Shown: piece after piece, positions 1-64,000 of the stretch
How positions within the stretch are numbered: position 1 is the stretch's first letter
How the letters are laid out: every line of letters starts with the position of its first letter
NCBI GenBank assembly: GCA_030744755.1
Contig: JASLPY010000004.1
Location: forward strand, 1 to 64,000
DNA length: 64,000 nt
Direction of reading: 5' to 3'
Source of the DNA: Kiritimatiellia bacterium
GTDB taxonomy: Bacteria > Verrucomicrobiota > Kiritimatiellia > UBA8416 > JADHWI01
Made by a program: the position numbers and the translations under genes
Notes under the pieces: model-generated
Database searches by the model: none
What the model was told of the DNA's origin: nothing
The model's input: only the letters and a program-made list of their open reading frames with translations

Positions 1-80
1 GACGGCGGACTTTTCCCGCTAACGCCTAGCGCCTAGCGCCTAACCACTGCGTTCTGCGCTCACAGCGCAGAACGCTCAAA
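1..80. repeat. Dispersed repeat with perfect 12-bp hairpin, copy 1
   Basis: Contains iterated GCGCCTAG-type units and a perfect inverted repeat, GCGTTCTGCGCT at 49-60 and its complement at 64-75, with a 3-nt loop. The same sequence appears in reverse orientation at about 11336-11420, so it is a dispersed element and not a local terminator. The window edge cuts it on the left. Confidence 0.8.
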
Positions 81-87
81 GAGATAT

Positions 88-122
88 AACGTCTTGACGT
101 TATAACGTTACAGCGTTATGAT
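88..122 (+). promoter_or_regulatory. Promoter and palindromic operator of the toxin-antitoxin pair
   Basis: A sigma70-like promoter is visible: TTGACG at 94-99, a 17-nt spacer and TATGAT at 117-122. It overlaps a perfect palindrome ACGTTATAACGT (97-108), a second inverted repeat ATAACG/CGTTAT (102-107 and 114-119) and AACGTC/GACGTT (88-93 and 96-101). RHH antitoxins commonly repress their own operon by binding such sites, so autoregulation is the likely logic. This is inferred from layout only. Confidence 0.6.
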
Positions 123-145
123 GCCACGAACAATGGAGGTGGAGC

Positions 146-379
146 ATGAGCATATTAACCAAACGAGCGACTGTCTATCTTGACCCTGTCCTGCACAAGG
201 CGCTTCGACTCCAGTCGGTGGAAACATCACGATCCGTATCAGAACTGATAAATGACGCTGTGCGCGATGAGCTTGCAGAAGACGCCGGCGACCTGGCCGC
301 GTTCGAGGAACGGAAGAACGAGCCGACTGTCGAATTCGAGGATTTCGTAAAAGGACTGAAACGCGATGGAACCATATAG
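146..379 (+). CDS. RHH-type antitoxin of a RelE/ParE toxin-antitoxin pair
   Basis: A 77-residue protein. The N-terminal half has the ribbon-helix-helix pattern: a beta strand (RATVYLDP) followed by two helices, ending in SVSELINDAVRDELAE. The acidic C-terminal tail (about 45-77) is the usual toxin-wrapping segment. It should bind the palindromes just upstream as a dimer and neutralise the toxin encoded next. GGAGG at 135-139 is correctly spaced for the ATG at 146. The toxin start lies inside the end of this gene (14-bp overlap), which is typical of translationally coupled pairs. The family is clear; the exact subfamily is not. Confidence 0.85.
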   Translation: MSILTKRATVYLDPVLHKALRLQSVETSRSVSELINDAVRDELAEDAGDLAAFEERKNEPTVEFEDFVKGLKRDGTI

Positions 380-623
380 GCTGGTCGTCAAGCAGTCGGT
401 CTCGAAAGATCTCAAGAAGATCCCGAAGAAGGACGTGAAGCGAATTCTGGCGGCCATCCGGGCACTCGCTGCGAACCCGCGCCCCCCGCAATCGAAAAAG
501 CTCTCCGGCCAGGACAGGTATCGTCTGCGACAAGAAAACTACCGCATTCTTTACGCCGTCGAGGATGACAGGCTGGTCGTCTGTGTGGTCAAGGTCGGCG
601 ACCGGAGAAGTGTGTATCAATAG
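366..623 (+). CDS. RelE/ParE-family toxin
   Basis: An 85-residue basic protein with the RelE/ParE fold signature: N-terminal YRLVVKQSVSKDLKKIP, a helical LAAIRALAANPRPPQSKKL segment, and the C-terminal strands YRLRQENYRILYAVED and VVCVVKVGDRRSVY. RelE members cleave mRNA at the ribosome and ParE members act on gyrase. The Arg-rich strand with a C-terminal Tyr slightly favours a RelE-like RNase, but this cannot be settled from sequence alone. It overlaps the antitoxin gene and shares its promoter. Confidence 0.85.
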   Translation: MEPYRLVVKQSVSKDLKKIPKKDVKRILAAIRALAANPRPPQSKKLSGQDRYRLRQENYRILYAVEDDRLVVCVVKVGDRRSVYQ

Positions 624-695
624 AAAAGTCGAACCAGGCAAATTCAGCGTAAGCGCTGAAGCGTGCCACTAATTTGCAGCGTCAGGTCACAAACC

Positions 696-1622
696 ATGAA
701 ATGGATTCTACTCATCTGCATGATTGCGCTTTCATCGTGCGCGACTCAAATGACACAGCAGGACATGCCCCTGCGTGTCACTGCCGTGCCACCCAACTTG
801 AAGCTTGATCCGTTCTACAAGAAGTATGTTAACGCTGACGGCTACCCCGTGGTGAGTTCGGGCAGGGTGTCGGACCATGCGCTCCTGGAAGCAGGCTATC
901 TCGTTAACATGATGCTTGCGAAACGACCGGACGTACGCAAGGCAATGATAGAGGGCGGGTCCCGGTTGATCGTAATGGCATACGATGAGTTTACAAGCGA
1001 CATACCTGAGTATCACCACATGCGCCCTAAAGACTTCTGGGACCGGCGTGCGCGCGGTTTTGGTGGATCCCGGGATGATCCTGTGTGCTCATGCGCGGAG
1101 GAGAACGTTCTTGGCTACGAAGGTGATCCCTACCATGCGGAGTGCATTCTTATTCACGAATTCGCCCACAACATTCACCTGCGCGGCATGGTCGAAGTAG
1201 ATGCGACATTTGACGAACGCGTGAAGGCAGCCTACGACGCGGCCATGAAGAAAGATCTGTGGAAAGACAAATACGCGTCTCAGAATCACCACGAATACTT
1301 CGCGGAGGGTGTTCAGTCCTGGTTTGACAACAACCGCCCTCCGGACCATGACCACAACCATGTAGACACCCGCAAGGAGCTGTTGGAATACGACCCCGCT
1401 TTGGGCGTGCTGTGTAAAGAGGTCTTCGGAGACACAGAACTAAAATACACCAAACCCGCCACGCGTCTGACCGGGCATATGTCAGGATATGATCCGTCAA
1501 AAGCGCCGGAATTCAGCTGGCCCAAAAGACTCGCCGACAAGGGGAAAGAGATCATCCAGAGTTCCCTGGATCAGCGCAGAAAGAAACAGAAGGCACGAAT
1601 GGGCGACGGGCCCCAACGTTAG
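696..1622 (+). CDS. Lipoprotein zinc metalloprotease-like protein (HEFAH)
   Basis: A 308-residue product beginning with a short hydrophobic signal and the lipobox LSSC (Cys15), so it is predicted to be a lipoprotein. HEFAH at residues 154-158 is a HExxH zinc site, and HHEYFAEGVQSWFDNN at about 198-213 supplies a Glu (204) suited to be the third, gluzincin-type ligand. This arrangement resembles secreted single-domain metalloproteases such as the anthrax-lethal-factor-like group, but I do not recognise a named family. Substrate is unknown. An in-frame ATG exists at 663; 696 is chosen because it puts the signal peptide at the N terminus. It converges with the next gene. Confidence 0.7.
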   Translation: MKWILLICMIALSSCATQMTQQDMPLRVTAVPPNLKLDPFYKKYVNADGYPVVSSGRVSDHALLEAGYLVNMMLAKRPDVRKAMIEGGSRLIVMAYDEFTSDIPEYHHMRPKDFWDRRARGFGGSRDDPVCSCAEENVLGYEGDPYHAECILIHEFAHNIHLRGMVEVDATFDERVKAAYDAAMKKDLWKDKYASQNHHEYFAEGVQSWFDNNRPPDHDHNHVDTRKELLEYDPALGVLCKEVFGDTELKYTKPATRLTGHMSGYDPSKAPEFSWPKRLADKGKEIIQSSLDQRRKKQKARMGDGPQR

Positions 1623-1743
1623 AAACTGAAGAAGTCTCAGCAGCATAGAGCACTTGATAATGAGGATGACATCAACGGTTCTCTGTTGTGCAGTCCTCTC
1701 TGCAGAAACAGGGTTTCGTGTCGGCAATCCCGGGGCTCCGTCT

Positions 1744-2061
1744 TTACCCCGAAACTGCCATATTCTTGTGCACCATAAATGCCGGGACTTCGTAGGGGTG
1801 GGCGCGTTTCAGTTCGGCTATCACTTCGGCCAGGAGTTCTTCCACGCAGATCATTTCCACGCGATACTCTCTGACGCGTTCGATGGTGCCTTCTTCGCCT
1901 ATGAATGGCTTGCTGCCTTCGAGCGCGCGAAACTGCCCTTCGCCGGCCACCTGCCATGAACAGCAGTCGTAACCTTCGTAGCGGCCGGCTCCCTTGCTGA
2001 AAAGCGCTGTCTTTACTTCTTCCAGGTGAGTCTCGGGTATGTAAACAACCAGTGTGACCAT
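1744..2061 (-). CDS. NIF3/YqfO C-terminal-like small protein (COG3323 type)
   Basis: A 105-residue protein that begins MVTLVVYIPETHLEEVKTAL and ends with AHPYEVPAF. Both ends match the stand-alone version of the PII/CutA1-like insert domain found in YqfO/NIF3 proteins. The fold is ferredoxin-like and members tend to be trimeric; biochemical function is not established. The start at 2061 is supported by GGAGG a few bases upstream on the minus strand; an upstream in-frame ATG (2082) has no ribosome site. It stands alone between a convergent and a divergent gene. Confidence 0.75.
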   Translation of the reverse strand: MVTLVVYIPETHLEEVKTALFSKGAGRYEGYDCCSWQVAGEGQFRALEGSKPFIGEEGTIERVREYRVEMICVEELLAEVIAELKRAHPYEVPAFMVHKNMAVSG

Positions 2062-2385
2062 GTTGGACCTCCTCCGTACCAAGTGCCATTAGCATACATG
2101 CTGGATGATGGGAGTGTCACGCTCTTGCGTATGGTGGGCAGGCGGTCAGCTGTCCATGGTACTCTGAAGTAGCGCCCGACTCCGATCGGGCGACTCTCCA
2201 TGTCCGCGAAGAAACTCGAGACACTCCCGATCGGAATCGTGAGCTACGGGAGACACGGTGCCCATGCCCAAAACCCACACTCTCCTCTGCGCACTCCGCG
2301 TCCCTGCGAGAGACTTCCCCTCCGGTTTCCTCTTGACCCACCACGCCTGCTTCGCGAACATTCTGCCCGGAGGTAGATTCAGGTA
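2062..2385. other. Intergenic region with repeat remnants
   Basis: No convincing gene. It holds a 7-bp-arm hairpin (CGCCCGA and TCGGGCG around 2176-2195), a second CCGATCGG-centred palindrome near 2230, and around 2285-2310 a stretch whose reverse strand reads SRRDAECAEE, which looks like the degenerate filler repeat often seen between genes in environmental bacterial genomes. The region should also carry the promoters of the two divergent genes, but I could not pick out a convincing pair of boxes. Confidence 0.5.
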
Positions 2386-3786
2386 ATGCGGTGTATTGCT
2401 ACATACTTTCTGCTGATCACGATGACCGTCGCGCGTTTCGCGCTTTCGGATGATCTTGTCACGGGGGAAGTGCTGGACGCGCTGTTTGCGCACGAGGACT
2501 ACTCCAACTCGACCTGGAGTTGTTACGTGTCGGATATTGAAACGGGAGAGACGGTTTACGAGCTGAATTCCGACAAGGGCATGGTGCCCGCGTCCAACCA
2601 GAAACTCTACGTTGCCGTCGCCGCGCTTCTTGGCCTGGGTCCTGACTATCGCAGTAGCACGCATTTCTTTGCCCGCGGTCCGCTGAAGAACGGGATTCTT
2701 CGCGGAGATATTGTCATACACGGTTATGGTGCCATAACACTGACTTCAAGGTATCCACGATCTCAGACGGCTTCCGTAAAGAACGTCGTGCTCAATGAGC
2801 AACTTGACGAGCTGGTGGCCAAGCTGAAGGCGGCGGGCGTGATAAACGTTCTCGGCGGGCTCGTGGCGGATAATCGCGGATGGACGGATATGGCGTTCAA
2901 TGAACACTATCCTTCTGCCACGGCTCTTCTGTTCAACGAAAACACGCTGGATATTCATGTCGAAGACGGGATTCTCTTTCACTGCCCGGGCAGGCTGGGG
3001 GTGTTCCGTCTTCATCCAACCGTTCTTGCCGGAGGAAAACAGCTGCGCCTGGAAAAGGATGGGAAACCATCCGACACGATCCGGGTTGGGCTTGCCGAAG
3101 ACAATGATGATTATTGGCGGCTTGTCTCTCCTCTTGGCCCCTCGTACTACCTGGACCATCTCATGACGGCGCTGGAGTCCCGGGGTGTCTTCGTGGCTGG
3201 CAATCCCCTTCCCGCCGCCAGGGAGCATCAGAAAACACCGCTGTTTCGACTTGATGGTCTTCCACTCGGATCTCTCGTGTCCACGATGCTCTCGCACAGC
3301 GACAATCTGCGCTCGGAGATTGTCTTCCTCAACCTGGGCTATGAACAGCGGGGTAAAGCGACTTATAAGAACGCGGCGAAGGCTTGCAAAGACCTGCTCG
3401 AGGCACAGGGCATGAGCCTGAAGCGGTACAAGGCGGTGGACGGTTCGGGATTGAGCCCCCGCAACAGGGTAAGCACGCGTGAAACCGTGGAACTTCTGAA
3501 GACCATGAGCGTGAAACCGCACTTCGAGCTGTTCAAGAGCGCGCTACCCGTGGCGGGTGTGTCGGGAACCCTGGCACGGCACCTTGCCGCTGAAACAATC
3601 AAGGGCAGGGTAAGAGCCAAGACGGGAACGATCGACGGGGTGAAGGCGCTGTCCGGATATACCGATTCCGCGGAGGGCAGGAGGCTCGCCTTTTCGATTA
3701 TCTGCAATGATTCTCCCGGCAGTGACAGGTGCTGGAAGACGCTGGAGTCTGTGCTGGTGCTGCTGGTGGGGGTGAATGGGGAATAA
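2386..3786 (+). CDS. dacB: D-alanyl-D-alanine carboxypeptidase/endopeptidase (PBP4, peptidase S13)
   Basis: A 466-residue exported penicillin-binding protein of the PBP4/DacB family. It trims or cleaves D-Ala-containing peptidoglycan cross-links in the periplasm. All three active-site motifs are present: SxxK as SNQK at 70-73, SxN as SDN at 305-307, and KTG at 412-414. The long segment between the first two motifs, with the GDIVIHGYG element, is the extra domain typical of S13 enzymes. The N terminus is a signal peptide ending near ALS. It is probably monocistronic; a palindromic repeat cluster follows immediately. Confidence 0.93.
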   Translation: MRCIATYFLLITMTVARFALSDDLVTGEVLDALFAHEDYSNSTWSCYVSDIETGETVYELNSDKGMVPASNQKLYVAVAALLGLGPDYRSSTHFFARGPLKNGILRGDIVIHGYGAITLTSRYPRSQTASVKNVVLNEQLDELVAKLKAAGVINVLGGLVADNRGWTDMAFNEHYPSATALLFNENTLDIHVEDGILFHCPGRLGVFRLHPTVLAGGKQLRLEKDGKPSDTIRVGLAEDNDDYWRLVSPLGPSYYLDHLMTALESRGVFVAGNPLPAAREHQKTPLFRLDGLPLGSLVSTMLSHSDNLRSEIVFLNLGYEQRGKATYKNAAKACKDLLEAQGMSLKRYKAVDGSGLSPRNRVSTRETVELLKTMSVKPHFELFKSALPVAGVSGTLARHLAAETIKGRVRAKTGTIDGVKALSGYTDSAEGRRLAFSIICNDSPGSDRCWKTLESVLVLLVGVNGE

Positions 3787-3813
3787 GGCAGGCTGTCGGC
3801 CTATAGTGCGGAG

Positions 3814-3935
3814 ATCTGAATTCTCACGAATCCAGCTACGGGAAGTGTGGAACCTCTATCTTGTAGCTGAATCCGTGAGGATTCAGATTGTGTAGCTGTA
3901 GCGAAGATCTGAATTCTCACGAATCCAGCTACAGG
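3814..3935. repeat. GAATTC/GTAGCTGAATCC palindrome cluster, copy 1 (three units)
   Basis: Three near-palindromic units of about 30 bp: 3814-3843, the inverted unit 3861-3889, and 3906-3935. Each has the form CTGAATyC, a four-base loop, then GAwTyCAG, joined to GTAGC or GCTAC. The same two-unit arrangement recurs at 13466-13543 and 57299-57432, so this is a dispersed family. It lies between convergent genes, but the sequence is not a T-tract terminator. Confidence 0.8.
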
Positions 3936-3958
3936 GGAGTGGGATTAGGGAAGTACGT

Positions 3959-5941
3959 TTACTTCAACGCCTTCCGGCCTTCCTTCAGCCAGTGTGAGAT
4001 TTCCTTGTCGGCGGGCCAGAGTTTTCTCGCTGCTTTGTATACCTCGACAGCTTCTGGTATGCGGCCCTGTGTCCAGAGTAGAGCTGCCAGCGATTTGTGT
4101 GCGCCGGGAGAAGAAGGACCGGCTTCAAGGGATGCCCGGAATGCCGTCTCGGCTTCAGCAACACGCCCGAGTTCGCGGAGAGAGATCCCCACATTGTAAT
4201 GGGCTCCCGGGTCGGTTTCATCCGCGGCAGCAGCCTTCTTGAACCATTCCAACGCCCCCGCGTGGTCTCCCCCCATTCCCGTAACCACACCGATGTCCAC
4301 GTAAGCGGTGCTGTACTTGGGGTCGATCTCTATGGCTTTGTGAATCAAGGGAACACCCTCGGCGAGCATGTCATTCTGCAGGAGAGCAAAACCGAGATGA
4401 CGCGCGTACTCAGCACGCCACCGAGTACTCACATTTTCATCCCTGCCCCATGTGTCCCAAAGTTCCCTCGCCAGGGGAAGTGCCTCCTCGTACCTTCCCC
4501 TGTTGATCATTAGCGACAGCAGGTTTCTCCTTGGTCTGATTGCCCCCTCCGGCGTGTCACGAACCGTGACCTCGAAGATAGTCATGGCATCCCGCCAGGC
4601 CCCGACGCGATCCGCAGTTCTTGCAGCAAACGCAAGCAACACAAGTGCCGCCGTGATCAGGGCGATTTTCCGTTGCCGTTGAGCCAGGTAAGCAAACAAC
4701 GCCCCAGCAGTGAGTGCGAATCCTGCGACAGGAACGTACATAAAACGTTCTGCCATGTACTGCATCATCGGAATGATATTTGACATTGGTGCGAGGCAGA
4801 TTCCGAACCACAGCAAGCCGAAGGTCGCCACCGGCAGTCGCCGCCGGTTTGCAATGACGGCCCATGCAACGGACAGGATGACCGCTACACTTGCTGCAAC
4901 TTTCCAGTCGAGAAGCGACTGTGATGATTCCATTCCGGAATAATCGGCCACGAGATGCTGGGGCCAGACAAGCAAGGCCAGGTACTTGACCGCGGCTCTA
5001 GTCATGGTCAGCATCGTGGCGAAAAAACTGCCTGCGATGTAGTCGATCTGACTCGTTTTCCCAATGAATGAATGTCTCCAGACAAGGAACACCACCATGA
5101 CAATACACATGCATGCGACGGTTGTTATCACCAACGGCTTGGCCTGCCCTGCTGAATCGTCGTCCTGTTCTTGCGTACCTTTCCCGCGCGGGAGCCAGTA
5201 TTCCAGGGCGAGGATCAGAAAAGGAACGACAATAGCCTGAACTTTTGACAGGCACGCCAGGAGATAGACTGCGCAGTGAACTGCCAGCCTCAAGGGATTG
5301 AATGGCTTTTCACGCCATTTCATCCAGAGGTGAATTCCGAGAAGAACGAAGAACGCCGCCAGCAGGTCGTCCCTGCATTTTACCCATGCGACCACTTCAG
5401 TCTGCACCGGGTGAACAAGGAAGACGGCAGCCGCAACGAACGATGCCCCGGTTCTATTAAGGAGTTGCCGGGCAACAAGGAAGACCATCAGGCTGTTGAG
5501 AAGATGGAGGAGAACATTGTGAATGTGCCACCAGGCAGGATCGAGGCCGGCAACCGAGAAGTCGAACAGGTAGGATATATTGCGACATGGCCGGAACACG
5601 GCGAAATCCTCTCCCATCCCCCTGCCAGCCATAGTCGAGATGTCGGTGAAGTATTTCGGCAGGAAGGAAAAGGACCTGATGGCGGGGTTCCCTACGATGA
5701 AGTAGTCGTCATCCCACACAAACCCGAAGCCTGCCGTTCTTCCCCAGATAAGTGCGCATATGGCTACAAGGAAGAACAGGGCGAGAAGTCCTGCCGTGCT
5801 GTAGCCATTTGCGTTGCACTTTGTTTGCACGGCTCTTGCGCGTTCAACTGGCAGCGCCCGCCTCGTAGCGGCAGACGTACAAGAAGTAGGTCCACCGCTA
5901 CGAGGTGGACCAGCCGAACTGGAGCTTTTTAGCTTTTTCAT
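3959..5941 (-). CDS. GT-C-fold membrane glycosyltransferase with C-terminal TPRs (TMTC-like)
   Basis: A 660-residue multi-spanning protein. The first periplasmic loop holds WDDDYFI, the acidic motif of GT-C lipid-linked-sugar transferases. HPVQTEVVAWVKCRDDLLAA is the typical signature of the DUF1736/PMT-like family. About ten hydrophobic segments occupy residues 45-430, and three to four TPR units fill the C-terminal 200 residues (for example NYSTAYVDIG-like and GAHYNVGISLRELG). It probably O-glycosylates exported proteins. Residues about 10-29 are encoded by a dispersed palindromic repeat (5856-5913). The start at 5941 has no clear Shine-Dalgarno; 6022 is an alternative. A cytosolic N-terminal tail would tolerate either. 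Confidence 0.85.
   Translation of the reverse strand: MKKLKSSSSAGPPRSGGPTSCTSAATRRALPVERARAVQTKCNANGYSTAGLLALFFLVAICALIWGRTAGFGFVWDDDYFIVGNPAIRSFSFLPKYFTDISTMAGRGMGEDFAVFRPCRNISYLFDFSVAGLDPAWWHIHNVLLHLLNSLMVFLVARQLLNRTGASFVAAAVFLVHPVQTEVVAWVKCRDDLLAAFFVLLGIHLWMKWREKPFNPLRLAVHCAVYLLACLSKVQAIVVPFLILALEYWLPRGKGTQEQDDDSAGQAKPLVITTVACMCIVMVVFLVWRHSFIGKTSQIDYIAGSFFATMLTMTRAAVKYLALLVWPQHLVADYSGMESSQSLLDWKVAASVAVILSVAWAVIANRRRLPVATFGLLWFGICLAPMSNIIPMMQYMAERFMYVPVAGFALTAGALFAYLAQRQRKIALITAALVLLAFAARTADRVGAWRDAMTIFEVTVRDTPEGAIRPRRNLLSLMINRGRYEEALPLARELWDTWGRDENVSTRWRAEYARHLGFALLQNDMLAEGVPLIHKAIEIDPKYSTAYVDIGVVTGMGGDHAGALEWFKKAAAADETDPGAHYNVGISLRELGRVAEAETAFRASLEAGPSSPGAHKSLAALLWTQGRIPEAVEVYKAARKLWPADKEISHWLKEGRKALK
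5856..5913. repeat. GTCCACC palindromic element, arms A and B, inside a gene
   Basis: Arm A (5887-5913) is a 27-bp palindrome whose ends are GTCCACC and GGTGGAC around GCTACGA. A diverged arm B (about 5856-5881) follows after 5 bp. Both lie within the N-terminal coding part of the reverse-strand glycosyltransferase. The same A-short spacer-B arrangement occurs at 11659-11724. Sequence beyond arm B still resembles the start of the family core (compare 63691 onward), so this may be the junction of two adjacent elements. Confidence 0.8.
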
Positions 5942-6057
5942 GGGAACATTTCGCTTATACTGACGGCCTTTTGCAAGAAATTTCGGATCATTCTCTGGTT
6001 GACGTTGCCCGGAACCCGTCAAGCCGGAAGGAATGAAAGAACGGAGGGAACGGAACG

Positions 6058-6591
6058 GTGTTGATAAATATTCTTCTTCTTACGTTAATCACCTTTATAC
6101 CGGCGCTTGAGCTTCGCGCCTCTATCCCCATGGGCATTCTCCCAATACCGATACCTTTCCTTGAGCGGACGATTAATCAGGACATGTCCTGGTTGACCGT
6201 GGTGGTTGTCTGCGTAATCGCGAATGTAGTATTGGGTGCCATGGTGTTCGTTATTCTCGGTCCTGCATTCACTTTCATTCGCAAATGGGGTTGGTTTGAC
6301 AAGAGAATATGGCCCATCCTCGAACGCACGCGGCACAAGATCCATCCGTATGTCGAGAAGTACGGGGAATTCGGTGTTGCCGTGTTCATCGGCATTCCGC
6401 TGCCGGGGTCCGGCGTCTATACCGGTGCCTTCGGTGCGTACCTGCTGGGTTTGGACAGGAAGAAGTTCATGATCGCGAACGTTCTGGGGGTGTTAATTGC
6501 CGCTGTCGCAGTTACTGCTTTGAGCATGTGCATTCTCAAGGGTGCGGTAGGCGACGACAGCTTCCTTGCGCGACTCTTCCTGAAGCACTGA
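6058..6591 (+). CDS. Small COG2426-type membrane protein (putative small multidrug export family)
   Basis: A 177-residue integral membrane protein with four or more hydrophobic segments. The motifs ELRASIPMGI near the N terminus, a VEKYGEFGVAVFIGIPLPGSG segment in the middle and GAFGAYLLGLDRKKF after it identify the COG2426 / Sm_multidrug_ex family. The family is related to DedA-like half-hairpin transporters; substrate is not known, despite the historical name. The start is GTG at 6058 with GGAGG about 10 nt upstream. It is transcribed away from the glycosyltransferase and probably stands alone. Confidence 0.85.
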   Translation: MLINILLLTLITFIPALELRASIPMGILPIPIPFLERTINQDMSWLTVVVVCVIANVVLGAMVFVILGPAFTFIRKWGWFDKRIWPILERTRHKIHPYVEKYGEFGVAVFIGIPLPGSGVYTGAFGAYLLGLDRKKFMIANVLGVLIAAVAVTALSMCILKGAVGDDSFLARLFLKH

Positions 6592-6792
6592 TCCGCGAGG
6601 ACATCATGACGCAGGCATCTTGTCTGATTTATGATCAGCCGGGACGGCCGATCTACTGGGAGTAGAGCTGGCCTCCGGCCTGCTTTCCAGATACCACGAA
6701 CACCATTTAGTGCCAGATGGCCTTGCTGAGAAGTGGGCCATACGTTAGTCTACTCGCTCTGATGCACGGAATCTTTAGGAAAGGAAGGTAGT

Positions 6793-8127
6793 ATGAATCG
6801 TCGTGAATTCTTGAAAACTGCGGGTGTAGGGGCTGCTGCGTTTGCGGCATTGCCGAACATTGGTATTACCTGGGCGGACGTCCCATCACGCCAGGGAAAG
6901 ATCATCAAGGACCGCAAAATCAACATGGCCTGCATCGGTATTGGCGGGAAGGGGTCCTCCGACGTACGCAGCGTCAGCGGAGAGAACATCGTTGCTCTTT
7001 GTGACGTGGATTTGGGAAGGGGAAAGGGGTCGTTCAAGTCCCACCCGAATGCCAAACAGTACAAGGATTTCAGGAAAATGCTGATCGAGCTGGATGACCA
7101 GATCGATGCAGTGACGGTCAGTACGCCTGACCATATGCATTTCCCGGCAGCCATGATGGCAGTGAAGATGGGCAAGCATGTTTTCGTTCAGAAACCCATG
7201 ACGCACACAGTCGAGGAGGCCCGCGTTCTTACCGAGGCCGCAAGGAAACACAAAGTGGCCACCCAGATGGGAATCCAGGGCCATTCGGGTGATGGAATCA
7301 GGCGAATGCGCGAGTGGATGGCGGTCAAGGCTATTGGTGACGTGAAAGAACTTCACATCTGGACAAACAGGCCGATATGGCCCCAGGGAGTCAAGGAGCC
7401 GCTGCCAAAGGCCGAGATTCCTGCGAACCTGGACTGGAACCTGTGGCAGGGCGTGGCCCCGGAGCGCGAATACGGAAGAGGTTATCTCCCGTTCAACTGG
7501 CGCGGCTGGTGGGACTACGGCTGTGGCGCCCTCGGTGACATCGGCTGCCACGCACTCGACTGCGCATTTGATGTTCTGAAACTCGGCAGTCCGGAAAGCG
7601 TTGAAGCCGTTAGTGATCAAATCAACGATCAGACGGGCCCCAAGTGGTCGATCGTAACCTACCAGTTCGGTGCCACAAAGGATCGCGGACCGATCAAACT
7701 CGTATGGTACGATGGTAACAAGAAGCCCGAACGTCCGAAGGATCTTGAAGATAACAGGAAGATCCCCGGCGGCATAGGCGGGCAGCTCTGGTACGGCACC
7801 GAAGGCACAATCATGGTAAGTGACGTTTACTGCGCATCGTCGAGGATCATCCCCGAAGCGAAGATGCAGGACTTCATAAAGAACAGAATGCCGGAGAAGA
7901 CGGAGAAGAAATCGGTAGGGCATGTGAGAGAATGGCTCGACGCGATCAGGGGCGGTGCGCCGGCAGGTGCCAACTTCGACTTCGCCGGTCCCCTGTCCGA
8001 AATGGTTCTCCTCGGAAACCTGGCCGTTCGCACGGGCAAAAAGGTTGAGTGGGATGCAGAGAACCTGAAATGCACGAATCTGCCCGAAGCCAACAAGTTC
8101 GTGAGGAAAGACTACAGGGTTTACTAG
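6793..8127 (+). CDS. Tat-exported Gfo/Idh/MocA-family oxidoreductase (1)
   Basis: A 444-residue protein with a twin-arginine signal (NRREFLKTAGVGAAAFAAL), so it is folded with its cofactor before export. GIGGKG near residue 50 is the nucleotide-binding turn, and STPDHMHFPAAM followed by HVFVQKPMTHT is the family's NAD(P)-binding EKP region, here with Gln in place of Glu. The C-terminal half is the alpha/beta substrate domain. Such enzymes act on sugars or inositols; the export signal and the neighbours suggest periplasmic glycan catabolism, but the substrate is unknown. AAAGGAAGG is well placed before ATG 6793. A 390-bp fold-back repeat follows. Confidence 0.9.
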   Translation: MNRREFLKTAGVGAAAFAALPNIGITWADVPSRQGKIIKDRKINMACIGIGGKGSSDVRSVSGENIVALCDVDLGRGKGSFKSHPNAKQYKDFRKMLIELDDQIDAVTVSTPDHMHFPAAMMAVKMGKHVFVQKPMTHTVEEARVLTEAARKHKVATQMGIQGHSGDGIRRMREWMAVKAIGDVKELHIWTNRPIWPQGVKEPLPKAEIPANLDWNLWQGVAPEREYGRGYLPFNWRGWWDYGCGALGDIGCHALDCAFDVLKLGSPESVEAVSDQINDQTGPKWSIVTYQFGATKDRGPIKLVWYDGNKKPERPKDLEDNRKIPGGIGGQLWYGTEGTIMVSDVYCASSRIIPEAKMQDFIKNRMPEKTEKKSVGHVREWLDAIRGGAPAGANFDFAGPLSEMVLLGNLAVRTGKKVEWDAENLKCTNLPEANKFVRKDYRVY

Positions 8128-8630
8128 TCTTTCTCAAAGCTCTGTCATGACTACGGCCTGAAAGGCCGAGACATACCAGCCCAGGGCAACATCCTCGTTG
8201 TTCCACACATTTCTTGATTGTCATGCTCTCGGGGCAAGCCGGAGGCTTGTCAGCGATTAGCCGGTGGTTGATTCCGCGGAGCGGGAGATACCACCGGTCA
8301 ACGGAGATATGAATTGCATCCCGAAGGGATGCCAGCATTGGGTGATACGCGACCGAGTGGGGGAGTCGCTGCCATCCCTCCGGGATGGTTGATGCTCTCG
8401 CCACGAAGTCCGGTGGTGGCGCGCGTTCCTCGCGCAACCACCGGCTAATGGCTGGCAGGCCTCCGGCCTGGCGCAACGTTACAACGGGCAAGAAGAGATG
8501 TGTAGAACCACGAGGATAACGCCCTTGGCTGGTGTGTGACGCGCTTTCAGTGCTATCGACAATCCGATGCCGCAAGGAAAGCGGAATCCCGGAGTGCCAC
8601 CATCAACGCCAAGCTAGGAGATCACCGCGC
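8128..8630. other. Intergenic region filled by a fold-back repeat
   Basis: No gene seen. Nearly all of this stretch is the inverted-repeat element at 8158-8550. It lies between two convergent genes, so termination could use its hairpins, although there is no T-tract. Confidence 0.7.
8158..8550. repeat. About 390-bp fold-back (MITE-like) element with nested inverted repeats
   Basis: Outer imperfect inverted repeat: 8158-8216 pairs with 8489-8550, beginning CTGAAAGGCC and ending CTTTCAG. Inner inverted repeat: 8234-8270 pairs with 8435-8472, with four mismatches and one gap by eye, each arm containing the palindrome (A)AGCCGGAGGCTT or its GGCCTCCGGCCT variant. Innermost hairpins are GCATCCCGAAGGGATGC (8316-8332) and CCATCCCTCCGGGATGG (8372-8388). 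No transposase gene is inside. Sequences of this kind are typical non-autonomous repeats of PVC genomes. Confidence 0.75.
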
Positions 8631-11237
8631 CTATTCCTTGCTGCCCTGCTTGAACTGGGCGAGGTATTTTTCGCGCGCTTCCACCACCCATCGCTCGGCG
8701 CCGCCCATTGCCCAGGTCGGTTCCCAGCCGTTGATATTCTCGTTGTTCTTGCGCTGGATGCAGGCCTTTACCAGGTCAGCCATCTTCTTGTACTTCGGAT
8801 CGTTCCTGTCCTTGTAGCCCTTGATCTGTCCCCAGCCGCCGGCTTTCTCCGGCAGGGGCATCATCAGGATTCTGCTTTCGTCCGTTTGGACGAGGTTCAC
8901 GAGGGCATATTCCGGCTGAGCGGCTACTTCCTCACCGAACAGCTCCTTGACGTAAGCTCTCAGCGCGGTGAGACCAGCGCCATTGAAGCGCCGTTCTTCA
9001 AGTTTGTTCGGGAACATGTCGCCGTAGCACTGACCGTTCAGATCGAGCCACTCTATGATCCGCATATAGCTTTCACGGTCGACCTCGGAGAGCTTAGGAT
9101 GGTTCTTGTCGCCGTTCAGCAGCAGATGCGCAACCTTGTTCTCATAGGCATAGAACTTGCGCGGCCGGCTTATGTTGTAATTGACATCCGTTCCTTTGTA
9201 CCTGCCGTTCATGTACCCCTTGTCGCCTACCCTGTGCTGCCCTCTCTTGACGATCTCGGACAGTGACTTCGGGTAGCGGCCGTTATCATATATCAGGTTT
9301 ATGCTCTTACCCTTCTCATCCTTGCCCAGCCCATGGCATTCAACACAGTACCTGTCCAGCACGGGCTGGACCGTCCTGACAAAACTCATGCCACCTTTGT
9401 ACTGGGGACCGGCAGCGGGTCTCAGGTCCATGGGCTTTTTTCTGCGAAGCTTGGCTACGGACCGCATGTCGGGCGTCGTCCCCACGGCTTCATGACACCC
9501 GATGCAGCTTCTCTGCTCTCCGGGCTGGAGATAGAACAGGCTCTTCTCGGTCAGTAACGCCATGCCGTTTTCATCAAGGGACTGAACCTGTACAGAAACG
9601 TTGGCCGGAATCCTGAAGGTTGCCGAACCGTTCTCGTCCACGGGAACCGTGCCAAGCACTTTCTTCGGTATGTCGTTCGGCACCGTCATCGTGACCGACA
9701 TACGGCTAGCACGAGGCTGGACGCCAAGCGCGTTAATGCGGATCGCCTTGATCATACCGGGCTTGATGATGCCCTCGGGATCGTTGCGGGTCAGGTAGGC
9801 GTTCTGGAGAAACACCGTGCCGTAAGGTTCGGCCTTGGGCGGTATCATTGCGGGGAGAGCCGGGGGGGTCGGCCTGACCCTGATGGGAATAGGCGATACG
9901 GTTGCCACCTCCGGGTCTTCATAGATCTTCTCGCGTCCGCCGAAGGAGTCGATCATGTAGATCGCTCTATCCGCCACTGGAGGCGTCTGGCCCTGCTTGT
10001 GAACTCTGTGATTGGCTCTCGATGCGAGGAATATGTCTTCCGTGAGTGGAAACGGGTGACTGTAATGCGGTTCGGGCCAGCCCTTTGTTTCGGAATATGG
10101 CGTCTCAGGCGTGATGTGCTTGATGGCATGCTCGCCGTTTTCGTCGATATTAGTATCCAGCACCACGGTCGTTCCCGTGTTGTAACTGTGATGGCCCTGT
10201 GCAGTGCACACTACCTTGTGGCTGCCGGGGATGGCCGTTGCTTCAACAAACTGGTGGGGAATGACCATATCGTTGCCGAAGAAATGCGTGACTGCCGTTC
10301 CGTCGGGACGACACCACCACAACTTGTGAAAATACATCTCGTGCCTGTTGGTGTATTCCCAGCGCATAAAAACAATTCTACCGTCGTTCAGAACGGCTGG
10401 TTCGGCCTCGTTCTCGTTGCCGAAAGACAACTGCGTGATGTTGTTTCCGTCCTTGTCGCATTTGTGGAGTATCCATGCAGGATTATACCTGCCGCCGTGG
10501 CAGCGTCCGAACGACTGTCCGCGTGAAGAGATGAAGACGATCTCACCACTTGGCAGGTAACAGGGATCGTTGTCCTCGATCAATACTGTTGCACGACCGT
10601 CCCATGTCTTAAAGTCATCGCGCTTGGTTCCCGTCAACTGACGAACCCACGAACCATCGATCGCTGCTTCGTAAAGGAAATATCGACGCAGTTTCGCGTC
10701 TTTCTCGGTATGATCGCAAAAGGCAAACACCACCCTTTTTCCATCATAGCTCAAGTCGGGATTGCGCACGGCACCAGGAGGCAGCTTGCCTTCCAGGATG
10801 TTACTCACCTCCGGTTCGCCGTTCTTCCATCCGGTCAAAATCCCCATGCCCTTGCCTATGCGGCTGTGACGCCCCAGGTGCTGATCCCCGTTGTGGCTGT
10901 ATTTGGTCGGAGGATTGCGGTTTATGAGTATGCTGTCGAAATTGACACTGGGGTGCCTGGTGAGAACAGCAAGGCGCAGCTTCTTCATGTCGGCGTAAAC
11001 GGCGGCACAGTTGTTAGGGTCGTCAGGCGACGCGTTCAACTTATCGGTAAGCTTGTCCAGCATTTCCAGTGCACGGGCAACCGATGGGGTCGCCTTGCTG
11101 ACGTAATCAATCGCATCGTTAAGACCCTTGGCGTATTCAGCCACTTTATTCTTGTCAACCGGCTTGGAATCAGCGGCAACTAATGCAGTCGCTGACAACG
11201 CAAAAACAAGTAGGATTGAGAGTGCTTTCATAGACAT
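8631..11237 (-). CDS. HzsA-like di-heme propeller protein (1)
   Basis: An 868-residue exported protein. After the signal peptide (MSMKALSILLVFALSATALV) comes a helical region, then a TolB-like propeller with blades such as NPDLSYDGKRVVFAF and EPAVLNDGRIVFMRW. Then come the mid domain named after the hydrazine synthase alpha subunit and two c-type haem sites, CIGCH at 578-582 and CVECH at 631-635. In anammox bacteria HzsA belongs to hydrazine synthase, but no partner subunits occur here. Relatives are widespread in PVC bacteria and probably do periplasmic electron transfer or polymer oxidation. ATG 11237 is chosen because AAAGGTAAT precedes it; upstream residues look non-coding. Confidence 0.8.
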   Translation of the reverse strand: MSMKALSILLVFALSATALVAADSKPVDKNKVAEYAKGLNDAIDYVSKATPSVARALEMLDKLTDKLNASPDDPNNCAAVYADMKKLRLAVLTRHPSVNFDSILINRNPPTKYSHNGDQHLGRHSRIGKGMGILTGWKNGEPEVSNILEGKLPPGAVRNPDLSYDGKRVVFAFCDHTEKDAKLRRYFLYEAAIDGSWVRQLTGTKRDDFKTWDGRATVLIEDNDPCYLPSGEIVFISSRGQSFGRCHGGRYNPAWILHKCDKDGNNITQLSFGNENEAEPAVLNDGRIVFMRWEYTNRHEMYFHKLWWCRPDGTAVTHFFGNDMVIPHQFVEATAIPGSHKVVCTAQGHHSYNTGTTVVLDTNIDENGEHAIKHITPETPYSETKGWPEPHYSHPFPLTEDIFLASRANHRVHKQGQTPPVADRAIYMIDSFGGREKIYEDPEVATVSPIPIRVRPTPPALPAMIPPKAEPYGTVFLQNAYLTRNDPEGIIKPGMIKAIRINALGVQPRASRMSVTMTVPNDIPKKVLGTVPVDENGSATFRIPANVSVQVQSLDENGMALLTEKSLFYLQPGEQRSCIGCHEAVGTTPDMRSVAKLRRKKPMDLRPAAGPQYKGGMSFVRTVQPVLDRYCVECHGLGKDEKGKSINLIYDNGRYPKSLSEIVKRGQHRVGDKGYMNGRYKGTDVNYNISRPRKFYAYENKVAHLLLNGDKNHPKLSEVDRESYMRIIEWLDLNGQCYGDMFPNKLEERRFNGAGLTALRAYVKELFGEEVAAQPEYALVNLVQTDESRILMMPLPEKAGGWGQIKGYKDRNDPKYKKMADLVKACIQRKNNENINGWEPTWAMGGAERWVVEAREKYLAQFKQGSKE

Positions 11238-11335
11238 ATTACCTTTCTCTTCTTTACTGGCGCCATGGCCCATTTTCTACAGATTCAGATCACGGAAATA
11301 ATAGCATACGGGTGCAGAAATGACAAGGGGGGGCG

Positions 11336-11420
11336 AGTTTTGAGCGTTCTGCGCTGTGAGCGCAGAACGCAGTGGTTAGTGGTTAGGCGCTAGGCGTTAG
11401 CGGGAAAGGTCCGCCGTCCG
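11336..11420. repeat. Dispersed repeat with perfect 12-bp hairpin, copy 2 (inverted relative to copy 1)
   Basis: Reverse complement of 1-80, with the same 12-bp stem (11344-11355 with 11359-11370) and the same CGCCTAG and GGCGGAC tracts. It has one extra TAGTGGT unit compared with copy 1. The two copies face each other 11 kb apart and so could support an inversion by recombination. Confidence 0.8.
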
Positions 11421-11658
11421 CGTAGCGATGCCTGCTTCGTATCCCACTCAAAACGGTGGGGTCGATTTGCGCTGTTCCAGAATCCTAGCTACTAACACCT
11501 AGCGCCTAACCCCTTGTGCTGTGGGGTAAACAAAACCTCGTACCCCCGTTTCACCCTGCCCCCGTTGATCTGTTTCACAACGCAGATGGCTCAGTTTTGG
11601 ATTCTACGATTTGGTGCGTTGCGTTCTCATAACGACCGATTTCCACGATCCATTCGCC

Positions 11659-11724
11659 TGGTCCACCTCGTAGCGGTGGACCTACTCTTCCTTCCCGGTA
11701 CGTCCATCGCTACGAGGTGGACGG
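11659..11724. repeat. GTCCACC palindromic element, arms A and B, intergenic
   Basis: Arm A 11659-11685, a 12-bp spacer, and arm B 11698-11724. Both arms are 27-bp palindromes. Bases after arm B (11725 onward) match the beginning of the 79-bp core of the copy at 63691 (GTTGCCGGTGA) and, at the same offset, GAATGTTGG of the copy at 58777. The next arm A is missing or badly degraded near 11804. Confidence 0.85.
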
Positions 11725-11818
11725 CGTGTTGCCGGTGATTAGTTCCTGTAGAATGTTGGTGCGATGCGCGCCGTAAGGACTTCGTGCCGCCGGGCAGCAA
11801 CACTCAACCTCTTCATGC

Positions 11819-13306
11819 CTATTTGCCCTTCTTACCACTCGGTTTCCGTTTGCGTGCCGCTGTATTCTCAATCGGATAGTAGGGCGATTCACGGTGCTCG
11901 GCATCCATCAGCTTAACGCATTCTGAGACGATTTCCGGAAGCTCACCCGAGAGGTCCTTGTTCTCGCCGATATCCTTCTCGAGGTCATACAGGACGACCT
12001 TGTGCTTCCCATCGGCATTGCTGCGATACCGGATCAGTTTCCATTTGCCGAAACGAATCGCCTGTTTCGCGCCGCCCTCGTTAAATGCCCAGTACAGCAC
12101 CTTGTGTTTCTTCTGGTTAGCCGTCATCCCTGTAATGACGGGAAGCATACTTATGCCATCTACCTCCGCCTTACCCGGTATCTTCTGCCCTGCCATATCG
12201 GCAAAAGTCGGAAGAAAGTCCCAGAAAGCGGAAATGTGGGCCGTCCGGCGGCCAGCTTCAATCGCTGCCGGCCAGCGCATGAGCATTGGCGTGCGAATAC
12301 CTCCATCGGTCAGGCTGCGTTTCAGGCCCCGTAGCGGTCCATTGCTGTCCCAGAACTCGGGTTTGTGGCCCCCCTCATGATGGGCGCCGTTGTCGCTGGT
12401 GAATATGACAAGCGTGTTCTTATCGATTCCAAGAGCTTTGAGCTCGGCCAGCAGCTCACCAACCTGGTTGTCCACGTTCTCTATCATTGCGGCAAATCCC
12501 GCAATCGGATTAGTGACCTTGGCGTCTTTGCCCATCCCCATCCCGCCGTAGCGGCCTACGACTTCTTCGAACTCGGGATATACCTTGCGCCATTTTGCGT
12601 GCAAAGCTTCCGGGGCGCTCATAGATGCGTGGGGCACGGTAATCGAGTAGTAGCAGAAGAACGGCTTCTTTGCTCTTCCGTTCTTACGTATAAACTCCAT
12701 GCCCTTGTTCCAGAGGACGTCATGCGAATACGTATTGCCGTCATACTCGACCTTCGTGTCGTTATCCCATAGGAATTTCGGGTAGAACGTGTGGGCGTGG
12801 GACTGGCTGTAGTATCCGTAGAACGAATCGAATCCCTGTTTCAAAGCGTTGCCGCTGTCGCCGACGCTTCCCAGTCCCCATTTGCCGAACATTCCTGTCT
12901 GATAGCCCGCTGCCTTGAACATTTTTGGCACGGTATAGGTGTCCGCGGGAAGTGCCCGTGGACTCGAACCATCGGGATAGCGCCCCCTTGCACCGTTACC
13001 GCGCACAGGAGTGTGTCCAGTATGTTGGCCGGTCATCAGGACGCTACGGGAAGGGGCACAGACAGTTGACCCGGAATAGTGATCGGTGAACAACATGCCC
13101 TCGGCAGCCAGGGAATCGATATTCGGGGTCTTCAGTTTCTTCTGTCCGTAACAGCCAAGGTCGCCATAACCCAGGTCGTCACACAGAATGAAGACAACGT
13201 TGGGCTTTTCCCCTGCAGTGGGGGATTGGGCGAGAACGGGGCCTGCTGTGAATACGCAGGCAACTGCCGGCAGGATCATGGAGAGAACTCGACTGCTAAG
13301 CTTCAT
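11819..13306 (-). CDS. Exported sulfatase (arylsulfatase A family)
   Basis: A 495-residue sulfatase with a signal peptide ending near VLAQ. The metal-binding start is VVFILCDDLGYGDLGCYG, with Asp43 and Asp44. CAPSR at 83-87 is the C-x-P-x-R site whose Cys is converted to formylglycine, so activation by an anaerobic maturase or an FGE is needed. TSDNGAH and a C-terminal basic tail (KRKPSGKKGK) are also seen. It hydrolyses sulfate esters, probably from a sulfated polysaccharide in the periplasm. ATG 13306 gives a clean signal peptide and has AAAGGT upstream; an in-frame ATG at 13387 would add 27 residues. The gene is divergent from the transporter. Confidence 0.92.
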   Translation of the reverse strand: MKLSSRVLSMILPAVACVFTAGPVLAQSPTAGEKPNVVFILCDDLGYGDLGCYGQKKLKTPNIDSLAAEGMLFTDHYSGSTVCAPSRSVLMTGQHTGHTPVRGNGARGRYPDGSSPRALPADTYTVPKMFKAAGYQTGMFGKWGLGSVGDSGNALKQGFDSFYGYYSQSHAHTFYPKFLWDNDTKVEYDGNTYSHDVLWNKGMEFIRKNGRAKKPFFCYYSITVPHASMSAPEALHAKWRKVYPEFEEVVGRYGGMGMGKDAKVTNPIAGFAAMIENVDNQVGELLAELKALGIDKNTLVIFTSDNGAHHEGGHKPEFWDSNGPLRGLKRSLTDGGIRTPMLMRWPAAIEAGRRTAHISAFWDFLPTFADMAGQKIPGKAEVDGISMLPVITGMTANQKKHKVLYWAFNEGGAKQAIRFGKWKLIRYRSNADGKHKVVLYDLEKDIGENKDLSGELPEIVSECVKLMDAEHRESPYYPIENTAARKRKPSGKKGK

Positions 13307-13730
13307 GATGAAGACCTTTTTCTTTCTCTTGATGTGTGATGTTTTGAAACAATGCGCCAACATAGCGCAGAAACGTTGGTGAATCAAGGTGGTGGCCGGC
13401 CCAAATCACTCACAAGAACCTGTACGCTGTATCCCATCTGGCTGCGGCCGCCTGAACCATCTGAGAGACTGAATTCTAACGAATTCAGCTACGCCTGGAT
13501 GCAACGGTTTCTCCCGTAGCTGGATCCGTGAGGATTCAGATGGTCGAACGGGTGATCTATCGCGCGCCCGCGCGCCAAGTGCGAACTTGTTTTCTTTCTG
13601 TTGCCTCGCTACTCTCATGACTTGCGCCCATTTGTGGCGAGTGAAGCATGACGACAGGTTTCTGCTCCGGTGGTATTCCTCCGAGCGGGGTAGCAACGCT
13701 GTACGCGAGACCAAACACAGGGAGTGCGCC
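13307..13730. other. Divergent intergenic region
   Basis: About 420 bases between the sulfatase and transporter starts. It holds the GAATTC palindrome copy 2 (13466-13543) and presumably both promoters. I found no convincing gene: reading frames here are open on the plus strand upstream of 13731, but the residues (Cys, Trp and Arg rich) look non-coding and no ribosome site precedes them. Confidence 0.5.
13466..13543. repeat. GAATTC/GTAGCTGAATCC palindrome cluster, copy 2
   Basis: Two units, 13469-13493 and the inverted 13513-13543, arranged as in the copies at 3814-3889 and 57299-57432. Here the loops are short and carry no insert, so this copy gives the empty reference form: GAATTCTAAC directly followed by GAATTCAG, and GGATCCG directly followed by TGAGGATTCAG. 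Confidence 0.8.
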
Positions 13731-15530
13731 ATGAGCGAAGATGCCAAAGGAACCGCCGGTTCAAAAGATGTTGCCAGCAGAGAACGAGAGATGCTCGTTG
13801 ATGCCCGAAAGAAAGGTGGCCTCGCGACGCTTGGTACCTTTGTAAGACTGTCCGGTCCTGGCTGGCTCCAGAGCGCCATCACTATTGGCGGCGGCTCCCT
13901 GTCGAATTCCCTCTACCTGGGAGTACTTGTCGGATTCGGCTGTATGTGGGTTCAGCCGCTTGCCATGATCCTTGGCGTGGTTATGCTCAGCGCCATAACC
14001 TATGTCACGCTCTCGTCGGAAGAACCCCCGCTGCGAGCCATCAACCAACACGTCAGTCCCATCCTTGGATGGGGGTGGTTGATAGCATCCATGATGGCCA
14101 ATGTAGTCTGGTCCCTGCCTCAGTATGCATTGTCAGCCGGCGCGCTGCAGCAGAACCTCTTTCCCCAGTTTTTCGGTTGGGAAAACCAGGCTGGAATCTT
14201 CGGGTCGATCAAGGGCGGAACGGCAGCCGCGGCGATCATCATTCTGAGCATCGCCATTTTCAACGTCATGCTCTACAACCGTGGCGGAAAGGGCACGAAG
14301 ATCTTTGAGACGATCATTAAATGCATCATCGCGGCGATCGTGATCTGTTTCTTCGGCGTCATTGTCAAACTGAGTTTCGTCAAGGACAGCGGTCTGAACT
14401 GGGGCCAGGTCGCAGCCGGCCTCATTCCCAATTTCCATCATTTCACCAAACCCGCAGCCGGGGTTGCCGCGGAGATCGCGAACGTTGTTCCCGCGTTCCA
14501 GTCTTTCTGGAGCAATCTCGTGGTCGGCCTGCAGCGGGACGTCATGATCGGGGCGGCCTCGACAGCAGTGGGCATCAACATGACCTTCCTCCTGCCTTAC
14601 TCCATCATCCGTAAGGGCTGGGACCGTGATTTCAGGGGCCTCGCGATCTTCGATCTCGCCACGGGCCTTGTCATTCCCTTTACGATCGCCACGGGCTGCG
14701 TTGTCATGGCGACGGCCTCCCAGTTCCACACCAAGCCGGCTGCCGGTTTCCTCGGCGAGACCGACGCACAGGGCCAGATTATTCAGCCTGCAAAGAATCT
14801 TGTCGGCCCCTACAAGGGGCTTATGGACAAGCGAATTACCGCCGGGATGACCGCGGAAGAGAAAACAGCTTACTCCAGTCTGCCGGAAGAAGAGAAGGCA
14901 GTGCGGCGCGAAGCCATGCCAAAGGCCGACAAACGTATGGCCGCCATGCTCGTCAAACGCGACTCGTTCAACCTGGGTGACTCGCTTGCGCCACTTCTGG
15001 GCAAGGGTGTTTCCAAGTACATTTTTGGTCTCGGTGTCGTTGCGATGACCTTGAACGCTGCCACCATGTTGATGCTCATCAATGGCCTCTGCCTGTGCGA
15101 AATGCTGGGCAAACCGGCCAAGGGCGTGACACAGGTCATCGGTAGTCTCATTCCAGCCGTTGGTGTTCTGGGTGCCTTTTTCTGGAATGATGCGAAGATG
15201 TGGTTGGCGGTGCCGACTTCGGTCTTCTGCGCGGCCCTCCTGCCCATTGCCTACATTGCGTTCTTCCTGCTGATGAACCAGAAGAAGTTCATGGGTGACG
15301 ACATGCCCAGCGGCCTGTCCCGGATGGTCTGGAATGTCCTTATGACGCTATCGGTTCTTCTCACGGGGGCGCTGAGCTTGTGGGCCCTTTGGGACAAGGG
15401 CGGGTTCATAGGCAAGAACTGGATTGGCGTCAGCGAAACGGTCGGCAACTTCATGGGGTTGGGCATCTTCGTAGGATTTGGTGTCCTCGTCGCAGCCGTC
15501 CACTTCATACGCTCTGCTAAACGGGCATGA
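13731..15530 (+). CDS. Nramp-related membrane transporter lacking the metal-binding motifs
   Basis: A 599-residue protein with about 12 hydrophobic segments. RLSGPGWLQSAITIGGGSLS in the first helix and the following segments match the planctomycete branch usually labelled divalent metal cation transporter. The Nramp ligand motifs are not seen: helix 1 has TIGGGS where DPGN is expected, and I find no MPH in helix 6. It may therefore carry something other than Mn/Fe, for example a sugar-derived or organic solute. An extra hydrophilic loop lies at about 350-415. ATG 13731 is preceded by GGGAG. The next oxidoreductase starts 22 bases after the stop, so the two are probably co-transcribed. Confidence 0.75.
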   Translation: MSEDAKGTAGSKDVASREREMLVDARKKGGLATLGTFVRLSGPGWLQSAITIGGGSLSNSLYLGVLVGFGCMWVQPLAMILGVVMLSAITYVTLSSEEPPLRAINQHVSPILGWGWLIASMMANVVWSLPQYALSAGALQQNLFPQFFGWENQAGIFGSIKGGTAAAAIIILSIAIFNVMLYNRGGKGTKIFETIIKCIIAAIVICFFGVIVKLSFVKDSGLNWGQVAAGLIPNFHHFTKPAAGVAAEIANVVPAFQSFWSNLVVGLQRDVMIGAASTAVGINMTFLLPYSIIRKGWDRDFRGLAIFDLATGLVIPFTIATGCVVMATASQFHTKPAAGFLGETDAQGQIIQPAKNLVGPYKGLMDKRITAGMTAEEKTAYSSLPEEEKAVRREAMPKADKRMAAMLVKRDSFNLGDSLAPLLGKGVSKYIFGLGVVAMTLNAATMLMLINGLCLCEMLGKPAKGVTQVIGSLIPAVGVLGAFFWNDAKMWLAVPTSVFCAALLPIAYIAFFLLMNQKKFMGDDMPSGLSRMVWNVLMTLSVLLTGALSLWALWDKGGFIGKNWIGVSETVGNFMGLGIFVGFGVLVAAVHFIRSAKRA

Positions 15531-15552
15531 GCGGTATAAGGAGATGCAGGAA

Positions 15553-16836
15553 GTGAAACCCAACTCGCGCCGTACCTTTCTCAAGACGGTAGTGGCCGCT
15601 TCCGCGGCCCCGATATTTGTTCCATGCCACGTGCTGGGAGGTCCGGATGCCCCCAGCAACAAGCTACGAATGGGCAGCATCGGGAACGGCCGCATGGGAA
15701 GCGGCGACATGCAGGCGGCCATGGGCGGTGCCCTGGTGGTGGCCGTCTGTGATGTCAATATCGACAGGGCTAATGCTGCGAAGGCAAAGGTTGAGAAGCG
15801 CCAGGGAGCCGGCAACAAGGTTGCTGTCTACCAGGATTTCCGAGAACTGCTGGCGCGCGACGACATCGACGGTGTTACTATCTCTACTCCCGATCATCAG
15901 CATGCTGTCATCGCTGTAGCAGCGGCCAACGCAGGCAAGGATATCTACCTCCAGAAGCCGCTTACGTATTCTATTGAAGAAGGAAAAGTGCTGGTTAAGG
16001 CGGTCCGCAAGAACAAGGTAATCCTGCAAACCGGCTCACAGCAACGTTCCAGCCAGTACTTCAGGATCAGCTGTGAACTGGTTCGTAACGGCCGGATAGG
16101 CAAGCTGCAGACTATCGATGTCACGGTTCCCACCGATCGTGGGACGGGCAAAGCCGACCCCATGCCGGTTCCCGAAAACCTGGATTACGACAGGTGGCTG
16201 GGACCGACACCCGAAGCTCCCTATACCGAGCATCGCGTTCACCCCCAGAAAGGCTACGGCCGCCCCGGCTGGCTGCAGATCGAACAGTACTGCCGCGGCA
16301 TGATCACCGGATGGGGAGCCCACATGTACGACATTGCCCAGTGGGGACTCGGCACAGATGTGGATTCAGGACCTGTTGAGATCGAGGCCACGGCCGATTT
16401 TTCGAAGCGGGGGCTTTTCGACGTGCATGCCGGGTACGAGGCGGAGGCTACGTACGCCAACGGTGTGAAGCTGACCTCCCATACCGGCGGCGGCAACGTG
16501 AAGTTCATTGGCTCTGAAGGTTGGATTCTCGCCTCCCGCGGTGGTTTCAAGGCACATGACCAGAACATTTTCAGGGAGAAACCGGGTGAGAACGATGTTC
16601 ATCTGTACCAGAGCAAGAGTCACATGGGCGATTTTCTGAATTCCATGAAGACCCGGAAGGATCCGATCTGCCCGGTCGAGGTGGGCCACCGTTCCAACAG
16701 TGTCTGTGTGATCCATCACATCGCCATGAAGATGGGGCGCAAGCTGAAGTGGGATCCGAAGGCCGAGAAGTTTATCGGCGACGCTGAAGCCAATAAGATG
16801 CTGGATTATCCGCACCGCAAGGGCTGGGAAGTGTAG
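15553..16836 (+). CDS. Tat-exported Gfo/Idh/MocA-family oxidoreductase (2)
   Basis: A 427-residue protein with a twin-arginine signal (SRRTFLKTVVAASAAPIF). GSIGNGRMGSGD is the nucleotide-binding turn, and STPDHQHAVIA followed by DIYLQKPLTYS is the EKP region with Gln for Glu, as in oxidoreductase 1. The C-terminal domain has ITGWGAHMYDIAQWGLG with the family's conserved His. Start choice: AAGGAG (15538-15543) is 9 nt before GTG 15553, while the ATG at 15544 would directly abut it, so GTG is preferred. Co-transcription with the transporter suggests that it processes the same solute. Substrate unknown. Confidence 0.88.
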   Translation: MKPNSRRTFLKTVVAASAAPIFVPCHVLGGPDAPSNKLRMGSIGNGRMGSGDMQAAMGGALVVAVCDVNIDRANAAKAKVEKRQGAGNKVAVYQDFRELLARDDIDGVTISTPDHQHAVIAVAAANAGKDIYLQKPLTYSIEEGKVLVKAVRKNKVILQTGSQQRSSQYFRISCELVRNGRIGKLQTIDVTVPTDRGTGKADPMPVPENLDYDRWLGPTPEAPYTEHRVHPQKGYGRPGWLQIEQYCRGMITGWGAHMYDIAQWGLGTDVDSGPVEIEATADFSKRGLFDVHAGYEAEATYANGVKLTSHTGGGNVKFIGSEGWILASRGGFKAHDQNIFREKPGENDVHLYQSKSHMGDFLNSMKTRKDPICPVEVGHRSNSVCVIHHIAMKMGRKLKWDPKAEKFIGDAEANKMLDYPHRKGWEV

Positions 16837-17025
16837 CGATATAGTTTCAGGTGTCGGGTGTCAGGTTTCATTCTGATTTCCAACCATGATCTGGTTTCTG
16901 CAGATGAGATTGTTTGGTGCACGAAGTAGATCGCCTCTCCAGAGGTGATCATCGGAAAGCGAACACCATTTAAGTGAGGATGACAAAGACACGCAGCTCT
17001 GGAGAGCCGCGCTACGGGAGAGATT
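16837..17025. repeat. Intergenic palindromes between oxidoreductase genes
   Basis: Contains a 22-bp palindrome with a single wobble mismatch (GATCGCCTCTCC and its partner AGAGGTGATC, 16929-16950) and GCTCTGGAGAGC (16996-17007). The stretch at 16845-16870 is GGTGTCGGGTGTCAGG-type filler. GGGAGAG before ATG 17026 is the ribosome site of the next gene. Confidence 0.55.
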
Positions 17026-18207
17026 ATGCAAAAACAGACAGTCAAAAGCGGTATCATCGGAGCCGGTTTTTCTGCCGGCTTTCATTACGAATCAATCCTG
17101 GGAGTATCAGGCACGCTGCCCGAAGTCGTGGGGGTTTATACGGCCAGCGGTGACGATGCCCGCGAGTACGCGGAAGCTCGCGGCATTCGCGCCTTCGAAA
17201 CGCGCGAGAAACTGTTCGAGGCCGTGGACCTGGTTCATGTTTGTGCGCCGGCTGCCTTCCATGAAGAGATTACCGTGGCTGCACTTGAAGCAGGTAAGAA
17301 CGTTATCTGCGAGAAGCCCATGACCGGCTATTGCGGAGACGGTTCGGACGATTTCAACGGTGAGACGCTTTCAAAAGAACTCGCTCTCGAGAAGGCGTTG
17401 GAGAGTATTCAGCGTATGCTCGATGCCGAAAAGAAGAGCGATGGAAGAATCTTCTATGCTGAGAATTGGGTCTATGCTCCGTCCATCCAAAAGGAACGTG
17501 AAGTTATAGAAAAGACCGGCGCGCAAATTCTGTGGATGCATGGCGAAGAAGCACACAGCGGTTCGCACGCATACACCTACGGTTTCTGGAAGTACAGCGC
17601 TGGTGGCGTCATGATCGGCAAGGGCTGTCATCCCCTTGGCGCCGCACTCTATCTCAAGCGTGTCGAGGGAATGGCCCGTGATGGCAAACCCATCAGGCCG
17701 AAAAGCGTTACGGCGCGTACGCATGCACTGACACGCATGCCCACCTTCCGGGATGAAGGGCATATCCGGAGCAATTATCATGACATTGACGATTTCTCTA
17801 TAATGCATGTGGAGTTCGAGGATGGCTGCATTGCTACCATTATTGCCTCGGACATCATCCTGGGCGGAATCCACAACTGGCTGGAAGTTGCCGCCAACAA
17901 TCACCGCACCCTATGCAACATCAACCCCAACACTGCCATGCAGACCTATAACCCGGTTGATGAGAACTTCAAAGACATCTATGTTGTCGAGAAGACCGGC
18001 ACCAAGCAGGGATGGTCGTTCCCCAGTCCGGATGAAGACTGGTTCACCGGCTACCCGCAGGAGATGGAGGCGTTCTATCGTGCTTCTGTCACTGGTGAGC
18101 CTGTCGAATCCGATTCGAACCTGGCCGCCAATATCATTTCGACCATCTACAGCGCCTATGTCTCGGCCGAACGCAAGGGTGCCGCCGTAGACGTCACCAC
18201 GTTCTGA
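17026..18207 (+). CDS. Cytoplasmic Gfo/Idh/MocA-family oxidoreductase (3)
   Basis: A 393-residue member without an export signal, unlike oxidoreductases 1 and 2. GIIGAGFSAGFHYE is the Rossmann turn, VHVCAPAAFHEE and NVICEKPMTGY the classic EKP motif with Glu and Lys intact. An insertion after EKP (YCGDGSDDFNGET) is unusual. The C-terminal domain has KGCHPLGAALYL, with the likely catalytic or ligand His. It probably oxidises a sugar or cyclitol with NAD(P). GGGAGAG precedes the ATG. The stop is 7 bases from the next start, so it is coupled to the UroD-family gene. Confidence 0.88.
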   Translation: MQKQTVKSGIIGAGFSAGFHYESILGVSGTLPEVVGVYTASGDDAREYAEARGIRAFETREKLFEAVDLVHVCAPAAFHEEITVAALEAGKNVICEKPMTGYCGDGSDDFNGETLSKELALEKALESIQRMLDAEKKSDGRIFYAENWVYAPSIQKEREVIEKTGAQILWMHGEEAHSGSHAYTYGFWKYSAGGVMIGKGCHPLGAALYLKRVEGMARDGKPIRPKSVTARTHALTRMPTFRDEGHIRSNYHDIDDFSIMHVEFEDGCIATIIASDIILGGIHNWLEVAANNHRTLCNINPNTAMQTYNPVDENFKDIYVVEKTGTKQGWSFPSPDEDWFTGYPQEMEAFYRASVTGEPVESDSNLAANIISTIYSAYVSAERKGAAVDVTTF

Positions 18208-18214
18208 GGATGCT

Positions 18215-19243
18215 ATGCGCCGGTCGCAGTGGACAGCCCTGCTTGATGTGATAGACGGCCGCGATGTCGCTCCGCTTCCCGTCGGCTTCATCATCGACAG
18301 CCCGTGGCTTCCCAACTGGGCAGGGATGACAATCCGGGACTACTTCGAAGATGATGCCAAGTGGCTCGAAGCCAACCTGAAGGCAGTCCGGGAGTTTCCC
18401 GATATCACTTTTCTGCCGGGTTTCTGGTCCGAGTTCGGTATGTGCACGGAACCCTCGGCATTCGGCTGCGAGTGCATCTGGCATGACAACGAACTTCCCT
18501 TTGCCGAGAAGATCATTGGCGACGTCGCTGACATTGAGAGGTTAGAAAAGCCGGACCCCGCGAGGGATGGGCTCTGCCCGAGCGTTATCGACCGTCTCAA
18601 GCTGCACGAAGATGCCATCGTTAGCGAAGGTCACGAGATCAAGTTCGCGGTGTCGCGCGGCCCCTTGAACCTGGCGTCGTTTCTGATGGGCAACACCGAG
18701 TTCCTGATGGCAATGCATATGAATCCGGGCGAATGCCGGAAGCTGCTGGAAATCATCACTGCATTCACCCTTGACTGGCTTCGGCTGCAGAAGCGGGCAT
18801 TTCCTTCCATTGAAGGCATTTTCATCCTGGACGATATCGTGGGATTCATTGGTGAAGACGATTTCAAGAGCTACGCGCTGCCGTACCTTGAATCTGCCTT
18901 CCACGCGTTTGACGCGAAAGTCCGGTTCTTCCACAACGATGCCCCCGGCAAGGTATGCGCCCCGTTCCTTTCCGGAATGGGAATCGACCTCTTCAACTTT
19001 GCCTTTGATCACACCTTACCCGAGATGGGCGAATGGACAGGCGGCAAGGTTGCCCTGCTGGGGAACATCCCGCCCCGCGACGTTCTTGCCCAGGGATCGC
19101 CGGATGACGTCAGCGCGGCTGTGCAGGAAGCAATCGGATCACTTGAAGACACAAGCCGCCTCGTCCTGTCATGCGGTGGCGGCATGCCGCCGGGTGTCAC
19201 CACTGCCAACATCGAGGCTTTTCAGAGAAGCGTGAGCGCATGA
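18215..19243 (+). CDS. UroD-family protein (uroporphyrinogen decarboxylase-like / corrinoid methyltransferase-like)
   Basis: A 342-residue TIM-barrel protein of the uroporphyrinogen decarboxylase superfamily. DIVGFIGEDDFKSYALPY and FFHNDAPGKVCAPFLSGMG match the catabolic branch that includes MtbA-like methyltransferases, rather than HemE. HNDAPG may supply a metal or cofactor ligand. In PVC bacteria such genes often sit beside Gfo/Idh/MocA genes, as here. GAGGA overlaps the upstream stop and lies 4 bases before the ATG, so translation is coupled to oxidoreductase 3. The reaction is unknown; demethylation or decarboxylation of a sugar-derived compound is a guess. Confidence 0.8.
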   Translation: MRRSQWTALLDVIDGRDVAPLPVGFIIDSPWLPNWAGMTIRDYFEDDAKWLEANLKAVREFPDITFLPGFWSEFGMCTEPSAFGCECIWHDNELPFAEKIIGDVADIERLEKPDPARDGLCPSVIDRLKLHEDAIVSEGHEIKFAVSRGPLNLASFLMGNTEFLMAMHMNPGECRKLLEIITAFTLDWLRLQKRAFPSIEGIFILDDIVGFIGEDDFKSYALPYLESAFHAFDAKVRFFHNDAPGKVCAPFLSGMGIDLFNFAFDHTLPEMGEWTGGKVALLGNIPPRDVLAQGSPDDVSAAVQEAIGSLEDTSRLVLSCGGGMPPGVTTANIEAFQRSVSA

Positions 19244-19498
19244 CTGGTGACCTGGGAAACGGGTCACCATTAACCATTGACGTTTCTGCCTTCGTGCACT
19301 TATGTATACAGGTCGCCGCATGGGCGTGTACGGGAGTATGCGGCTCGGCGAGTTAGGAGTTTCGGTATCGATCCGCCTCTGGTGGTAAAAGCAGCTATAT
19401 ATGAAAGCAATTACGCTGAACGTCTTGTTACGAGTGCTGTTGGTACGGATATTGCATTATTATGCCAACAATCTTGTCAATTCCGGGAGAGGGTGTCT

Positions 19499-22400
19499 TT
19501 GAGGTCCGTGTGCGTCCATAAACTGCTTGTTGCCTTAACTGTTTGTGTTCTGCTTGTCAGTTCGATGGTCGCCGGCGCCCAGGAGAAGCTTGATAAGGCT
19601 TCCGAGAAGTTCTACAGCGGCAACGCGCTTTACAACAAACGCCTGTATTCTCTTGCTATAAAAGAATACCTCGCCTATCTCCAGGAGTTCCCCAAGCATT
19701 CCAAGGTTGAACAGGCACGTCTCGGGGTTGCGTTGTGTCTTTACGCTCAGAAGAAATGGCCGGAAGCGGAAAAAGAAATAACGAATGTACTGCAGCGCCG
19801 CAAGGCCGGTGACCCGGATAAACTGGGCCTGATGCTTGCCCAATGCATGATCAATCTGAAGCGTCCAGCCGATGCCCGCAAGGCCTTCGCCCCTGTGACC
19901 CGGTCCAAGAATGCCGAGTTCAGAACCACGGCCATGGCCGCTATCACCGAGTCATGGTTCAAGGAGCAGAACTGGGAAGAGGTGGCAAAATCTTCCGCCG
20001 TTCTACTGAAAGCAAATCCGGCCGATAAGCTCAAACTGCGGGGCCTTTACCAGGGATCCTACGCTCAATTCCAGCTTGGGGCCTATGCCGAGGCTATTCC
20101 GTTGCTGCTCGAGCTGGTGCCGCTGGCCAAGGGCGGGGCGTATGAATCGCAGTGCGCTTTCATTCTTGCGGAGTGCTATCGTGAGACCGGCGATCTTGCC
20201 AAGGCCACGGAGGCCTACGAGGCCGCGGGCACCGGACTCACGGGTGAGACGGCTGCGGAAGTCGCTTATCGGTTGGGACTAGTGAACTTCCAGAAGGCGA
20301 ATTACGATGACGCAGTGAAGGGGCTTGAGAAGTCCATCAAGCTCAGTCCGGACGGGGAGTTTTCCGATCCGTCCCGCCTGCTTCTCGGTCGCGCCTATCT
20401 TGAAAAACAGGACTACAGGAAGGCCGAGCAGCATCTGCGGTCATTGAGCCAGCGCTCTGATGAGGAGCGAAAGAAAAAGAAGAAGAAACTCAGGGAGGGG
20501 CTGGTCTTTTCGGATGCGCGTGCCGCTTTCTGGTATGCACGGGTCTTCTCGCGTCAGAAAAAGTATGCCCAAGCGGAGCAGGTTCTCGCCGTGGCTGTCA
20601 AACAGTTTGCGCGTGATCCGCTGTCCATGGACCTGCAGTATGACTATGTGAACGCCCTGATGGTCAATGAGAAATACAAAGAGGCAGCGGGCGTTCTGGG
20701 TAGCATATTCCGTTATAAACACGACAAGGACTATGCCCAGCGTTCGGACCTCCTGCGGTTCTATGCCGAATGCCTGCACCGCAACAAGGACTACGCCAAC
20801 AGCCTGAAGTACGCCGACGAGTATCTTGCCGCTTACGGCAAAGAGAAACATGTGGGCGATATCAAGTTTCTTAAGGCAGAGAATCTGAATCTCATGGCAA
20901 AGATTGACGAGGCACTTCCCGTTTACGAGGAAGTCTTTTCCAAGTACAAAGATAACAAGAATGTAGAGACTGCCCGTTTCCGGGCTGCCCAGATTCATCG
21001 TCGCAAGGGTGACTCCGCAAAGGTGAGCGGACTGATGGTGGAATTGCAGACGAAAGCGCCGGAGGGAGCGGTATTCAGCCAGGTAAAATTCGTTGCGGGT
21101 GACGCGGCTTTCCGCCAGAGAAAATGGGCCGAAGCAGTTGTCCACCTGAACGCCTTCGTCGATCAGCACATGAAAGACCGACGCAGGCCCTCTGCAGAAC
21201 CGAACCTGGATGCCGCGTTTGTCCAGATGGCCGTCAGCAGCCTTAACCTTCAGAAGGTCGACGATGCCGCAGGCTATTTTGAGCAGGTGATAAAACTGTT
21301 TCCCGAAAGCCCGCACCGCCCGCTGGCACTCGCCGAGCTCGGGCGAATCCAATATGAAAAGGGCGACCACAGCAAAGCAAAGTCAACGCTCTCGCATTAC
21401 GTACAGTCCAAGCTCAAGAAGACGACCCTTAACGCCCAGGTGGACTACTACCTCGGCTGGATAGCCATGCAGGAAAAACGCTTGCCCGAAGCGGAGAAGC
21501 ATTTTCACACGGTCGTACATCAGCATCGTGCGCACGAGCTGGCTCCGGATGCCGCCATTCAGCTTGGACGCGCGTGTCTGGAGCAGGAGAAGTACAGGGA
21601 GGCGGCAGCAGCATACAGCGACCTGATAAAGAACTGGCCGGCGCACCCGCGTATGGACCTGGCCGTGTTTTCCCTGGGTATATCCTATGCCCGAAGGAAA
21701 GACTGGAGGAACGCGGCCACTCATTTTGCAGCGGTCGACGAAAAGCACTCAAAGTCTGAAGTCGCCGACCGTGCCCTGTACGAACTGGCATGGTGTGCGA
21801 AGGGCGTGAAGAAGAACGACGAGGCGGTTCTGCACTATAAGAAATTGATAGAAAAACATCCCGGGAGCAGCCTGGTTGAGAAGGTCCGCACCGAGCTGGC
21901 GGAACTGACGTTTGCCAAGGCCGACTATGACGCCGTGATTGCAGAGCTCAAGGATACGCTTGATAAGCTGACGGACCCGAAGCTGAAAGAGGAAACGACG
22001 TACCGACTGGGTACAGCCTATTTCAACAAGGCGGATTACGAAAATGCCGCGAATACGTTCGAGGCTTTCATTGCCCAGTACGAGAAGTCACCCAAGCTGG
22101 CCTCTGTGTGTTTTCACGCCGGTGAGGCACGCATGAGGCTGAAGGAGACTGTCAAGGCGCGGGACCATTTTACCGAGGCCCACAAGCGTAACCAGCAGGT
22201 GGAAATGCGCGAATCGATCCAGCTGCGCCTGGCCGAAACCCAAAGGCTGACACGCAAGTACAAGGACTCCATGAATACCTACAGGGATTTCATCCAGAAA
22301 TTCCCGGAAAGCAAATGGCTGGCACAGGCACATTTTGACCACGGCTGGTGCATCGAGAAGCAGAAGGACTATAACCGCGCCTCCGTGGAATACCGCAAGG

Positions 22401-22702
22401 TCATTGCCATGGGTAAACGGGATGAACTGGCTGCCCGCAGTCAATTCCAGCTGGGCGAATGTCTTTTTGCTATGAAGAAGTATGACGATGCTATCCAGGA
22501 ACTGATAAAGGTGACCGTTGCCTACTCTCATAAGAAATGGCAGGCTAGGGCGGCATTGGAAATCGGACGCGCACTAGAAGCCTTGGGCGAGAAAGATAAG
22601 GCGCTGGAGCAGTTCAAAGAAGTCATGAAGAAATATCCCAAGGAACAGACCATTGTTGATTCGGCCCGCAGGCATGTGAGTATTCTGCGTCACGGCAAGT
22701 AG
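19499..22702 (+). CDS. Large exported TPR scaffold protein of the ExbB/ExbD operon
   Basis: A 1067-residue protein with a signal peptide (HKLLVALTVCVLLVSSMVAG, then AQ) followed by TPR or Sel1-like helical repeats along its whole length, roughly 25 units, such as ALYNKRLYSLAIKEYLAYL, AAYRLGLVNFQKANYDDA-like and QFQLGECLFAMKKYDDAIQE. It resembles periplasmic YbgF/CpoB-type TPR proteins that work with Tol-Pal systems, but is far longer. TTG 19499 is chosen because GGGAGAGG lies about 7 nt upstream and it begins the signal peptide; GTG 19493 is an alternative. First gene of a five-gene operon; it probably scaffolds the complex in the periplasm. Confidence 0.8.
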   Translation: MRSVCVHKLLVALTVCVLLVSSMVAGAQEKLDKASEKFYSGNALYNKRLYSLAIKEYLAYLQEFPKHSKVEQARLGVALCLYAQKKWPEAEKEITNVLQRRKAGDPDKLGLMLAQCMINLKRPADARKAFAPVTRSKNAEFRTTAMAAITESWFKEQNWEEVAKSSAVLLKANPADKLKLRGLYQGSYAQFQLGAYAEAIPLLLELVPLAKGGAYESQCAFILAECYRETGDLAKATEAYEAAGTGLTGETAAEVAYRLGLVNFQKANYDDAVKGLEKSIKLSPDGEFSDPSRLLLGRAYLEKQDYRKAEQHLRSLSQRSDEERKKKKKKLREGLVFSDARAAFWYARVFSRQKKYAQAEQVLAVAVKQFARDPLSMDLQYDYVNALMVNEKYKEAAGVLGSIFRYKHDKDYAQRSDLLRFYAECLHRNKDYANSLKYADEYLAAYGKEKHVGDIKFLKAENLNLMAKIDEALPVYEEVFSKYKDNKNVETARFRAAQIHRRKGDSAKVSGLMVELQTKAPEGAVFSQVKFVAGDAAFRQRKWAEAVVHLNAFVDQHMKDRRRPSAEPNLDAAFVQMAVSSLNLQKVDDAAGYFEQVIKLFPESPHRPLALAELGRIQYEKGDHSKAKSTLSHYVQSKLKKTTLNAQVDYYLGWIAMQEKRLPEAEKHFHTVVHQHRAHELAPDAAIQLGRACLEQEKYREAAAAYSDLIKNWPAHPRMDLAVFSLGISYARRKDWRNAATHFAAVDEKHSKSEVADRALYELAWCAKGVKKNDEAVLHYKKLIEKHPGSSLVEKVRTELAELTFAKADYDAVIAELKDTLDKLTDPKLKEETTYRLGTAYFNKADYENAANTFEAFIAQYEKSPKLASVCFHAGEARMRLKETVKARDHFTEAHKRNQQVEMRESIQLRLAETQRLTRKYKDSMNTYRDFIQKFPESKWLAQAHFDHGWCIEKQKDYNRASVEYRKVIAMGKRDELAARSQFQLGECLFAMKKYDDAIQELIKVTVAYSHKKWQARAALEIGRALEALGEKDKALEQFKEVMKKYPKEQTIVDSARRHVSILRHGK

Positions 22703-22750
22703 GTGGGCTGTTGCCGGATAATTGTAATTAGAAAGAAGGGGAGAAAAAGA

Positions 22751-23491
22751 ATGAGAAGCAACTTGAGGTACAAGCTGGGGACGCTGCATTGTTTTGTAAT
22801 GGGCATTATGGCCTGCGGCAACGCATGGGCAGCGCCGGTTACCGGTCCCGCGGTCGGCGAAGAAACGATGTTCGATCTGCTTTGGAAGGGCGGCCCCGTT
22901 ATGATTCCCCTGGGGCTGGGCTCCGTGCTCGCGGTAGCGATCATGATCGAACGCTTTATATCGCTGCGCCGCGAGCGTGTGATCCCCCCGGATTTCATCG
23001 ATACACTCGCTTCCACAAGAAAGGGCGATACTTCCGCGGCCAAAGCCATTGCTTTCTGTGAGGAAACGGGCGGGGCGGTTGGCAAGATCTTCAAGGCCGG
23101 CCTGCAGCGCCTGGGCAAAGGCGAAGAGGCGGTGGAAAAGGCAATCGAGGACGCCGGCTACCGCGAGGCAGACAAGTTAAAACGATCGCTGCGCGGACTT
23201 TCGATTATCGCAACGGTATCGCCGCTGCTGGGCCTGCTGGGAACGGTGTACGGTATGATTGAGGCTTTCCAGACGGCATCTTCTATCGGCATGGGCAAGT
23301 CTGACGTTCTTGCAAAAGGCATTTACGAAGCGCTGGTCACTACCGCAACGGGTTTGACGATCGCTATTCCGGTACTGCTGGTCTACCAGTTCTTGTCCGG
23401 AAAAGTAGACGGCATTGTTGACGATCTTGACGAGATGGGAATGGACTTCATGCTCAGTTGCGCTGATGAAGCCGAAGCGGCAGGGAGCTGA
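22751..23491 (+). CDS. exbB: MotA/TolQ/ExbB-family proton channel subunit
   Basis: A 246-residue protein with three membrane segments. MIPLGLGSVLAVAIMIERFI is the first helix with its E-R pair, and VSPLLGLLGTVYGMIEAFQT is the family signature in the second. The third helix follows ALVTTATGLTIAIPVLLVYQ. A signal-peptide-like N terminus (residues 1-28, ending AWAA) precedes the first helix, as in many PVC ExbB proteins. It forms a pentameric proton-motive-force motor with ExbD. AAGGGGAG is 8 nt before ATG 22751. ExbD starts 1 base after the stop. Confidence 0.93.
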   Translation: MRSNLRYKLGTLHCFVMGIMACGNAWAAPVTGPAVGEETMFDLLWKGGPVMIPLGLGSVLAVAIMIERFISLRRERVIPPDFIDTLASTRKGDTSAAKAIAFCEETGGAVGKIFKAGLQRLGKGEEAVEKAIEDAGYREADKLKRSLRGLSIIATVSPLLGLLGTVYGMIEAFQTASSIGMGKSDVLAKGIYEALVTTATGLTIAIPVLLVYQFLSGKVDGIVDDLDEMGMDFMLSCADEAEAAGS

Positions 23492-23492
23492 T

Positions 23493-23906
23493 ATGAGAAT
23501 TCGTCGCCAGAACACAGATAGCGAAGAAATCATCAACATGTCTTCGCTTCTGGATGTAATGTTCATTCTGATCATCTTCTTCCTGGCCACGACCACGTTC
23601 AAGGAACAGGAGGTCGATGAGGCGGTCAATCTCCCTGTCCAGGCCAAGGGAGAAGCGTTGTCGGCAGACAACCAGCTTATCGTAATCAACGTGCGCAAAA
23701 GTGGCACCTACGTGCTCATGGATCAGCAGGTCACCGTCGAGGAGATGGATGGGATGATACGTGAGGCCCTCACAGAGAACCCGGAGATGAAGGTTCTTGT
23801 TCGCGCCGATCAGGAGGCCCTGCACGGATGGGTTGCCCAGGCGATTGCCATCTGTCGCAACGCAGGGGTGCTGAAGGCCAATATCGGCTATAAACTGCTT
23901 AACTGA
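23493..23906 (+). CDS. exbD: ExbD/TolR-family motor subunit
   Basis: A 137-residue protein with one N-terminal membrane helix (INMSSLLDVMFILIIFFLAT). Asp21 is the conserved residue that carries protons in ExbD/TolR. The periplasmic domain (about 50-137) has the usual strands, for example LIVINVRKSGTYVLMDQQV and MKVLVRADQEALHGWV. Only one ExbD is present, whereas many planctomycete operons have two. GGGAG precedes ATG 23493. It is followed after 8 bases by the first toroid protein, so all are one transcript. Confidence 0.93.
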   Translation: MRIRRQNTDSEEIINMSSLLDVMFILIIFFLATTTFKEQEVDEAVNLPVQAKGEALSADNQLIVINVRKSGTYVLMDQQVTVEEMDGMIREALTENPEMKVLVRADQEALHGWVAQAIAICRNAGVLKANIGYKLLN

Positions 23907-23914
23907 GAACGACC

Positions 23915-26323
23915 ATGTCAGATAAAGACATACGGACGGAAGAGAATAAGGCGATGCCTGATCCTGAGACCAAGGCAGAGGCCCCGGTCCCCGCGCCGCC
24001 CAGTTTCTGGAAGCGCCACAAGAAGAGAATCATCATCATCTCTTCTTCTATCCTCGTAACCGCCATCCTGGCCTGGCTCTACCTGTATCTTCAGCCGACT
24101 ACGTGGCATTACTACACGGACGAGACCACGTTCAAGCAGCTGGCCAAGGACGTGGAGCCCCGCTTCGTCGCCTGGGAGAATGCAGAACCCGTTAAGGGAG
24201 CAATGGCAGTTTCTACCGATGTGCACGATTCGGCCATCTCTCCCGATGGTGTCCACCTGGTGTACACCGCCGGTGAAAGCAACGGGAATGCAGACCTGTT
24301 CATCTCCCGATGGGAAGATTCCGGATGGGGCGAGAGCGAGCCGATGCGCGCCCTGAACAGTGGCTTTAACGAGAAGGCGCCTGTCTTTACCAGCGACGGC
24401 AAGTTTCTGTATTTCACCACCGACCGGCCTGGCGGGCCTGGCGGGTTCGACATATGGGTGTCGCGGTTTGACGGGGCTAACTTTGCGTGGCCCGTGCCGC
24501 TGACGAAAATGGTCAACTCAGCGTTTGACGATATCGACCCTGCGGTTACGCCGGAGCACGATAAGCTGTACTTTTCATCAAAGCGTCCCGCACGTGAACT
24601 TGATGCGGAAGAATCGAAGATGGCGTCTATTGAGCTGCGCGAGCGTTTCAGCGACCTGGATTATGATGTTTATGTCGCCGATCGCATTCCTGCAGGCGTG
24701 ACGAATCGCGAAGTCGAACGCGCGATGAGTATGCTGTATTACCTGAGGGAGTCCGCGCTGAGCGAGACGAACACAATGGCGATTCTCGGAGGTACCCGTG
24801 AAACCGAGGCGGCCGTTGACAAGGCGCTTGAATGGTTGGCAGCCAACCAGGATACAAACGGTTTCTGGGACATCCAGAAACACGGTGGCCAGGGCGGTCA
24901 CAATGTGGCCTCATCGGGATTCGCCTTGCTGGCTTTCCTGGGGCGAGGGGAAACGCACAAGAAGGAATGCAAGTACCGGGACGTCGTCAAGCGGGGCCTC
25001 GAATGGATGATTACCCAACAGGATCCATTTGGCCGCCTTAAAGGCAACGGGTATGACCATGGTATTGGATCGCTAGCCCTGGCAGAGGCCTACGGCGTGA
25101 CCAAGGACCAGGACTGGATATACGGTCCGGCCCAGTCCGCGGTGGATTCCATTGTTGATACCCAGCACCTTGAAGGTGGCGGCTGGCGGTACAAACCGGG
25201 AGAGAAAGGTGACCTATCGGTATCGGGCTGGATGATCATGGCTTTGAAGAGCGCCGAATTGTCAGGGATTACGGTTCCCCGCCTGACCTATGATGGTGTT
25301 CGCAAATGGCTTGACTCCGTGTCTGGCGGCAAACGGGGCGGTATGTACTCATACCAGCCGAGCGGGGGGAGTTCGGGCAACGCCATGATTGCTACGGGAT
25401 ACTTCTGTAGCCAGCTGATGGGGCTTTCGCCAAATACATGGAGAAGTTTCGAGACATCCACCCATCTGAACAAGGCAGGTGTTGCTTCTGCTGACCTCTA
25501 CTATGCCTACTACGGCACGCTCTCAGCCTACCAGGGCCAGGGCCCCGTTTGGGATGAATGGAGGAAGCAATTACACGAAATCTTTCTGAAGCAGCAACAG
25601 GCGGATGGCTCATGGCCTCCACAGGGCGGGGACAGCCATGGTCGAAACATGGGGACCGTAATCACCACGGCATTGGTAACCTTGTCCCTGCAAGCCCATT
25701 ACCGCTATACGCCGCTCTACGGGCTGGGATTCAAACCCGAGCCGGGAACCGAGCGCCTGTCGAAACAGAACCTGGACGATTTGCCGGAAGTTCCGCTGTA
25801 TCGCCGGGCCAAGCAGAAGCCCGACTTCAGTTCTCCCAAGGACGACGTGCAGCTGTCGCTGACTTCTCACGGCGATTTTCTGTACCTGGCATCCGACCGG
25901 GATGGCGGTCTCGGAGGCTTCGATATATACCGTCACCGCATTACCGGAGTTGAGCCTGGTGAAGCCCAGCAACTCGGCCCGGAGATCAACAGCGAGGCGG
26001 ACGAAACAGCGCCTGCGACTCGTATGGCAGGCTTCAACCTCACCTTCAGTTCAAACCGCGGCGAGGGCGAATCCGGCAAGTACCGGCTGCACAGTGCCAT
26101 GAGCCGCCAGGTATATCGGCGTCACAGCTTCTCGGGAATACCACCACCATCCTACATCTGGGAGACGTTCCAGAAGCGGCTGATGTTCCTTGTTGTCGGC
26201 ATCCTCTTTCTGATCTGGTTCACGCGAATTGCCATGCGTCCCGCCAAGGCGGGAAAGCCGCCAACGGAGCCGGCCGATAATGCCGTCCAGGACGCCTCAA
26301 CGGAGGGTGATTCAAATGTCTGA
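23915..26323 (+). CDS. Membrane protein: PD40 propeller interrupted by prenyltransferase-like alpha/alpha toroid (1)
   Basis: An 802-residue protein. Membrane helices lie at about 38-60 and 756-776, with a large extracytoplasmic body between. PD40/WD40-like blades (AISPDGVHLVYTAG, PVFTSDGKFLYFTTDR, AVTPEHDKLYFSSKR) cover about 100-240. A prenyltransferase/squalene-oxidase-repeat toroid (about 285-605) follows, with GGGWRYKPG and DGSWPPQGG turns. The blades then resume (FLYLASDRDGGLGGFDIY). I see no DxDD, so squalene-hopene cyclase chemistry is unlikely. It may bind peptidoglycan, lipid or protein. The next gene overlaps its last 8 bases. Confidence 0.8.
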   Translation: MSDKDIRTEENKAMPDPETKAEAPVPAPPSFWKRHKKRIIIISSSILVTAILAWLYLYLQPTTWHYYTDETTFKQLAKDVEPRFVAWENAEPVKGAMAVSTDVHDSAISPDGVHLVYTAGESNGNADLFISRWEDSGWGESEPMRALNSGFNEKAPVFTSDGKFLYFTTDRPGGPGGFDIWVSRFDGANFAWPVPLTKMVNSAFDDIDPAVTPEHDKLYFSSKRPARELDAEESKMASIELRERFSDLDYDVYVADRIPAGVTNREVERAMSMLYYLRESALSETNTMAILGGTRETEAAVDKALEWLAANQDTNGFWDIQKHGGQGGHNVASSGFALLAFLGRGETHKKECKYRDVVKRGLEWMITQQDPFGRLKGNGYDHGIGSLALAEAYGVTKDQDWIYGPAQSAVDSIVDTQHLEGGGWRYKPGEKGDLSVSGWMIMALKSAELSGITVPRLTYDGVRKWLDSVSGGKRGGMYSYQPSGGSSGNAMIATGYFCSQLMGLSPNTWRSFETSTHLNKAGVASADLYYAYYGTLSAYQGQGPVWDEWRKQLHEIFLKQQQADGSWPPQGGDSHGRNMGTVITTALVTLSLQAHYRYTPLYGLGFKPEPGTERLSKQNLDDLPEVPLYRRAKQKPDFSSPKDDVQLSLTSHGDFLYLASDRDGGLGGFDIYRHRITGVEPGEAQQLGPEINSEADETAPATRMAGFNLTFSSNRGEGESGKYRLHSAMSRQVYRRHSFSGIPPPSYIWETFQKRLMFLVVGILFLIWFTRIAMRPAKAGKPPTEPADNAVQDASTEGDSNV

Positions 26324-29300
26324 TGCCAATCGTACATCTGAACGTCTTCCCACGGCCGAAAACGGGACTCAACCAGCTTCGGCTACACCGAAGAAGGCGT
26401 TGCGCGGTAATCGCTGGCGCTGGCTGCTGGTGATTCTGCCTGCGCTGGTGGTACTGGGGCTGATGCTCAACATCTTCTTCCAGCTAAAAAACACGGTCTG
26501 GAGCTACTATACCGACGACGCGGACATCAACTTCGCCTATGGTGAGCGAGAGCTGCGCATGGCGCTGTGGGAAGACCCGTACCTGACGCCGGCCACGTTC
26601 AATACGAACACTATACCCACGGAAACCGCTTTCTCGCCGGACGGGGCAACGATGGTTGCAACGAGGGCCGATGCGGAGAGCGGCGAGCTCAACCTCTTCC
26701 TCAGCACATGGGACGGTTCCAGCTGGAGTACCGGGACGCTCATGCAGGCTATCTGCAGTTCCGATGCGACGGATACCGATCCATCGTGGTCGGAAGACGG
26801 ACGCACATTGTATTTCGCATCCGATCGCGAAGGTGGTTTGGGCGGGTTTGACATCTGGGCCACGCAGAGGAAAGAAGGAGAGTGGGGCCCGGTCACCAAC
26901 CTGGGTTCGGCTGTTAATTCCAAGGCAGATGACTACGAGCCTGCCATTTCCCCGGATGACGCCAGGTTATACCTGACTTCAGATCGCAGCGGTGATCTGC
27001 GCGTATACGCGGCTGTCAAGAAGCAGGTACCTGAGACCACTAACGCCGTGCCGCTTGAATTCGCGGCAGCAGAAGCCTTTGCCACACTGAATTCCGTAGA
27101 GGCAGGTTCCCAGGTTACCTGGTCTCCTTCCGGAGACAGGGTTTACACGGTTTCAGACAAGGAGGGTGGTCAAGGCGGTTACGACATCTACTCCACTCGC
27201 GTGCTTAAAGGGGAGTTCGTCGATACAAAGAATGCCGGGCTCGAGTTCAACACTCCTGCTGATGAGCTTTCGCCGTCCGTGCGCTGGCAGGGCTTCGACA
27301 TGGTGTTCAGTTCGACTCGTCGAGCCTATACAGAAGAGATCGATCAAGAAGACCCGGAAAGCATGCTGTACTCCACAACCTCCCGCGAGGTCGTGAGCGC
27401 CCTGGACCTGTCCCGCTGGGAACGCCTGATGAACCTGCTTGACCGAATCAAGTGGTGGCTACTGGGACTGTTGCTGGCGCTGATAATTCTGATATGGCTG
27501 CTCTTGCATTGGCGCAATCTGTCGGGCCTGTTCCAGAAATGTCTCCTGGCTTCTGTGATCTTCCATGTGATTCTGCTCGTGATATTCTTCTTCACACAAA
27601 TAATGATCGAGATCAGCGAATCCAGGGATCCCGAATCCACGGAAGTCTCCATGAACATTGACAACCTGGCCAAGGAGAAGCTGGCCCTGGACATGGCAGA
27701 GCAGGTGACCGAATTACCAGAGGCCCCGGTAACTGTTCCCCTTGAGCAGATTGTTGAAGCGGTGCCGATACCGAAATTCACTCCGAAAACAACACCGGTC
27801 ACCGAACCAATAGTGACAAAAACCACGGATGAATCGTTCGTTGTAAAGGTTACTCCTTCCGTTGCGCAGGAGAAGGTTGTTGACGTGGCTGCCGCCAAGG
27901 CTTTCGAGGTACTTCCCGAACTGGATATGCCGGAGCTGGAGGTCGAGCTTACCGAGTTTGTGCCGCAAGACACACTGGATGAAGCAGATGTTCAGAAGAC
28001 ATTTGAGCCCACCGTGGTTCAGCAGGAAGTCCAGGTCAAGAAGCGTGAACACAAGAAACCGCAGATGACAGCGGTGACCAGAACCGCCGACGTGTCGGAC
28101 GTTGACAGCGATGCAAAGGACAACGCTGCGGCTGCCACCATCAAGGACACCGGGGGAGACGTTATCGTGGCATCAGCCGGCATGGAAGCGCCTGGGTCGC
28201 TTCCCAAGCTGACGGGCACGGGCGATCTGATTGGATTGATGATCAAGTCTCCCGGCACCGGCTCGGAGCTCAAAATCAATGCACCAGGCAAGCTGGACGT
28301 GCCTTCGTCGATCGGCGCAACCATATCCCCCGACATCCTCAAGAATCCTGGCAAGCTTTCCCTGGAAACGATCGAGGGACTGGGTGGTAACGCGGCCACG
28401 CAGGGAGCCATCGCGCGTGCACTGGACTGGTTTACGAAACACCAGGAATCGGACGGCCGCTGGGATGTCAAGAAGCACGGCGGTGTGCAGCAGCACGATA
28501 TCGCCGGAACCTCGCTGGCGTTGCTCTGCTATTACGGCTGGGGAGCCAAGCACAACGAAGCTGGACCTTACCAGGCTACCGTCAAACGGGCTATCGATTG
28601 GCTGGTGGCTCAGCAGAAAGAAAATGGCAGCTTTATGGGTGCGGCCAACAACGGCATGTACGATCACGGTATGGCCACAATCGCTATCTGCGAAGCCTTC
28701 GGCGTGACAAAGGATCCGGTACTCAAAGAGCCCGCTGCTAAAGCAGTTGCATTTCTTGAGAAGGCCCAGGATGCCAAGGCCGGAGGTTGGCGCTACAGTC
28801 CGAACAGCGGCAGTGACACTTCTGTGTTCGGTTGGCAGTACATGGGGCTGAAGAGTGCCGAACTGGCAGGGATAGACGTGTCGCCGCTGGTTCTTGCGAA
28901 TGCAGATAAGTGGCTTGATAAAGTTGGCGGAGGAAAACAGGGTGGTCTGTATGGTTACCAGAACCCCGGCGGCAATCAGAAAGCCATGATTCCCACGGGC
29001 ATGTTCTGCCGGCAGTTGGCAAAGGTACCTCCTGCAGATCCACGCATGAAAGAAGGCGCTGACTTCATGAGAATGCGCCCGATAGCGAACAAGAACATCG
29101 ATTATTACTATCTCTACTACGGAACACTCGCGTTGTACCAGCACCAGGGCAAAGTCTGGGAAGACTGGAACACGCGCATGAAAGAGATCCTTCCCGAGAT
29201 CCAGGAAAAGACCGGTGCTGATGCCGGAAGCTGGGCCCCCGGCGGCGCCAACCATGGTAACTCGATGGGCAAAGTGGTAACAACCGGAATAGCAACACTC

Positions 29301-29363
29301 TCGCTCGAGGTCTACTACCGGATTCTCCCGATCTACGGCTTCCGAGACGCCGAGGAAGAATAG
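26316..29363 (+). CDS. TonB-like membrane protein with PD40 propeller and C-terminal prenyltransferase-like toroid (2)
   Basis: A 1015-residue protein. Helix 1 is at about 36-56, a PD40 propeller at about 100-350 (YFASDREGGLGGFDIW, LYLTSDRSGD) and helix 2 at about 380-398. Helix 3, about 408-430, contains SVIFH (Ser413, His417), the Ser-x3-His spacing of the TonB transmembrane helix. A Pro/Val/Thr-rich linker of about 230 residues follows (VPIPKFTPKTTPVTEPIVT), then a toroid (about 690-1010) paralogous to that of the preceding protein (WDVKKHGG against WDIQKHGG). TonB's own C-terminal domain is absent. With ExbB and ExbD in the same operon, it is probably the energised output subunit. GGAGGG precedes ATG 26316. 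Confidence 0.8.
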   Translation: MSDANRTSERLPTAENGTQPASATPKKALRGNRWRWLLVILPALVVLGLMLNIFFQLKNTVWSYYTDDADINFAYGERELRMALWEDPYLTPATFNTNTIPTETAFSPDGATMVATRADAESGELNLFLSTWDGSSWSTGTLMQAICSSDATDTDPSWSEDGRTLYFASDREGGLGGFDIWATQRKEGEWGPVTNLGSAVNSKADDYEPAISPDDARLYLTSDRSGDLRVYAAVKKQVPETTNAVPLEFAAAEAFATLNSVEAGSQVTWSPSGDRVYTVSDKEGGQGGYDIYSTRVLKGEFVDTKNAGLEFNTPADELSPSVRWQGFDMVFSSTRRAYTEEIDQEDPESMLYSTTSREVVSALDLSRWERLMNLLDRIKWWLLGLLLALIILIWLLLHWRNLSGLFQKCLLASVIFHVILLVIFFFTQIMIEISESRDPESTEVSMNIDNLAKEKLALDMAEQVTELPEAPVTVPLEQIVEAVPIPKFTPKTTPVTEPIVTKTTDESFVVKVTPSVAQEKVVDVAAAKAFEVLPELDMPELEVELTEFVPQDTLDEADVQKTFEPTVVQQEVQVKKREHKKPQMTAVTRTADVSDVDSDAKDNAAAATIKDTGGDVIVASAGMEAPGSLPKLTGTGDLIGLMIKSPGTGSELKINAPGKLDVPSSIGATISPDILKNPGKLSLETIEGLGGNAATQGAIARALDWFTKHQESDGRWDVKKHGGVQQHDIAGTSLALLCYYGWGAKHNEAGPYQATVKRAIDWLVAQQKENGSFMGAANNGMYDHGMATIAICEAFGVTKDPVLKEPAAKAVAFLEKAQDAKAGGWRYSPNSGSDTSVFGWQYMGLKSAELAGIDVSPLVLANADKWLDKVGGGKQGGLYGYQNPGGNQKAMIPTGMFCRQLAKVPPADPRMKEGADFMRMRPIANKNIDYYYLYYGTLALYQHQGKVWEDWNTRMKEILPEIQEKTGADAGSWAPGGANHGNSMGKVVTTGIATLSLEVYYRILPIYGFRDAEEE

Positions 29364-29365
29364 GG

Positions 29366-29392
29366 CGGGTCCTCCAGAATCTGGGAGGATCC
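29366..29392 (+). terminator. Hairpin just after the ExbB/ExbD/toroid operon
   Basis: GGGTCCTCC and GGAGGATCCC pair with a short loop two bases after the operon's last stop codon. It has no T-tract, so intrinsic termination is uncertain; it may instead be a repeat or a transcript-end stabiliser. Confidence 0.35.
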
Positions 29393-29441
29393 CTTCTGCG
29401 CTACCACGAGCCGGCGGTCTTGCAGTGTGCTTGGGAAGGGA

Positions 29442-29492
29442 CCTCTCGGAGATAGGGCCCTACTTCTCCAGTACATGCCTATCTCCGAGAGG
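29442..29492. repeat. Perfect 13-bp inverted repeat upstream of the patatin gene
   Basis: CCTCTCGGAGATA (29442-29454) and its exact complement TATCTCCGAGAGG (29480-29492) are separated by 25 bases. The position, 70 bases before the patatin start, would fit an operator or a leader hairpin. I see no second copy in the window. Confidence 0.5.
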
Positions 29493-29562
29493 CATGATTC
29501 CAGGTGGATCTCCATTGGCAAGCTGCCCACCGGATATCCTTGCGTTTTCTAAGAAGAAATCT

Positions 29563-31029
29563 ATGATTCTTCCATCCATGCGTAATCTGCACAGATTGAT
29601 CGTCTCAAGTGCCTGCCTGCTGCTCCTCACGGGATGTGCATCATACCGCAACAAGAACCTGGACCACCGCCTCCAGGTTTTTGAATCACCGGAGCTGCGA
29701 TTGAAAGGCGTCAAGAACGTACAATCGCGCGAGGGGCAGAACCCCGACATTGCCCTGGCACTCGCAATCTCCGGTGGGGGACACCGTGCCGCAAATTTCG
29801 CTACAGGCATACTGCTGGGTATGGAGTCCACGCCTCTTCCCGGGTCCGGCCGCGACATGCTGCAAGAAGTTGACTACTTCTCAACTGTTTCCGGCGGTGG
29901 ATTCGCCTCGGGAGCATATCTCGCTGCCCTGCATGACCACATAAAGAGTAACAGCTCTGAGGACTTCAGCTTGCGCGAAGCACTTCTCGCGAACAAGGAA
30001 CGGGGGCTCTACAACCTTCGACGTGATTACCAGACAAGCATGCTTGTCCAGTGGATCCATCCTTCCTGTTTCGGGTACCGGGATGCCGGCAATCTCATGG
30101 AAAGACGTTTCGATCACTATCTTCTCGGGTCCAAGTACCGCTCCGATGGGAGCAGCCTGCTCTTGGGCGATATCTTCAAGCGGGCCAGTTCGCCCGATCC
30201 GGTACGCCTCCCGTACTGGATAGCCAACGCCACCGTATACGAGAACGGTGCCCGTTTCATGTTCGCTCCTGAATTCATCGCGCATTACCGAATCGACCGC
30301 TATACGCACAAGATGCGGTATCACAACTTGAAGGGAGATCCCCTGTCATTGCCTGCCGCTGTGGGGATGAAAGCCAGCGCGTCGTTTCCCGTTCTCTTTC
30401 CCGCCACAACGTTTACCTGCACCCCGGAGGAGGATAAACTCAACCCATACCTGCATCTCATTGACGGTGGAATGACTGACAACACCGGAGTGAAGACGGC
30501 GCTTGAGCTACTTCGAAACGATGCTGCCCCACGCAAGATACTTTTGGTCATTGATGCATATGCAAAGAATGCTCATCCGTACTCGTCATACAGGACATCG
30601 CCGGACGGTGCCGGTGTTGCATTCAGGATCATGAAGATAGGCCTCGACGCAGAGCACCTGCGTTTGCGGAAAGAGGTGTCGCGGCAAGCTTCCGAGAATA
30701 GTATTGAAGTTCGCTTCCTGGGATTTGATCAACTGAAACCGGTTTTGCAGGAGAGCATCTCAGACTTGAAAACGGAGATCGCCGCGATGCGCAAAGAGCG
30801 CACCGAGGCACTCAGTCGACGCCTGCGCAGAGAGATGGACTGGGCACTCCGCAAGAAACGGCTCGAACTCGAAACTGTTGAATCAGAATCAGAGAATCTC
30901 TACGAAGATGCCCGAAACGTGGCCACCACCTTGAGCATCACAAAAGCGGAGCAGTCAGTCCTCCTGAAAACGGGACAGGCGGTTATCAACAGAAACAAGT
31001 CGGACCTGACCGACCTCCTGAAACCGTAA
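29563..31029 (+). CDS. Patatin-like phospholipase lipoprotein
   Basis: A 488-residue lipoprotein: the lipobox LTGC (Cys25) ends the signal peptide. SGGGHRAANFATGIL at about 70-84 is the patatin oxyanion loop, TVSGG with Ser110 the nucleophile elbow (first Gly of GxSxG replaced by Thr), and DGGMTDNTG with Asp301 the dyad partner. It should hydrolyse acyl esters at the cell envelope. The C-terminal 130 residues are helical and charged (AAMRKERTEALSRRLRREMD), possibly coiled coil. ATG 29563 has AAGAAG upstream; 29578 is an alternative. It is 200 bases downstream of the toroid operon on the same strand, so a link is possible but unproven. Confidence 0.85.
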   Translation: MILPSMRNLHRLIVSSACLLLLTGCASYRNKNLDHRLQVFESPELRLKGVKNVQSREGQNPDIALALAISGGGHRAANFATGILLGMESTPLPGSGRDMLQEVDYFSTVSGGGFASGAYLAALHDHIKSNSSEDFSLREALLANKERGLYNLRRDYQTSMLVQWIHPSCFGYRDAGNLMERRFDHYLLGSKYRSDGSSLLLGDIFKRASSPDPVRLPYWIANATVYENGARFMFAPEFIAHYRIDRYTHKMRYHNLKGDPLSLPAAVGMKASASFPVLFPATTFTCTPEEDKLNPYLHLIDGGMTDNTGVKTALELLRNDAAPRKILLVIDAYAKNAHPYSSYRTSPDGAGVAFRIMKIGLDAEHLRLRKEVSRQASENSIEVRFLGFDQLKPVLQESISDLKTEIAAMRKERTEALSRRLRREMDWALRKKRLELETVESESENLYEDARNVATTLSITKAEQSVLLKTGQAVINRNKSDLTDLLKP

Positions 31030-31060
31030 ACATCGCCATGTATTGATCAAATCGCGTTGT

Positions 31061-34000
31061 CTACTTGCTGGCCACCTTCACGTCTTCGTCCTCACAGACG
31101 ACACGGAATCCGACGTCCCACACCGGTTGCCAGCACTGGTAGCTGAGGCGATACGTATCAATACGATCGCCCGGGACCTTGAGCCCCTTGGCACCGCGAA
31201 CGACCTTGCGGCCGTTCTTCTCGCCCTCATCGCGGCCATCAGTCGACCTGTACGGGTATGGCTGATACGTGCTCCGGGTCCACTCGGCTCCGCCTTGAGG
31301 AACTCCGGCACCCCATGCGCCTGATCCAGCTTTATCAGCCGTGGCACCGGCACGGGCTGCATATTCCCACTGCGCCTCGGTAGGCAGCGAGAACTTCTTG
31401 CCTGTCTTCTCGCTGAGCCATTCGCAAAAGGCCATCGCGCGTTCCCACGAGATACGGATCACACGCTGTTCGGGCTTGTTCAGCGGATTTCCACGGTTAC
31501 TGTGGTCCTTTCCGCCGCGATCGAGATATCCGCTGTCGTGCTCAGCATCGAACAAGGCATACTCACTGTTCAAGACCACACTCTTGGCAATCCAGAACGG
31601 CTTGTCGATTTTCACGGCACAGGGCGGCTGTTCGTCGGCTGCCCCGGCAGCATCACCCATCACGAATTCGCCGGCAGGAATGCGAACCATGTCCAGGTCG
31701 AGTTTCCCGCCACCCACATCAATGGTGACTTTCTGCGCGCTGTCCGCTCCCTGGCGCTTTTTCGCCTCGGCATCATCGAAGGGCCAGCCGGCAGCATTGA
31801 CCGCAACAGCCTTCACAGGTTCGGGCGCTGGAGGAATAATCGGCTCGATCTTCTTCTTTCCCATTTCCGGTATGAGTTCGTAGTCCTCGTCTACACCTGC
31901 GTACAGCTTGCGCATTTCAGCACGACGCTCATGCTGCCCGCTGGGAATAGCACGGAATTCCCCCCATGTCCCATAGTACGGGACGTTAAGGTCAATCCAC
32001 GTGTAGAGGCGTTCATAGGTCTCGCGGTCAGGCTTAACGCCATGATGCCCTTTCTTGAGCATCTGGATAAGCGGACTCGTGTCAGCGTCATATTCAGTGG
32101 GCGGATACATATGATAATCGCCCTCCGGGCCGGGTCTGCGCACGTGCGCCTGCAATACTGTGTAGGCGGGGCTGAAGCCCTTACCGCCGCTATCACGCAA
32201 GTCGGCCCGCTTGCGCCCCTTCTTGTCGGGCTGACCGTCGTGACAACCCACGCAGTACTTATCCAGGGCCGGTTGCACTTCGCGCCTGAAACTGAATCCG
32301 CGCGCTGGGCCATACCAGGGTTGAATCTGTTGCGGCTTCTGTTTTGACGCCATCACTCGGCGGGGCGGGGGTGCGTCTTTATTGCTCTCGTGGCAGCCAA
32401 CGCAGGAGAGATTCTCACCCGGCATGGCAACGAGCCAGCTCCGCATGAGCTGGAGCGCCTTGCCCTCCTCGTCCAATGGTTGCAGGGCAATCGGGGTGTT
32501 CGCTGGAATATGGAAGGATGATGATCCGTCCGGCTCGACATCAACCGTACCCAGGATGCGATGCACATCCCACGGGCCCTCTTTGCCGATGTAAGTGTGA
32601 TTGGCCAGCTTGTGATAGCCATAGTCAAACGCAAATATCCGCATCTTTTTGATCGTACCGCGCGGGACATTCTTCAGCCCGCCGCCCGTATAGATGTCTG
32701 ACAGATGCAGCACTGCATCCTTGCGAGCGAGGTCAACTCGCTCGGGGATAACCGGAGGGCGTTTTGTTTTGCGGAACGGAACCGGCTCCAGCATAGCAAT
32801 GCCCGGTTCCACGAGGATTGGCAGCATGTTGTCGAATACGTCGACGAGGTAGATTCCCCAGTTGCCGCCGCCGTTGCATGAAGTGAGGAAATATTTCGAA
32901 CTGAGCGGGTAGGGGTGAAGAAAGCGTGGCGTGGATCCGTTGACCAGTCTGTCAGCGATGACGGGTTCCACCTTCTTTCCGTAGCCGGGGATCCTCTGCA
33001 CCACGCCGTCAGCTTCGTGCTGGCCCTTTGCCGGGTCAAAAAGGATCAGTTCACCCTCTCGTGCCACACCGTGGTGACCGGAGATGATACCCGTGAACTG
33101 GGACGGATGATTCGGAACTGCCCGTACGTAGAACGTCGAGTTCGGCCAGTATGAATTACTGCCGTAGTAGGAACGCTGGTTCGTGCCGTCAGGATTCATG
33201 ACCATGACTAAGCGTGTAAAATAATGGGGCGAGTCGCTATATTCCCAGCGTGTGAAGATAACGCGGCCGTCGTTCAGTACAGAAGGGTACCAGTCGTGGT
33301 CCTGGTCAAAACAGAGCCGCCGAATACCGGTGCCGTCAGGATTCATGACGTAGAGATTGGCAACCTGGCTGCCGCCACCAACACATGGGACTCCTTGGAA
33401 GATCGATGTCGAGTCATAGATAATCTTCTCGCTGGGCAAGTAGCAGGCATCGTAGTTGTCAACGCCATCAATTGTCTTCGACACCTGGCGCAAACCCGTG
33501 CCGTCGGCATTGAGCTCGAAGACCTCGTAGCGTTTATTCGGCAACTGGGAAGAAAGCAACATTCTGTCCGCATCCCAGTGGAGGTCAACGTCGCCGACGA
33601 AGATTCCCGATTCGGGCTTATAGAGCGTGGTCAGTTTCCCTTCAGGGCTCACAGGCGAGAGCACGGCGATTTCGTTGTTGAAGGGTCCGCGCTTCGAGCA
33701 ATTGCCCACCCAGTTCTGCGGCATGCCCGGATTGCCGTGCCGCTTGACGAGCAGAAGCTTGTCAAAATCCAGGAGGGGATTAGCCAGTAACGCTTCTTTC
33801 GTCAGCGCACTGAGAGCTTCAGCATCGGGCTTGGCCTCAATCTCCTTCAGTCTGGCCAGGTACTCCTTGCCCTTGGGATAGCGAGGTCCGAAGTCACTGA
33901 TCAAGTCCTCGATCGCCCTGCGCAACGATTCCGGAGTGCTTACCTGTACGGGTGGCGCAGGCGTTGCTGATTTCTTGCCGCGAGAAGGTCTTTTCGCTGT

Positions 34001-34522
34001 GACCTTGGCTATAGGCTTTCCGGGCAATTTGGACTGGGAATAGTCCTTGATCGCCAAGGTCGTGGCCCCCTTGCCAGGCTTCAGCGTGCTCGAACTCCAA
34101 ACCGCCTTGCGCTTGGCATCCAGGATCATCACGAGGCAGCCATGTAGGCGGGCCTCATGTCCATCACGATTCCATATGACTATCTTGTCGATTGAAACAG
34201 CGCCCTTACCCAGGTCCACTTCCCATGCTGGAGTATTCGCTCCTTGAGCAGAGTGCGTTATCGAGTTTTTCGAATAGTTGCCGTCTGTATTGCCGTCAAC
34301 TGCGCGGCCGGAAACTCCGCCGGCCGATGTGCTCGATTGCGTAGTCTTACGGTTGCGCGCCACATTTTTGCCGCCACTGAAGACTTCTACCTCGGCCAGG
34401 GATAGCGTCTTGCCCTTGCCTGGTATGGATATGTTCACATATTTGCCCATAACCGCTTCCGCGGCCAGCGTGTTGAAACAGCAGGCTGTGAGAACAATGA
34501 CAGATACGATTCCTCTTAACAT
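31061..34522 (-). CDS. HzsA-like di-heme protein (2) with F5/8-like N terminus and fused FGE/SUMF1-like domain
   Basis: An 1153-residue exported protein with four parts. (1) A discoidin/F5-8 type C-like carbohydrate-binding domain at about 27-160 (GKTLSLAEVEVFSGGKNVA, AWEVDLGKGAVSIDKIVIWN). (2) A TolB-like propeller. (3) The HzsA mid domain with haem sites CVGCH at 707-711 and 757-761. (4) A formylglycine-generating-enzyme-like domain at about 930-1145 (RIPAGEFVMGD, WERAMAFCEWLSE, LPTEAQWEYAARAG). The FGE-like fold is often a binding domain rather than an oxidase. The whole suggests a periplasmic redox enzyme with glycan-binding ends. It faces the patatin gene tail to tail, 31 bases apart. 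Confidence 0.82.
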   Translation of the reverse strand: MLRGIVSVIVLTACCFNTLAAEAVMGKYVNISIPGKGKTLSLAEVEVFSGGKNVARNRKTTQSSTSAGGVSGRAVDGNTDGNYSKNSITHSAQGANTPAWEVDLGKGAVSIDKIVIWNRDGHEARLHGCLVMILDAKRKAVWSSSTLKPGKGATTLAIKDYSQSKLPGKPIAKVTAKRPSRGKKSATPAPPVQVSTPESLRRAIEDLISDFGPRYPKGKEYLARLKEIEAKPDAEALSALTKEALLANPLLDFDKLLLVKRHGNPGMPQNWVGNCSKRGPFNNEIAVLSPVSPEGKLTTLYKPESGIFVGDVDLHWDADRMLLSSQLPNKRYEVFELNADGTGLRQVSKTIDGVDNYDACYLPSEKIIYDSTSIFQGVPCVGGGSQVANLYVMNPDGTGIRRLCFDQDHDWYPSVLNDGRVIFTRWEYSDSPHYFTRLVMVMNPDGTNQRSYYGSNSYWPNSTFYVRAVPNHPSQFTGIISGHHGVAREGELILFDPAKGQHEADGVVQRIPGYGKKVEPVIADRLVNGSTPRFLHPYPLSSKYFLTSCNGGGNWGIYLVDVFDNMLPILVEPGIAMLEPVPFRKTKRPPVIPERVDLARKDAVLHLSDIYTGGGLKNVPRGTIKKMRIFAFDYGYHKLANHTYIGKEGPWDVHRILGTVDVEPDGSSSFHIPANTPIALQPLDEEGKALQLMRSWLVAMPGENLSCVGCHESNKDAPPPRRVMASKQKPQQIQPWYGPARGFSFRREVQPALDKYCVGCHDGQPDKKGRKRADLRDSGGKGFSPAYTVLQAHVRRPGPEGDYHMYPPTEYDADTSPLIQMLKKGHHGVKPDRETYERLYTWIDLNVPYYGTWGEFRAIPSGQHERRAEMRKLYAGVDEDYELIPEMGKKKIEPIIPPAPEPVKAVAVNAAGWPFDDAEAKKRQGADSAQKVTIDVGGGKLDLDMVRIPAGEFVMGDAAGAADEQPPCAVKIDKPFWIAKSVVLNSEYALFDAEHDSGYLDRGGKDHSNRGNPLNKPEQRVIRISWERAMAFCEWLSEKTGKKFSLPTEAQWEYAARAGATADKAGSGAWGAGVPQGGAEWTRSTYQPYPYRSTDGRDEGEKNGRKVVRGAKGLKVPGDRIDTYRLSYQCWQPVWDVGFRVVCEDEDVKVASK

Positions 34523-34851
34523 TTCGTGCTCCTGATTATGAGATGAGCTGATTAAACACTAATCTAGCAAGTATAGAATAATCCAGGCAGCGATGGGAAG
34601 GCCTTTAGCGCGGGAGGATTCTACCGCAGTGGCCTCTTTTGAAAAGGGAGTCTTTGTAGCGAAACTTGTCCCGCACGGCGGGATTCCGATCTGCGCAGGG
34701 ATCGGAAGTCTTTCCGACTTCCGCCACAGGCTTTTGCACTCGTTCTTTCACCAGGGAAGTCTCAAACACTCAGACACTCACGTAGTCACATATATCCCAT
34801 CTGTCATCCTTCTTGATCTGCAGCTCAAATCTCCTGATCCGGTCCCAGCCT
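34523..34851. other. Intergenic region with short palindromes
   Basis: No gene seen. CCGATC/GATCGG (about 34688-34707) and GGAAGTC/GACTTCC (34706-34724) form two overlapping hairpins, preceded by GAAACTTGTCCCGC-type sequence that looks like another dispersed repeat. This is its only copy in the window. The promoter of the HzsA-like gene should lie near 34530-34580. Confidence 0.45.
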
Positions 34852-35457
34852 TCATGAATCGTCACTTTCGAAAACGTCTTTGGCCTGGGAAAGCTTCTTG
34901 ATCTCTTTGTGCCGAAAGCAGTCGGTTGTGTGGTCGTTCAGCATACCGACTGCTTGCATGAACGCGCAGCAAATGGTTGAACCCACAAAATTGAATCCCC
35001 GTCGTTTCAGGTCCTTACTCATTGCATCTGACCGGGCAGTCTTCGTTGGTATATCAAGCATGGATTTCCATCGGTTCTGAACGGAAATGCCGTCAACGTA
35101 TCTCCAGAGAAACGAGTCCAGAGATCCGAATTCCTCCGCTATGGCCAGGGCGCCGCGGGCATTCTTGATCGTTGATTCGATTTTCAGCCGGTTACGGACG
35201 ATACCTGGATTGCCGAGTAGGCGAGTAACGTCCTCTGGCCTGTACGCAGCAATGGTCTCGCAATCGAAGTCGTGAAACGCAACCCGGTAGTTCTCTCTCT
35301 TTTTCAGAATCGTTAGCCAGCTCAGACCAGCCTGTGCGCCCTCAAGAATGAGCATTTCAAAAAGGTGCCGGTCGTCATGAACGGGAACACCCCATTCATC
35401 ATCGTGATAGGCAACGTAAAGGGGGTCTTCCCCACACCATCTACACCTGGTTCTCAT
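34852..35457 (-). CDS. tag: DNA-3-methyladenine glycosylase I
   Basis: A 201-residue base-excision repair enzyme that removes 3-methyladenine from alkylated DNA in the cytoplasm. The start RCRWCGEDPLYVAYHDDEWG holds Cys5 and His18, and the end HTTDCFRH the His and Cys that complete the Tag zinc site. FEMLILEGAQAGLSW is the catalytic and binding helix, with Glu. GFNFVGSTICCAFMQAVGM is the helix-hairpin-helix region. ATG 35457 is preceded by GGAGA at 6 nt; the ATG at 35469 has no such site. Length matches the family. Confidence 0.95.
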   Translation of the reverse strand: MRTRCRWCGEDPLYVAYHDDEWGVPVHDDRHLFEMLILEGAQAGLSWLTILKKRENYRVAFHDFDCETIAAYRPEDVTRLLGNPGIVRNRLKIESTIKNARGALAIAEEFGSLDSFLWRYVDGISVQNRWKSMLDIPTKTARSDAMSKDLKRRGFNFVGSTICCAFMQAVGMLNDHTTDCFRHKEIKKLSQAKDVFESDDS

Positions 35458-35616
35458 TAAGTTCTCCATCTGGGCGCAGCACAGTCTTGAATACGGAGTG
35501 ACGCATATAGTGTCGGTGTATATGATCTAGGCCTTCGGGCATGCACACGTGAATTCGGAGCACTTCTGCATTCGAAATAGGCCAATCCAGTGCAAGGGTA
35601 TTTACGGGACAGCACA

Positions 35617-35892
35617 CTAGAAACCATAGATCCAGTAATGGGCGCAAATCCCTAAAGCCAGCCCCACCGTGCCCATGCCGATTAATAGCGGTGGTCTCTG
35701 GTTCACATTCGGGTAGATCACCCCGGTCAGTCCCACCAATGAGAACAAGGGTGCGCCCCATACAACGATCGGATAAAAACTCCCGCTGTCCATCCAGTAC
35801 AAGTGATTCAGTGCAAATACTGCGCACGCAACGAGAACACAGGTAAGCCACTGCTTCCTGGTGATTTCCGGTTGATCTCCGTTCGCGTTCAT
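35617..35892 (-). CDS. Small membrane protein of unknown function
   Basis: A 91-residue protein with three hydrophobic segments (about 16-31, 41-58 and 70-88) and a short hydrophilic N terminus (MNANGDQPEITRKQWL). No family recognised. GGAG lies 6 nt before ATG 35892. An in-frame extension to 36033 would translate through the palindromic repeat at 35961-36012 and is rejected as the start. It is on the same strand as tag but 160 bases upstream of it. Confidence 0.6.
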   Translation of the reverse strand: MNANGDQPEITRKQWLTCVLVACAVFALNHLYWMDSGSFYPIVVWGAPLFSLVGLTGVIYPNVNQRPPLLIGMGTVGLALGICAHYWIYGF

Positions 35893-35960
35893 TGCATTCT
35901 CCGAACCCCGAGTCATTTCGGTGAGATCTAAGTCGCCTGGTTGTGCCATTGCCCCTCTAC

Positions 35961-36012
35961 GGGAGGGACGCCGGCCTCGGCGTCCGCGGGCAGCGAGGCC
36001 GCTGCCCCTCCC
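35961..36012. repeat. Palindromic element with two AGGC-loop hairpins
   Basis: Outer arms GGGAGGG (35961-35967) and CCCTCCC (36006-36012) enclose two perfect hairpins, 35968-35983 (six-base arms ACGCCG/CGGCGT when read on the minus strand) and 35990-36005 (GCAGCG/CGCTGC), both with an AGGC loop. The whole can fold as a three-way junction. A related unit lies inside a gene at 61276-61300. Confidence 0.75.
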
Positions 36013-36080
36013 ATTGCACCCCATGGGGTACAATTCTCAATGCCCCGTACTGGGCGGGATTGCTCGTCGTCCCAGTCTGG

Positions 36081-36368
36081 CTACTCGTCTTCTTCGACCT
36101 CGAGTACCTTGCCTTCGGCTGTTACCTCGATCTCGTACGTCTTGCCATTGGCAGTACCTTCGAGTTCGTACAGGACCTGGCCGTCTTCTTCTTCCATTTC
36201 GGCCTCGGTCAGGACGATGCCTTTGACTGCGCCCTTGGCGGCATTGAGGGCCGCGGCAGGCACTGCAGACAGCTCGATCTCCTGCTCCTTCTCAAACAGG
36301 TCCTCGAAGGTCGCGCATCCTGCCAACGTCACGACGGTTATCATGAGAACTGCGGTGGACTTCTTCAT
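36081..36368 (-). CDS. Small lipoprotein with PepSY-like domain
   Basis: A 95-residue protein. The signal MKKSTAVLMITVVTLAGCAT ends in lipobox LAGC (Cys18), so it is a lipoprotein. The remainder resembles the PepSY-like (DUF2874-type) fold: a helix (VPAAALNAAKGAVKGIVLTE) followed by strands VLYELEGTANGKTYEIEVTA and KVLEVEEDE. Such domains are thought to bind or inhibit partners at the envelope; its role is not known. AAGGAGGTCAC is an almost ideal ribosome site, 4 nt before the ATG, suggesting strong expression. Unusually acidic. Confidence 0.8.
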   Translation of the reverse strand: MKKSTAVLMITVVTLAGCATFEDLFEKEQEIELSAVPAAALNAAKGAVKGIVLTEAEMEEEDGQVLYELEGTANGKTYEIEVTAEGKVLEVEEDE

Positions 36369-36645
36369 TCGTGACCTCCTTGGCTGCGTAGGTGCTCCGC
36401 CCCTCGCTTTCCCCTCCGGTTGCCAGAACTGTTGACGACCCTATTCAGCGGCAGTTTGCGCCAGAAGTGCCTGCCATTCAACACTTTTTCCATAAGTAGG
36501 GATCTGTGCCTTCTGATACGAAGTGGACTCGGATCGGATTGTCACTTGATTGTTGATTATGGACGGTTCTCTTTTGATTAAATGAACAATACTAGTAGAC
36601 TGGGCTTGATTCGAATACTGATAGTTCAGAGCAGGGAGCATTGAA
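36369..36645. other. Divergent intergenic region
   Basis: Lies between the PepSY-like and ThuA-like starts. It is AT-richer than its surroundings from about 36520 to 36630, fitting promoters for both genes, but no unambiguous pair of boxes could be chosen. Confidence 0.35.
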
Positions 36646-37653
36646 ATGAAACATCTGATTGTGGTTGCGTGCGTTATACTTGCCGGCATGACCTGCAAGG
36701 TCTCGGCAGAGGATCCCTGGGTGGTCTACGAGGGCGACGAGGGGCCCGGCAAGGGCCTGCAGGTCGTGCTGATCTCAGGTGACGAGGAATACCGCTCGGA
36801 AGAAGCCCTGCCCCAGCTGGGCAAGATTCTGTCTGCACGTCACGGCTTCAAATGTACGGTGCTATTTGCGATCGATCCCGGAACCGGCATGATTAATCCT
36901 GACAATGTTCGCAACATTCCGGGTCTCGAGGCCTTGCAGTCGGCGGACCTGATGGTGATAGCCACCCGTTTTCGCATACTTCCCGACGAGCAGATGAAGT
37001 ATGTCGCCGAGTACATCAATGCGGGCAAACCCGTTATCGGTATGCGGGCGGGAGTGGTTTCGTTTGCGAACAAGGGCGGTACATACGAGAGGTTCGGTTG
37101 GAAGAGTAAAACGTGGAAGGGCGGTTTCGGCCTGAAGGTTCTGGGTCAGACTTGGATGGGCCATCACGGCCGTCATGGCCGTGAGAGTACCCGCGGTGTC
37201 CTGGTGCCTGGTGCGGCCGGCGACCCGATCGTCCGCGGTTGTGAGGATGTCTGGGGCCCGACCGACGTTTACGTCTCGCGGCATCCCTGCCCCCCGGGCC
37301 GCAAGGTGCTGATGCTCGGGCAGGTGCTGGCAGGAATGAAACCGACTGACAAGCCGGTGGAGGGGCGCAAGAACAACCCCATGATGGCTATGGCCTGGAC
37401 AAGAACCTACGAAGGGGCCAATGGCAAGACTGGTCGTGTCTTTACGACCACGATGGGCGCAGCCACAGATTTTGAGAGCGAAGGCCTGCGGCGGCTGGTG
37501 GTTAATGCCGCCTACTGGTGTGTGGGTTTGGAAGCAGAGATCCCCGCGAAGTCAAATGTCGAGTTGGTCGGCGAGTACAAACCTCTGCCCTTCGGTTTCG
37601 GCAAATACAAGAAGGGGGTACGTCCCTCGGATCACGCCCTCGACAAGAAGTAG
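36646..37653 (+). CDS. Exported ThuA-like (trehalose-utilisation fold) protein
   Basis: A 335-residue protein with a signal peptide ending near VSAE. The core QVVLISGDEEYRSEEALPQL, LMVIATRFRILPDEQMKYVA and NAGKPVIGMRAG follow the ThuA / class I glutamine-amidotransferase-like fold, but the position of the nucleophile Cys is not obvious. RVFTTTMGAATDFESEG is the typical ThuA C-terminal motif. These proteins are common beside sugar oxidoreductases in PVC bacteria and probably bind or process a carbohydrate; no reaction is established. AGGGAG precedes the ATG. Confidence 0.82.
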   Translation: MKHLIVVACVILAGMTCKVSAEDPWVVYEGDEGPGKGLQVVLISGDEEYRSEEALPQLGKILSARHGFKCTVLFAIDPGTGMINPDNVRNIPGLEALQSADLMVIATRFRILPDEQMKYVAEYINAGKPVIGMRAGVVSFANKGGTYERFGWKSKTWKGGFGLKVLGQTWMGHHGRHGRESTRGVLVPGAAGDPIVRGCEDVWGPTDVYVSRHPCPPGRKVLMLGQVLAGMKPTDKPVEGRKNNPMMAMAWTRTYEGANGKTGRVFTTTMGAATDFESEGLRRLVVNAAYWCVGLEAEIPAKSNVELVGEYKPLPFGFGKYKKGVRPSDHALDKK

Positions 37654-37701
37654 AACACGCACTTCAGGTCAGGGGACGCGAAGCGGACAGACATCCCGGA
37701 G

Positions 37702-38949
37702 CTATTCTGCGGAAACGTTATAGGCGCCGAGTTTGTCGCCGTACCGGATGTATAATCTTCTACCGAACACTACCGGGTGGGCCCACGTTGGTCGCTTGCC
37801 CGGATCCTTGATCTTCAGATACCCCGTGGTAACAAACCCCTCATCCGTTGCTTTTGTCAGAACCATCTGTCCATTGTCTGCATAAAGATAGAACATCCCG
37901 TCGGCATAGGTGAGACAGCCGTTCTTGTACTTGTACGAAGACTTCACGGGAGCAGATTTGGAGACGCTTTTGCCCGACTTGAAATCTACGCACATCCACG
38001 GTGTCGACCTGTTGAAACTCTCTGCGTATCCGTAAAGCCTGCCGTCGACCAGGACGATGCCTCCCTGCTTGTTGTCGAGTTCCCGGTTGTGCCAATGTTG
38101 ACTTACTGAGCAACTGTCACCCGAGACGTTAAGCTTCAGCGAAGTTGTCCCTTTCTTTACGCAACCTGAGACAATCAGAAAGCCATCCTTGAAGATCGGG
38201 GTCGTGATATTTTCGTCAGCATAAACCTTGTGCGGATACCGCCACAGGAGCTTGCCGTCCGAGGCGCGAACACCGATTATGGACTCCGACATGGCCGTGA
38301 CTATCTGTTTCAGTCCCTTATGGTCGACCAGGATCGCCGATGCATAACCCGGTTTGTCGCCGGCCCCTGTGCATTTCCAGAGGAGCTTGCCGCTCTTCTT
38401 GTTGAACGCAACCATGCTGACTTTTTCGCCGCCCGGTGTGCATATGACCTTGTCGCCGGTAACGAGTGGTGATTCCGCAAGCCCCCACATAATATTGCGC
38501 CCCCCGAATGCTTGCATGATGTCAGTCGACCATACCACTTCCCCGTCATTGGGCTTGAGGCATACAAGGTTACCGATTCCACTGAGGTGATAAAGCAACT
38601 CGTCGTCGATCGTTGGCGTGGAGCGGGTTCCTGGATAGCTCTTTCCCCAGGCCTCGCCGTTGCCGTGGGTCCAGACCTTCTTCCCGTTCATATCGAGTGC
38701 CGTAATGACACAGCTGCCGTTGACACTTCCGGTCGTGTAGATGAGCTTGCCGACGATTGAAACTGTCGAGTACCCCTGTCCGATTCCGGTGACTTCCCAG
38801 ATGCGCTTCGGGCCGCCCTCGGGCCACTCCTTCAGCAGCCCGGTGTCGGTGGATTTGTTGTCGCGGTTTGGCCCGTGAAACTGGGGCCAGTCAGCGGCGG
38901 AGACATTCGCAACAGTGATTAGAAGCACCAGCGACATGGCGTATTTCAT
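37702..38949 (-). CDS. Exported PQQ-like beta-propeller protein (1)
   Basis: A 415-residue protein with signal peptide MKYAMSLVLLITVANVSA followed by ADWPQFHGPNRDN, the hallmark start of PVC PQQ-like proteins. Blades such as VITALDMNGKKVWTH, LVCLKPNDGEVVWSTD and VGVRASDGKLLWRY form an eight-bladed-type propeller. Catalytic residues of true quinoprotein dehydrogenases are not apparent, so it may be a scaffold or binding protein. It is 50% or so alike by eye with the protein at 57473-58690. The next gene upstream ends 15 bases before this one starts, so the two are likely one transcript. Confidence 0.88.
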   Translation of the reverse strand: MKYAMSLVLLITVANVSAADWPQFHGPNRDNKSTDTGLLKEWPEGGPKRIWEVTGIGQGYSTVSIVGKLIYTTGSVNGSCVITALDMNGKKVWTHGNGEAWGKSYPGTRSTPTIDDELLYHLSGIGNLVCLKPNDGEVVWSTDIMQAFGGRNIMWGLAESPLVTGDKVICTPGGEKVSMVAFNKKSGKLLWKCTGAGDKPGYASAILVDHKGLKQIVTAMSESIIGVRASDGKLLWRYPHKVYADENITTPIFKDGFLIVSGCVKKGTTSLKLNVSGDSCSVSQHWHNRELDNKQGGIVLVDGRLYGYAESFNRSTPWMCVDFKSGKSVSKSAPVKSSYKYKNGCLTYADGMFYLYADNGQMVLTKATDEGFVTTGYLKIKDPGKRPTWAHPVVFGRRLYIRYGDKLGAYNVSAE

Positions 38950-38964
38950 CGTAACACTCTCCTC

Positions 38965-40491
38965 TCAATCCTCAATCAGGGTAATATCCTCACCCGGTTT
39001 CTTGTAATCCTTTTTCGCAATATATGCCTTGGTTTCGTCCACCATCTGCTGTGTGATCTTGTAGTTGTACTTGCGGTAATCGTGTACCGTCATTTCACCT
39101 ACCCAGAGGAAGCCCCACTTGTCGAAGAAATCGGTCAGATCCAATTTGCCCACGTCGCAACAGATTTTTGCGAACTCAAACTGGTTCTTAATCGAATCGT
39201 CCCCACGACCCGCATCCGGACGGTTCCGCATCTCTTCCATAACGTCGGCATAGAAATCGGGGTTACCGTTCCGCGAGAAATAGAGATGGAGTTGCCAGAA
39301 GGGAACCAGGCGGTTGAATACATCCTTGTCGGCCAGAAATGATACCCTCGCCTCGATAGTGTTCTTGCGCGCCTTCTCATAGTTTCTCTGCCTCTTGATG
39401 CGGCTTTTGTTGCCCATCCTGGTAGTTGTATACATCGTGAAGATGTTGTTGCTCACTTCCGTCAGGCCGCCCCAGGTCATCTGCGGGTTCATTTGCAGCG
39501 CGTGCCCCACCTCGTGGCAGAAACCCCAGCATGGATCACCGACGATCACCACGCTGGGATCAGCGACCATGCGCATCGTGCCCTTGTTGCCCAGGTAGGC
39601 CACGCCATCACCATCGCGGAACATGTAGTAGTTGAAGTTCACACGTGCCAGGATGCGATTTCTGGGTACCTTCTTATACTTCACCAACCCCAGCAAAGTG
39701 TAATGATGATTAAGCATCGTGTCGTAGTTGTTAATCAGTTCCACGCCCTTGCCCCGGGTGTGAACATTGAACCATTCCACCGGGTAGGCGACCTGGATAT
39801 GCTTGCCGCGGGCATCCATGATGGGGCCCACTGCGTCATCCAACAGACGGTTCCAATCATCGTTGGAATGCACAGAAGCATCAAAAAAGCCATTCACTTT
39901 GCCCGTGGGAAAATGTACGCAGACCCTCGGCGCTTCTGCGGGCTCATCATCAAAATAGCTGACATAAGCGTTGCTGGCCTTCTCAACGTTAATGACGTTC
40001 AGCCCCGTCTTGAGTTTGATGGTTTGCTTTTTAAGACCCCACCCGTTGGGATCCTTCTCGGGTCTGATCCCTTCGGCAGGTTTGCGCATCCAGTCCGGAA
40101 TCAGCAGCGAAAGCTCTTTGCCCCCGGTATCGCCAACGAACACCACGTTCTCACCTGCGTCCAGGTAGATACCTGTGATGTTCTCGTAACGGCTGAAGCC
40201 ATTGCCCAGCTTCAACATCCTGTTCAGTGCTTTAGGCGAAGCGTATGCTTCGTAGCTGGCCGCCCGGTATGTCTTGTCATACGATGAACTCAGCATTCCG
40301 GTTGCCACCGTCTTGAGCAGATCGCTCTTAAAGTCTTTCAGGTGTTTCTTCTTCATGTCCTTCTTCAACCGGCTGCAACTGGCATCGGTAAAAAAGGTCA
40401 TGTCAGCCTTTATTGCCTCTATATCGATCTCGGCCAAAGATGCCGTCAGCGAACACAGGAAAACGGACAGGCATAGAACAATTCGCTTCAT
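38965..40491 (-). CDS. Exported M60-like zinc peptidase
   Basis: A 508-residue protein with signal peptide MKRIVLCLSVFLCSLTASLA. HEVGH at 326-330 and a Glu at 345 (GGLTEV) fit the M60 rule HExxH-(8-28)-E of enhancin and mucin-degrading peptidases. The upstream beta-rich region (YENITGIYLDAGENVVFVGD) is the domain usually found before the M60 core. It would cleave glycosylated proteins outside the cytoplasm. It is followed at 15 bases by the PQQ-like propeller gene, forming a probable two-gene transcript. Function inferred from motif and architecture. Confidence 0.85.
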   Translation of the reverse strand: MKRIVLCLSVFLCSLTASLAEIDIEAIKADMTFFTDASCSRLKKDMKKKHLKDFKSDLLKTVATGMLSSSYDKTYRAASYEAYASPKALNRMLKLGNGFSRYENITGIYLDAGENVVFVGDTGGKELSLLIPDWMRKPAEGIRPEKDPNGWGLKKQTIKLKTGLNVINVEKASNAYVSYFDDEPAEAPRVCVHFPTGKVNGFFDASVHSNDDWNRLLDDAVGPIMDARGKHIQVAYPVEWFNVHTRGKGVELINNYDTMLNHHYTLLGLVKYKKVPRNRILARVNFNYYMFRDGDGVAYLGNKGTMRMVADPSVVIVGDPCWGFCHEVGHALQMNPQMTWGGLTEVSNNIFTMYTTTRMGNKSRIKRQRNYEKARKNTIEARVSFLADKDVFNRLVPFWQLHLYFSRNGNPDFYADVMEEMRNRPDAGRGDDSIKNQFEFAKICCDVGKLDLTDFFDKWGFLWVGEMTVHDYRKYNYKITQQMVDETKAYIAKKDYKKPGEDITLIED

Positions 40492-40692
40492 GTCTTGGGA
40501 TATCCCTTCGTTGATCTGTTACTAATTCCCGTGATCGTAGCGGATTATGGACGGTAGAGCCATTCTGATATCGTCTGTTTGACCCTTAACAACTAATGGC
40601 GTTGACATGCGACCTCGGAAGTGAAGGAAACAGGTGCTTGCGCTTCGGATAACGGGATATATCCATGAAACCCGCAAAGTGTTCCAGGTTAG

Positions 40693-40721
40693 TTGTCAAC
40701 ATAAGCAATCCACCATATAGT
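40693..40721 (+). promoter_or_regulatory. Sigma70-like promoter placed for a leaderless transcript
   Basis: TTGTCA (40693-40698), a 17-nt spacer and TATAGT (40716-40721). The ATG of the next gene follows only 5 bases after the -10 box, and no ribosome site exists, so the transcript would start at or next to the AUG. If translation begins at the second Met (40739) a short leader would exist instead. Confidence 0.5.
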
Positions 40722-40726
40722 AAATC

Positions 40727-43700
40727 ATGACAACAGCGATGAAATCTATCCACAAACTCATTATACTATTAATAGTTGCTCTGCCCTGTACTGCTGTACC
40801 CGTCAGCAGGGCAGAATCAGAAACGACGTTTGACGAGACTAGCATCCTGCATCCCTCACGCCTGAAATGGGCGATTTATCCATACCTGCGGGGCGATGGC
40901 GACAGAAAACGCCTTTCCACCGCCAGGGAGATCCAATCCGAACTTCGGGAGTTAGAAGCAGAAATAAAGAAGGGCGGGCTTTCCGCCCGGCGAACAGCGG
41001 AAATAGAATCACGGCTTCAAGCAGCAGCAGACATTTTGTTCAATGTACCTCCAGTCAAACTGAACCCCTATGATTCACAGATAGATAAGAAACTCAGATT
41101 GCTCACGACAGGTGATATCGGACAAAGAACCCGCGCTGTGGAAGCACTCGGGTATCTAAGGGCATACCGCGCGACAGGCGCACTTACGAAACAGCTTAAA
41201 GACAAATCAGAAGCTGTCAGACGGGAAACAGTCCAGGCGCTGGCATGGATTGGCGGGCGAGACGAGGTACCTGCCCTGCTCAAATCGCTGAGCGACACTG
41301 ACTGGGTAGTTCGACAGGGGGCCTGTGCCGCGTTGCAGAATATTACAGGAATGGATTTCCCGTTTGACGCGCTCACTGACAGCAAATCCCAGCGAGAGCA
41401 GGCGAACACATGGCGAACATGGTGGAAATCTGTTCCCTTCGGCAGGATACCTGGTGCCCTCAGGAAGCTCGCCGCGTCATCGGACCTCAACGAACGGCTT
41501 CGAGCTGTCCGGGCACTGGGTTCACTCGGCGGCGAAGGGGCAACCGGGCTTGTGATCGGGATACTGCGCGAGTCGGAACCTGACAGAACAGATATTGACA
41601 ACCTTGTGAACGCGTTTGCCCCGGCGAAAAATCGCGATCAGACACCCTTTACAATAATGCAGGCTGGACTCCGGTCCCTGGGACGTCTTCGCGACCCGGA
41701 CGGGTTCACCGCCCTGCGAGAATACCTTCACAAAACACAATTTGCCCGCTACGCAGCTGACGGTCTTGGAGAGTATGGCGGCGAGACTTCTGCAAGTGTA
41801 CTACTGGACGTGATAAGCAAGTATGTTCCAGCCTCAGGCAGGCGGGGTCAATTTCAAAAGGCAAAGGATGATGTGGAATGGCCTAGCAATCCGCTCAGCA
41901 CCGCGTTTGCCGTATATTCCGCCCTGCTCAGACTCCCGGTCAAGGGAGAGAATCTCCTGCGCCTGTCAGAAACCGCGATTGGAGCAGCGAACCAGGTACG
42001 TAAACAGCATGATCGGGGTGTCTTCTACAAGCCGGAAGCCACCCGCGTTGTCGGCGCATATATCCTGGAAATGACAGGACAGAGAAAACTCTGCATGCGG
42101 GAAATATTCAGAGTTATTGGAGCTGAAAAAGAGCAGGACGAATCAATAACAGCACCTGACCAGGTTAAGAGCCTTGCCCGCACATACGCCGAGGAACTTC
42201 TTCCTGGATTCTGCGACATTAACGATACGCCAAACCTGCTGAAACTCCTGGATCATCCTTCAAACAGGGTCCGTATAATGGCATGCAAGGCCCTGATTTA
42301 CCTCAGGGCCACCGACGCTGCCACCCCAATAGCGAAAATGCTGGCCGCGTCAAAGTCCGAAGAAGATTTTGGTTTCACCCGTGACTTCATCCTCGATCCT
42401 CATCGCGACCCAACGGGGCGATGGAGAGAAACCTACACAAGGGCACTGGGAGCGCTAGGAGCAGAGAAGCAGGTCCCCCTCCTGGTGAGATTAATGAACG
42501 ACTCCCGCTCCGTTCTCGAAGTCCGCTACGCAGCGGCAAAGGCACTGGCGGACCTGGGGACAGAAGAGGCACTCGCGGCCCTGAAAAAGGCGGCTTCAAA
42601 CCATGACTTCCATAATGTCCGTCTGCTGGCAAGAGAATCACTGAACATTCACGGCATCGAACCAGGCATCTCGCCTGTCCAGCCAAAGACGGCCTCACCG
42701 GTGACATCAGAACCCCTTCCCAAACCGGGCCTTGGACCGGCAATCGTATTCATCAAGGGCAGCCACATCATGCCGGATTATTACCTGACGGATATCTGGC
42801 GCCAGACATACTGCCTGACTGATTCAGGAGGACCGGAGTACCGCGTAGGAGACAATCTCTTTGTTCTCAGCCCCCCTCAATCGAACAGCAAGCTCACGCC
42901 CCTGACAACATTTACGGACGGATGGGTGGCTAGCTGTGAAGTCTCATATGACGGAAAGAAGATCCTTTTCACGCGTCGCCTCGAGGACGTGCCCTGGTGG
43001 CAGGTCTTCGAGATAAATGCCGACGGAACAGACCTCAAGCAGCTTACATCAGGTCCCTATCACCACCTGAATCCTGCGTACTTGCCTGACGGCCGGATAG
43101 TCATGTCAACAACCAGGCTGGGCTTTCGCGACGAGTATCACGGGCAGCAATGTTCAGCTCTCGCGGTAATGAACAATGACGGATCGGACCTCCACCTGAT
43201 AGCCGCGAACGCGGGACGAGACTGCGAACCCACTGTTATTCCCGACGGTCGAATTCTCTTCAACCGTCTCGACGTGTTCTACAACATGACAAAAGCCGAG
43301 ATGAGTATCCAGTGCGTCTTTCCTGATGGAACAGGAAACGTGACTCTTTACGGCCCTGAACGCCGTGAATTCTGGTCGAAGAAATTCGGACCTAAGACAG
43401 AAAACTGGTATGAACACCCGTTCAGCTGGATGCATGACCGGCACCGCGTGGTCACCATCACTCAGCCCCAGCCTCTCGGGTACAGTGGCGAAATTGTCAG
43501 CTGCAGCGGCCTGGGCCTTATAGCTTTCAAAGGCCGCTTCTCGGAACGCTTCCTTCATGGCACCGACATGGCGCTTACAACACCCTTCCCTATAGATGAC
43601 CACCGCTTTCTCTGTGCGGCAAGCAAGCGCATATCACCTTATGGCGACCCGAAAAAGAAATGGTATGATTCCCGTCTTCGCCCGAATGACCCGGAAGTAA

Positions 43701-44488
43701 TTGAACGCATCGATATGCTCAACCCCGACAAGATGCTCGACAGGAGACTGCAGAGGTATTCACCGGAACTACTTAAGGAACTTGAGGCAGACCTCGGCAT
43801 ACATGTGTTCGACGCGAAAACGGGTGAGTTCGAGCTCATTTACAACGATCCTGCGACAGCAGACTTTGAAGCCAGACCCCTCACTCCCCGCCCGCGCCCG
43901 CCGGTCCACGAGGACAAGGTCAAACGCGGAGCCTACACGGGAAGGATCTTCTGCCAATCGGTCTTCATCTCACGCCAGGAACGGGTTGCTCCACGGGCTA
44001 AATGGATCCGGATAATTGAGGGCCAGCCGCTTCTGCACAAGTACGAGCGCAACGCCGATGGAAAACCTTTTTCATCACACAACTTCGATCCCGAGCTTCG
44101 TAACCACCAGGGAACACTCGCCCGCGTACTTGGAACTGTTCCGCTCGCCGCGGACGGGTCATTCTTCGCGGAAATCCCTGCCGACCGCCTTATCCAGTGC
44201 CAGGCACTCGACGCCGACCGGCAGGTCGTGGGAAACCAGATCCAGTGGATATATGTCAGGCCCGGCGAAACCCGTGGCTGTATAGGCTGTCATAACAATC
44301 CCGAGGTTGCTCCAAGGCAGGACGCTCGACCGCAGGCAACACAGGAAGAACCCGTACGCCTTCTTCCTACCGGTCACGAATTTGAATACGAAGCGCGGCC
44401 CTGGCGGCGTAATGATCCAATAGTGCTCGATTCCATTGAAGAGCGTCTGCGGACCGTGCTCGCACTCGAAATTCTGGGCAGGCAGTAA
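40727..44488 (+). CDS. HEAT-repeat protein fused to HzsA-like propeller with one haem site (3)
   Basis: A 1253-residue exported protein. After the signal (HKLIILLIVALPCTAVPVSRA) come HEAT repeats to about residue 650 (RAVEALGYLRAYRATGALTK, AAKALADLGTEEALAALKKA). A TolB-like propeller with DGWVASCEVSYDGKKILFTR and GRIVMSTTRLGFRDEYH follows, then an HzsA-type mid domain ending in a single CIGCH (1185-1189). The protein stops about 65 residues later, so the second haem module of the two paralogues is missing. It may pass electrons to another cytochrome. No Shine-Dalgarno is seen; see the promoter entry. Confidence 0.82.
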   Translation: MTTAMKSIHKLIILLIVALPCTAVPVSRAESETTFDETSILHPSRLKWAIYPYLRGDGDRKRLSTAREIQSELRELEAEIKKGGLSARRTAEIESRLQAAADILFNVPPVKLNPYDSQIDKKLRLLTTGDIGQRTRAVEALGYLRAYRATGALTKQLKDKSEAVRRETVQALAWIGGRDEVPALLKSLSDTDWVVRQGACAALQNITGMDFPFDALTDSKSQREQANTWRTWWKSVPFGRIPGALRKLAASSDLNERLRAVRALGSLGGEGATGLVIGILRESEPDRTDIDNLVNAFAPAKNRDQTPFTIMQAGLRSLGRLRDPDGFTALREYLHKTQFARYAADGLGEYGGETSASVLLDVISKYVPASGRRGQFQKAKDDVEWPSNPLSTAFAVYSALLRLPVKGENLLRLSETAIGAANQVRKQHDRGVFYKPEATRVVGAYILEMTGQRKLCMREIFRVIGAEKEQDESITAPDQVKSLARTYAEELLPGFCDINDTPNLLKLLDHPSNRVRIMACKALIYLRATDAATPIAKMLAASKSEEDFGFTRDFILDPHRDPTGRWRETYTRALGALGAEKQVPLLVRLMNDSRSVLEVRYAAAKALADLGTEEALAALKKAASNHDFHNVRLLARESLNIHGIEPGISPVQPKTASPVTSEPLPKPGLGPAIVFIKGSHIMPDYYLTDIWRQTYCLTDSGGPEYRVGDNLFVLSPPQSNSKLTPLTTFTDGWVASCEVSYDGKKILFTRRLEDVPWWQVFEINADGTDLKQLTSGPYHHLNPAYLPDGRIVMSTTRLGFRDEYHGQQCSALAVMNNDGSDLHLIAANAGRDCEPTVIPDGRILFNRLDVFYNMTKAEMSIQCVFPDGTGNVTLYGPERREFWSKKFGPKTENWYEHPFSWMHDRHRVVTITQPQPLGYSGEIVSCSGLGLIAFKGRFSERFLHGTDMALTTPFPIDDHRFLCAASKRISPYGDPKKKWYDSRLRPNDPEVIERIDMLNPDKMLDRRLQRYSPELLKELEADLGIHVFDAKTGEFELIYNDPATADFEARPLTPRPRPPVHEDKVKRGAYTGRIFCQSVFISRQERVAPRAKWIRIIEGQPLLHKYERNADGKPFSSHNFDPELRNHQGTLARVLGTVPLAADGSFFAEIPADRLIQCQALDADRQVVGNQIQWIYVRPGETRGCIGCHNNPEVAPRQDARPQATQEEPVRLLPTGHEFEYEARPWRRNDPIVLDSIEERLRTVLALEILGRQ

Positions 44489-44708
44489 CGCCCATCACCA
44501 TTGGCCTTGATATAACTACTTCTGTCACAATCGTCTCTACACCAACTCGTGTGTTCCAGTTCAGATAACAATACTCATTTCAGGGTGCAGATCGCCGAAG
44601 CTCAGTAGTGGCAGTGGAACGTTATGTTGCAGTACCTGCCGAAAAGAGACGTTGTCGCATATTTCGGGGGAAGTTGGTATTGTCCCGTCTTTCCATTGGG
44701 AGATCTTG

Positions 44709-46496
44709 ATGGCACTGGTGAGTATGCGCGGTATCAGCCTGAGTTTTGGCTCAGGGCTGCTGCTGGACAATATAGATTTGAATATCGAACCGGGTGACAG
44801 GGCTTGCCTGGTTGGCCGCAACGGCACGGGAAAATCCTCCCTGCTCAAAATCCTCCACGGCGACCTGGCTCCTGACGGCGGCGATATACAAACTTCTCAG
44901 GGAACTCGTATCTCCTACCTCCCCCAGGATGTGCCCAGGGCCATGTCAGGATCAGTCGAGGAGATTGCCGCATCGTGGCGGACGGCCACGTCCAGCGATG
45001 ATGGCGATTGGGGATCTCACCACGTCGTAGCCAGGGTCCTGTCACACCTGTCATTGGATCCATATTCACAGTTTGATGAGCTTTCCGGGGGACAGAAACG
45101 CCGGACGCTTCTTGCCAGAGCCCTGGCTTGTGAACCTGATCTACTCCTGCTGGATGAACCTACCAATCACCTGGATATTGATTCCATCTGCTGGCTGGAA
45201 GAGTTCATTCTCCGCTACTGCAAAACATTCCTGTTTGTGACGCATGACCGCGCCTTTCTTCGACGCGTGGCCAACAGGATTATTGATTTGGACCGTGGTC
45301 AACTGGCGCACTGGCAGTGCGACTATGATACTTTTCTCCGGCGAAAGGCGGAGCTGCTGCATGATGAACAGGTGCGCCAGGCGGTCTTCGATAAGAAGCT
45401 GAGCAAAGAGGAGATCTGGATACGTCAGGGGATCAAGGCCCGCAGGACACGCGATGAGGGACGGGTCCGGCAGCTCATGCAGATGCGCGAGGAACGACGC
45501 GCGCGACGATCTGTCGAAGGTACCGCAAGGCTGCAGGTGCAGGATGCCGAACGATCCGGCAACAAAGTGATAGAAGCGAAGGCTCTCTCCTTTTCCTACG
45601 ACAAGCGCCTCCCGATTGTGAACGATCTGAATCTGAAGATCATGCGCGGAGACAATATCGGCATTGTCGGACCCAATGGATCCGGTAAGACCACGCTTCT
45701 GAAACTATTCACGAATGAACTTCAGCCGGATAGTGGCGAACTCATTCCGGGAACCCGTCTGGAGACGGCGTATTTTGACCAGCACAGGGCCGTCCTGGAT
45801 GATGAGAAGACCGTTGCCGAGAACGCGGGCAGGGGGATGGACACCCTGACCATCGATGGAAGACCTCGCCATGTCATAAGCTACCTGCAGGATTTCCTCT
45901 TCACCCCCGACCGGACCAGGGAGCCGGTCAAGGTTCTCTCAGGCGGAGAACGTAATCGCCTGCTGCTGGCCATGCTCTTCGCTCGCCCCTCTAATCTTCT
46001 GGTTATGGACGAGCCCACCAACGATCTGGACACGGAAACCCTGGAATTGCTGGAGGAACAGCTGCTGAGCTACGGGGGAACAATTCTAATGGTCAGCCAT
46101 GATCGCGATTTTCTGGACAACGTCGTGACAAGTATACTTGCCATGAAGGGCAAGGGTGTCGTCAGGGAGTACGTTGGTGGCTACCAGGACTACGCGAAAA
46201 CCCGTGGCGCAGAGGTATCCGCGGTCTCTACAGGCGCCAGGAAGAAAGAACGGAAAGCTCGATCTCCCAGGCCATTCGGTTTTAACGAGAACAGGGAACT
46301 CAAGGCCCTGCCTGCAAAGATTGAGAAACTCGAAACAAAGCTGGCTTCTCTGCATGAGAAGATGGCAGATCCCGAATACTACAAGGTAGCCCCCGAAAAG
46401 ATTGCCGCTGATACGCAGGACACAAGAGAGCTCGTCGAAGAGATCAACAGGAACTACAGTCGGTGGGAAGAACTTGAGGCACTGCGTGATGCGTAA
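44709..46496 (+). CDS. uup: ABC-F family ATPase (Uup-like)
   Basis: A 595-residue soluble protein with two ABC ATPase domains and no membrane segment. Walker A: GRNGTGKSS and GPNGSGKTT. Signatures: LSGGQKR and LSGGERN. Walker B: LLLLDEPTNHLD and LLVMDEPTNDLD. The charged inter-domain linker and the C-terminal coiled coil (LPAKIEKLETKLASLHEKMA) are typical of Uup, which acts on the ribosome or branched DNA. GGGAG is 6 nt before ATG 44709. RNase HI begins 20 bases after its stop, so the pair is probably co-transcribed. Confidence 0.92.
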   Translation: MALVSMRGISLSFGSGLLLDNIDLNIEPGDRACLVGRNGTGKSSLLKILHGDLAPDGGDIQTSQGTRISYLPQDVPRAMSGSVEEIAASWRTATSSDDGDWGSHHVVARVLSHLSLDPYSQFDELSGGQKRRTLLARALACEPDLLLLDEPTNHLDIDSICWLEEFILRYCKTFLFVTHDRAFLRRVANRIIDLDRGQLAHWQCDYDTFLRRKAELLHDEQVRQAVFDKKLSKEEIWIRQGIKARRTRDEGRVRQLMQMREERRARRSVEGTARLQVQDAERSGNKVIEAKALSFSYDKRLPIVNDLNLKIMRGDNIGIVGPNGSGKTTLLKLFTNELQPDSGELIPGTRLETAYFDQHRAVLDDEKTVAENAGRGMDTLTIDGRPRHVISYLQDFLFTPDRTREPVKVLSGGERNRLLLAMLFARPSNLLVMDEPTNDLDTETLELLEEQLLSYGGTILMVSHDRDFLDNVVTSILAMKGKGVVREYVGGYQDYAKTRGAEVSAVSTGARKKERKARSPRPFGFNENRELKALPAKIEKLETKLASLHEKMADPEYYKVAPEKIAADTQDTRELVEEINRNYSRWEELEALRDA

Positions 46497-46515
46497 TGGG
46501 AGAGATGGGGATTCG

Positions 46516-47040
46516 ATGCAATCAGATACTGATTCGGTAGTCATATATGCGGATGGCGCGTGCAGTCCCAATCCTGGCAAGGGCGGATACGGAATCATCC
46601 TCGTGGAGGACGGGAGGAAGCGCGAACTTTCAGGCGGTTTCCTGATGACGACGAACAACCGCATGGAACTGCTTTCGATCATCGAAGGCCTGAAGGCGGT
46701 GACGGGGGGCGGCCGTGATGTCGTGGTTTTCAGCGATTCCCGTTACGTCGTCGATGCCTACTCTTCCGGCAATGCACACCGGTGGAAGCAGCAGAGCTGG
46801 ATGAGAACCAAGCGAGATGCGGCGAAAAACCCTGATTTGTGGTCACAGCTACTCGACGTATGCGAGAACCACAATGTCGAAATGAAATGGGTTGCAGGAC
46901 ATGCCGGGCACGAGGAAAACGAGCGATGCGACGAGTTGGCAGTGGCAGCCAGGCTCAAAGACGACCTGCCACAAGATGAGGGCTACCTCAAACCCTTCGA
47001 GCCAACGGATATGGCGCAGACGATGTTTGAGCTTTTCTAG
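46516..47040 (+). CDS. rnhA: Ribonuclease HI
   Basis: A 174-residue RNase H that cuts RNA in RNA-DNA hybrids. The catalytic residues are visible: Asp12 in YADGACSPNPGKGG, Glu51 in NNRMELL, Asp74 in FSDSRYVVDA and Asp139 in NERCDELA, with the flexible-loop His129 nearby. It has a C-terminal extension of about 20 residues. ATG 46516 gives the canonical N terminus; the ATG at 46489 is upstream of the ribosome site. Its stop codon shares CTAG with the stop of the opposing vapC gene. Confidence 0.95.
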   Translation: MQSDTDSVVIYADGACSPNPGKGGYGIILVEDGRKRELSGGFLMTTNNRMELLSIIEGLKAVTGGGRDVVVFSDSRYVVDAYSSGNAHRWKQQSWMRTKRDAAKNPDLWSQLLDVCENHNVEMKWVAGHAGHEENERCDELAVAARLKDDLPQDEGYLKPFEPTDMAQTMFELF

Positions 47041-47471
47041 AGAGGATTCCAAAGGCGTTCGAAGCCAAAGGCGGCAAAATCCTTCTCATTCCGTGTTGCG
47101 AACTGGGTTACCCCGTGGTGCTGGAGCGTGGCGGCAAGCCGGGCATCGAATATGCGGCGGTAAGCGAATGACTCTTCCGAGGCATGTTTCCATACACGCT
47201 TCATGATTTCACTATCAAGTACTACATCAACGATGGGCCAGGCCGGGTTCGAGCGGAATCCTTGAATGACGTCCACGGCTTCGATTGCCGACAATGGGTT
47301 CTTGCAGACCGTTGGGTTGCGCAGCAGGCAGTACAGCTCAATCAAGACCTGTTCACACAGGCAGAAATCATCATCCTCAGCGTACTCGTTAAGGAATACC
47401 AGAGCCGCCTCGTGTTGAAGCGATGTTGAATCGCAGGCAGGGAACAGGATATTGGTGTCACACGAAGTCAT
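47037..47471 (-). CDS. vapC: PIN-domain toxin (VapC family)
   Basis: A 144-residue PIN-domain ribonuclease. MTSCDTNILFPACD carries the first Asp (5), the EQVLIELYCLLRN helix the Glu, RRIFDARLAATLQHHG the third acid and FATRNEKDF the fourth. Such toxins cleave tRNA or rRNA when released by the antitoxin. The TA_VapC-type region LLRNPTVC fits proteins that act on planctomycete-like RHH antitoxins. Its start overlaps the antitoxin stop by 4 bases (ATGA). Its last stop overlaps the rnhA stop on the other strand. Confidence 0.9.
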   Translation of the reverse strand: MTSCDTNILFPACDSTSLQHEAALVFLNEYAEDDDFCLCEQVLIELYCLLRNPTVCKNPLSAIEAVDVIQGFRSNPAWPIVDVVLDSEIMKRVWKHASEESFAYRRIFDARLAATLQHHGVTQFATRNEKDFAAFGFERLWNPL

Positions 47472-47755
47472 GATTCCGGATCCGTTCCGTATTGTTCATT
47501 GTCTTCGGCCACCCGCAGGCGATCAGTGTGGACCTGCTCTCGCCAGTCAGGTGCAATGAAGGGATCATTGCTTTCCAGGCTGTGGGGCTGTGGCAACTGC
47601 CACTTGGCAACCTGGTCTCCGGCACGAGGAGTCACCGCCAGCATGTACTCAAGGCCCCTTCTAACGAGCTCGGCCAGCGATATCTCCTTCTCCTCCGCCA
47701 CATCCCTGGCGGCAGCAAAAAGCCAATCAGGCAGCTGTATTTGCGTCCTCTTCAT
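47468..47755 (-). CDS. vapB: RHH antitoxin of the VapBC pair
   Basis: A 95-residue protein beginning KRTQIQLPDWLFAAARDVAE, the strand-helix start of a ribbon-helix-helix domain, then ISLAELVRRGLEYMLA. The C-terminal half (PRAGDQVAKWQLPQPHSL and on) is the toxin-binding part. It should neutralise the PIN toxin and repress the operon. No ribosome site lies before the ATG, and a promoter directly upstream suggests a leaderless mRNA. It is unrelated in sequence to the antitoxin at 146-379. Confidence 0.88.
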   Translation of the reverse strand: MKRTQIQLPDWLFAAARDVAEEKEISLAELVRRGLEYMLAVTPRAGDQVAKWQLPQPHSLESNDPFIAPDWREQVHTDRLRVAEDNEQYGTDPES

Positions 47756-47762
47756 GATTACA

Positions 47763-47790
47763 ATAATACATCGCGTACAGATTAACGCAA
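47763..47790 (-). promoter_or_regulatory. Probable vapBC promoter, leaderless
   Basis: On the minus strand TTGCGT (47790-47785), a 16-nt spacer and TATTAT (47768-47763). The antitoxin ATG begins 7 bases after the -10 box, so the transcript would start at the first codon. The assignment rests on box similarity alone. Confidence 0.45.
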
Positions 47791-47824
47791 GAAAAAACGC
47801 GGGTCCGCGCCTGAAGGTTCCCAG

Positions 47825-47850
47825 GTACGTCCACCGCTACGAGGTGGACG
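47825..47850. repeat. GTCCACC palindromic element, arm B only
   Basis: A lone arm B (GTACGTCC start) 140 bases before the giant beta-helix gene. Following bases share GCGCGTGC with the core of the copy at 58777, so part of the core seems to remain. No arm A is found downstream. Confidence 0.7.
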
Positions 47851-47990
47851 CGTCCCGGAAATTGCGCGTGCATTCCAAAAAGCGTGCGGGTTTTCCTGCT
47901 GCAAAATGGTGGATTCCCCGATGTTCAAGTCGGCCAACAGCATGCTAAACTTCGTGATGAGATTCCTGATTCCGCACTGAGGGGAGCGTT

Positions 47991-50900
47991 GTGCGAAGAA
48001 AGACATGTTGGTATCCGACTCTGCTGTCTCTGTGCCTCGGATGGGCACTTCTGCCTGTTTCATTAATTGCCGATCACTATGTTTCCATTTCCGGCGGCGG
48101 GCATCCTGAAGGTAGCCATACGTACCCGTACACCAATTGGGCGTCAGCAGCTACGAATATTCAAGCAGCTGTCGATGCGTCATCGGGCGACGACGTATTA
48201 CTTGACGACGATCATTTCTTCACCTCTTCGCAGATCAAACTGACGAATGGCATCACTGTCCGCGGTATTACAAGCAATCCCGCTGACGTGATCGTGGATG
48301 GAGGTGGTGACCATCGGGTCTTCCATCTTGGGGGGCATGCCTGCGTGGTTATGAGTCTGACCATCACGAACGGAGCAGGGGTCTGGGCCGGAGGGGGAGT
48401 CTATTGCACGGATAAGACCCCACTAATCACCAATTGCGTGCTCTCCGGCAATCAATCTACATATGGTGCAGGAACATATTACGGCACGTTACACAACTGT
48501 ACGGTATCCGGTAATACAGCGTCGGGAAGTGGTGGTGGAGCAATGTATGCCACGCTGAACAGTTGCACGCTATCTGGTAATACAGCAGGCACGTGGAACG
48601 GAGAGGGTGGCGGAGCCTGTAACTGCACGTTAAACAATTGTACGCTTTCAAATAATTATGGTGACTACGGCGGGGGAGCAGAAGGCAGTACTCTGAACAA
48701 TTGTACGCTTTTTGACAATGCGTCCAGGTCAAACGGAGGCGGTACGTGGGGCGGTACGTTGAACAATTGTATACTCTTCGGTAATCAATCTACATACGGC
48801 GGGGGAACGTACAGCGGTACACTGAAAGGTTGCACACTCTTCAATAATACCGCAGACCGGGGCGGTGGAGCACTTTACGGCACTCTGAAGAATTGCACAC
48901 TTTCCTACAATACCGCCTCGGTGTACGGAGGCGGAGCTTCGGGAGCAACACTCTACAATTGCATACTCTGGTACAATTCGGCTCCCACCGGTACGAATTG
49001 GAACGAAGGCACGATACGATACTCTTGTACTACACCGCTCCCGGACGGAGAAGGCAATATCGACGAAAATCCTCTTCTGGCAAGCGTTTCGCATCTGAGT
49101 TCCGCATCGCCCTGCGTCGGTCAGGGCAGCACCAACTACTCTACAGGTGTGGACATAGACGGTGAGACATGGCTTGATCCACCATCAATAGGTTGTGATG
49201 AGTATCGTATCGGATCTGTAACTGGGGCTATTGAGATAGTCATCGATCCGGAGCAAATACTGTTTGGAGCTCATACGAATATTGGTTTCACGGCGCGGAT
49301 AAGCGGACGAACAAGCGGTTCGCAATGGGACTTCGGGGATGGGACGGTTATCAGTAACCAACCGTATGTGTCGCATGCCTGGTCAACCAAAGGGGCCTAC
49401 GATGTTACATTCACGGCTTTCAATGAACAGTATCCCTCGGGCATTTCGGCAACATCAACAGTATATGTCGCCATGCCACAGTATGTATCACCCTATGGGA
49501 ACCACGTTCCTCCCTTTGCAACCTGGGCTGATGCGGCCACGAATATACAATCTGCAGTAGATGAAGCTGTGTCGGGGATAGCTGAAATCCTTGTAACAAA
49601 CGGAGTATACCATAGTGGCGGTCGGGCTGTGTATGGATCCATGGCAAACCGCGTGGTGATTGACCGGCCGGTGACCGTGCAAAGTGTAAACGGTCCGGAT
49701 GTCACTGTAATAACAGGCCATGGCCCGCCGGGTAGCGAAGCTGTACGTTGCGCATACGTTGGGGCAGATTCGGTTTTAGCCGGGTTCACGTTGACAAATG
49801 GTTGCACCCTGGCATCAGGCGATACCATAAACGAAATGGCAGGCGGCGGTGTGTGGTGTGAGGAGGGGGCAGTCGTGTCGAACTGCGTCATAGCAGGTTG
49901 TCAATCAGCTAGCTATGGGGGAGGTGTGTACAAGGGCACACTTGTTGGCTGCCTGATTTCGGGCAATGAGGCCGATGAAGATGGAGGAGGAGCATTTCAA
50001 AGCACGCTGAACAATAGCGCGCTCTTCGGCAATTCCTCAGAGCTGGGCGGCGGAGCGTATGGGGGCACGTTGAAGAACTGTTCACTTTCCTTCAATACCG
50101 CCTCGTCGCACGGCGGTGGAGCCTATGGGTCAACACTTCGCAATTCTATCATCTGGTACAACTCGGCTCCCAACGGTGCAAATTGGAGCGGTGGGACGCA
50201 CAGATACAATTGCACCACACCGCTTCCTTCCGGCGAGGGCAACATCGATGATAATCCACTTCTGGCTAGTTTCTCGCGTTTGAGTTCAGGGTCGCCCTGC
50301 ATCGGTCAAGGAAGCGCGGCATATGCCAGCGGAGTCGATATTGATGGCGAAGCATGGCTTGATCCGCCATCAATAGGCTGCGATGAATATCGTCCTGGAT
50401 CAGTAACTGGCGCTATCGAGATAGCTATCGAGCCGGAACATACTTTGTTTGGATCTGAATTTGATGTTGATTTCACGGCGTGGGTAAATGGACGAACAAC
50501 CGGTTCGGCATGGGATTTTGGGGATGGAACGATTGTAAGCAATCAACCGCACGTATCACATGCCTGGTCAACGACGGGAGCTTACGATGTGGTGCTTACG
50601 GCCTTCAACGAGGAACATACAGGGGGCGTTTCGGCAACAGCAACAGTGCATGTCGTATATGCGCAGTACATATCACCGAACGGGGAACATGTCGCACCGT
50701 TCCTGTCTTGGACTGATGCCGCGACGAATATTCAGGCGGCGGTAGACACTGACGTGCCGGGTGTTGACCTAATCCTGGTGACTAATGGTGTGTATGATAC
50801 GGGTGGTCGAAGCGTTTCGGGAAACATGAAGAACCGCGTAGCCATTGATAGACAGCTCACTGTGCGCAGCGTGAACGGACCGGAAGTAACAATCATCAAG

Positions 50901-53900
50901 GGTTTAGGCCCGTTGGGGGATGGGGCTTACCGCTGTGCCCATCTGGCTTCGGACGCGGCATTGGCCGGGTTTACGCTGACCAACGGCTACACTCGAAATT
51001 CAGGGGATGGAGGAACCCAGCAGAGCGGAGGCGGTGTATGGTGTGAGGAGGGCGCGGTCGTGTCCAACTGCGTCATAACCGGCTGTCAATCGGCTGGGGA
51101 CGGAGGAGGAGCGTACAATGGCACGCTTGTGAATTGCATGGTCTCGGGTAATCAGGCCGGTGATGATGGTGGGGGAACGTATCAAAGCACACTGAGTAAT
51201 TGCGCGCTCTTTGGCAATACTGTCTCGGAGCGTGGCGGTGGAGCGTACGGGGGCGTGCTGAATAACTGTACGCTTTCCGGCAATACAGCCTTGCTGTACG
51301 GGGGTGGAGCTCACGGATCAACACTTCACAATTGTATCCTCTGGTACAACTCGGCCGCAAATGGAACGAATTGGCACAACGGTACGCTCAACTACTGTTG
51401 CACCACACCGCTACCCGACGGAGAAGGCAACATAGAAGAGAACCCCCTTTTGGCGAGTTTCTTGCATCTGAGTTCAGCGTCGCCTTGCATTGGTCTTGGA
51501 AGCACAAACTATACAAGTGGCACGGATATTGATGGGGAGGCCTGGGCTGATCCTCCTTCCATGGGGTGCGACGAATACTGGCCTGATTCCATCACCGGTG
51601 CCCTGCTTGTGGCTATTAGCCCAGAATACACCGTTGTTGGTGAAGGGATCTACGTAAGTTTCATGGGACTAATAGAAGGACGAACACATGGCAACAGTTG
51701 GGACTGGGGGGACGGAACTGTTTCCAGCAACCAAGTTCATGTATCTCACGTGTGGTCTGGAGTTGGTGCTTACACGGTAATACTCACGGCGTTCAACGAC
51801 ACTTACCCTGAAGGCATCTCTGCAACGGCTATAGTTGAGATCGTGGGAGAGCAATATGTTTCGCCATCGGGAACACACGTTTCACCATTTGTGTCATGGC
51901 ACACCGCTGCGACCAGTATACAGTCCGCGGTAGACGTTGAAGTGCCGGGTGTGGAGCTAATCCTGGTGACCAACGGAGTTTACGACACTGGCGGGCGCGC
52001 GGTCTATGGGTCTATGACCAATCGGGTTGCGATCGATAGACCTATCACTGTCCGCAGCGTGAATGGACCGGAAGTGACCACTATTGAGGGGCAGGGTCCG
52101 TTGGGGAATGGGGCTTATCGCTGCGCCTACGTGGCGTCGAATGCCGTGTTGGATGGGTTTACGTTGACCAACGGTTACACACGAACGACGGGGAATGCTG
52201 CGAAGGAGATGAGTGGGGGCGGCGTGTGGTGCGAGGAGGGTGCGGTTGTGTCCAACTGCATTGTCGTTGGCAATCACGCCGAAGAGGATGCCGGAGGGGC
52301 ATACGGTGGGGCCCTGTTCAATTGCATCATAGCTAACAATGAGGCCGGTGACGATGGCGCGGGGGCCTACAGGGGATCAGCCAGCTATTGCGAGCTGAGA
52401 AATAACATCGCGATAAACCGTGGCGGAGGTGCGAACGAATGCGTTCTCCGGAATTGTATTATCGCTGGTAACAGTGCTTTTGATGGTGGGGGAGCCCATG
52501 GTGGCGACCTCAGTAACTGCCTGGTATACGACAACGAGGCAAGCGACGATGGCGGCGGTGTCGACGAAGCCTCTATCGTGAACAACTGCACGATTGTTTA
52601 CAACGTTGCTGCGGATGAAGGCGGTGGCATACGCGACAGCGTGGCAAACAACTGTATTGCCTGGTACAACACAGCGGCCGTTGGTGATAATCATTTTCAG
52701 TGCACGGTGAGCTTTAGCTGCGCGACACCTAAACCGACAGGTACAGGCAATATCAGTGAGGATCCTATCTTTGCTGATGCCGCGCACTTGGGAGCCGGCT
52801 CTCCATGCATCGGTCAAGGCAGTCCGGCCTATACCACCAACGGTGTGGATATTGACGGTGAGGCGTGGGCGGATCCACCTTCAATGGGATGCGACGAATA
52901 CGTTGCGGGTGGAGCTACGGGTGAATTGAGCGTAGCTATCGAAGCGGAGAGCACGCGTTTCGTAAATGGTCTTGAGGTAACGTTCAGAGGATTCGTTGAA
53001 GGCAGGGCATCAGGCCATTGGTGGGATTGGGGTGATGGGAGCAGTTCGAGCAACCAACTGCAATCGTCTCATGCGTGGTCAACACCAGGCACCTATGATG
53101 TGACTTTCACCGCGGTTAATGACACGTATCCTTCCGGTGTTGTAGCAACCGTGACTGTTAATGTGACAAACTTGCCGATTCACTACGTGAACTGGTCCAA
53201 TTCAACGCCTGAGTCTCCATACACGACATGGAGTACCGCGGCAACCAACATCCAGGACGCCGTGGATGCGGCAGTTGAGGTCGGGGCAATCGTGATGGTG
53301 ACCAACGGGGTCTACGATAACGGCGGCCGAGCCGTCCACGGATCGATGACGAATCGGGTCGTCATCGATCGCCCCATCACAGTCTGCAGCGTTAACGGGC
53401 CTACGGTAACTTCGATCAAGGGGAAGGGGCCGAAGGGAAACAGCGCAATACGTTGCGCGTATGTCGGGACAAATGCAGTGCTCAGCGGGTTCACGTTGAC
53501 CAATGGTTTCACCCGAAAGGCGGGCGACTTCGCAACGGAGCAGGGGGGTGGGGGTATATGGTGCGAAGGAAGCGCGCTTGTTACCAATTGCGTCATTGCC
53601 GGCTGCAGTTCCACCGGGGATGGCGGTGGAGCATACAAGGGCAGATTGATCGATTGTACGTTGCAGGGCAATGACGCGGGTGATGACGGCGGCGGAGCAT
53701 ACAAGGGTGAATTGGATAGCTGCACGTTGAAAGATAATCATGCGGATGACCACGGGGGCGGTGCTAACGGCGGAATTCTGCGGAATTGCACGATCACGGG
53801 CAATACGGCTTATGACGGTGGCGGCGCTCACGAAGGGGAACTGCACAACTGCATTGTGTCCGGTAACAGCGCCAGCGATGACGGTGGCGGCATAGATGAG

Positions 53901-56066
53901 GCCATAATCGTCAACAACTGTCTGATAGTAGACAACAGCACCGCCGACGAAGGTGGGGGTGTACGAAAGAGCGTACTGAACAACTGTACGATTGTTGGCA
54001 ACAACGCGTCTGAAGGTAGCGGGGCGAGCAGATGTACGGTTAACAACAGCATACTGTGGAACAACCCGGGATCCGGTGGCAACTGGCTGGACAGCACGCT
54101 GAGCTCTAGCTGTACAACCCCTCTCCCGCCCGGTTCCGGCAACATTGCGGATGACCCCCAGTTCGTGGCGGACGGTGATTTTCATCTCATGGCTTCATCG
54201 CCATGTATCGGTGCAGGAAGTAATGCACTTGCATCCGGTTCGACGGATCTGGACGGATTGCCCAGAATCATTGGTGGTACGGTGGACATGGGGGCGTATG
54301 AGGCCGAGTCGCAGGGGTTCTCGCCAGTCCATTACGTCTCGCCAGTCGGCGCGAACCAGTATCCGTACACGAACTGGGCCGGTGCTGCTACGACTATCCA
54401 GGTTGCGATCGATGTGGCTCAATCCAACGACCTGGTGCTGGTTACAAACGGTGTATATAACACTGGGGGTGCAGTCGCACCGGGCCATTCGCTATCGAAC
54501 CGTGTCTCCATGACGAAACCCATAACTCTGCAATCAGTGGAAGGGTCAGGTGTAACCGTCATAGATGGTGCTCCGGGATCCAATGGAGGTCTCGATACTG
54601 ATGCTGTACGCGGAGTCTTCATGACCGCGGGATCATCCCTGGCCGGTTTCACAGTTACCAATGGGCATACTCACGGAACAAGTGGAGACAATGTGGACCA
54701 GGCTGGAGGCGGGATCTTTCTGGCAAGCGGGTGCGTTGTCTCGAATTGCATCCTGGCCGGTAACTCGGCCGTGATTGGGGGAGGGGCGTATCATGAGGGC
54801 GGAGGAGTTCTGTCCAACTGTACTGTTTCCGGAGACGAAGCCCTTGACTACGGCGGAGCGGTCTACCTGGATGTCGGCGGTAGTATTCTGGACTGCGTGG
54901 TTTCGAATAATTCCGCGGATCTGTACGGTGGCGGGGTGAGGATTTATCTCGCTGGAGAGATGCGGGACTGCCTTGTGGTCAGCAATTACGTCGGATCTGT
55001 TGGGGGAGGTGTTCATATCCAGATTGGGGGAACGGTTGATAACTGTACCTTCAACAACAATACCGCATACAGCGGCGGCGGTGGGGCCGGACTTACGGTG
55101 GGAGGGATTCTCAGCAACTGCACTCTAACTGCGAATACTGCAACCGGAGCTCTGTGGACGTCCGGCGGCGGTGTGTTCATATCCGGCGGCGGGCAACTGG
55201 TGGAGTGCACGTTGACAGGCAATTCTTCGGGCCATGGCGGCGGAGTGTTTCTTGTCGATGACGGCAGCCTTGCAAGGTGCAGATTGACGGACAACACGGC
55301 TGACCAGGGCGGCGGAGCTTACCTGGATTCGGGCGGTCTGCTCGCGGACTGTCTCCTGGCAGGCAATTTGGCAACATTCGGTGGTGGGGCAAGCCTGACG
55401 CACTTCGGCGAGCTGACCGGTTGCACGCTGACCGGCAATTCCGCCGACAGCGGCGGAGGTGTGGGTTTCCTGGCCTTTGGGACACTTGAAAACTGCATAG
55501 TCTGGGGCAACACAGGCAGCAACGGTGCCAACATTCACAATAGTGGCACGGTTCTCTATTGCTGTGCCTTGGGCGGGCTCACACACGGGCTGAACGGTTG
55601 TATTACCAATGATCCGCAGTTCATCTCATCAAACGACTATCATTTGGCCGCATCATCTCCGTGTATCGATGCGGGCAGCAACAGCTTCGTGGCCACTTCG
55701 ATTGACTTAGATGAACTGACCCGTATCGTCAATGGCACGGTGGACATGGGGGCATACGAATACCAGTGGCCGGATACCGACGGGGACGGTCTGTCGGACA
55801 GGCATGAGTACTTCGCCGGTACGTCTGACACCAACCCGGCATCCTGTTTTGTATTCGAAGATATCACGCCGGGTGGTTCTAACGGCGTTGTGATCAGTTG
55901 GCAGGGCATTGAAGGTAAACAATATGGTCTGTATCGTTCGACAAATCTCTTCGTCGAACCGTTACCCATCCAGACAAACATCCCGGGCGTCGAACCCATG
56001 AACACCGTCACAGACACCACGGCCGTAGGCTACGGACCCTGGTATTACCGTGTCTGGTTGGAGTAG
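47991..56066 (+). CDS. Giant exported beta-helix/PKD surface protein
   Basis: A 2691-residue protein starting at GTG with GGGGAG upstream; signal peptide to about LIA-D. Six right-handed beta-helix modules each begin YVS(P)-x-G...AATNIQxAVD and carry arrays of GGGAY-x-GTLxNCxxSGN turns. Four PKD domains (WDFGDGT or WDWGDGT...SHAWS) separate modules 1 to 5: about 49206-49470, 50405-50660, 51595-51850 and 52910-53165. The C terminus has a calcium-type DTDGDGLSDRHEY and a closing domain (VVISWQGIEGKQYGLYRSTN) common in Kiritimatiellota surface proteins. Likely roles are glycan binding or cleavage, or adhesion. DNA of modules 2 to 4 is very similar, a sign of tandem duplication. Confidence 0.85.
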   Translation: MRRKTCWYPTLLSLCLGWALLPVSLIADHYVSISGGGHPEGSHTYPYTNWASAATNIQAAVDASSGDDVLLDDDHFFTSSQIKLTNGITVRGITSNPADVIVDGGGDHRVFHLGGHACVVMSLTITNGAGVWAGGGVYCTDKTPLITNCVLSGNQSTYGAGTYYGTLHNCTVSGNTASGSGGGAMYATLNSCTLSGNTAGTWNGEGGGACNCTLNNCTLSNNYGDYGGGAEGSTLNNCTLFDNASRSNGGGTWGGTLNNCILFGNQSTYGGGTYSGTLKGCTLFNNTADRGGGALYGTLKNCTLSYNTASVYGGGASGATLYNCILWYNSAPTGTNWNEGTIRYSCTTPLPDGEGNIDENPLLASVSHLSSASPCVGQGSTNYSTGVDIDGETWLDPPSIGCDEYRIGSVTGAIEIVIDPEQILFGAHTNIGFTARISGRTSGSQWDFGDGTVISNQPYVSHAWSTKGAYDVTFTAFNEQYPSGISATSTVYVAMPQYVSPYGNHVPPFATWADAATNIQSAVDEAVSGIAEILVTNGVYHSGGRAVYGSMANRVVIDRPVTVQSVNGPDVTVITGHGPPGSEAVRCAYVGADSVLAGFTLTNGCTLASGDTINEMAGGGVWCEEGAVVSNCVIAGCQSASYGGGVYKGTLVGCLISGNEADEDGGGAFQSTLNNSALFGNSSELGGGAYGGTLKNCSLSFNTASSHGGGAYGSTLRNSIIWYNSAPNGANWSGGTHRYNCTTPLPSGEGNIDDNPLLASFSRLSSGSPCIGQGSAAYASGVDIDGEAWLDPPSIGCDEYRPGSVTGAIEIAIEPEHTLFGSEFDVDFTAWVNGRTTGSAWDFGDGTIVSNQPHVSHAWSTTGAYDVVLTAFNEEHTGGVSATATVHVVYAQYISPNGEHVAPFLSWTDAATNIQAAVDTDVPGVDLILVTNGVYDTGGRSVSGNMKNRVAIDRQLTVRSVNGPEVTIIKGLGPLGDGAYRCAHLASDAALAGFTLTNGYTRNSGDGGTQQSGGGVWCEEGAVVSNCVITGCQSAGDGGGAYNGTLVNCMVSGNQAGDDGGGTYQSTLSNCALFGNTVSERGGGAYGGVLNNCTLSGNTALLYGGGAHGSTLHNCILWYNSAANGTNWHNGTLNYCCTTPLPDGEGNIEENPLLASFLHLSSASPCIGLGSTNYTSGTDIDGEAWADPPSMGCDEYWPDSITGALLVAISPEYTVVGEGIYVSFMGLIEGRTHGNSWDWGDGTVSSNQVHVSHVWSGVGAYTVILTAFNDTYPEGISATAIVEIVGEQYVSPSGTHVSPFVSWHTAATSIQSAVDVEVPGVELILVTNGVYDTGGRAVYGSMTNRVAIDRPITVRSVNGPEVTTIEGQGPLGNGAYRCAYVASNAVLDGFTLTNGYTRTTGNAAKEMSGGGVWCEEGAVVSNCIVVGNHAEEDAGGAYGGALFNCIIANNEAGDDGAGAYRGSASYCELRNNIAINRGGGANECVLRNCIIAGNSAFDGGGAHGGDLSNCLVYDNEASDDGGGVDEASIVNNCTIVYNVAADEGGGIRDSVANNCIAWYNTAAVGDNHFQCTVSFSCATPKPTGTGNISEDPIFADAAHLGAGSPCIGQGSPAYTTNGVDIDGEAWADPPSMGCDEYVAGGATGELSVAIEAESTRFVNGLEVTFRGFVEGRASGHWWDWGDGSSSSNQLQSSHAWSTPGTYDVTFTAVNDTYPSGVVATVTVNVTNLPIHYVNWSNSTPESPYTTWSTAATNIQDAVDAAVEVGAIVMVTNGVYDNGGRAVHGSMTNRVVIDRPITVCSVNGPTVTSIKGKGPKGNSAIRCAYVGTNAVLSGFTLTNGFTRKAGDFATEQGGGGIWCEGSALVTNCVIAGCSSTGDGGGAYKGRLIDCTLQGNDAGDDGGGAYKGELDSCTLKDNHADDHGGGANGGILRNCTITGNTAYDGGGAHEGELHNCIVSGNSASDDGGGIDEAIIVNNCLIVDNSTADEGGGVRKSVLNNCTIVGNNASEGSGASRCTVNNSILWNNPGSGGNWLDSTLSSSCTTPLPPGSGNIADDPQFVADGDFHLMASSPCIGAGSNALASGSTDLDGLPRIIGGTVDMGAYEAESQGFSPVHYVSPVGANQYPYTNWAGAATTIQVAIDVAQSNDLVLVTNGVYNTGGAVAPGHSLSNRVSMTKPITLQSVEGSGVTVIDGAPGSNGGLDTDAVRGVFMTAGSSLAGFTVTNGHTHGTSGDNVDQAGGGIFLASGCVVSNCILAGNSAVIGGGAYHEGGGVLSNCTVSGDEALDYGGAVYLDVGGSILDCVVSNNSADLYGGGVRIYLAGEMRDCLVVSNYVGSVGGGVHIQIGGTVDNCTFNNNTAYSGGGGAGLTVGGILSNCTLTANTATGALWTSGGGVFISGGGQLVECTLTGNSSGHGGGVFLVDDGSLARCRLTDNTADQGGGAYLDSGGLLADCLLAGNLATFGGGASLTHFGELTGCTLTGNSADSGGGVGFLAFGTLENCIVWGNTGSNGANIHNSGTVLYCCALGGLTHGLNGCITNDPQFISSNDYHLAASSPCIDAGSNSFVATSIDLDELTRIVNGTVDMGAYEYQWPDTDGDGLSDRHEYFAGTSDTNPASCFVFEDITPGGSNGVVISWQGIEGKQYGLYRSTNLFVEPLPIQTNIPGVEPMNTVTDTTAVGYGPWYYRVWLE

Positions 56067-56124
56067 GGCAGGGGTTCTGCAGAGCACAAAGCAGCGGCAC
56101 AATAGCATTAGCATTCCATGGACC

Positions 56125-56151
56125 TGGTCCACCTCGTAGCGGTGGACCTAC
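56125..56151. repeat. GTCCACC palindromic element, arm A with partial core
   Basis: Arm A alone, just after the beta-helix stop codon. The preceding 50 bases (GAGCACAAAGCAGC and following) align with the right half of the 79-bp core of copies 58777-58855 and 63691-63769, with a shift of about three bases, so this is a left-truncated element. Confidence 0.7.
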
Positions 56152-56192
56152 TTGAGAAGTTGATGTGCAGCAGTGATAATTGCATGCACGAA

Positions 56193-57176
56193 CTACTTCT
56201 CAACCACCCAGATATTGCGGTAGCGGACCGGGTTGCCGTGTTGCTGGAGGTAGATTGGGCCAGGCTCGGCGCCTTCCCTGAGCTTTGAGGCCGTTGTCGA
56301 ATGGTCGCAGACGACATCTTTCTGAATGACAACGCCGTTGAGTACAACTGTCATTACAGCATTATCGGTCTTCTTTCCGTCCTTGTACCTTGCAGCCTTG
56401 AACTCTATGTCATAGGTCTGCCAGCTCAGTGGCGGCAAGCACATGTTGAGATCGGGTGCCTTGATGGAGTACAGGCCGCCTGTCTCGTTTATCTTGCCTT
56501 CAAGGCCAAACGAATCGAGCATTTGTGCTTCGTAACGGCCCTGCACGTAGATGCCGCTGTTGCCACGGCCCTGGCCGCGGGCGTGAGGTTTGTAGGGGAT
56601 TCGGAATTCCAGGTGGACATTGTGATCCTGAAGCTTCTTCTTGCTCCATGTCCCCTCCATGAGCAGCTTGTCTTCGCTTATGCGGCCTTTTTCCCAGTTG
56701 TCCGCACTGCTGCCGTCGAAGAGAACCGAGGCGTCTTGAGGCGGCTTGGCTCCAAGAGTTGGGCTGCTGCGTTCTATTCGGTTCAACTCCGCAACGGTCT
56801 TGCCGTCTGCTTCGAGTGTCAGCTTGCCGTTCTTGATCGTTACCTTGTAAGGGGCGCCCTCGCAGGTCGTCATGCCTTCAGCTGTCTGGCCTGAGATCTT
56901 CGTGCGTTTCTTGGACTTGTCCCAGCCCACTCCTGGAAGTCCGCCTTCAAGAATGTAGGCGTCGAACTTGTGGTCGCCAAGAGCCACAACCTGGACGCCG
57001 AACTTCGTGTCAGGCCCGCCTCTTTCTGAACCGTACTCGCCTTGTACCAGGAAATCGGGATCTTCTGCCCTGGCCTTGGCCGGATCAATCCATGTCTTTC
57101 CCTTGCCTGCCGCGAAAACGGTGCCGGATATTGCCAGGGTTGCTGCTGCAAGTGACAACGCTGCAAAACGCCTCAT
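56193..57176 (-). CDS. Exported DUF1080 (3-keto-disaccharide hydrolase-like) protein
   Basis: A 327-residue protein with a signal peptide (MRRFAALSLAAATLAISGTVFA). The C-terminal 190 residues have the DUF1080 concanavalin-like fold: VLFDGSSADNW, NVHLEFRIPY, GNSGIYVQGRYEAQMLDSFG and PIYLQQHGNPVRYRNIWVVE. Members include 3-keto-glycoside hydrolases that act after sugar oxidation, which fits the Gfo/Idh/MocA genes in the window. The N-terminal part is a smaller domain of unknown role. AAGGAGGAG lies 8 nt before the ATG, a strong ribosome site. Confidence 0.88.
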   Translation of the reverse strand: MRRFAALSLAAATLAISGTVFAAGKGKTWIDPAKARAEDPDFLVQGEYGSERGGPDTKFGVQVVALGDHKFDAYILEGGLPGVGWDKSKKRTKISGQTAEGMTTCEGAPYKVTIKNGKLTLEADGKTVAELNRIERSSPTLGAKPPQDASVLFDGSSADNWEKGRISEDKLLMEGTWSKKKLQDHNVHLEFRIPYKPHARGQGRGNSGIYVQGRYEAQMLDSFGLEGKINETGGLYSIKAPDLNMCLPPLSWQTYDIEFKAARYKDGKKTDNAVMTVVLNGVVIQKDVVCDHSTTASKLREGAEPGPIYLQQHGNPVRYRNIWVVEK

Positions 57177-57293
57177 GTTAAACTCCTCCTTAATCCTGTG
57201 ATAGACGACAAATGCCCGACGCTACGGGCGTGTTAAGAGAGGCCTGAATATAGCGCAGGCGGTTCCTCTCGGCAAGGGTGTACAGGGAAGGTG

Positions 57294-57432
57294 GAGATCT
57301 GAATTCTAACCTGCCCGCAATGCTACGCATAGCGTTGTAGGCGGGCGAATTCAGCTACGGGATGTGGGATCTCTCCTGTAGCTGAATCCGCTTGGCCTCC
57401 AAAGCCTCGGCGGCGGAGGGTGAGGATTCAGA
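57294..57432. repeat. GAATTC palindrome cluster, copy 3, with two loop insertions
   Basis: Same two-unit plan as the copy at 13466-13543, but each loop is occupied. Unit 1 has a 36-bp insert (57311-57346) between GAATTCTAAC and GAATTCAG; the insert is itself palindromic, with GCCCGC/GCGGGC outside and AATGCTA/TAGCGTT inside. Unit 2 has a 30-bp insert (57391-57420) between GAATCCG and TGAGGATTCAG, containing AGCCTCGGCGG. The region lies between the DUF1080 and PQQ-like genes. Confidence 0.8.
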
Positions 57433-57472
57433 CGTGCAACCTGGTGAGTAAGTAAGGCGCTTCACTTTGGGA

Positions 57473-58690
57473 TTACCGCGAAAGCTTATACACGTACAGG
57501 TTATCCCAATACCTGAGGTACATCTTGCCGTCCAATATCACTGGGTGGGTCAGGTAGAGTTGGCGGTTCTCCCGGGGTAGTTGGGCCGTGCTTGCAATCT
57601 TGAACCCGCCCGGCGAGGTCTCTACCAGTGCCAGCAGTCCCTGGTCGCTTATGCAGTAAAGCATACCGTCGGCATAGGTCAGAGAAGTCTTCCTCATCTT
57701 CGGGTCATTTTGAGCAATCTTTCCCGTGAGAAACTCAGCGCATACAAACCCGACCTTCTTCTGCCTGCACGTGCTGCCGTAAAGATGGTCCCCCACAAGG
57801 AGAACGTCGCCGTGACAGTTGTCAAAGGCCTTGTTGTACCAGATCTCGTCTACACCGCTCTGATCGGGCTTTATCTTCAACAGGCGAGAGCCGCCGCTGT
57901 GTCCGCTGGTCACAAACACGTAGCCGTCCTTGAACATTGGTGAATTCACCGCCTGGTTGTAGCGGGTAGGGTGGGGGTGCGACCAAAGCAACTTCCCCGT
58001 CTTGATATCAACACTGATTACCGACTTCTGCGCCAGTGCAATCAGTTGCCTGACGCCCTTGTACGTGACAATGATGGGTGAAGTATAAGTTGCGACCTCG
58101 TTCAGTTCGCTATTCACCCAGACAGTCTCGCCTGTGTTCTTGTTCAATGCCACCACCAGCGCCTCAGGTCCGCCGGGCATGCAGAATGCGAGGTCGCCGT
58201 CTATCGCGATGCTCTCGGACATTGCCCATATGCCATAGCGTCCCTTGAACTTCTCGTGTACATCCACGGCCCATCTCTCTTTGCCCGTCTTCGCGTCGAA
58301 CGAACCAAACCTGCCCGTGGGGTTCATCTGCAGAACGAAGCCGTCATCGTAGGTGGGAACAGTTCGCGAACCCGGATACGCCCCCGTCCAGCTTGCTCCG
58401 TTGACGGTCTCCCAAAGCAGCTTGCCTTCCATGTCCAGGGCAATGACCTTTTCCTCGCTGCCGAAATCACCAGTGAGGAAGATTCTGTTGTCGGCTACAG
58501 AGACCATCGAGTAGCCCTTGCCGCAATTGGAGTACTTCCATATGAGTTCGGGCCCGCCTTCAGGCAGCGTTTTCAGAAGCCCGGTCTCGGTCGACATGTT
58601 GTCACGGTTCGGACCATGCAACTGAGGCCAATCACCGGCTGTGGCCGTTGCTGCGAGTAATGCCATGATTGTGATTAGTGTTATTTTCAT
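57473..58690 (-). CDS. Exported PQQ-like beta-propeller protein (2)
   Basis: A 405-residue paralogue of the protein at 37702-38949. After the signal (MKITLITIMALLAATATA) comes GDWPQLHGPNRDNMSTETG, the typical start. Blades include VIALDMEGKLLWETVNG, FGSFDAKTGKERWAVDV and VISVDIKTGKLLWSHPHP. It has the same length and order of blades as its paralogue and the same WAMSESIAIDGDLAFCMPGG segment in place of WGLAESPLVTGDK. No catalytic residues were identified. ATG 58690 gives a clean signal peptide; TTG 58696 is just upstream. Confidence 0.88.
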   Translation of the reverse strand: MKITLITIMALLAATATAGDWPQLHGPNRDNMSTETGLLKTLPEGGPELIWKYSNCGKGYSMVSVADNRIFLTGDFGSEEKVIALDMEGKLLWETVNGASWTGAYPGSRTVPTYDDGFVLQMNPTGRFGSFDAKTGKERWAVDVHEKFKGRYGIWAMSESIAIDGDLAFCMPGGPEALVVALNKNTGETVWVNSELNEVATYTSPIIVTYKGVRQLIALAQKSVISVDIKTGKLLWSHPHPTRYNQAVNSPMFKDGYVFVTSGHSGGSRLLKIKPDQSGVDEIWYNKAFDNCHGDVLLVGDHLYGSTCRQKKVGFVCAEFLTGKIAQNDPKMRKTSLTYADGMLYCISDQGLLALVETSPGGFKIASTAQLPRENRQLYLTHPVILDGKMYLRYWDNLYVYKLSR

Positions 58691-59025
58691 GACCAAATCA
58701 TAATGCGCTCACGTCTGGAAGGCAAGCTGTGGTGCATCCGGAGCTCCCAGTACGTCCACCGCTACGAGGTGGACGGTGCATTTCTTGCGGGTGTGCGCGT
58801 GCGAATGTTGGCCTGAAGCATAAGGCAGGTACCGACAGTCTGCATTGCATTGGCTTGGTCCACCTCATAGCGGCGGACCTACTTTCTGCTGTCGGCAAGC
58901 CACTAACCATCAACCATGAAACCATCAACCATAGGATCTCTGCTCTCAGCAGAGATCCTCAATATGGCTTTACATCCATTCAGGGAGCTCGCAGTATTAC
59001 TGGAATCCAGATTGGAGCCCGCGGA
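58691..59025. other. Divergent intergenic region with a complete palindromic element
   Basis: Between the PQQ-like and MoxR starts. It contains the full GTCCACC element 58750-58882 and a short repeated AACCATC tract (58909-58931), followed by the 7-bp hairpin arms CTCTGCT/AGCAGAG near 58938. No gene seen. An in-frame plus-strand extension of moxR runs through the repeat but lacks a ribosome site. Confidence 0.6.
58750..58882. repeat. Complete GTCCACC element: 27-bp inverted ends around a 79-bp core
   Basis: Arm B 58750-58776, core 58777-58855 (79 bp) and arm A 58856-58882 make 133 bp. The arms are inverted copies of each other, as terminal inverted repeats, and each is also a palindrome. The core has the same length as that of 63691-63769 and matches it at GAAGCA and GGCAG in the same positions. 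No coding capacity is seen. Confidence 0.85.
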
Positions 59026-60015
59026 ATGACAGACGATATAGACAAACTGAACGAACCGTTTGAAGAAGAGGCGGAAGTCCTGAAGGGCGTAAAAGACGAG
59101 ATCGCCAAGGTTGTCGTCGGCCAGCACCAGATGATAGACCGCTTCCTGATCTCCCTGATATGCAATGCCCACGTACTGATCGAAGGAATTCCCGGCCTGG
59201 CAAAAACGCTGGCTGTCAAGACGCTTTCCGACGTGCTCCAGTTCTCGTTTCAGCGCATACAGTTCACGCCGGATCTTTTGCCGGGCGATCTCATCGGAAC
59301 TCTGATCTACAACCAGTCAACAGGCGAGTTTGCTCCGCACAGGGGCCCGATCTTCAATAACATAATCCTGGCCGACGAGATTAACCGTGCGCCAGCAAAG
59401 GTTCAGAGCGCTTTGCTTGAAGCTATGCAGGAACGGCAGGTCACCATCGGCAAAGATTCTTTCCCTCTCGACGATCCGTTCCTGGTGCTCGCCACCCAGA
59501 ACCCGATAGAGCAGGAGGGGACTTATCCCCTGCCCGAAGCCCAGGTGGACAGGTTCATGTTCAAGCTCAAGCTGGATTATCCGTCCCGTGAAGAGGAGCA
59601 CGAGATAATCAGGAAGATGGCTAAGAGCACGCCAGATCTCAGTGTTAATCCGGTCCTGCGCCCAGAGGATTTTACGCGGCTCAGAGCCCTGGTTGACCAG
59701 GTGTTCATGGACGAAAAGATTGAGAAGTACATTCTCGACATTGTCGCGGCCACGAGGGATCCGGGCGAGTTCAAGCTTGGCATGGACGGCCTGATTCGTT
59801 TCGGTGCCTCACCCCGGGCCAGTATCTACCTGGTGATGGCCGCTCGCGCACAGGCTATCATCGAGGGCCGCAGCTACGTAGTGCCCGACGATGTCAAGAA
59901 TGTCGGCATGGATATTCTGCGTCACCGGCTGATTCTTACTTATCGTGCCGAAGCCGAAGATGTCACACCAGAGGACCTTATTGAGAAGATCTTCAATGCC
60001 ATAGAGGTCCCCTAA
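59026..60015 (+). CDS. moxR: MoxR-family AAA+ ATPase
   Basis: A 329-residue cytoplasmic AAA+ chaperone. Walker A is GIPGLAKT within 54-61, Walker B IILADEIN (113-120) and sensor 1 LATQNPIEQEGTYPLPEAQ. The C-terminal lid (RASIYLVMAARAQAIIEGR) is typical. MoxR proteins work with von Willebrand (VWA) proteins encoded beside them to mature or activate membrane complexes. GGAG is 9 nt before ATG 59026. It is the first of five tightly packed genes: no intergenic base separates it from the DUF58 gene. Confidence 0.94.
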   Translation: MTDDIDKLNEPFEEEAEVLKGVKDEIAKVVVGQHQMIDRFLISLICNAHVLIEGIPGLAKTLAVKTLSDVLQFSFQRIQFTPDLLPGDLIGTLIYNQSTGEFAPHRGPIFNNIILADEINRAPAKVQSALLEAMQERQVTIGKDSFPLDDPFLVLATQNPIEQEGTYPLPEAQVDRFMFKLKLDYPSREEEHEIIRKMAKSTPDLSVNPVLRPEDFTRLRALVDQVFMDEKIEKYILDIVAATRDPGEFKLGMDGLIRFGASPRASIYLVMAARAQAIIEGRSYVVPDDVKNVGMDILRHRLILTYRAEAEDVTPEDLIEKIFNAIEVP

Positions 60016-60897
60016 ATGCTGGACACGTTGGAAAGCAAGATCCGACATATCCAGGTCTACAGCAACAAGATTGTCGATGAACTCCTGGCCGGCGAATACC
60101 ACAGTGTCTTCAAGGGGCACGGGATGGAATTCAACGAGGTGCGCGAATACGAGCATGGCGACGAGATTCGTACAATCAACTGGCAGATCACGGCCCGTGT
60201 CGGAAGGCCTTTTGTCAAGAGATACGTGGAAGAGCGGGAACTGACGCTGTTCTTCCTTGTAGATCTTTCAGGGTCGGGTTCGTTTGGAAGTGGAAAAAAG
60301 AGCAAGAACGAGGTCGCCGCCGAGCTTTGCGCCCTCCTGGCATTCTCCGCAATCAAGAACAGCGACAAGGTGGGGCTCATCATCTTCACCGACCGCATCG
60401 AGCACATTGTTCCCCCGGGCCGTGGCAAACAGCATGTGCTCCGTATTATCCGCGAGCTTCTCTCCTTTCAATCCCCGGGCGCGGGTACCGATATCCGACT
60501 GGCCCTGGATTACTTCGGCCATCTTCACGCCAAGAAATCGGTTGCCTTCATTGTGTCGGATTTCCAGGACGAAGGGTTCGAGGATGCAATGTCGCTGATC
60601 TCGAAACGGCATGATCTTATTGCTGTGTCCATCAGCGATCCAGCAGAACGCTCCCTACCTGCAGCCGGACTGCTGACCTTACGCGACCCGGAGACGGATG
60701 AGACGGTCGTCATCGATACCTCCTCGGCAAGGGTTCGCAGGCGCTTCAAAGAAGCCGCGGCGTCTCGGCGCGCGCGTCTCAGCGACATTCTTGTCAGGAG
60801 AAACGTGGATGAGATTGCGATCTCCGTAGAGAAGGATCTCGTATCCGAGCTGATACGTTTCTTCAAAACCCGGGAGAGGCGAGGTCAGCATGGATGA
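60016..60897 (+). CDS. DUF58 (VWA-like) protein of the Bat operon
   Basis: A 293-residue protein. GHGMEFNEVREYEHGDEIRT and NWQITARVGRPFVKRYVEE are the DUF58 signature, and FFLVDLSGSGSF is a DxSxS metal-site motif of the VWA-like fold. It is the usual partner of MoxR in aerotolerance (Bat) operons. No membrane segment is apparent, so it should be cytoplasmic, with substrate proteins docking through the metal site. It starts right after the moxR stop and overlaps the next gene by 8 bases. Confidence 0.9.
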   Translation: MLDTLESKIRHIQVYSNKIVDELLAGEYHSVFKGHGMEFNEVREYEHGDEIRTINWQITARVGRPFVKRYVEERELTLFFLVDLSGSGSFGSGKKSKNEVAAELCALLAFSAIKNSDKVGLIIFTDRIEHIVPPGRGKQHVLRIIRELLSFQSPGAGTDIRLALDYFGHLHAKKSVAFIVSDFQDEGFEDAMSLISKRHDLIAVSISDPAERSLPAAGLLTLRDPETDETVVIDTSSARVRRRFKEAAASRRARLSDILVRRNVDEIAISVEKDLVSELIRFFKTRERRGQHG

Positions 60898-61579
60898 CCC
60901 TTTCGTGATAAGAGATATCGCGCCTCCCATCGAGACGTTACCCGACACGGCGATATGGCCATGGCTTATCATACCGTTGCTACTGGTGGCGGGGGTTCTG
61001 CTGTACAGATTCTTCCGCAAGGCCGAACCAGAGCCGGCCGAAACACCGCTGCCTCAGCTGACGGTTACACCCATGCAGACAGCGTTGCAGGCCCTCGACG
61101 CCTTGATGATCGAGAAGCTCATTGAAAGCGGAGAGACGAAGCTGTTCTTTACAAAGCTGAACATGATTCTGCGTGTCTTTCTAAGCGACCGGTTGGATCT
61201 GAAAGCCCCGGTGCAGACGACTTCCGAAATCCTTCGGGCAGGAGTTTACCAACACTGGGAACAACCTGTGGCTGCGGTCCGCGAGGCCGCGGACCCTCCC
61301 ATTTCGAGTGCAAAGGAACGTCCAGCGGCGGGAGGGACAGAGCTTGCCCGGTACCGTGTTCCGCCCTCGTTAGAGGGGCGGGACTCTGGTACTGGGGCCT
61401 CGACGTCCGTAGTCAACCTGGACGACTGCTCGTTCAGCGATCTCCTCGCCCCGTTCCTGCGGGAATGTGATCTCTTCAAGTTTGCAAATGTCATGGCGCA
61501 GGCAGATATCGCGCGCAGGGCCCACGGTACCTGCCGTGCCCTGGTGATAGCCATCGGCGAGAAGAAGGAAGAAGAGTAA
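60890..61579 (+). CDS. DUF4381-like Bat-operon membrane protein with repeat-derived loop
   Basis: A 229-residue protein with one membrane helix (about 23-42, WPWLIIPLLLVAGVLLYRFF) and a helical cytoplasmic part (KLFFTKLNMILRVFLSDRL, LLAPFLRECDLFKFANVMAQ), the plan of DUF4381 proteins. Between these halves, residues about 126-175 are Ala, Arg, Gly and Ser rich and are encoded by palindromic DNA (61276-61300 and 61361-61382). Homologues usually continue directly, so I read it as an insertion. The frame is kept. It overlaps both neighbours or abuts them, as an operon member. Confidence 0.7.
   Translation: MDDPFVIRDIAPPIETLPDTAIWPWLIIPLLLVAGVLLYRFFRKAEPEPAETPLPQLTVTPMQTALQALDALMIEKLIESGETKLFFTKLNMILRVFLSDRLDLKAPVQTTSEILRAGVYQHWEQPVAAVREAADPPISSAKERPAAGGTELARYRVPPSLEGRDSGTGASTSVVNLDDCSFSDLLAPFLRECDLFKFANVMAQADIARRAHGTCRALVIAIGEKKEEE
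61276..61382. repeat. AGGC-loop hairpin element inside a coding sequence
   Basis: GGTCCGCG (61276-61283), AGGC loop and CGCGGACC (61288-61295) form a perfect hairpin followed by CCCTCCC (61294-61300). GGGAGGG follows at 61330-61336, and a second near-perfect hairpin (CCGCCCTC and GAGGGGCGG) at 61361-61381. The first hairpin matches that of the intergenic copy at 35968-35983 in loop and flanks (GCGG before, CCCTCCC after), but with different, still complementary stem bases. Confidence 0.75.
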
Positions 61580-62605
61580 GTGAAATTCGAAACCCCATGG
61601 GCTTTTCTGATGCTGTTGCTGCCCGCCGTGCTTGTCTTTGCGGCCAGCCGTGGTTGCCGGCGTCCGTCCGCTTCGTTTTCCTCGCTGTTCTGCGCCGTTC
61701 AGGCAGGCAAGTCGCTGCGCCAACGCCTGCTGTGGCTCCCCGGAACATTGATGGTGATGGCTGTTCTCCTGTTGGTCGTAGCCGTGGCCAGACCCCAGAA
61801 AGGGGAGGATGTGGTTTCCAGCAGCCGTCGTGGAGTTGCCATCGAAATGCTCATGGACATCTCCAGCAGTATGGATATCAGCCTGGAGTCGGTTGCTGGG
61901 AATATGAATCGCATAGACGCTGCAAAGCAGGTCTTCAAGGACTTCATTACCGGAAACGACGAGGATCTGTCCGGCCGGGACAATGACATTGTCGGGCTAA
62001 TATCGTTTGCGCGCTATGCCGACACGGTTTGTCCAATGACCACCGGTCTACCCGCACTGACCACCATGGTTGATGAGCTGGAGGTGGAGAGCCGTCCCAA
62101 CGAGGACGGGACGGCTTACGGGGACGCGTTGGTTCTGGCAGCGGCGCGCTTAATGAAGATTGATGAATCAATCAAATCCCGCGGCCGTGAACAGGATCTG
62201 ATTAAGAGCAAGATAATCATTCTTCTCACCGACGGTGAGAACAACTGTGGGAAACACCTGCCTGCACAGGCCGCGGCGCTGGCAGAGGAATGGGGAATCA
62301 AGATCTACGCGATATTCCTTGGCAATGAGCCGGCCATTTCCGGGAACCGCAGTCCGAAACTCACGGTTACGCAGCGGGAGCTGTTGCGAATCTGTGACAG
62401 GACAGGCGGCATCTGCCGAATGGTTTATGATTATGACTCGTTGCGAGCCGTTTATGCGGAGATAGACGCATTGGAGAAGAGCGAACTCAACCTGTTTACG
62501 GACACGATATATCGTGAATGTTTTCAGTGGTTCACATTCAGCGCCTTGCTGTGTCTCGTCCTGAGCGTTGTTCTCGATACAACCGTGTTGAGGAGAACGC
62601 CATGA
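61580..62605 (+). CDS. batA: BatA-type VWA membrane protein
   Basis: A 341-residue protein with N-terminal membrane helices (FLMLLLPAVLVFAASRG and LMVMAVLLLVVAVARP), a VWA domain with the MIDAS start MDISSSMDIS, and a C-terminal helix (FTFSALLCLVLSVVLDTT). TDGENNCG is the VWA strand after the fourth helix. BatA and BatB form envelope complexes linked to oxidative-stress survival in Bacteroidetes and spirochaetes. GTG 61580 follows the preceding stop without a gap; its stop overlaps the batB start by 4 bases. Confidence 0.9.
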   Translation: MKFETPWAFLMLLLPAVLVFAASRGCRRPSASFSSLFCAVQAGKSLRQRLLWLPGTLMVMAVLLLVVAVARPQKGEDVVSSSRRGVAIEMLMDISSSMDISLESVAGNMNRIDAAKQVFKDFITGNDEDLSGRDNDIVGLISFARYADTVCPMTTGLPALTTMVDELEVESRPNEDGTAYGDALVLAAARLMKIDESIKSRGREQDLIKSKIIILLTDGENNCGKHLPAQAAALAEEWGIKIYAIFLGNEPAISGNRSPKLTVTQRELLRICDRTGGICRMVYDYDSLRAVYAEIDALEKSELNLFTDTIYRECFQWFTFSALLCLVLSVVLDTTVLRRTP

Positions 62606-64000
62606 TGGCCGTGTTCATGAACAAGGGCTTTCTTCTTTTGCTGGCAGTGATACCGCTGTTGCTCCTGCTGTGTGCCTTTGCAGCCATTGGCCGCCGCAGG
62701 GCAATCGCGCGGTTGCTGGACCCTGATCTGTCGGAACGGCTTTTGCCGCCCGCCGTCTCCCGAAAACGAAGGATTACCGAGCTCTGCGTCGTCACAGCAG
62801 TAGTACTTGTCGTGCTGGGGCTTGCACGGCCGGCCTGGGATACGGAAACCGTTCGGCACCCGAAGACCGGTCGCGACCTGGTGTTCCTGCTTGATATTTC
62901 CCAGAGCATGCTGGCCGAGGACCAGCCGCCAAGCCGGCTGGCCTGTGCCAAAAACTCTATTCTGCAGTGCCTTGACGAGTTCCAGGCCGGCCGCGTGGGC
63001 CTGGTGGTTTTCGCGGGCTCCACGGCAATACGGTGCCCGCTTACCAGGGATTTCGATTTTTTCAGATCCACCCTCGATGAGCTTGCTCCGGACAGCGTCC
63101 CCGTGGGAGGCACCAGGATCGGGGACGCCATAACCAAGACCGTAGAGAAGGTACTGACCGGGGACGATGCCGACTACCGCGATGTTCTCCTGATCACCGA
63201 CGGGGACAACCACGGCCCCATAAGTACAAATGCAATTTCTGCGCTGGCCGAGAGCGGTGCGCGGCTTATTGTTATCGGTTTGGGCAGTGATTCTGTTCCC
63301 GCGGAAATACCAATCAGGGACGAAGAGAGCGGTGAGGTCGAACCCCTGACTTACAGGGACCGCGTCGTGCACACCATGCAACGCTCCGAAGATCTCAAGA
63401 AGATTGCGAAAGAGATACCCGACAGCATTTACCTTAACGTCGGTACCAATCCGCTGGACCTGGCTGATGTATACCGCACGCATATAGCCGCCACACTCCA
63501 TCCGTCCTCGGAAGAATCGACCACCGAGCGCCCGCAAGAGCAGTATTGGCGTTTCCTGCTGGCTGCACTTGCTTTCCTTTTCGCCGGGTTCCTTCCATGG
63601 AGGAGCAGGCCACCACCATCCTCGCATTCTCAGGTAGGTCCACCGCTACCAGCCTCCGCCGAGGCTACGGCCGGCATGCGAGGTGGACGGCGCGTTGCCG
63701 GTGAGAAGTCACAGCAAAGGACAAGCGCGAAGCACAGGGCAGCCACTGGGAATTCACAGTCCACTCGCATGGTCCACCTCGTAGCGGAGGACCTACCTGG
63801 CGGGTCTAAGTCCGTTCTGGTTTCGTTACTGCTCGCCCTGCTGCTGGCAGCGCCCTCCGTCATGGCCGAAAGCCGTGCCCGCCTGTTCGGCAAGGGCGTA
63901 TCGGCTTACAAAGAAGGTGACTTCGGACTGGCGATTGAGAACTTCAGCGCCGCCCAGCAGAAAGCTCCGGATGCCATTATCGATTACAACCTGGGGACCT
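62602..64000 (+). CDS. batB: BatB-type VWA protein fused to a BatC-like TPR part (3' end beyond window)
   Basis: Open through the window end: 466 residues visible. Residues 1-35 and 54-75 include membrane helices, and the VWA domain starts VFLLDISQSMLAED. A helix (FLLAALAFLFAGFLPW) at about 320-335 would normally end BatB. It then reads without a stop through a palindromic element (63634-63796) into a second signal-like helix (LLLALLLAAPSVMAESRA) and a TPR start (GVSAYKEGDFGLAIENFSAA), which is BatC-like. The element's arm A offers an in-frame ATG at 63769, so BatC may also be made separately. Either a true fusion or overlapping use of one frame. Confidence 0.82.
   Translation, partial: MMAVFMNKGFLLLLAVIPLLLLLCAFAAIGRRRAIARLLDPDLSERLLPPAVSRKRRITELCVVTAVVLVVLGLARPAWDTETVRHPKTGRDLVFLLDISQSMLAEDQPPSRLACAKNSILQCLDEFQAGRVGLVVFAGSTAIRCPLTRDFDFFRSTLDELAPDSVPVGGTRIGDAITKTVEKVLTGDDADYRDVLLITDGDNHGPISTNAISALAESGARLIVIGLGSDSVPAEIPIRDEESGEVEPLTYRDRVVHTMQRSEDLKKIAKEIPDSIYLNVGTNPLDLADVYRTHIAATLHPSSEESTTERPQEQYWRFLLAALAFLFAGFLPWRSRPPPSSHSQVGPPLPASAEATAGMRGGRRVAGEKSQQRTSAKHRAATGNSQSTRMVHLVAEDLPGGSKSVLVSLLLALLLAAPSVMAESRARLFGKGVSAYKEGDFGLAIENFSAAQQKAPDAIIDYNLGT
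63634..63796. repeat. Complete GTCCACC element with a loop insert, inside the BatB-BatC linker
   Basis: Arm B 63634-63690 is split by a 30-bp insert (63650-63679) after CCGCTAC, exactly in the hairpin loop. Then come a 79-bp core (63691-63769) and arm A (63770-63796). The insert contains the perfect palindrome AGCCTCCGCCGAGGCT and resembles, in reverse, the 30-bp insert at 57391-57420. The reading frame stays open across all of it. Confidence 0.85.

Follow-up and report, generated by a model that had tools for sequence, protein, structure and literature searches.

The window, by which we mean the whole stretch of 64,000 nucleotides analysed here (contig JASLPY010000004.1, assembly GCA_030744755.1, Kiritimatiellia bacterium), carries at positions 19499–29363 five packed, co-directional open reading frames separated by 48, 1, 8 and −8 bases (Table 1). 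The first-pass annotation had described these genes with the same distances, as a TPR protein, ExbB, ExbD and two toroid proteins, here referred to as TorA and TorB, and its domain calls are borne out by Pfam: we found TPRs, MotA_ExbB (3e-31), ExbD (4e-23), and PD40 (8e-20 and 7e-19) together with toroid-like regions in both of the last two proteins. The similarity to SQHop_cyclase_C is above the cut-off in TorB (2.5e-7) and weak in TorA (0.0018). The TPR protein has a signal-peptide-like N-terminus, many TPRs and matches to YbgF models of NCBIfam, and its homologue stands directly upstream of exbB in relatives; it may act as a scaffold. By profile search, the cassette contains no TolA tip, TolB N-terminal domain or Pal, and the contig has no TonB_C or Plug match, in agreement with the earlier statement that the window lacks an ordinary TonB and receptor.

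Table 1. Genes of the cassette and the features located within them (positions in the window).
Feature	Position	Strand	Evidence
Exported TPR protein, large (1067 aa, TTG start), with repeats resembling CpoB/YbgF and BamD	19499..22702	+	ORF, Pfam/NCBIfam
ExbB/TolQ motor subunit, 246 aa	22751..23491	+	Pfam/NCBIfam, residue alignment
ExbD/TolR motor subunit, 137 aa, Asp21	23493..23906	+	ORF, Pfam/NCBIfam
TorA, 802 aa	23915..26323	+	Hydropathy scan, structure model
TorA toroid inserted in propeller, aa 285–602	24767..25720	+	Toroid search, AF2 model
TorB, 1015 aa, proposed force transducer	26316..29363	+	ORF, Pfam, hydropathy scan
TorB PD40 (TolB-like) propeller, between TM1 and TM2	26541..27410	+	Pfam/NCBIfam, hydropathy
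TorB TM2, hairpin with TM3	27447..27503	+	Hydropathy scan, relatives' alignment
TorB TM3, TonB-type anchor	27540..27596	+	Hydropathy scan, motif, relatives' alignment
Ser413 and His417 of TorB TM3	27552-27566	+	Motif
D-box-like strand VSMNID, His+27 to +32, from V444	27645..27662	+	Alignment
TorB linker, about 230 aa, Pro/Val/Glu-rich	27663..28361	+	Sequence
TorB C-terminal (alpha/alpha)6 toroid	28362..29345	+	Pfam, AF2, Foldseek, PDB sequences

The two motor subunits have the features of a 5:2 ExbB/ExbD motor, namely the MotA_ExbB and ExbD domains, the pore threonines and TM3 proline of ExbB, and Asp21 of ExbD, which the first-pass annotation had pointed out. In NCBIfam, they score better against the TolQ/TolR models than against the ExbB/ExbD models, and neither reaches a curated cut-off. 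In the E. coli cryo-EM structure, Ser16 and His20 of TonB touch Ser34 and Trp38 of ExbB (PMC12215075). Alignment places the docking serine, equivalent to E. coli Ser34, at Ser58 of the window's ExbB. The Trp38 position, part of the contact network, is Val/Leu here, with Val in the window, and this counts against the proposed docking; Trp38 is also absent from most TonB-linked ExbBs of the same order.

Hydropathy scanning gives three membrane helices in TorB (aa 37–55, 378–396 and 409–427). The third starts LLASVIFHVILLV and bears a Ser-x3-His of the TonB/TolA type that the first-pass annotation had missed, with Ser413 and His417 spaced as Ser16 and His20 of TonB; Phe and Gln stand where SHLS has Leu and its second Ser. 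Because of its positive charges, the loop between TM2 and TM3 is placed in the cytoplasm, and TM3 would therefore start on the cytoplasmic side and end in the periplasm, the orientation of the TonB helix. In relatives the motif reads HKCLAGSAxxHLLxLL or similar, and W13, L38, C42, S46 and H50 of the anchor block are invariant in 15 close relatives. As judged by simple patterns and hydropathy, the final helix ahead of the linker carries Ser-x3-His in nearly all cassette-linked toroid transducers, and the full motif is missing from a few cassette toroids (L148, L152 and L153). Of 691 membrane helices taken from the other proteins encoded at these loci, only 7 carry S-x3-H near the helix start. 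TonB binds ExbD via a D-box strand that follows the helix (PMC10907165). The VSMNID strand of TorB matches this register and is here called D-box-like, as a pattern match only: Val47 and Met49 of E. coli TonB fall at His+27 and His+29 in an ungapped alignment, and positions +27, +29 and +31 are alternating hydrophobics in most TorB relatives (74–77% of 35 rows each).

TorA is organized differently. According to the AF2 model (pLDDT 73, pTM 0.70, shallow alignment) and hydropathy, it has a TM at each end, and between them the toroid is preceded by about four propeller blades and followed by about two. With blades counted by eye from the strand list, the toroid can be read as an insertion into a six-bladed propeller. 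The nearest solved structure to this propeller is TolB (1c5k, 3.6e-5). No SxxxH anchor is present in the helices of TorA, and it looks like an accessory protein. In two relatives the two proteins are one (L143, complete and directly 3' of exbD, and L061/L144). The earlier proposal that the toroid proteins are the output of the motor is thus supported for TorB, with its anchor in TM3, but not for TorA, which has none. The cassette looks self-contained, its output is very probably a toroid protein and not an ordinary TonB, and the sequence motifs make TorB the likely candidate.

Behind the anchor, TorB has no match to a TonB or TolA C-terminal domain in Pfam/NCBIfam, nor a vWA domain by Pfam or AF2, and the toroid stands in this place. 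Since the TonB/TolA-type helix is kept, TorB replaces the tip of TonB, not the whole protein. The AF2 model of the toroid (pLDDT 84, pTM 0.88, shallow alignment of nine sequences) was matched by Foldseek to generic (alpha/alpha)6 toroids, including AprG, squalene-hopene-cyclase-like proteins, epimerases, GH76 hydrolases and complement TED. Among PDB sequences, squalene-hopene cyclases come closest (1.6e-12), and about 50 columns of the toroid alignment are invariant. These resemblances, which extend to terpene cyclases, would suit an active enzyme or a glycan- or lipid-handling domain that the motor moves or loads, with no protein partner being pulled. We consider this rather unlikely, however, as the fold matches are generic (TM about 0.5–0.6, identity 11–16%), the class II cyclase acid DxDD occurs in just 2 toroid domains out of 122, that of the window not among them, the thioester CxEQ is found in none of the 122, and unrelated tips replace the toroid in related cassettes. 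Compared with squalene-hopene cyclase and prenyltransferase toroids, TorB shares the (alpha/alpha)6 fold and QW-like motifs, but it has no DxDD and only a single toroid, carried as a membrane-anchored tip.

We then turn to the distribution of the cassette. A scan of named genomes retained the best 79 loci of 569 relatives, a sample in which close relatives are over-represented. Among these, anchored toroid transducers occur in Verrucomicrobiota, Kiritimatiellota, Lentisphaerae, Planctomycetota and Sumerlaeota, and the five-gene cassette recurs in Verrucomicrobiota/Kiritimatiellota. The first-pass annotation had proposed a survey of PVC genomes for co-occurrence of the genes; all five were found in ten named relatives among the best 79 of 569, in the same order and on the same strand, so the order is not due to chance. 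Locus L126 has this order too, with its TPR gene cut by the contig end, and three loci (L058, L060 and L222) have four-gene cassettes without TorA. Toroid genes usually unlinked to the motor genes would have counted against the proposal. In fact, among loci with enough upstream DNA, and subject to the same bias to close relatives, exbD lies upstream of 35 SxxxH toroids and is missing upstream of 13, four of which sit directly after a TPR gene (L131, L136, L140 and L145). A search for the anchor block in 388 genomes of the phylum, with at most 12 candidates per genome scored, found at least 15. Proteins of about 550 aa with a toroid, encoded beside exbB-exbD(-exbD), were rejected as the same thing: those read in this order have no SxxxH in the anchor and are of a different anchor type. 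A toroid ORF of 11395 aa (G007:C70) was also discarded, being an artefact of an N run in the stored sequence.

In a tree of 74 ExbBs, built by a quick method and with several long branches, the ExbB of the window belongs to a set of 16 rows that are all toroid-linked, and the ExbBs adjoining ordinary TonBs of the same order fall elsewhere. Ser occupies the Ser34 position in all 39 ExbBs beside SxxxH toroids, as against 1 of 10 beside motif-less toroids. This count was rejected as strong coevolution; because the tree requires only about three independent changes per trait, it is consistent with docking and not independent evidence for it.

The source genome (G000) is a 6.28-Mb assembly with six exbB-type loci and no TonB_C at the threshold used. 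As the assembly is 89.7% complete and many of its toroid paralogues are not beside exbB, the toroid proteins might be mere operon neighbours, with the TonB of this motor encoded elsewhere or missing from the assembly. Nevertheless, the motif, the D-box register, an operon conserved across several classes and an ExbB that stands apart from TonB-linked ExbBs leave this explanation extremely improbable. Within the order, 24 of 31 genomes have TonB_C, and many of these TonBs lie beside their own exbB/exbD. The concern, raised in the first-pass annotation, that a dedicated TonB elsewhere could be the better partner therefore finds no support, since the ExbBs next to ordinary TonBs separate in the tree. 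An import system, in which TorB acts as TonB for an outer-membrane receptor, would accord with the TonB-type anchor and the D-box-like strand. It is nonetheless quite improbable: most relatives possess an ordinary TonB, TorB is without the TonB C-terminal domain, and no recurrent receptor-like neighbour occurs around the cassettes, the sole Plug match of the genome being on another contig.

The cassette also recalls Tol-Pal, with a TolQ/TolR-like motor, a TolB-like propeller and a CpoB-like TPR protein matching YbgF models, and it might be taken as a replacement of that system. We dropped this idea as highly improbable, because full-length models detect TolB (1.9e-93) and Pal (9e-31) genes elsewhere in this genome, and relatives possess tolQRAB-pal operons; the cassette is thus an additional system and at most a paralogue of Tol. 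Its propeller, unlike that of Tol-Pal, is tethered to the membrane and fused to the transducer. The TolB_N model has a match in only 1 of the 31 genomes of the order, and this model misses divergent TolBs.

So far, the well understood outputs of the ExbB/ExbD family are only those of the TonB and TolA types, and a vWA class was proposed in 2025. TorB shares with TonB and TolA the Ser-x3-His anchor, an in-register D-box-like strand, a long linker, a globular tip and an ExbB/ExbD partner, but it lacks their C-terminal domain, its anchor is internal rather than N-terminal, SHLS has lost its Leu and second Ser, and its cassette holds neither receptor nor Pal. The nearest precedent comes from Williams-Jones et al. 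2025 (PMC12204202), who described SHLS-anchored transducers that end in vWA tips, are found in PVC bacteria and are often preceded by TPR-tolQ-tolR-tolR. As far as the main text of that paper goes, toroids and prenyltransferases are not mentioned. Both kinds have an SHLS-type helix, a motor box (in TorB a strand that resembles one), a linker, a foreign tip and a TPR-tolQ-tolR cassette (Planctomycetes/Verrucomicrobia), and in the window TPR and tolQ/tolR-type genes indeed lie directly upstream of TorA and TorB. TorB differs in having a toroid instead of vWA and in using its third helix, which follows a TolB-like propeller, as the anchor; its cassette has a single exbD instead of a tolR/exbD pair, and TorA as a second toroid-propeller protein. 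The first-pass annotation had called the machine undescribed. Within the papers searched this stands for the toroid tip with fused propeller, but the principle of an anchored transducer with a foreign tip is already known from the vWA report. Searches of openly available papers gave nothing relevant on toroids or prenyltransferases with ExbB/ExbD, or on DUF4159 with ExbB. Within the literature searched, transducers that combine a toroid with an in-line propeller have no precedent, and they count as a variant of the PVC vWA kind.

Taken together, we favour the reading that the cassette is a dedicated 5:2 ExbB/ExbD proton motor with TorB as its TonB/TolA-like force transducer, with a probability of about 0.7. 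For the docking, the direction of force, the hub and the partner, we infer the following arrangement. Ser413 and His417 would hold TM3 of TorB against the outside of the ExbB pentamer, as the sequence motifs suggest, and the VSMNID strand, just outside the membrane, would be caught between the two periplasmic domains of ExbD. Proton flow would turn ExbD, the flexible linker would transmit the resulting pull or twist, and the C-terminal toroid at its end would engage a partner located in the cell wall or outer membrane. The propeller of TorB, TorA and the TPR protein may together act as a hub in the periplasm, positioning or regulating the transducer. Ser413, His417, the VSMNID strand and Ser58 of ExbB are offered for testing. 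The job of the cassette could tentatively be to act mechanically on the wall or outer membrane, in the manner of Tol, and nutrient import is less likely than such action. If this reading is true, it gives a function to proteins so far recognised only as prenyltransferase/squalene-cyclase-like.

Clustering of neighbour genes around the cassettes yielded no further conserved partner. Eight of the loci from the anchor-block search of the phylum (L216–L221, L223 and L224) have the same propeller-hairpin-anchor core after exbB-exbD with another tip, which has no Pfam match in the six that were scanned. Moreover, the source genome has a second TPR-ExbB-ExbD cassette (C332, L053), followed by a protein of the form vWA, hairpin, SxxxH, linker and DUF4159. 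Its arrangement of sensor domain, helix hairpin, anchor and linker is that of TorB, but with vWA for the propeller and DUF4159 for the toroid. The variant tips and this DUF4159 protein make the anchor look like a module with exchangeable ends, and if so, motor docking would be reusable for very different tips in several PVC lineages. A broader idea, which we regard as decidedly unlikely, is that PVC bacteria possess a family of modular proton-driven machines combining a TonB-type anchor, a TolB-like propeller or vWA and swappable tips (toroid, DUF4159 and others), in which the toroid would be a driven ligand-binding or catalytic device coupling membrane energy to periplasmic glycan or isoprenoid chemistry. 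In the eight loci with other tips, the anchor Ser is sometimes Ala.

In several relatives (loci L131, L136, L140 and L145), a toroid transducer with the SxxxH anchor helix is encoded immediately 3' of a TPR gene, with exbB and exbD absent. Full cassettes (loci L123 and L129) are present in the same genomes as L131 and L140, and the toroid transducers of these two loci may therefore share the motor of the full cassettes.

The genome under study itself carries further motor cassettes. The transducer of the L053 cassette is a protein of 2306 aa in which vWA, SxxxH and DUF4159 follow one another. The L054 cassette encodes ExbB, two ExbD, a 145-aa protein whose helix carries AxxxH, and a DUF4159 protein. 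No tolQ or tolR was found beside the TolB and Pal genes of this genome at L228.

Next to the cassettes of relatives, homologues of the patatin-like phospholipase gene were not recurrent. As for the other genes of the window, the first HZS_alpha protein also contains CxxCH motifs and an FGE-sulfatase domain, and the second also contains HEAT repeats. The bpMoxR model represents the MoxR of MoxR-vWA-beta-propeller ternary systems.

Features of the window and of other loci (G000, the genome under study)
Feature	Location	Strand	Remark
Patatin-like phospholipase gene	window 29425-31029	+	61 bases 3' of torB, same strand
HZS_alpha (hydrazine synthase alpha middle domain) protein, first of two	window 31061-34522	-	
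HZS_alpha protein, second of two	window 40727-44488	+	
MoxR-type AAA ATPase	window 58729-60015	+	matches bpMoxR model
L053 cassette, paralogous TPR-ExbB-ExbD	L053 6114-17200		in G000
L054 cassette	L054 (G000:C443:90000-107000) 6661-10715		motor cassette no. 3, on the window's contig
TolB and Pal genes	L228 (G000:C508) 8285-10209		in G000
Toroid protein, 538 aa	L231 4615-6231		directly 3' of tolQRAB-pal operon

Follow-up and report, generated by a model that had tools for sequence, protein, structure and literature searches.

Gene organization of the locus

The window (the entire 64,000-nucleotide stretch of Kiritimatiellia DNA analysed) contains an operon in the order TPR protein, ExbB, ExbD, first toroid protein (P0003) and transducer (P0002), the last two being adjacent (Table 1). 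In most related operons, exbB is likewise preceded by a homologue of the TPR protein gene. The nearest families of the window ExbB and ExbD are TolQ and TolR, respectively; in the alignment, ExbD retains the Asp of the pore and is hydrophobic close to the position of Escherichia coli Leu132. P0003 consists, judging from its translation, of a transmembrane segment (TM), a split PD40 propeller with the toroid inserted inside it and a C-terminal TM, and its translation contains no SxxxH helix. In one relative (L020), the two toroid proteins are joined as one chain. A gene for a patatin-like phospholipase (29425-31029; Pfam E 2.5e-9) lies directly 3' of the transducer gene.

Table 1. Operon genes and features of the transducer P0002, in window positions
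Feature	Position	Strand	Basis or remark
TPR protein, first operon gene, signal peptide	19277..22702	+	Pfam TPR_6 E 3e-52; open frame, true start somewhat further 3'
ExbB/TolQ-type motor subunit	22748..23491	+	PF01618 E 3.3e-31; best NCBIfam match tolQ
ExbD/TolR-type motor subunit	23493..23906	+	PF02472 E 3.8e-23
P0003, first toroid protein	23915..26323	+	Pfam PD40 E 7.5e-20, SQHop_cyclase_C E 0.0018
P0002, transducer, 1015 aa, ATG at 26316	26316..29363	+	last operon gene, second of two adjacent toroid proteins
TM1, aa 33-53	26412..26474	+	hydropathy
PD40/TolB-like beta-propeller, aa ~95-360	26598..27395	+	PF07676 E 6.7e-19
TM2, aa 378-397	27447..27506	+	hydropathy
TM3, TonB-like motor-docking helix (putative), aa 408-430	27537..27605	+	hydropathy, conservation
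Cys409	27540..27542	+	third best conserved, 22/28
Ser413, equivalent of E. coli TonB Ser16	27552..27554	+	23 Ser, 5 Ala
His417, equivalent of E. coli TonB His20	27564..27566	+	invariant
D-box-like alternating strand VSMNID, aa 444-449, His+27	27645..27662	+	
V/T/A/E/K/P-rich long linker, aa 450-685	27663..28370	+	
C-terminal alpha/alpha toroid, aa 688-1005	28377..29330	+	PF13243 (SQHop_cyclase_C) E 2.5e-7, above Pfam cut-off

P0002 has a positive-inside topology, by which its propeller is placed in the periplasm, and a short basic loop precedes TM3, as is also the case in TonB. TM3 (KCLLASVIFHVILLVIFFFTQIM; peak hydropathy, 2.74) includes the SVIFH segment that an earlier, sequence-only reading had likened to the helix of TonB, and the coordinates given there for Ser413-x3-His417 (codon 413 at nucleotide 27552) are correct. 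The match itself needs correction in three respects: it covers only the first half (Ser-His) of the SHLS motif, the helix is internal (the third TM), and Cys409 is part of the signature, which reads C409-x3-S413-x3-H417. We know of no TonB or TolA with an internal docking helix. The helix is followed by a linker of 236 residues, which is indeed long and rich in Pro, Val and Thr as had been described, its Pro content being 8.9% compared with 5.3% across the whole protein.

Conservation of the third transmembrane helix

A search at the level of the order (31 genomes, together with L020, a relative labelled Phycisphaerales) yielded eight alignable sequences, the window included. In the alignment of the membrane module of these eight orthologues, Cys409, Ser413 and His417 are the sole invariant columns among 132, the mean column identity being 46%. 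More distant members were collected by profile searches of 388 genomes of the phylum (17 with a match) and 346 genomes of the class (18 with a match). His417 is the sole invariant column in an alignment of 21 sequences, and among 28 homologues His is present in 28, Ser in 23 (replaced by Ala in five) and Cys in 22, the Cys at His-8, one helical turn ahead of Ser413, thus being third best conserved. The exbB gene adjoins the transducer gene of these homologues wherever the contig reaches, and exbD was seen in nearly all. The expectation of the sequence-only reading that Ser and His should be the best conserved residues therefore holds, and free variation of the two in the presence of exbB and exbD was not seen, save for the five Ser-to-Ala replacements and a shortened helix in L123. 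The latter (4761-7730), a divergent homologue kept out of the count of 28, has a helix about 7 residues shorter, in which Cys and Ser are lost and His is kept; this change is either natural or an assembly error. An open frame of 11,395 aa at G007:C70 was rejected as a gene because it is a run of N. In E. coli, activity is abolished by TonB H20A and by TolA H22A (PMC10666116), and the order of conservation, His above Ser, fits these mutant results.

The remainder of TM3 is less constrained: the Leu-Ser half of the SHLS motif is conserved neither in the window protein nor in its homologues in the alignment, F424 and Q428 of the window TM3 occupy positions that are variable among the homologues, and the helical periodicity of conservation is not significant (p 0.11). 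A profile of the TM module compared with PDB sequences gave no match to TonB or TolA, the helix being too short for sequence homology. A hydrophobic helix might also contain SxxxH by chance, since this pattern occurs in 31 of the 807 hydrophobic segments (~4%) of the loci examined, a figure that includes the transducers themselves; its near-invariance in aligned positions over many families and several classes contradicts this, and we consider the probability of such a coincidence negligible.

Relationship of the helix to ExbB and ExbD

In the cryo-EM structures from E. coli, ExbB Ser34 and Trp38 are contacted by TonB Ser16/His20 and linked to Pro190 (PMC12215075). The window ExbB keeps the equivalents of E. 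coli ExbB Ser34, Thr148, Thr181 and Pro190 and has Val at the position of Trp38, which is not conserved in the alignment of these operons (Val or Leu instead). The E. coli ExbB and TolQ sequences used here match the PDB alignment over the part that it covers.

To the loci described above and others were added 40 ExbB regions sampled from genomes of the order irrespective of the motif, with the exclusion of three MotA-like proteins. In the resulting 72 ExbBs, a helix with [S/A]xxxH is encoded downstream of 40 of the 52 that have Ser34 and of none of the 20 that lack it. Within the motif-blind sample only, such a partner accompanies 13 of 23 ExbBs with Ser34 (one of the 13, L125, being doubtful) versus 0 of 14 without (p 3.5e-4). 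The 12 exceptions with Ser34 include L120, in which the transducer is encoded upstream, L130 and L159, which fall narrowly below the threshold, and L142 and L143, in which the helix retains His and carries Val instead of Ser. In the ExbB tree, Ser34 changes five times, and two well-supported independent pairs agree with the association or are neutral. With only these two supported pairs the sign test on Ser34 and the motif is not significant, so that the association points in the same direction while its independence from ancestry is unproven.

ExbBs without Ser34 include those of two toroid-ExbB-ExbD operons of the same genome, C519 (L058) and C365 (L059), in which the toroid protein has one plain N-terminal TM and no SxxxH. 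These operons provide a useful internal contrast to that of the window.

The D-box of E. coli TonB, QPISVTMVTPAD (residues 43-54), is captured as a strand by the ExbD dimer (PMC10907165). In P0002, an alternating run within E-V-S-M-N-I-D begins at His+27, and in the same numbering Val47 and Met49 of E. coli TonB correspond to His+27 and His+29, respectively. The alternating pattern likewise begins at His+27 in many relatives, and the runs are longer than those of shuffled sequences (mean 4.5 versus 3.2), although they are short in most relatives in which no propeller was detected. Because of this weakness in the propeller-less relatives, the resemblance of the strand to an ExbD-binding D-box at the TonB spacing is regarded as suggestive. 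Taken together, the Ser-His half, the tracking with ExbB Ser34 and the D-box-like strand speak for the TonB-type motor-docking helix that had been proposed from the sequence, while the Leu-Ser half and the interaction partner ExbB Trp38, neither of which is conserved, speak against a complete correspondence.

The toroid domain

The Pfam assignment of the C-terminal domain bears out the earlier description of this domain as a toroid. No TonB_C domain (PF03544) was found in the genome at E 0.1 or in the Pfam scan of P0002, and the only Plug domain match in the genome lies in a 170-aa frame. An ordinary TonB energising outer-membrane receptors would account for the SxxxH helix, ExbB/ExbD, the linker and the one Plug-domain frame; the toroid C-terminus, the lack of TonB_C at that threshold and the short frame of the lone Plug match contradict it, making this a very improbable explanation. 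The Ser/His helix is tied to a toroid instead of the usual end of TonB, so that the target of the motor in this cell is probably not a nutrient receptor.

Modelled with AlphaFold2 from four sequences, the toroid takes the shape of an all-helical barrel (pLDDT 69, pTM 0.79), and the nearest solved folds are those of AprG, sugar epimerases, GH76 mannanases, squalene-hopene cyclase and complement thioester domains, with TM-scores of approximately 0.5-0.6. These PDB matches are (alpha/alpha)6 barrels. Enzymes and complement proteins are the best-known carriers of the toroid fold. No relevant report of a toroid next to ExbB/ExbD emerged from literature searches, in which subscription papers were mostly outside coverage.

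Such matches to sugar-acting barrels and cyclases would be expected if the toroid were a sugar- or lipid-handling enzyme and docking to the motor only localised the protein or gated proton flow, with no force delivered to a target; a signalling or localisation role of the contact between the TonB helix and ExbB has been suggested by some (PMC12215075, PMC10907165). This is an unlikely explanation in our opinion: the cyclase catalytic motif DxDD is absent from the window transducer, the linkers measure 272-1250 residues, as expected of a spanning device, and other ends replace the toroid in relatives.

Interchangeable ends in relatives and in the same genome

Three types of transducer were distinguished. 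Type I (the window protein and its kin) has the propeller, TM2, SxxxH, linker and toroid. Type II (L053, L054, L055, L087, L090, L091, L122 and probably L121) has SxxxH, a linker of 750-1250 residues where measured and the toroid, with no propeller detected; the toroid was found in seven of these eight relatives, L121 ending at a contig edge. Type III (nine relatives, L079-L086 and L089) has the propeller, TM2, [S/A]xxxH, linker and motor genes, with no toroid detected. Most Type III proteins possess a conserved C-terminal tail like DSELEVPEKY (P-x-D-S-E-x-E-V-P-E-x-Y), perhaps a binding peptide.

Two further loci were identified in the genome of the window itself. L092 (C332; 8277-15200) encodes, directly 3' of a TPR-ExbB-ExbD trio homologous to that of the window, a protein of 2307 residues in which vWA and a TM helix with SxxxH are combined with a very long linker and a C-terminal DUF4159. 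L093 (C443:97 kb; 6060-9715) encodes ExbB, two ExbDs and a protein with an SIWTH helix and a C-terminal DUF4159, and a short upstream frame there also has an AxxxH TM helix. The toroid-less relatives and these DUF4159 proteins with SxxxH indicate that several ends, the toroid among them, can be exchanged for one another, and so weaken the case for the toroid ligand as the general load; since nine toroid-less relatives keep the propeller, the helix and the motor genes, the toroid is not the sole possible load.

The load could instead be the propeller, in the manner of a fused TolA-TolB: the partner against which the docked hairpin moves the TolB-like propeller would be Pal-like or peptidoglycan, with the toroid as an accessory. 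The retention of propeller, TM2 and TM3 in the nine toroid-less relatives favours this arrangement, as do the affinity of the motor subunits to TolQ and TolR and the fact that the TolB repeat is PD40. TolB is also the first fold match of a model of the propeller plus helices, but the match is weak and carries little weight because that AlphaFold model is poor (pLDDT 47). Eight relatives, however, combine the SxxxH helix and a long linker with no detectable propeller, seven of them with a toroid, and the long linker is located on the toroid side, in the fashion of TonB. We therefore judge a propeller load improbable, to the same degree as a purely enzymatic toroid.

Proposed mechanism

We favour, with good confidence, the reading that P0002 is a proton-motive-force-driven envelope transducer of the TonB/TolA kind, in which TM3 docks to ExbB, the strand binds ExbD and the linker passes motion to a target-holding toroid. 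With its Ser-His face, TM3 would dock to the outer surface of the ExbB pentamer, and the periplasmic dimer of ExbD would capture the strand following TM3 as a D-box. The long linker would then relay motor movement to the toroid at the C-terminus, and the target held by this domain would lie in the periplasm or in the outer membrane. Positioning of the device, or reception of the force, is probably aided by the TPR partner and by the TolB-like propeller ahead of the membrane hairpin. Docking, the transfer of force and any target are what we infer from the conserved helix, the operon, the toroid and the exchange of ends seen in the sequences; that the motor moves the toroid is likewise a prediction, and the pull on a toroid ligand supposed in the earlier reading would be one possibility. 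Single-residue predictions follow for His417 and for ExbB Ser34, as well as for the D-box-like strand.

More broadly, P0002 may exemplify a class of PMF-driven, modular transducers of PVC-type bacteria, a generalization for which we see about even chances: a single hairpin that docks to the motor and includes an internal CxxxSxxxH helix would carry a propeller on one side and interchangeable ends (toroid, short conserved tail and, in paralogues, DUF4159) on the other, performing envelope work in cells with few or no classical TonB proteins. The toroid would thereby be added to the ends apparently driven by a TonB-type motor, and a docking helix can evidently sit inside a multi-helix, multi-domain protein.

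Comparison with known systems

Squalene-hopene cyclases and prenyltransferases share with P0002 the alpha/alpha toroid with QxxDGxW repeats, but P0002 lacks the catalytic DxDD of the cyclase, and its toroid is fused to a motor helix and linker. The Tol-Pal system (TolQRAB, CpoB) resembles the locus in the TolQ/TolR-nearest motor, the PD40 propeller and the TPR partner; in P0002, however, the propeller is fused to the transducer, the TolA C-terminal domain is missing, and the TolB N-terminal domain (PF04052) was not found in the Pfam scan.

With ExbBD-TonB, P0002 shares the SxxxH helix, ExbB/ExbD partners encoded nearby and an extended linker, and possibly a D-box-like strand at matching spacing. 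It differs in having no TonB_C, a longer linker and no Leu/Ser of SHLS, and its docking helix is the third of three TMs, whereas TonB has a single N-terminal anchor; E. coli TonB, in turn, has no counterpart of the conserved Cys409. The best reading is that P0002 works like TonB/TolA. It is not a member of the TonB family, given that it lacks TonB_C, has an internal docking helix and keeps only half of SHLS.

Force transducers with a vWA end and an SHLS helix have been described by Williams-Jones et al. in 2025 from PVC and other bacteria (PMC12204202), and they are the closest described class to P0002. The two have in common an SHLS-type helix (Ser and His shared, Leu and Ser not), a disordered linker, a C-terminal domain other than that of TonB, a TPR-tolQ-tolR neighbourhood and occurrence in PVC bacteria. 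They differ in the fold (vWA there, a C-terminal toroid in P0002), in the number of exbD genes (a pair there, one here) and in the position of the P0002 helix as the third TM after a propeller; the main text of that paper makes no mention of toroids or PD40. The present locus lends support to the proposal made in 2025 that still-undiscovered envelope systems are powered by ExbBD/TolQR motors.
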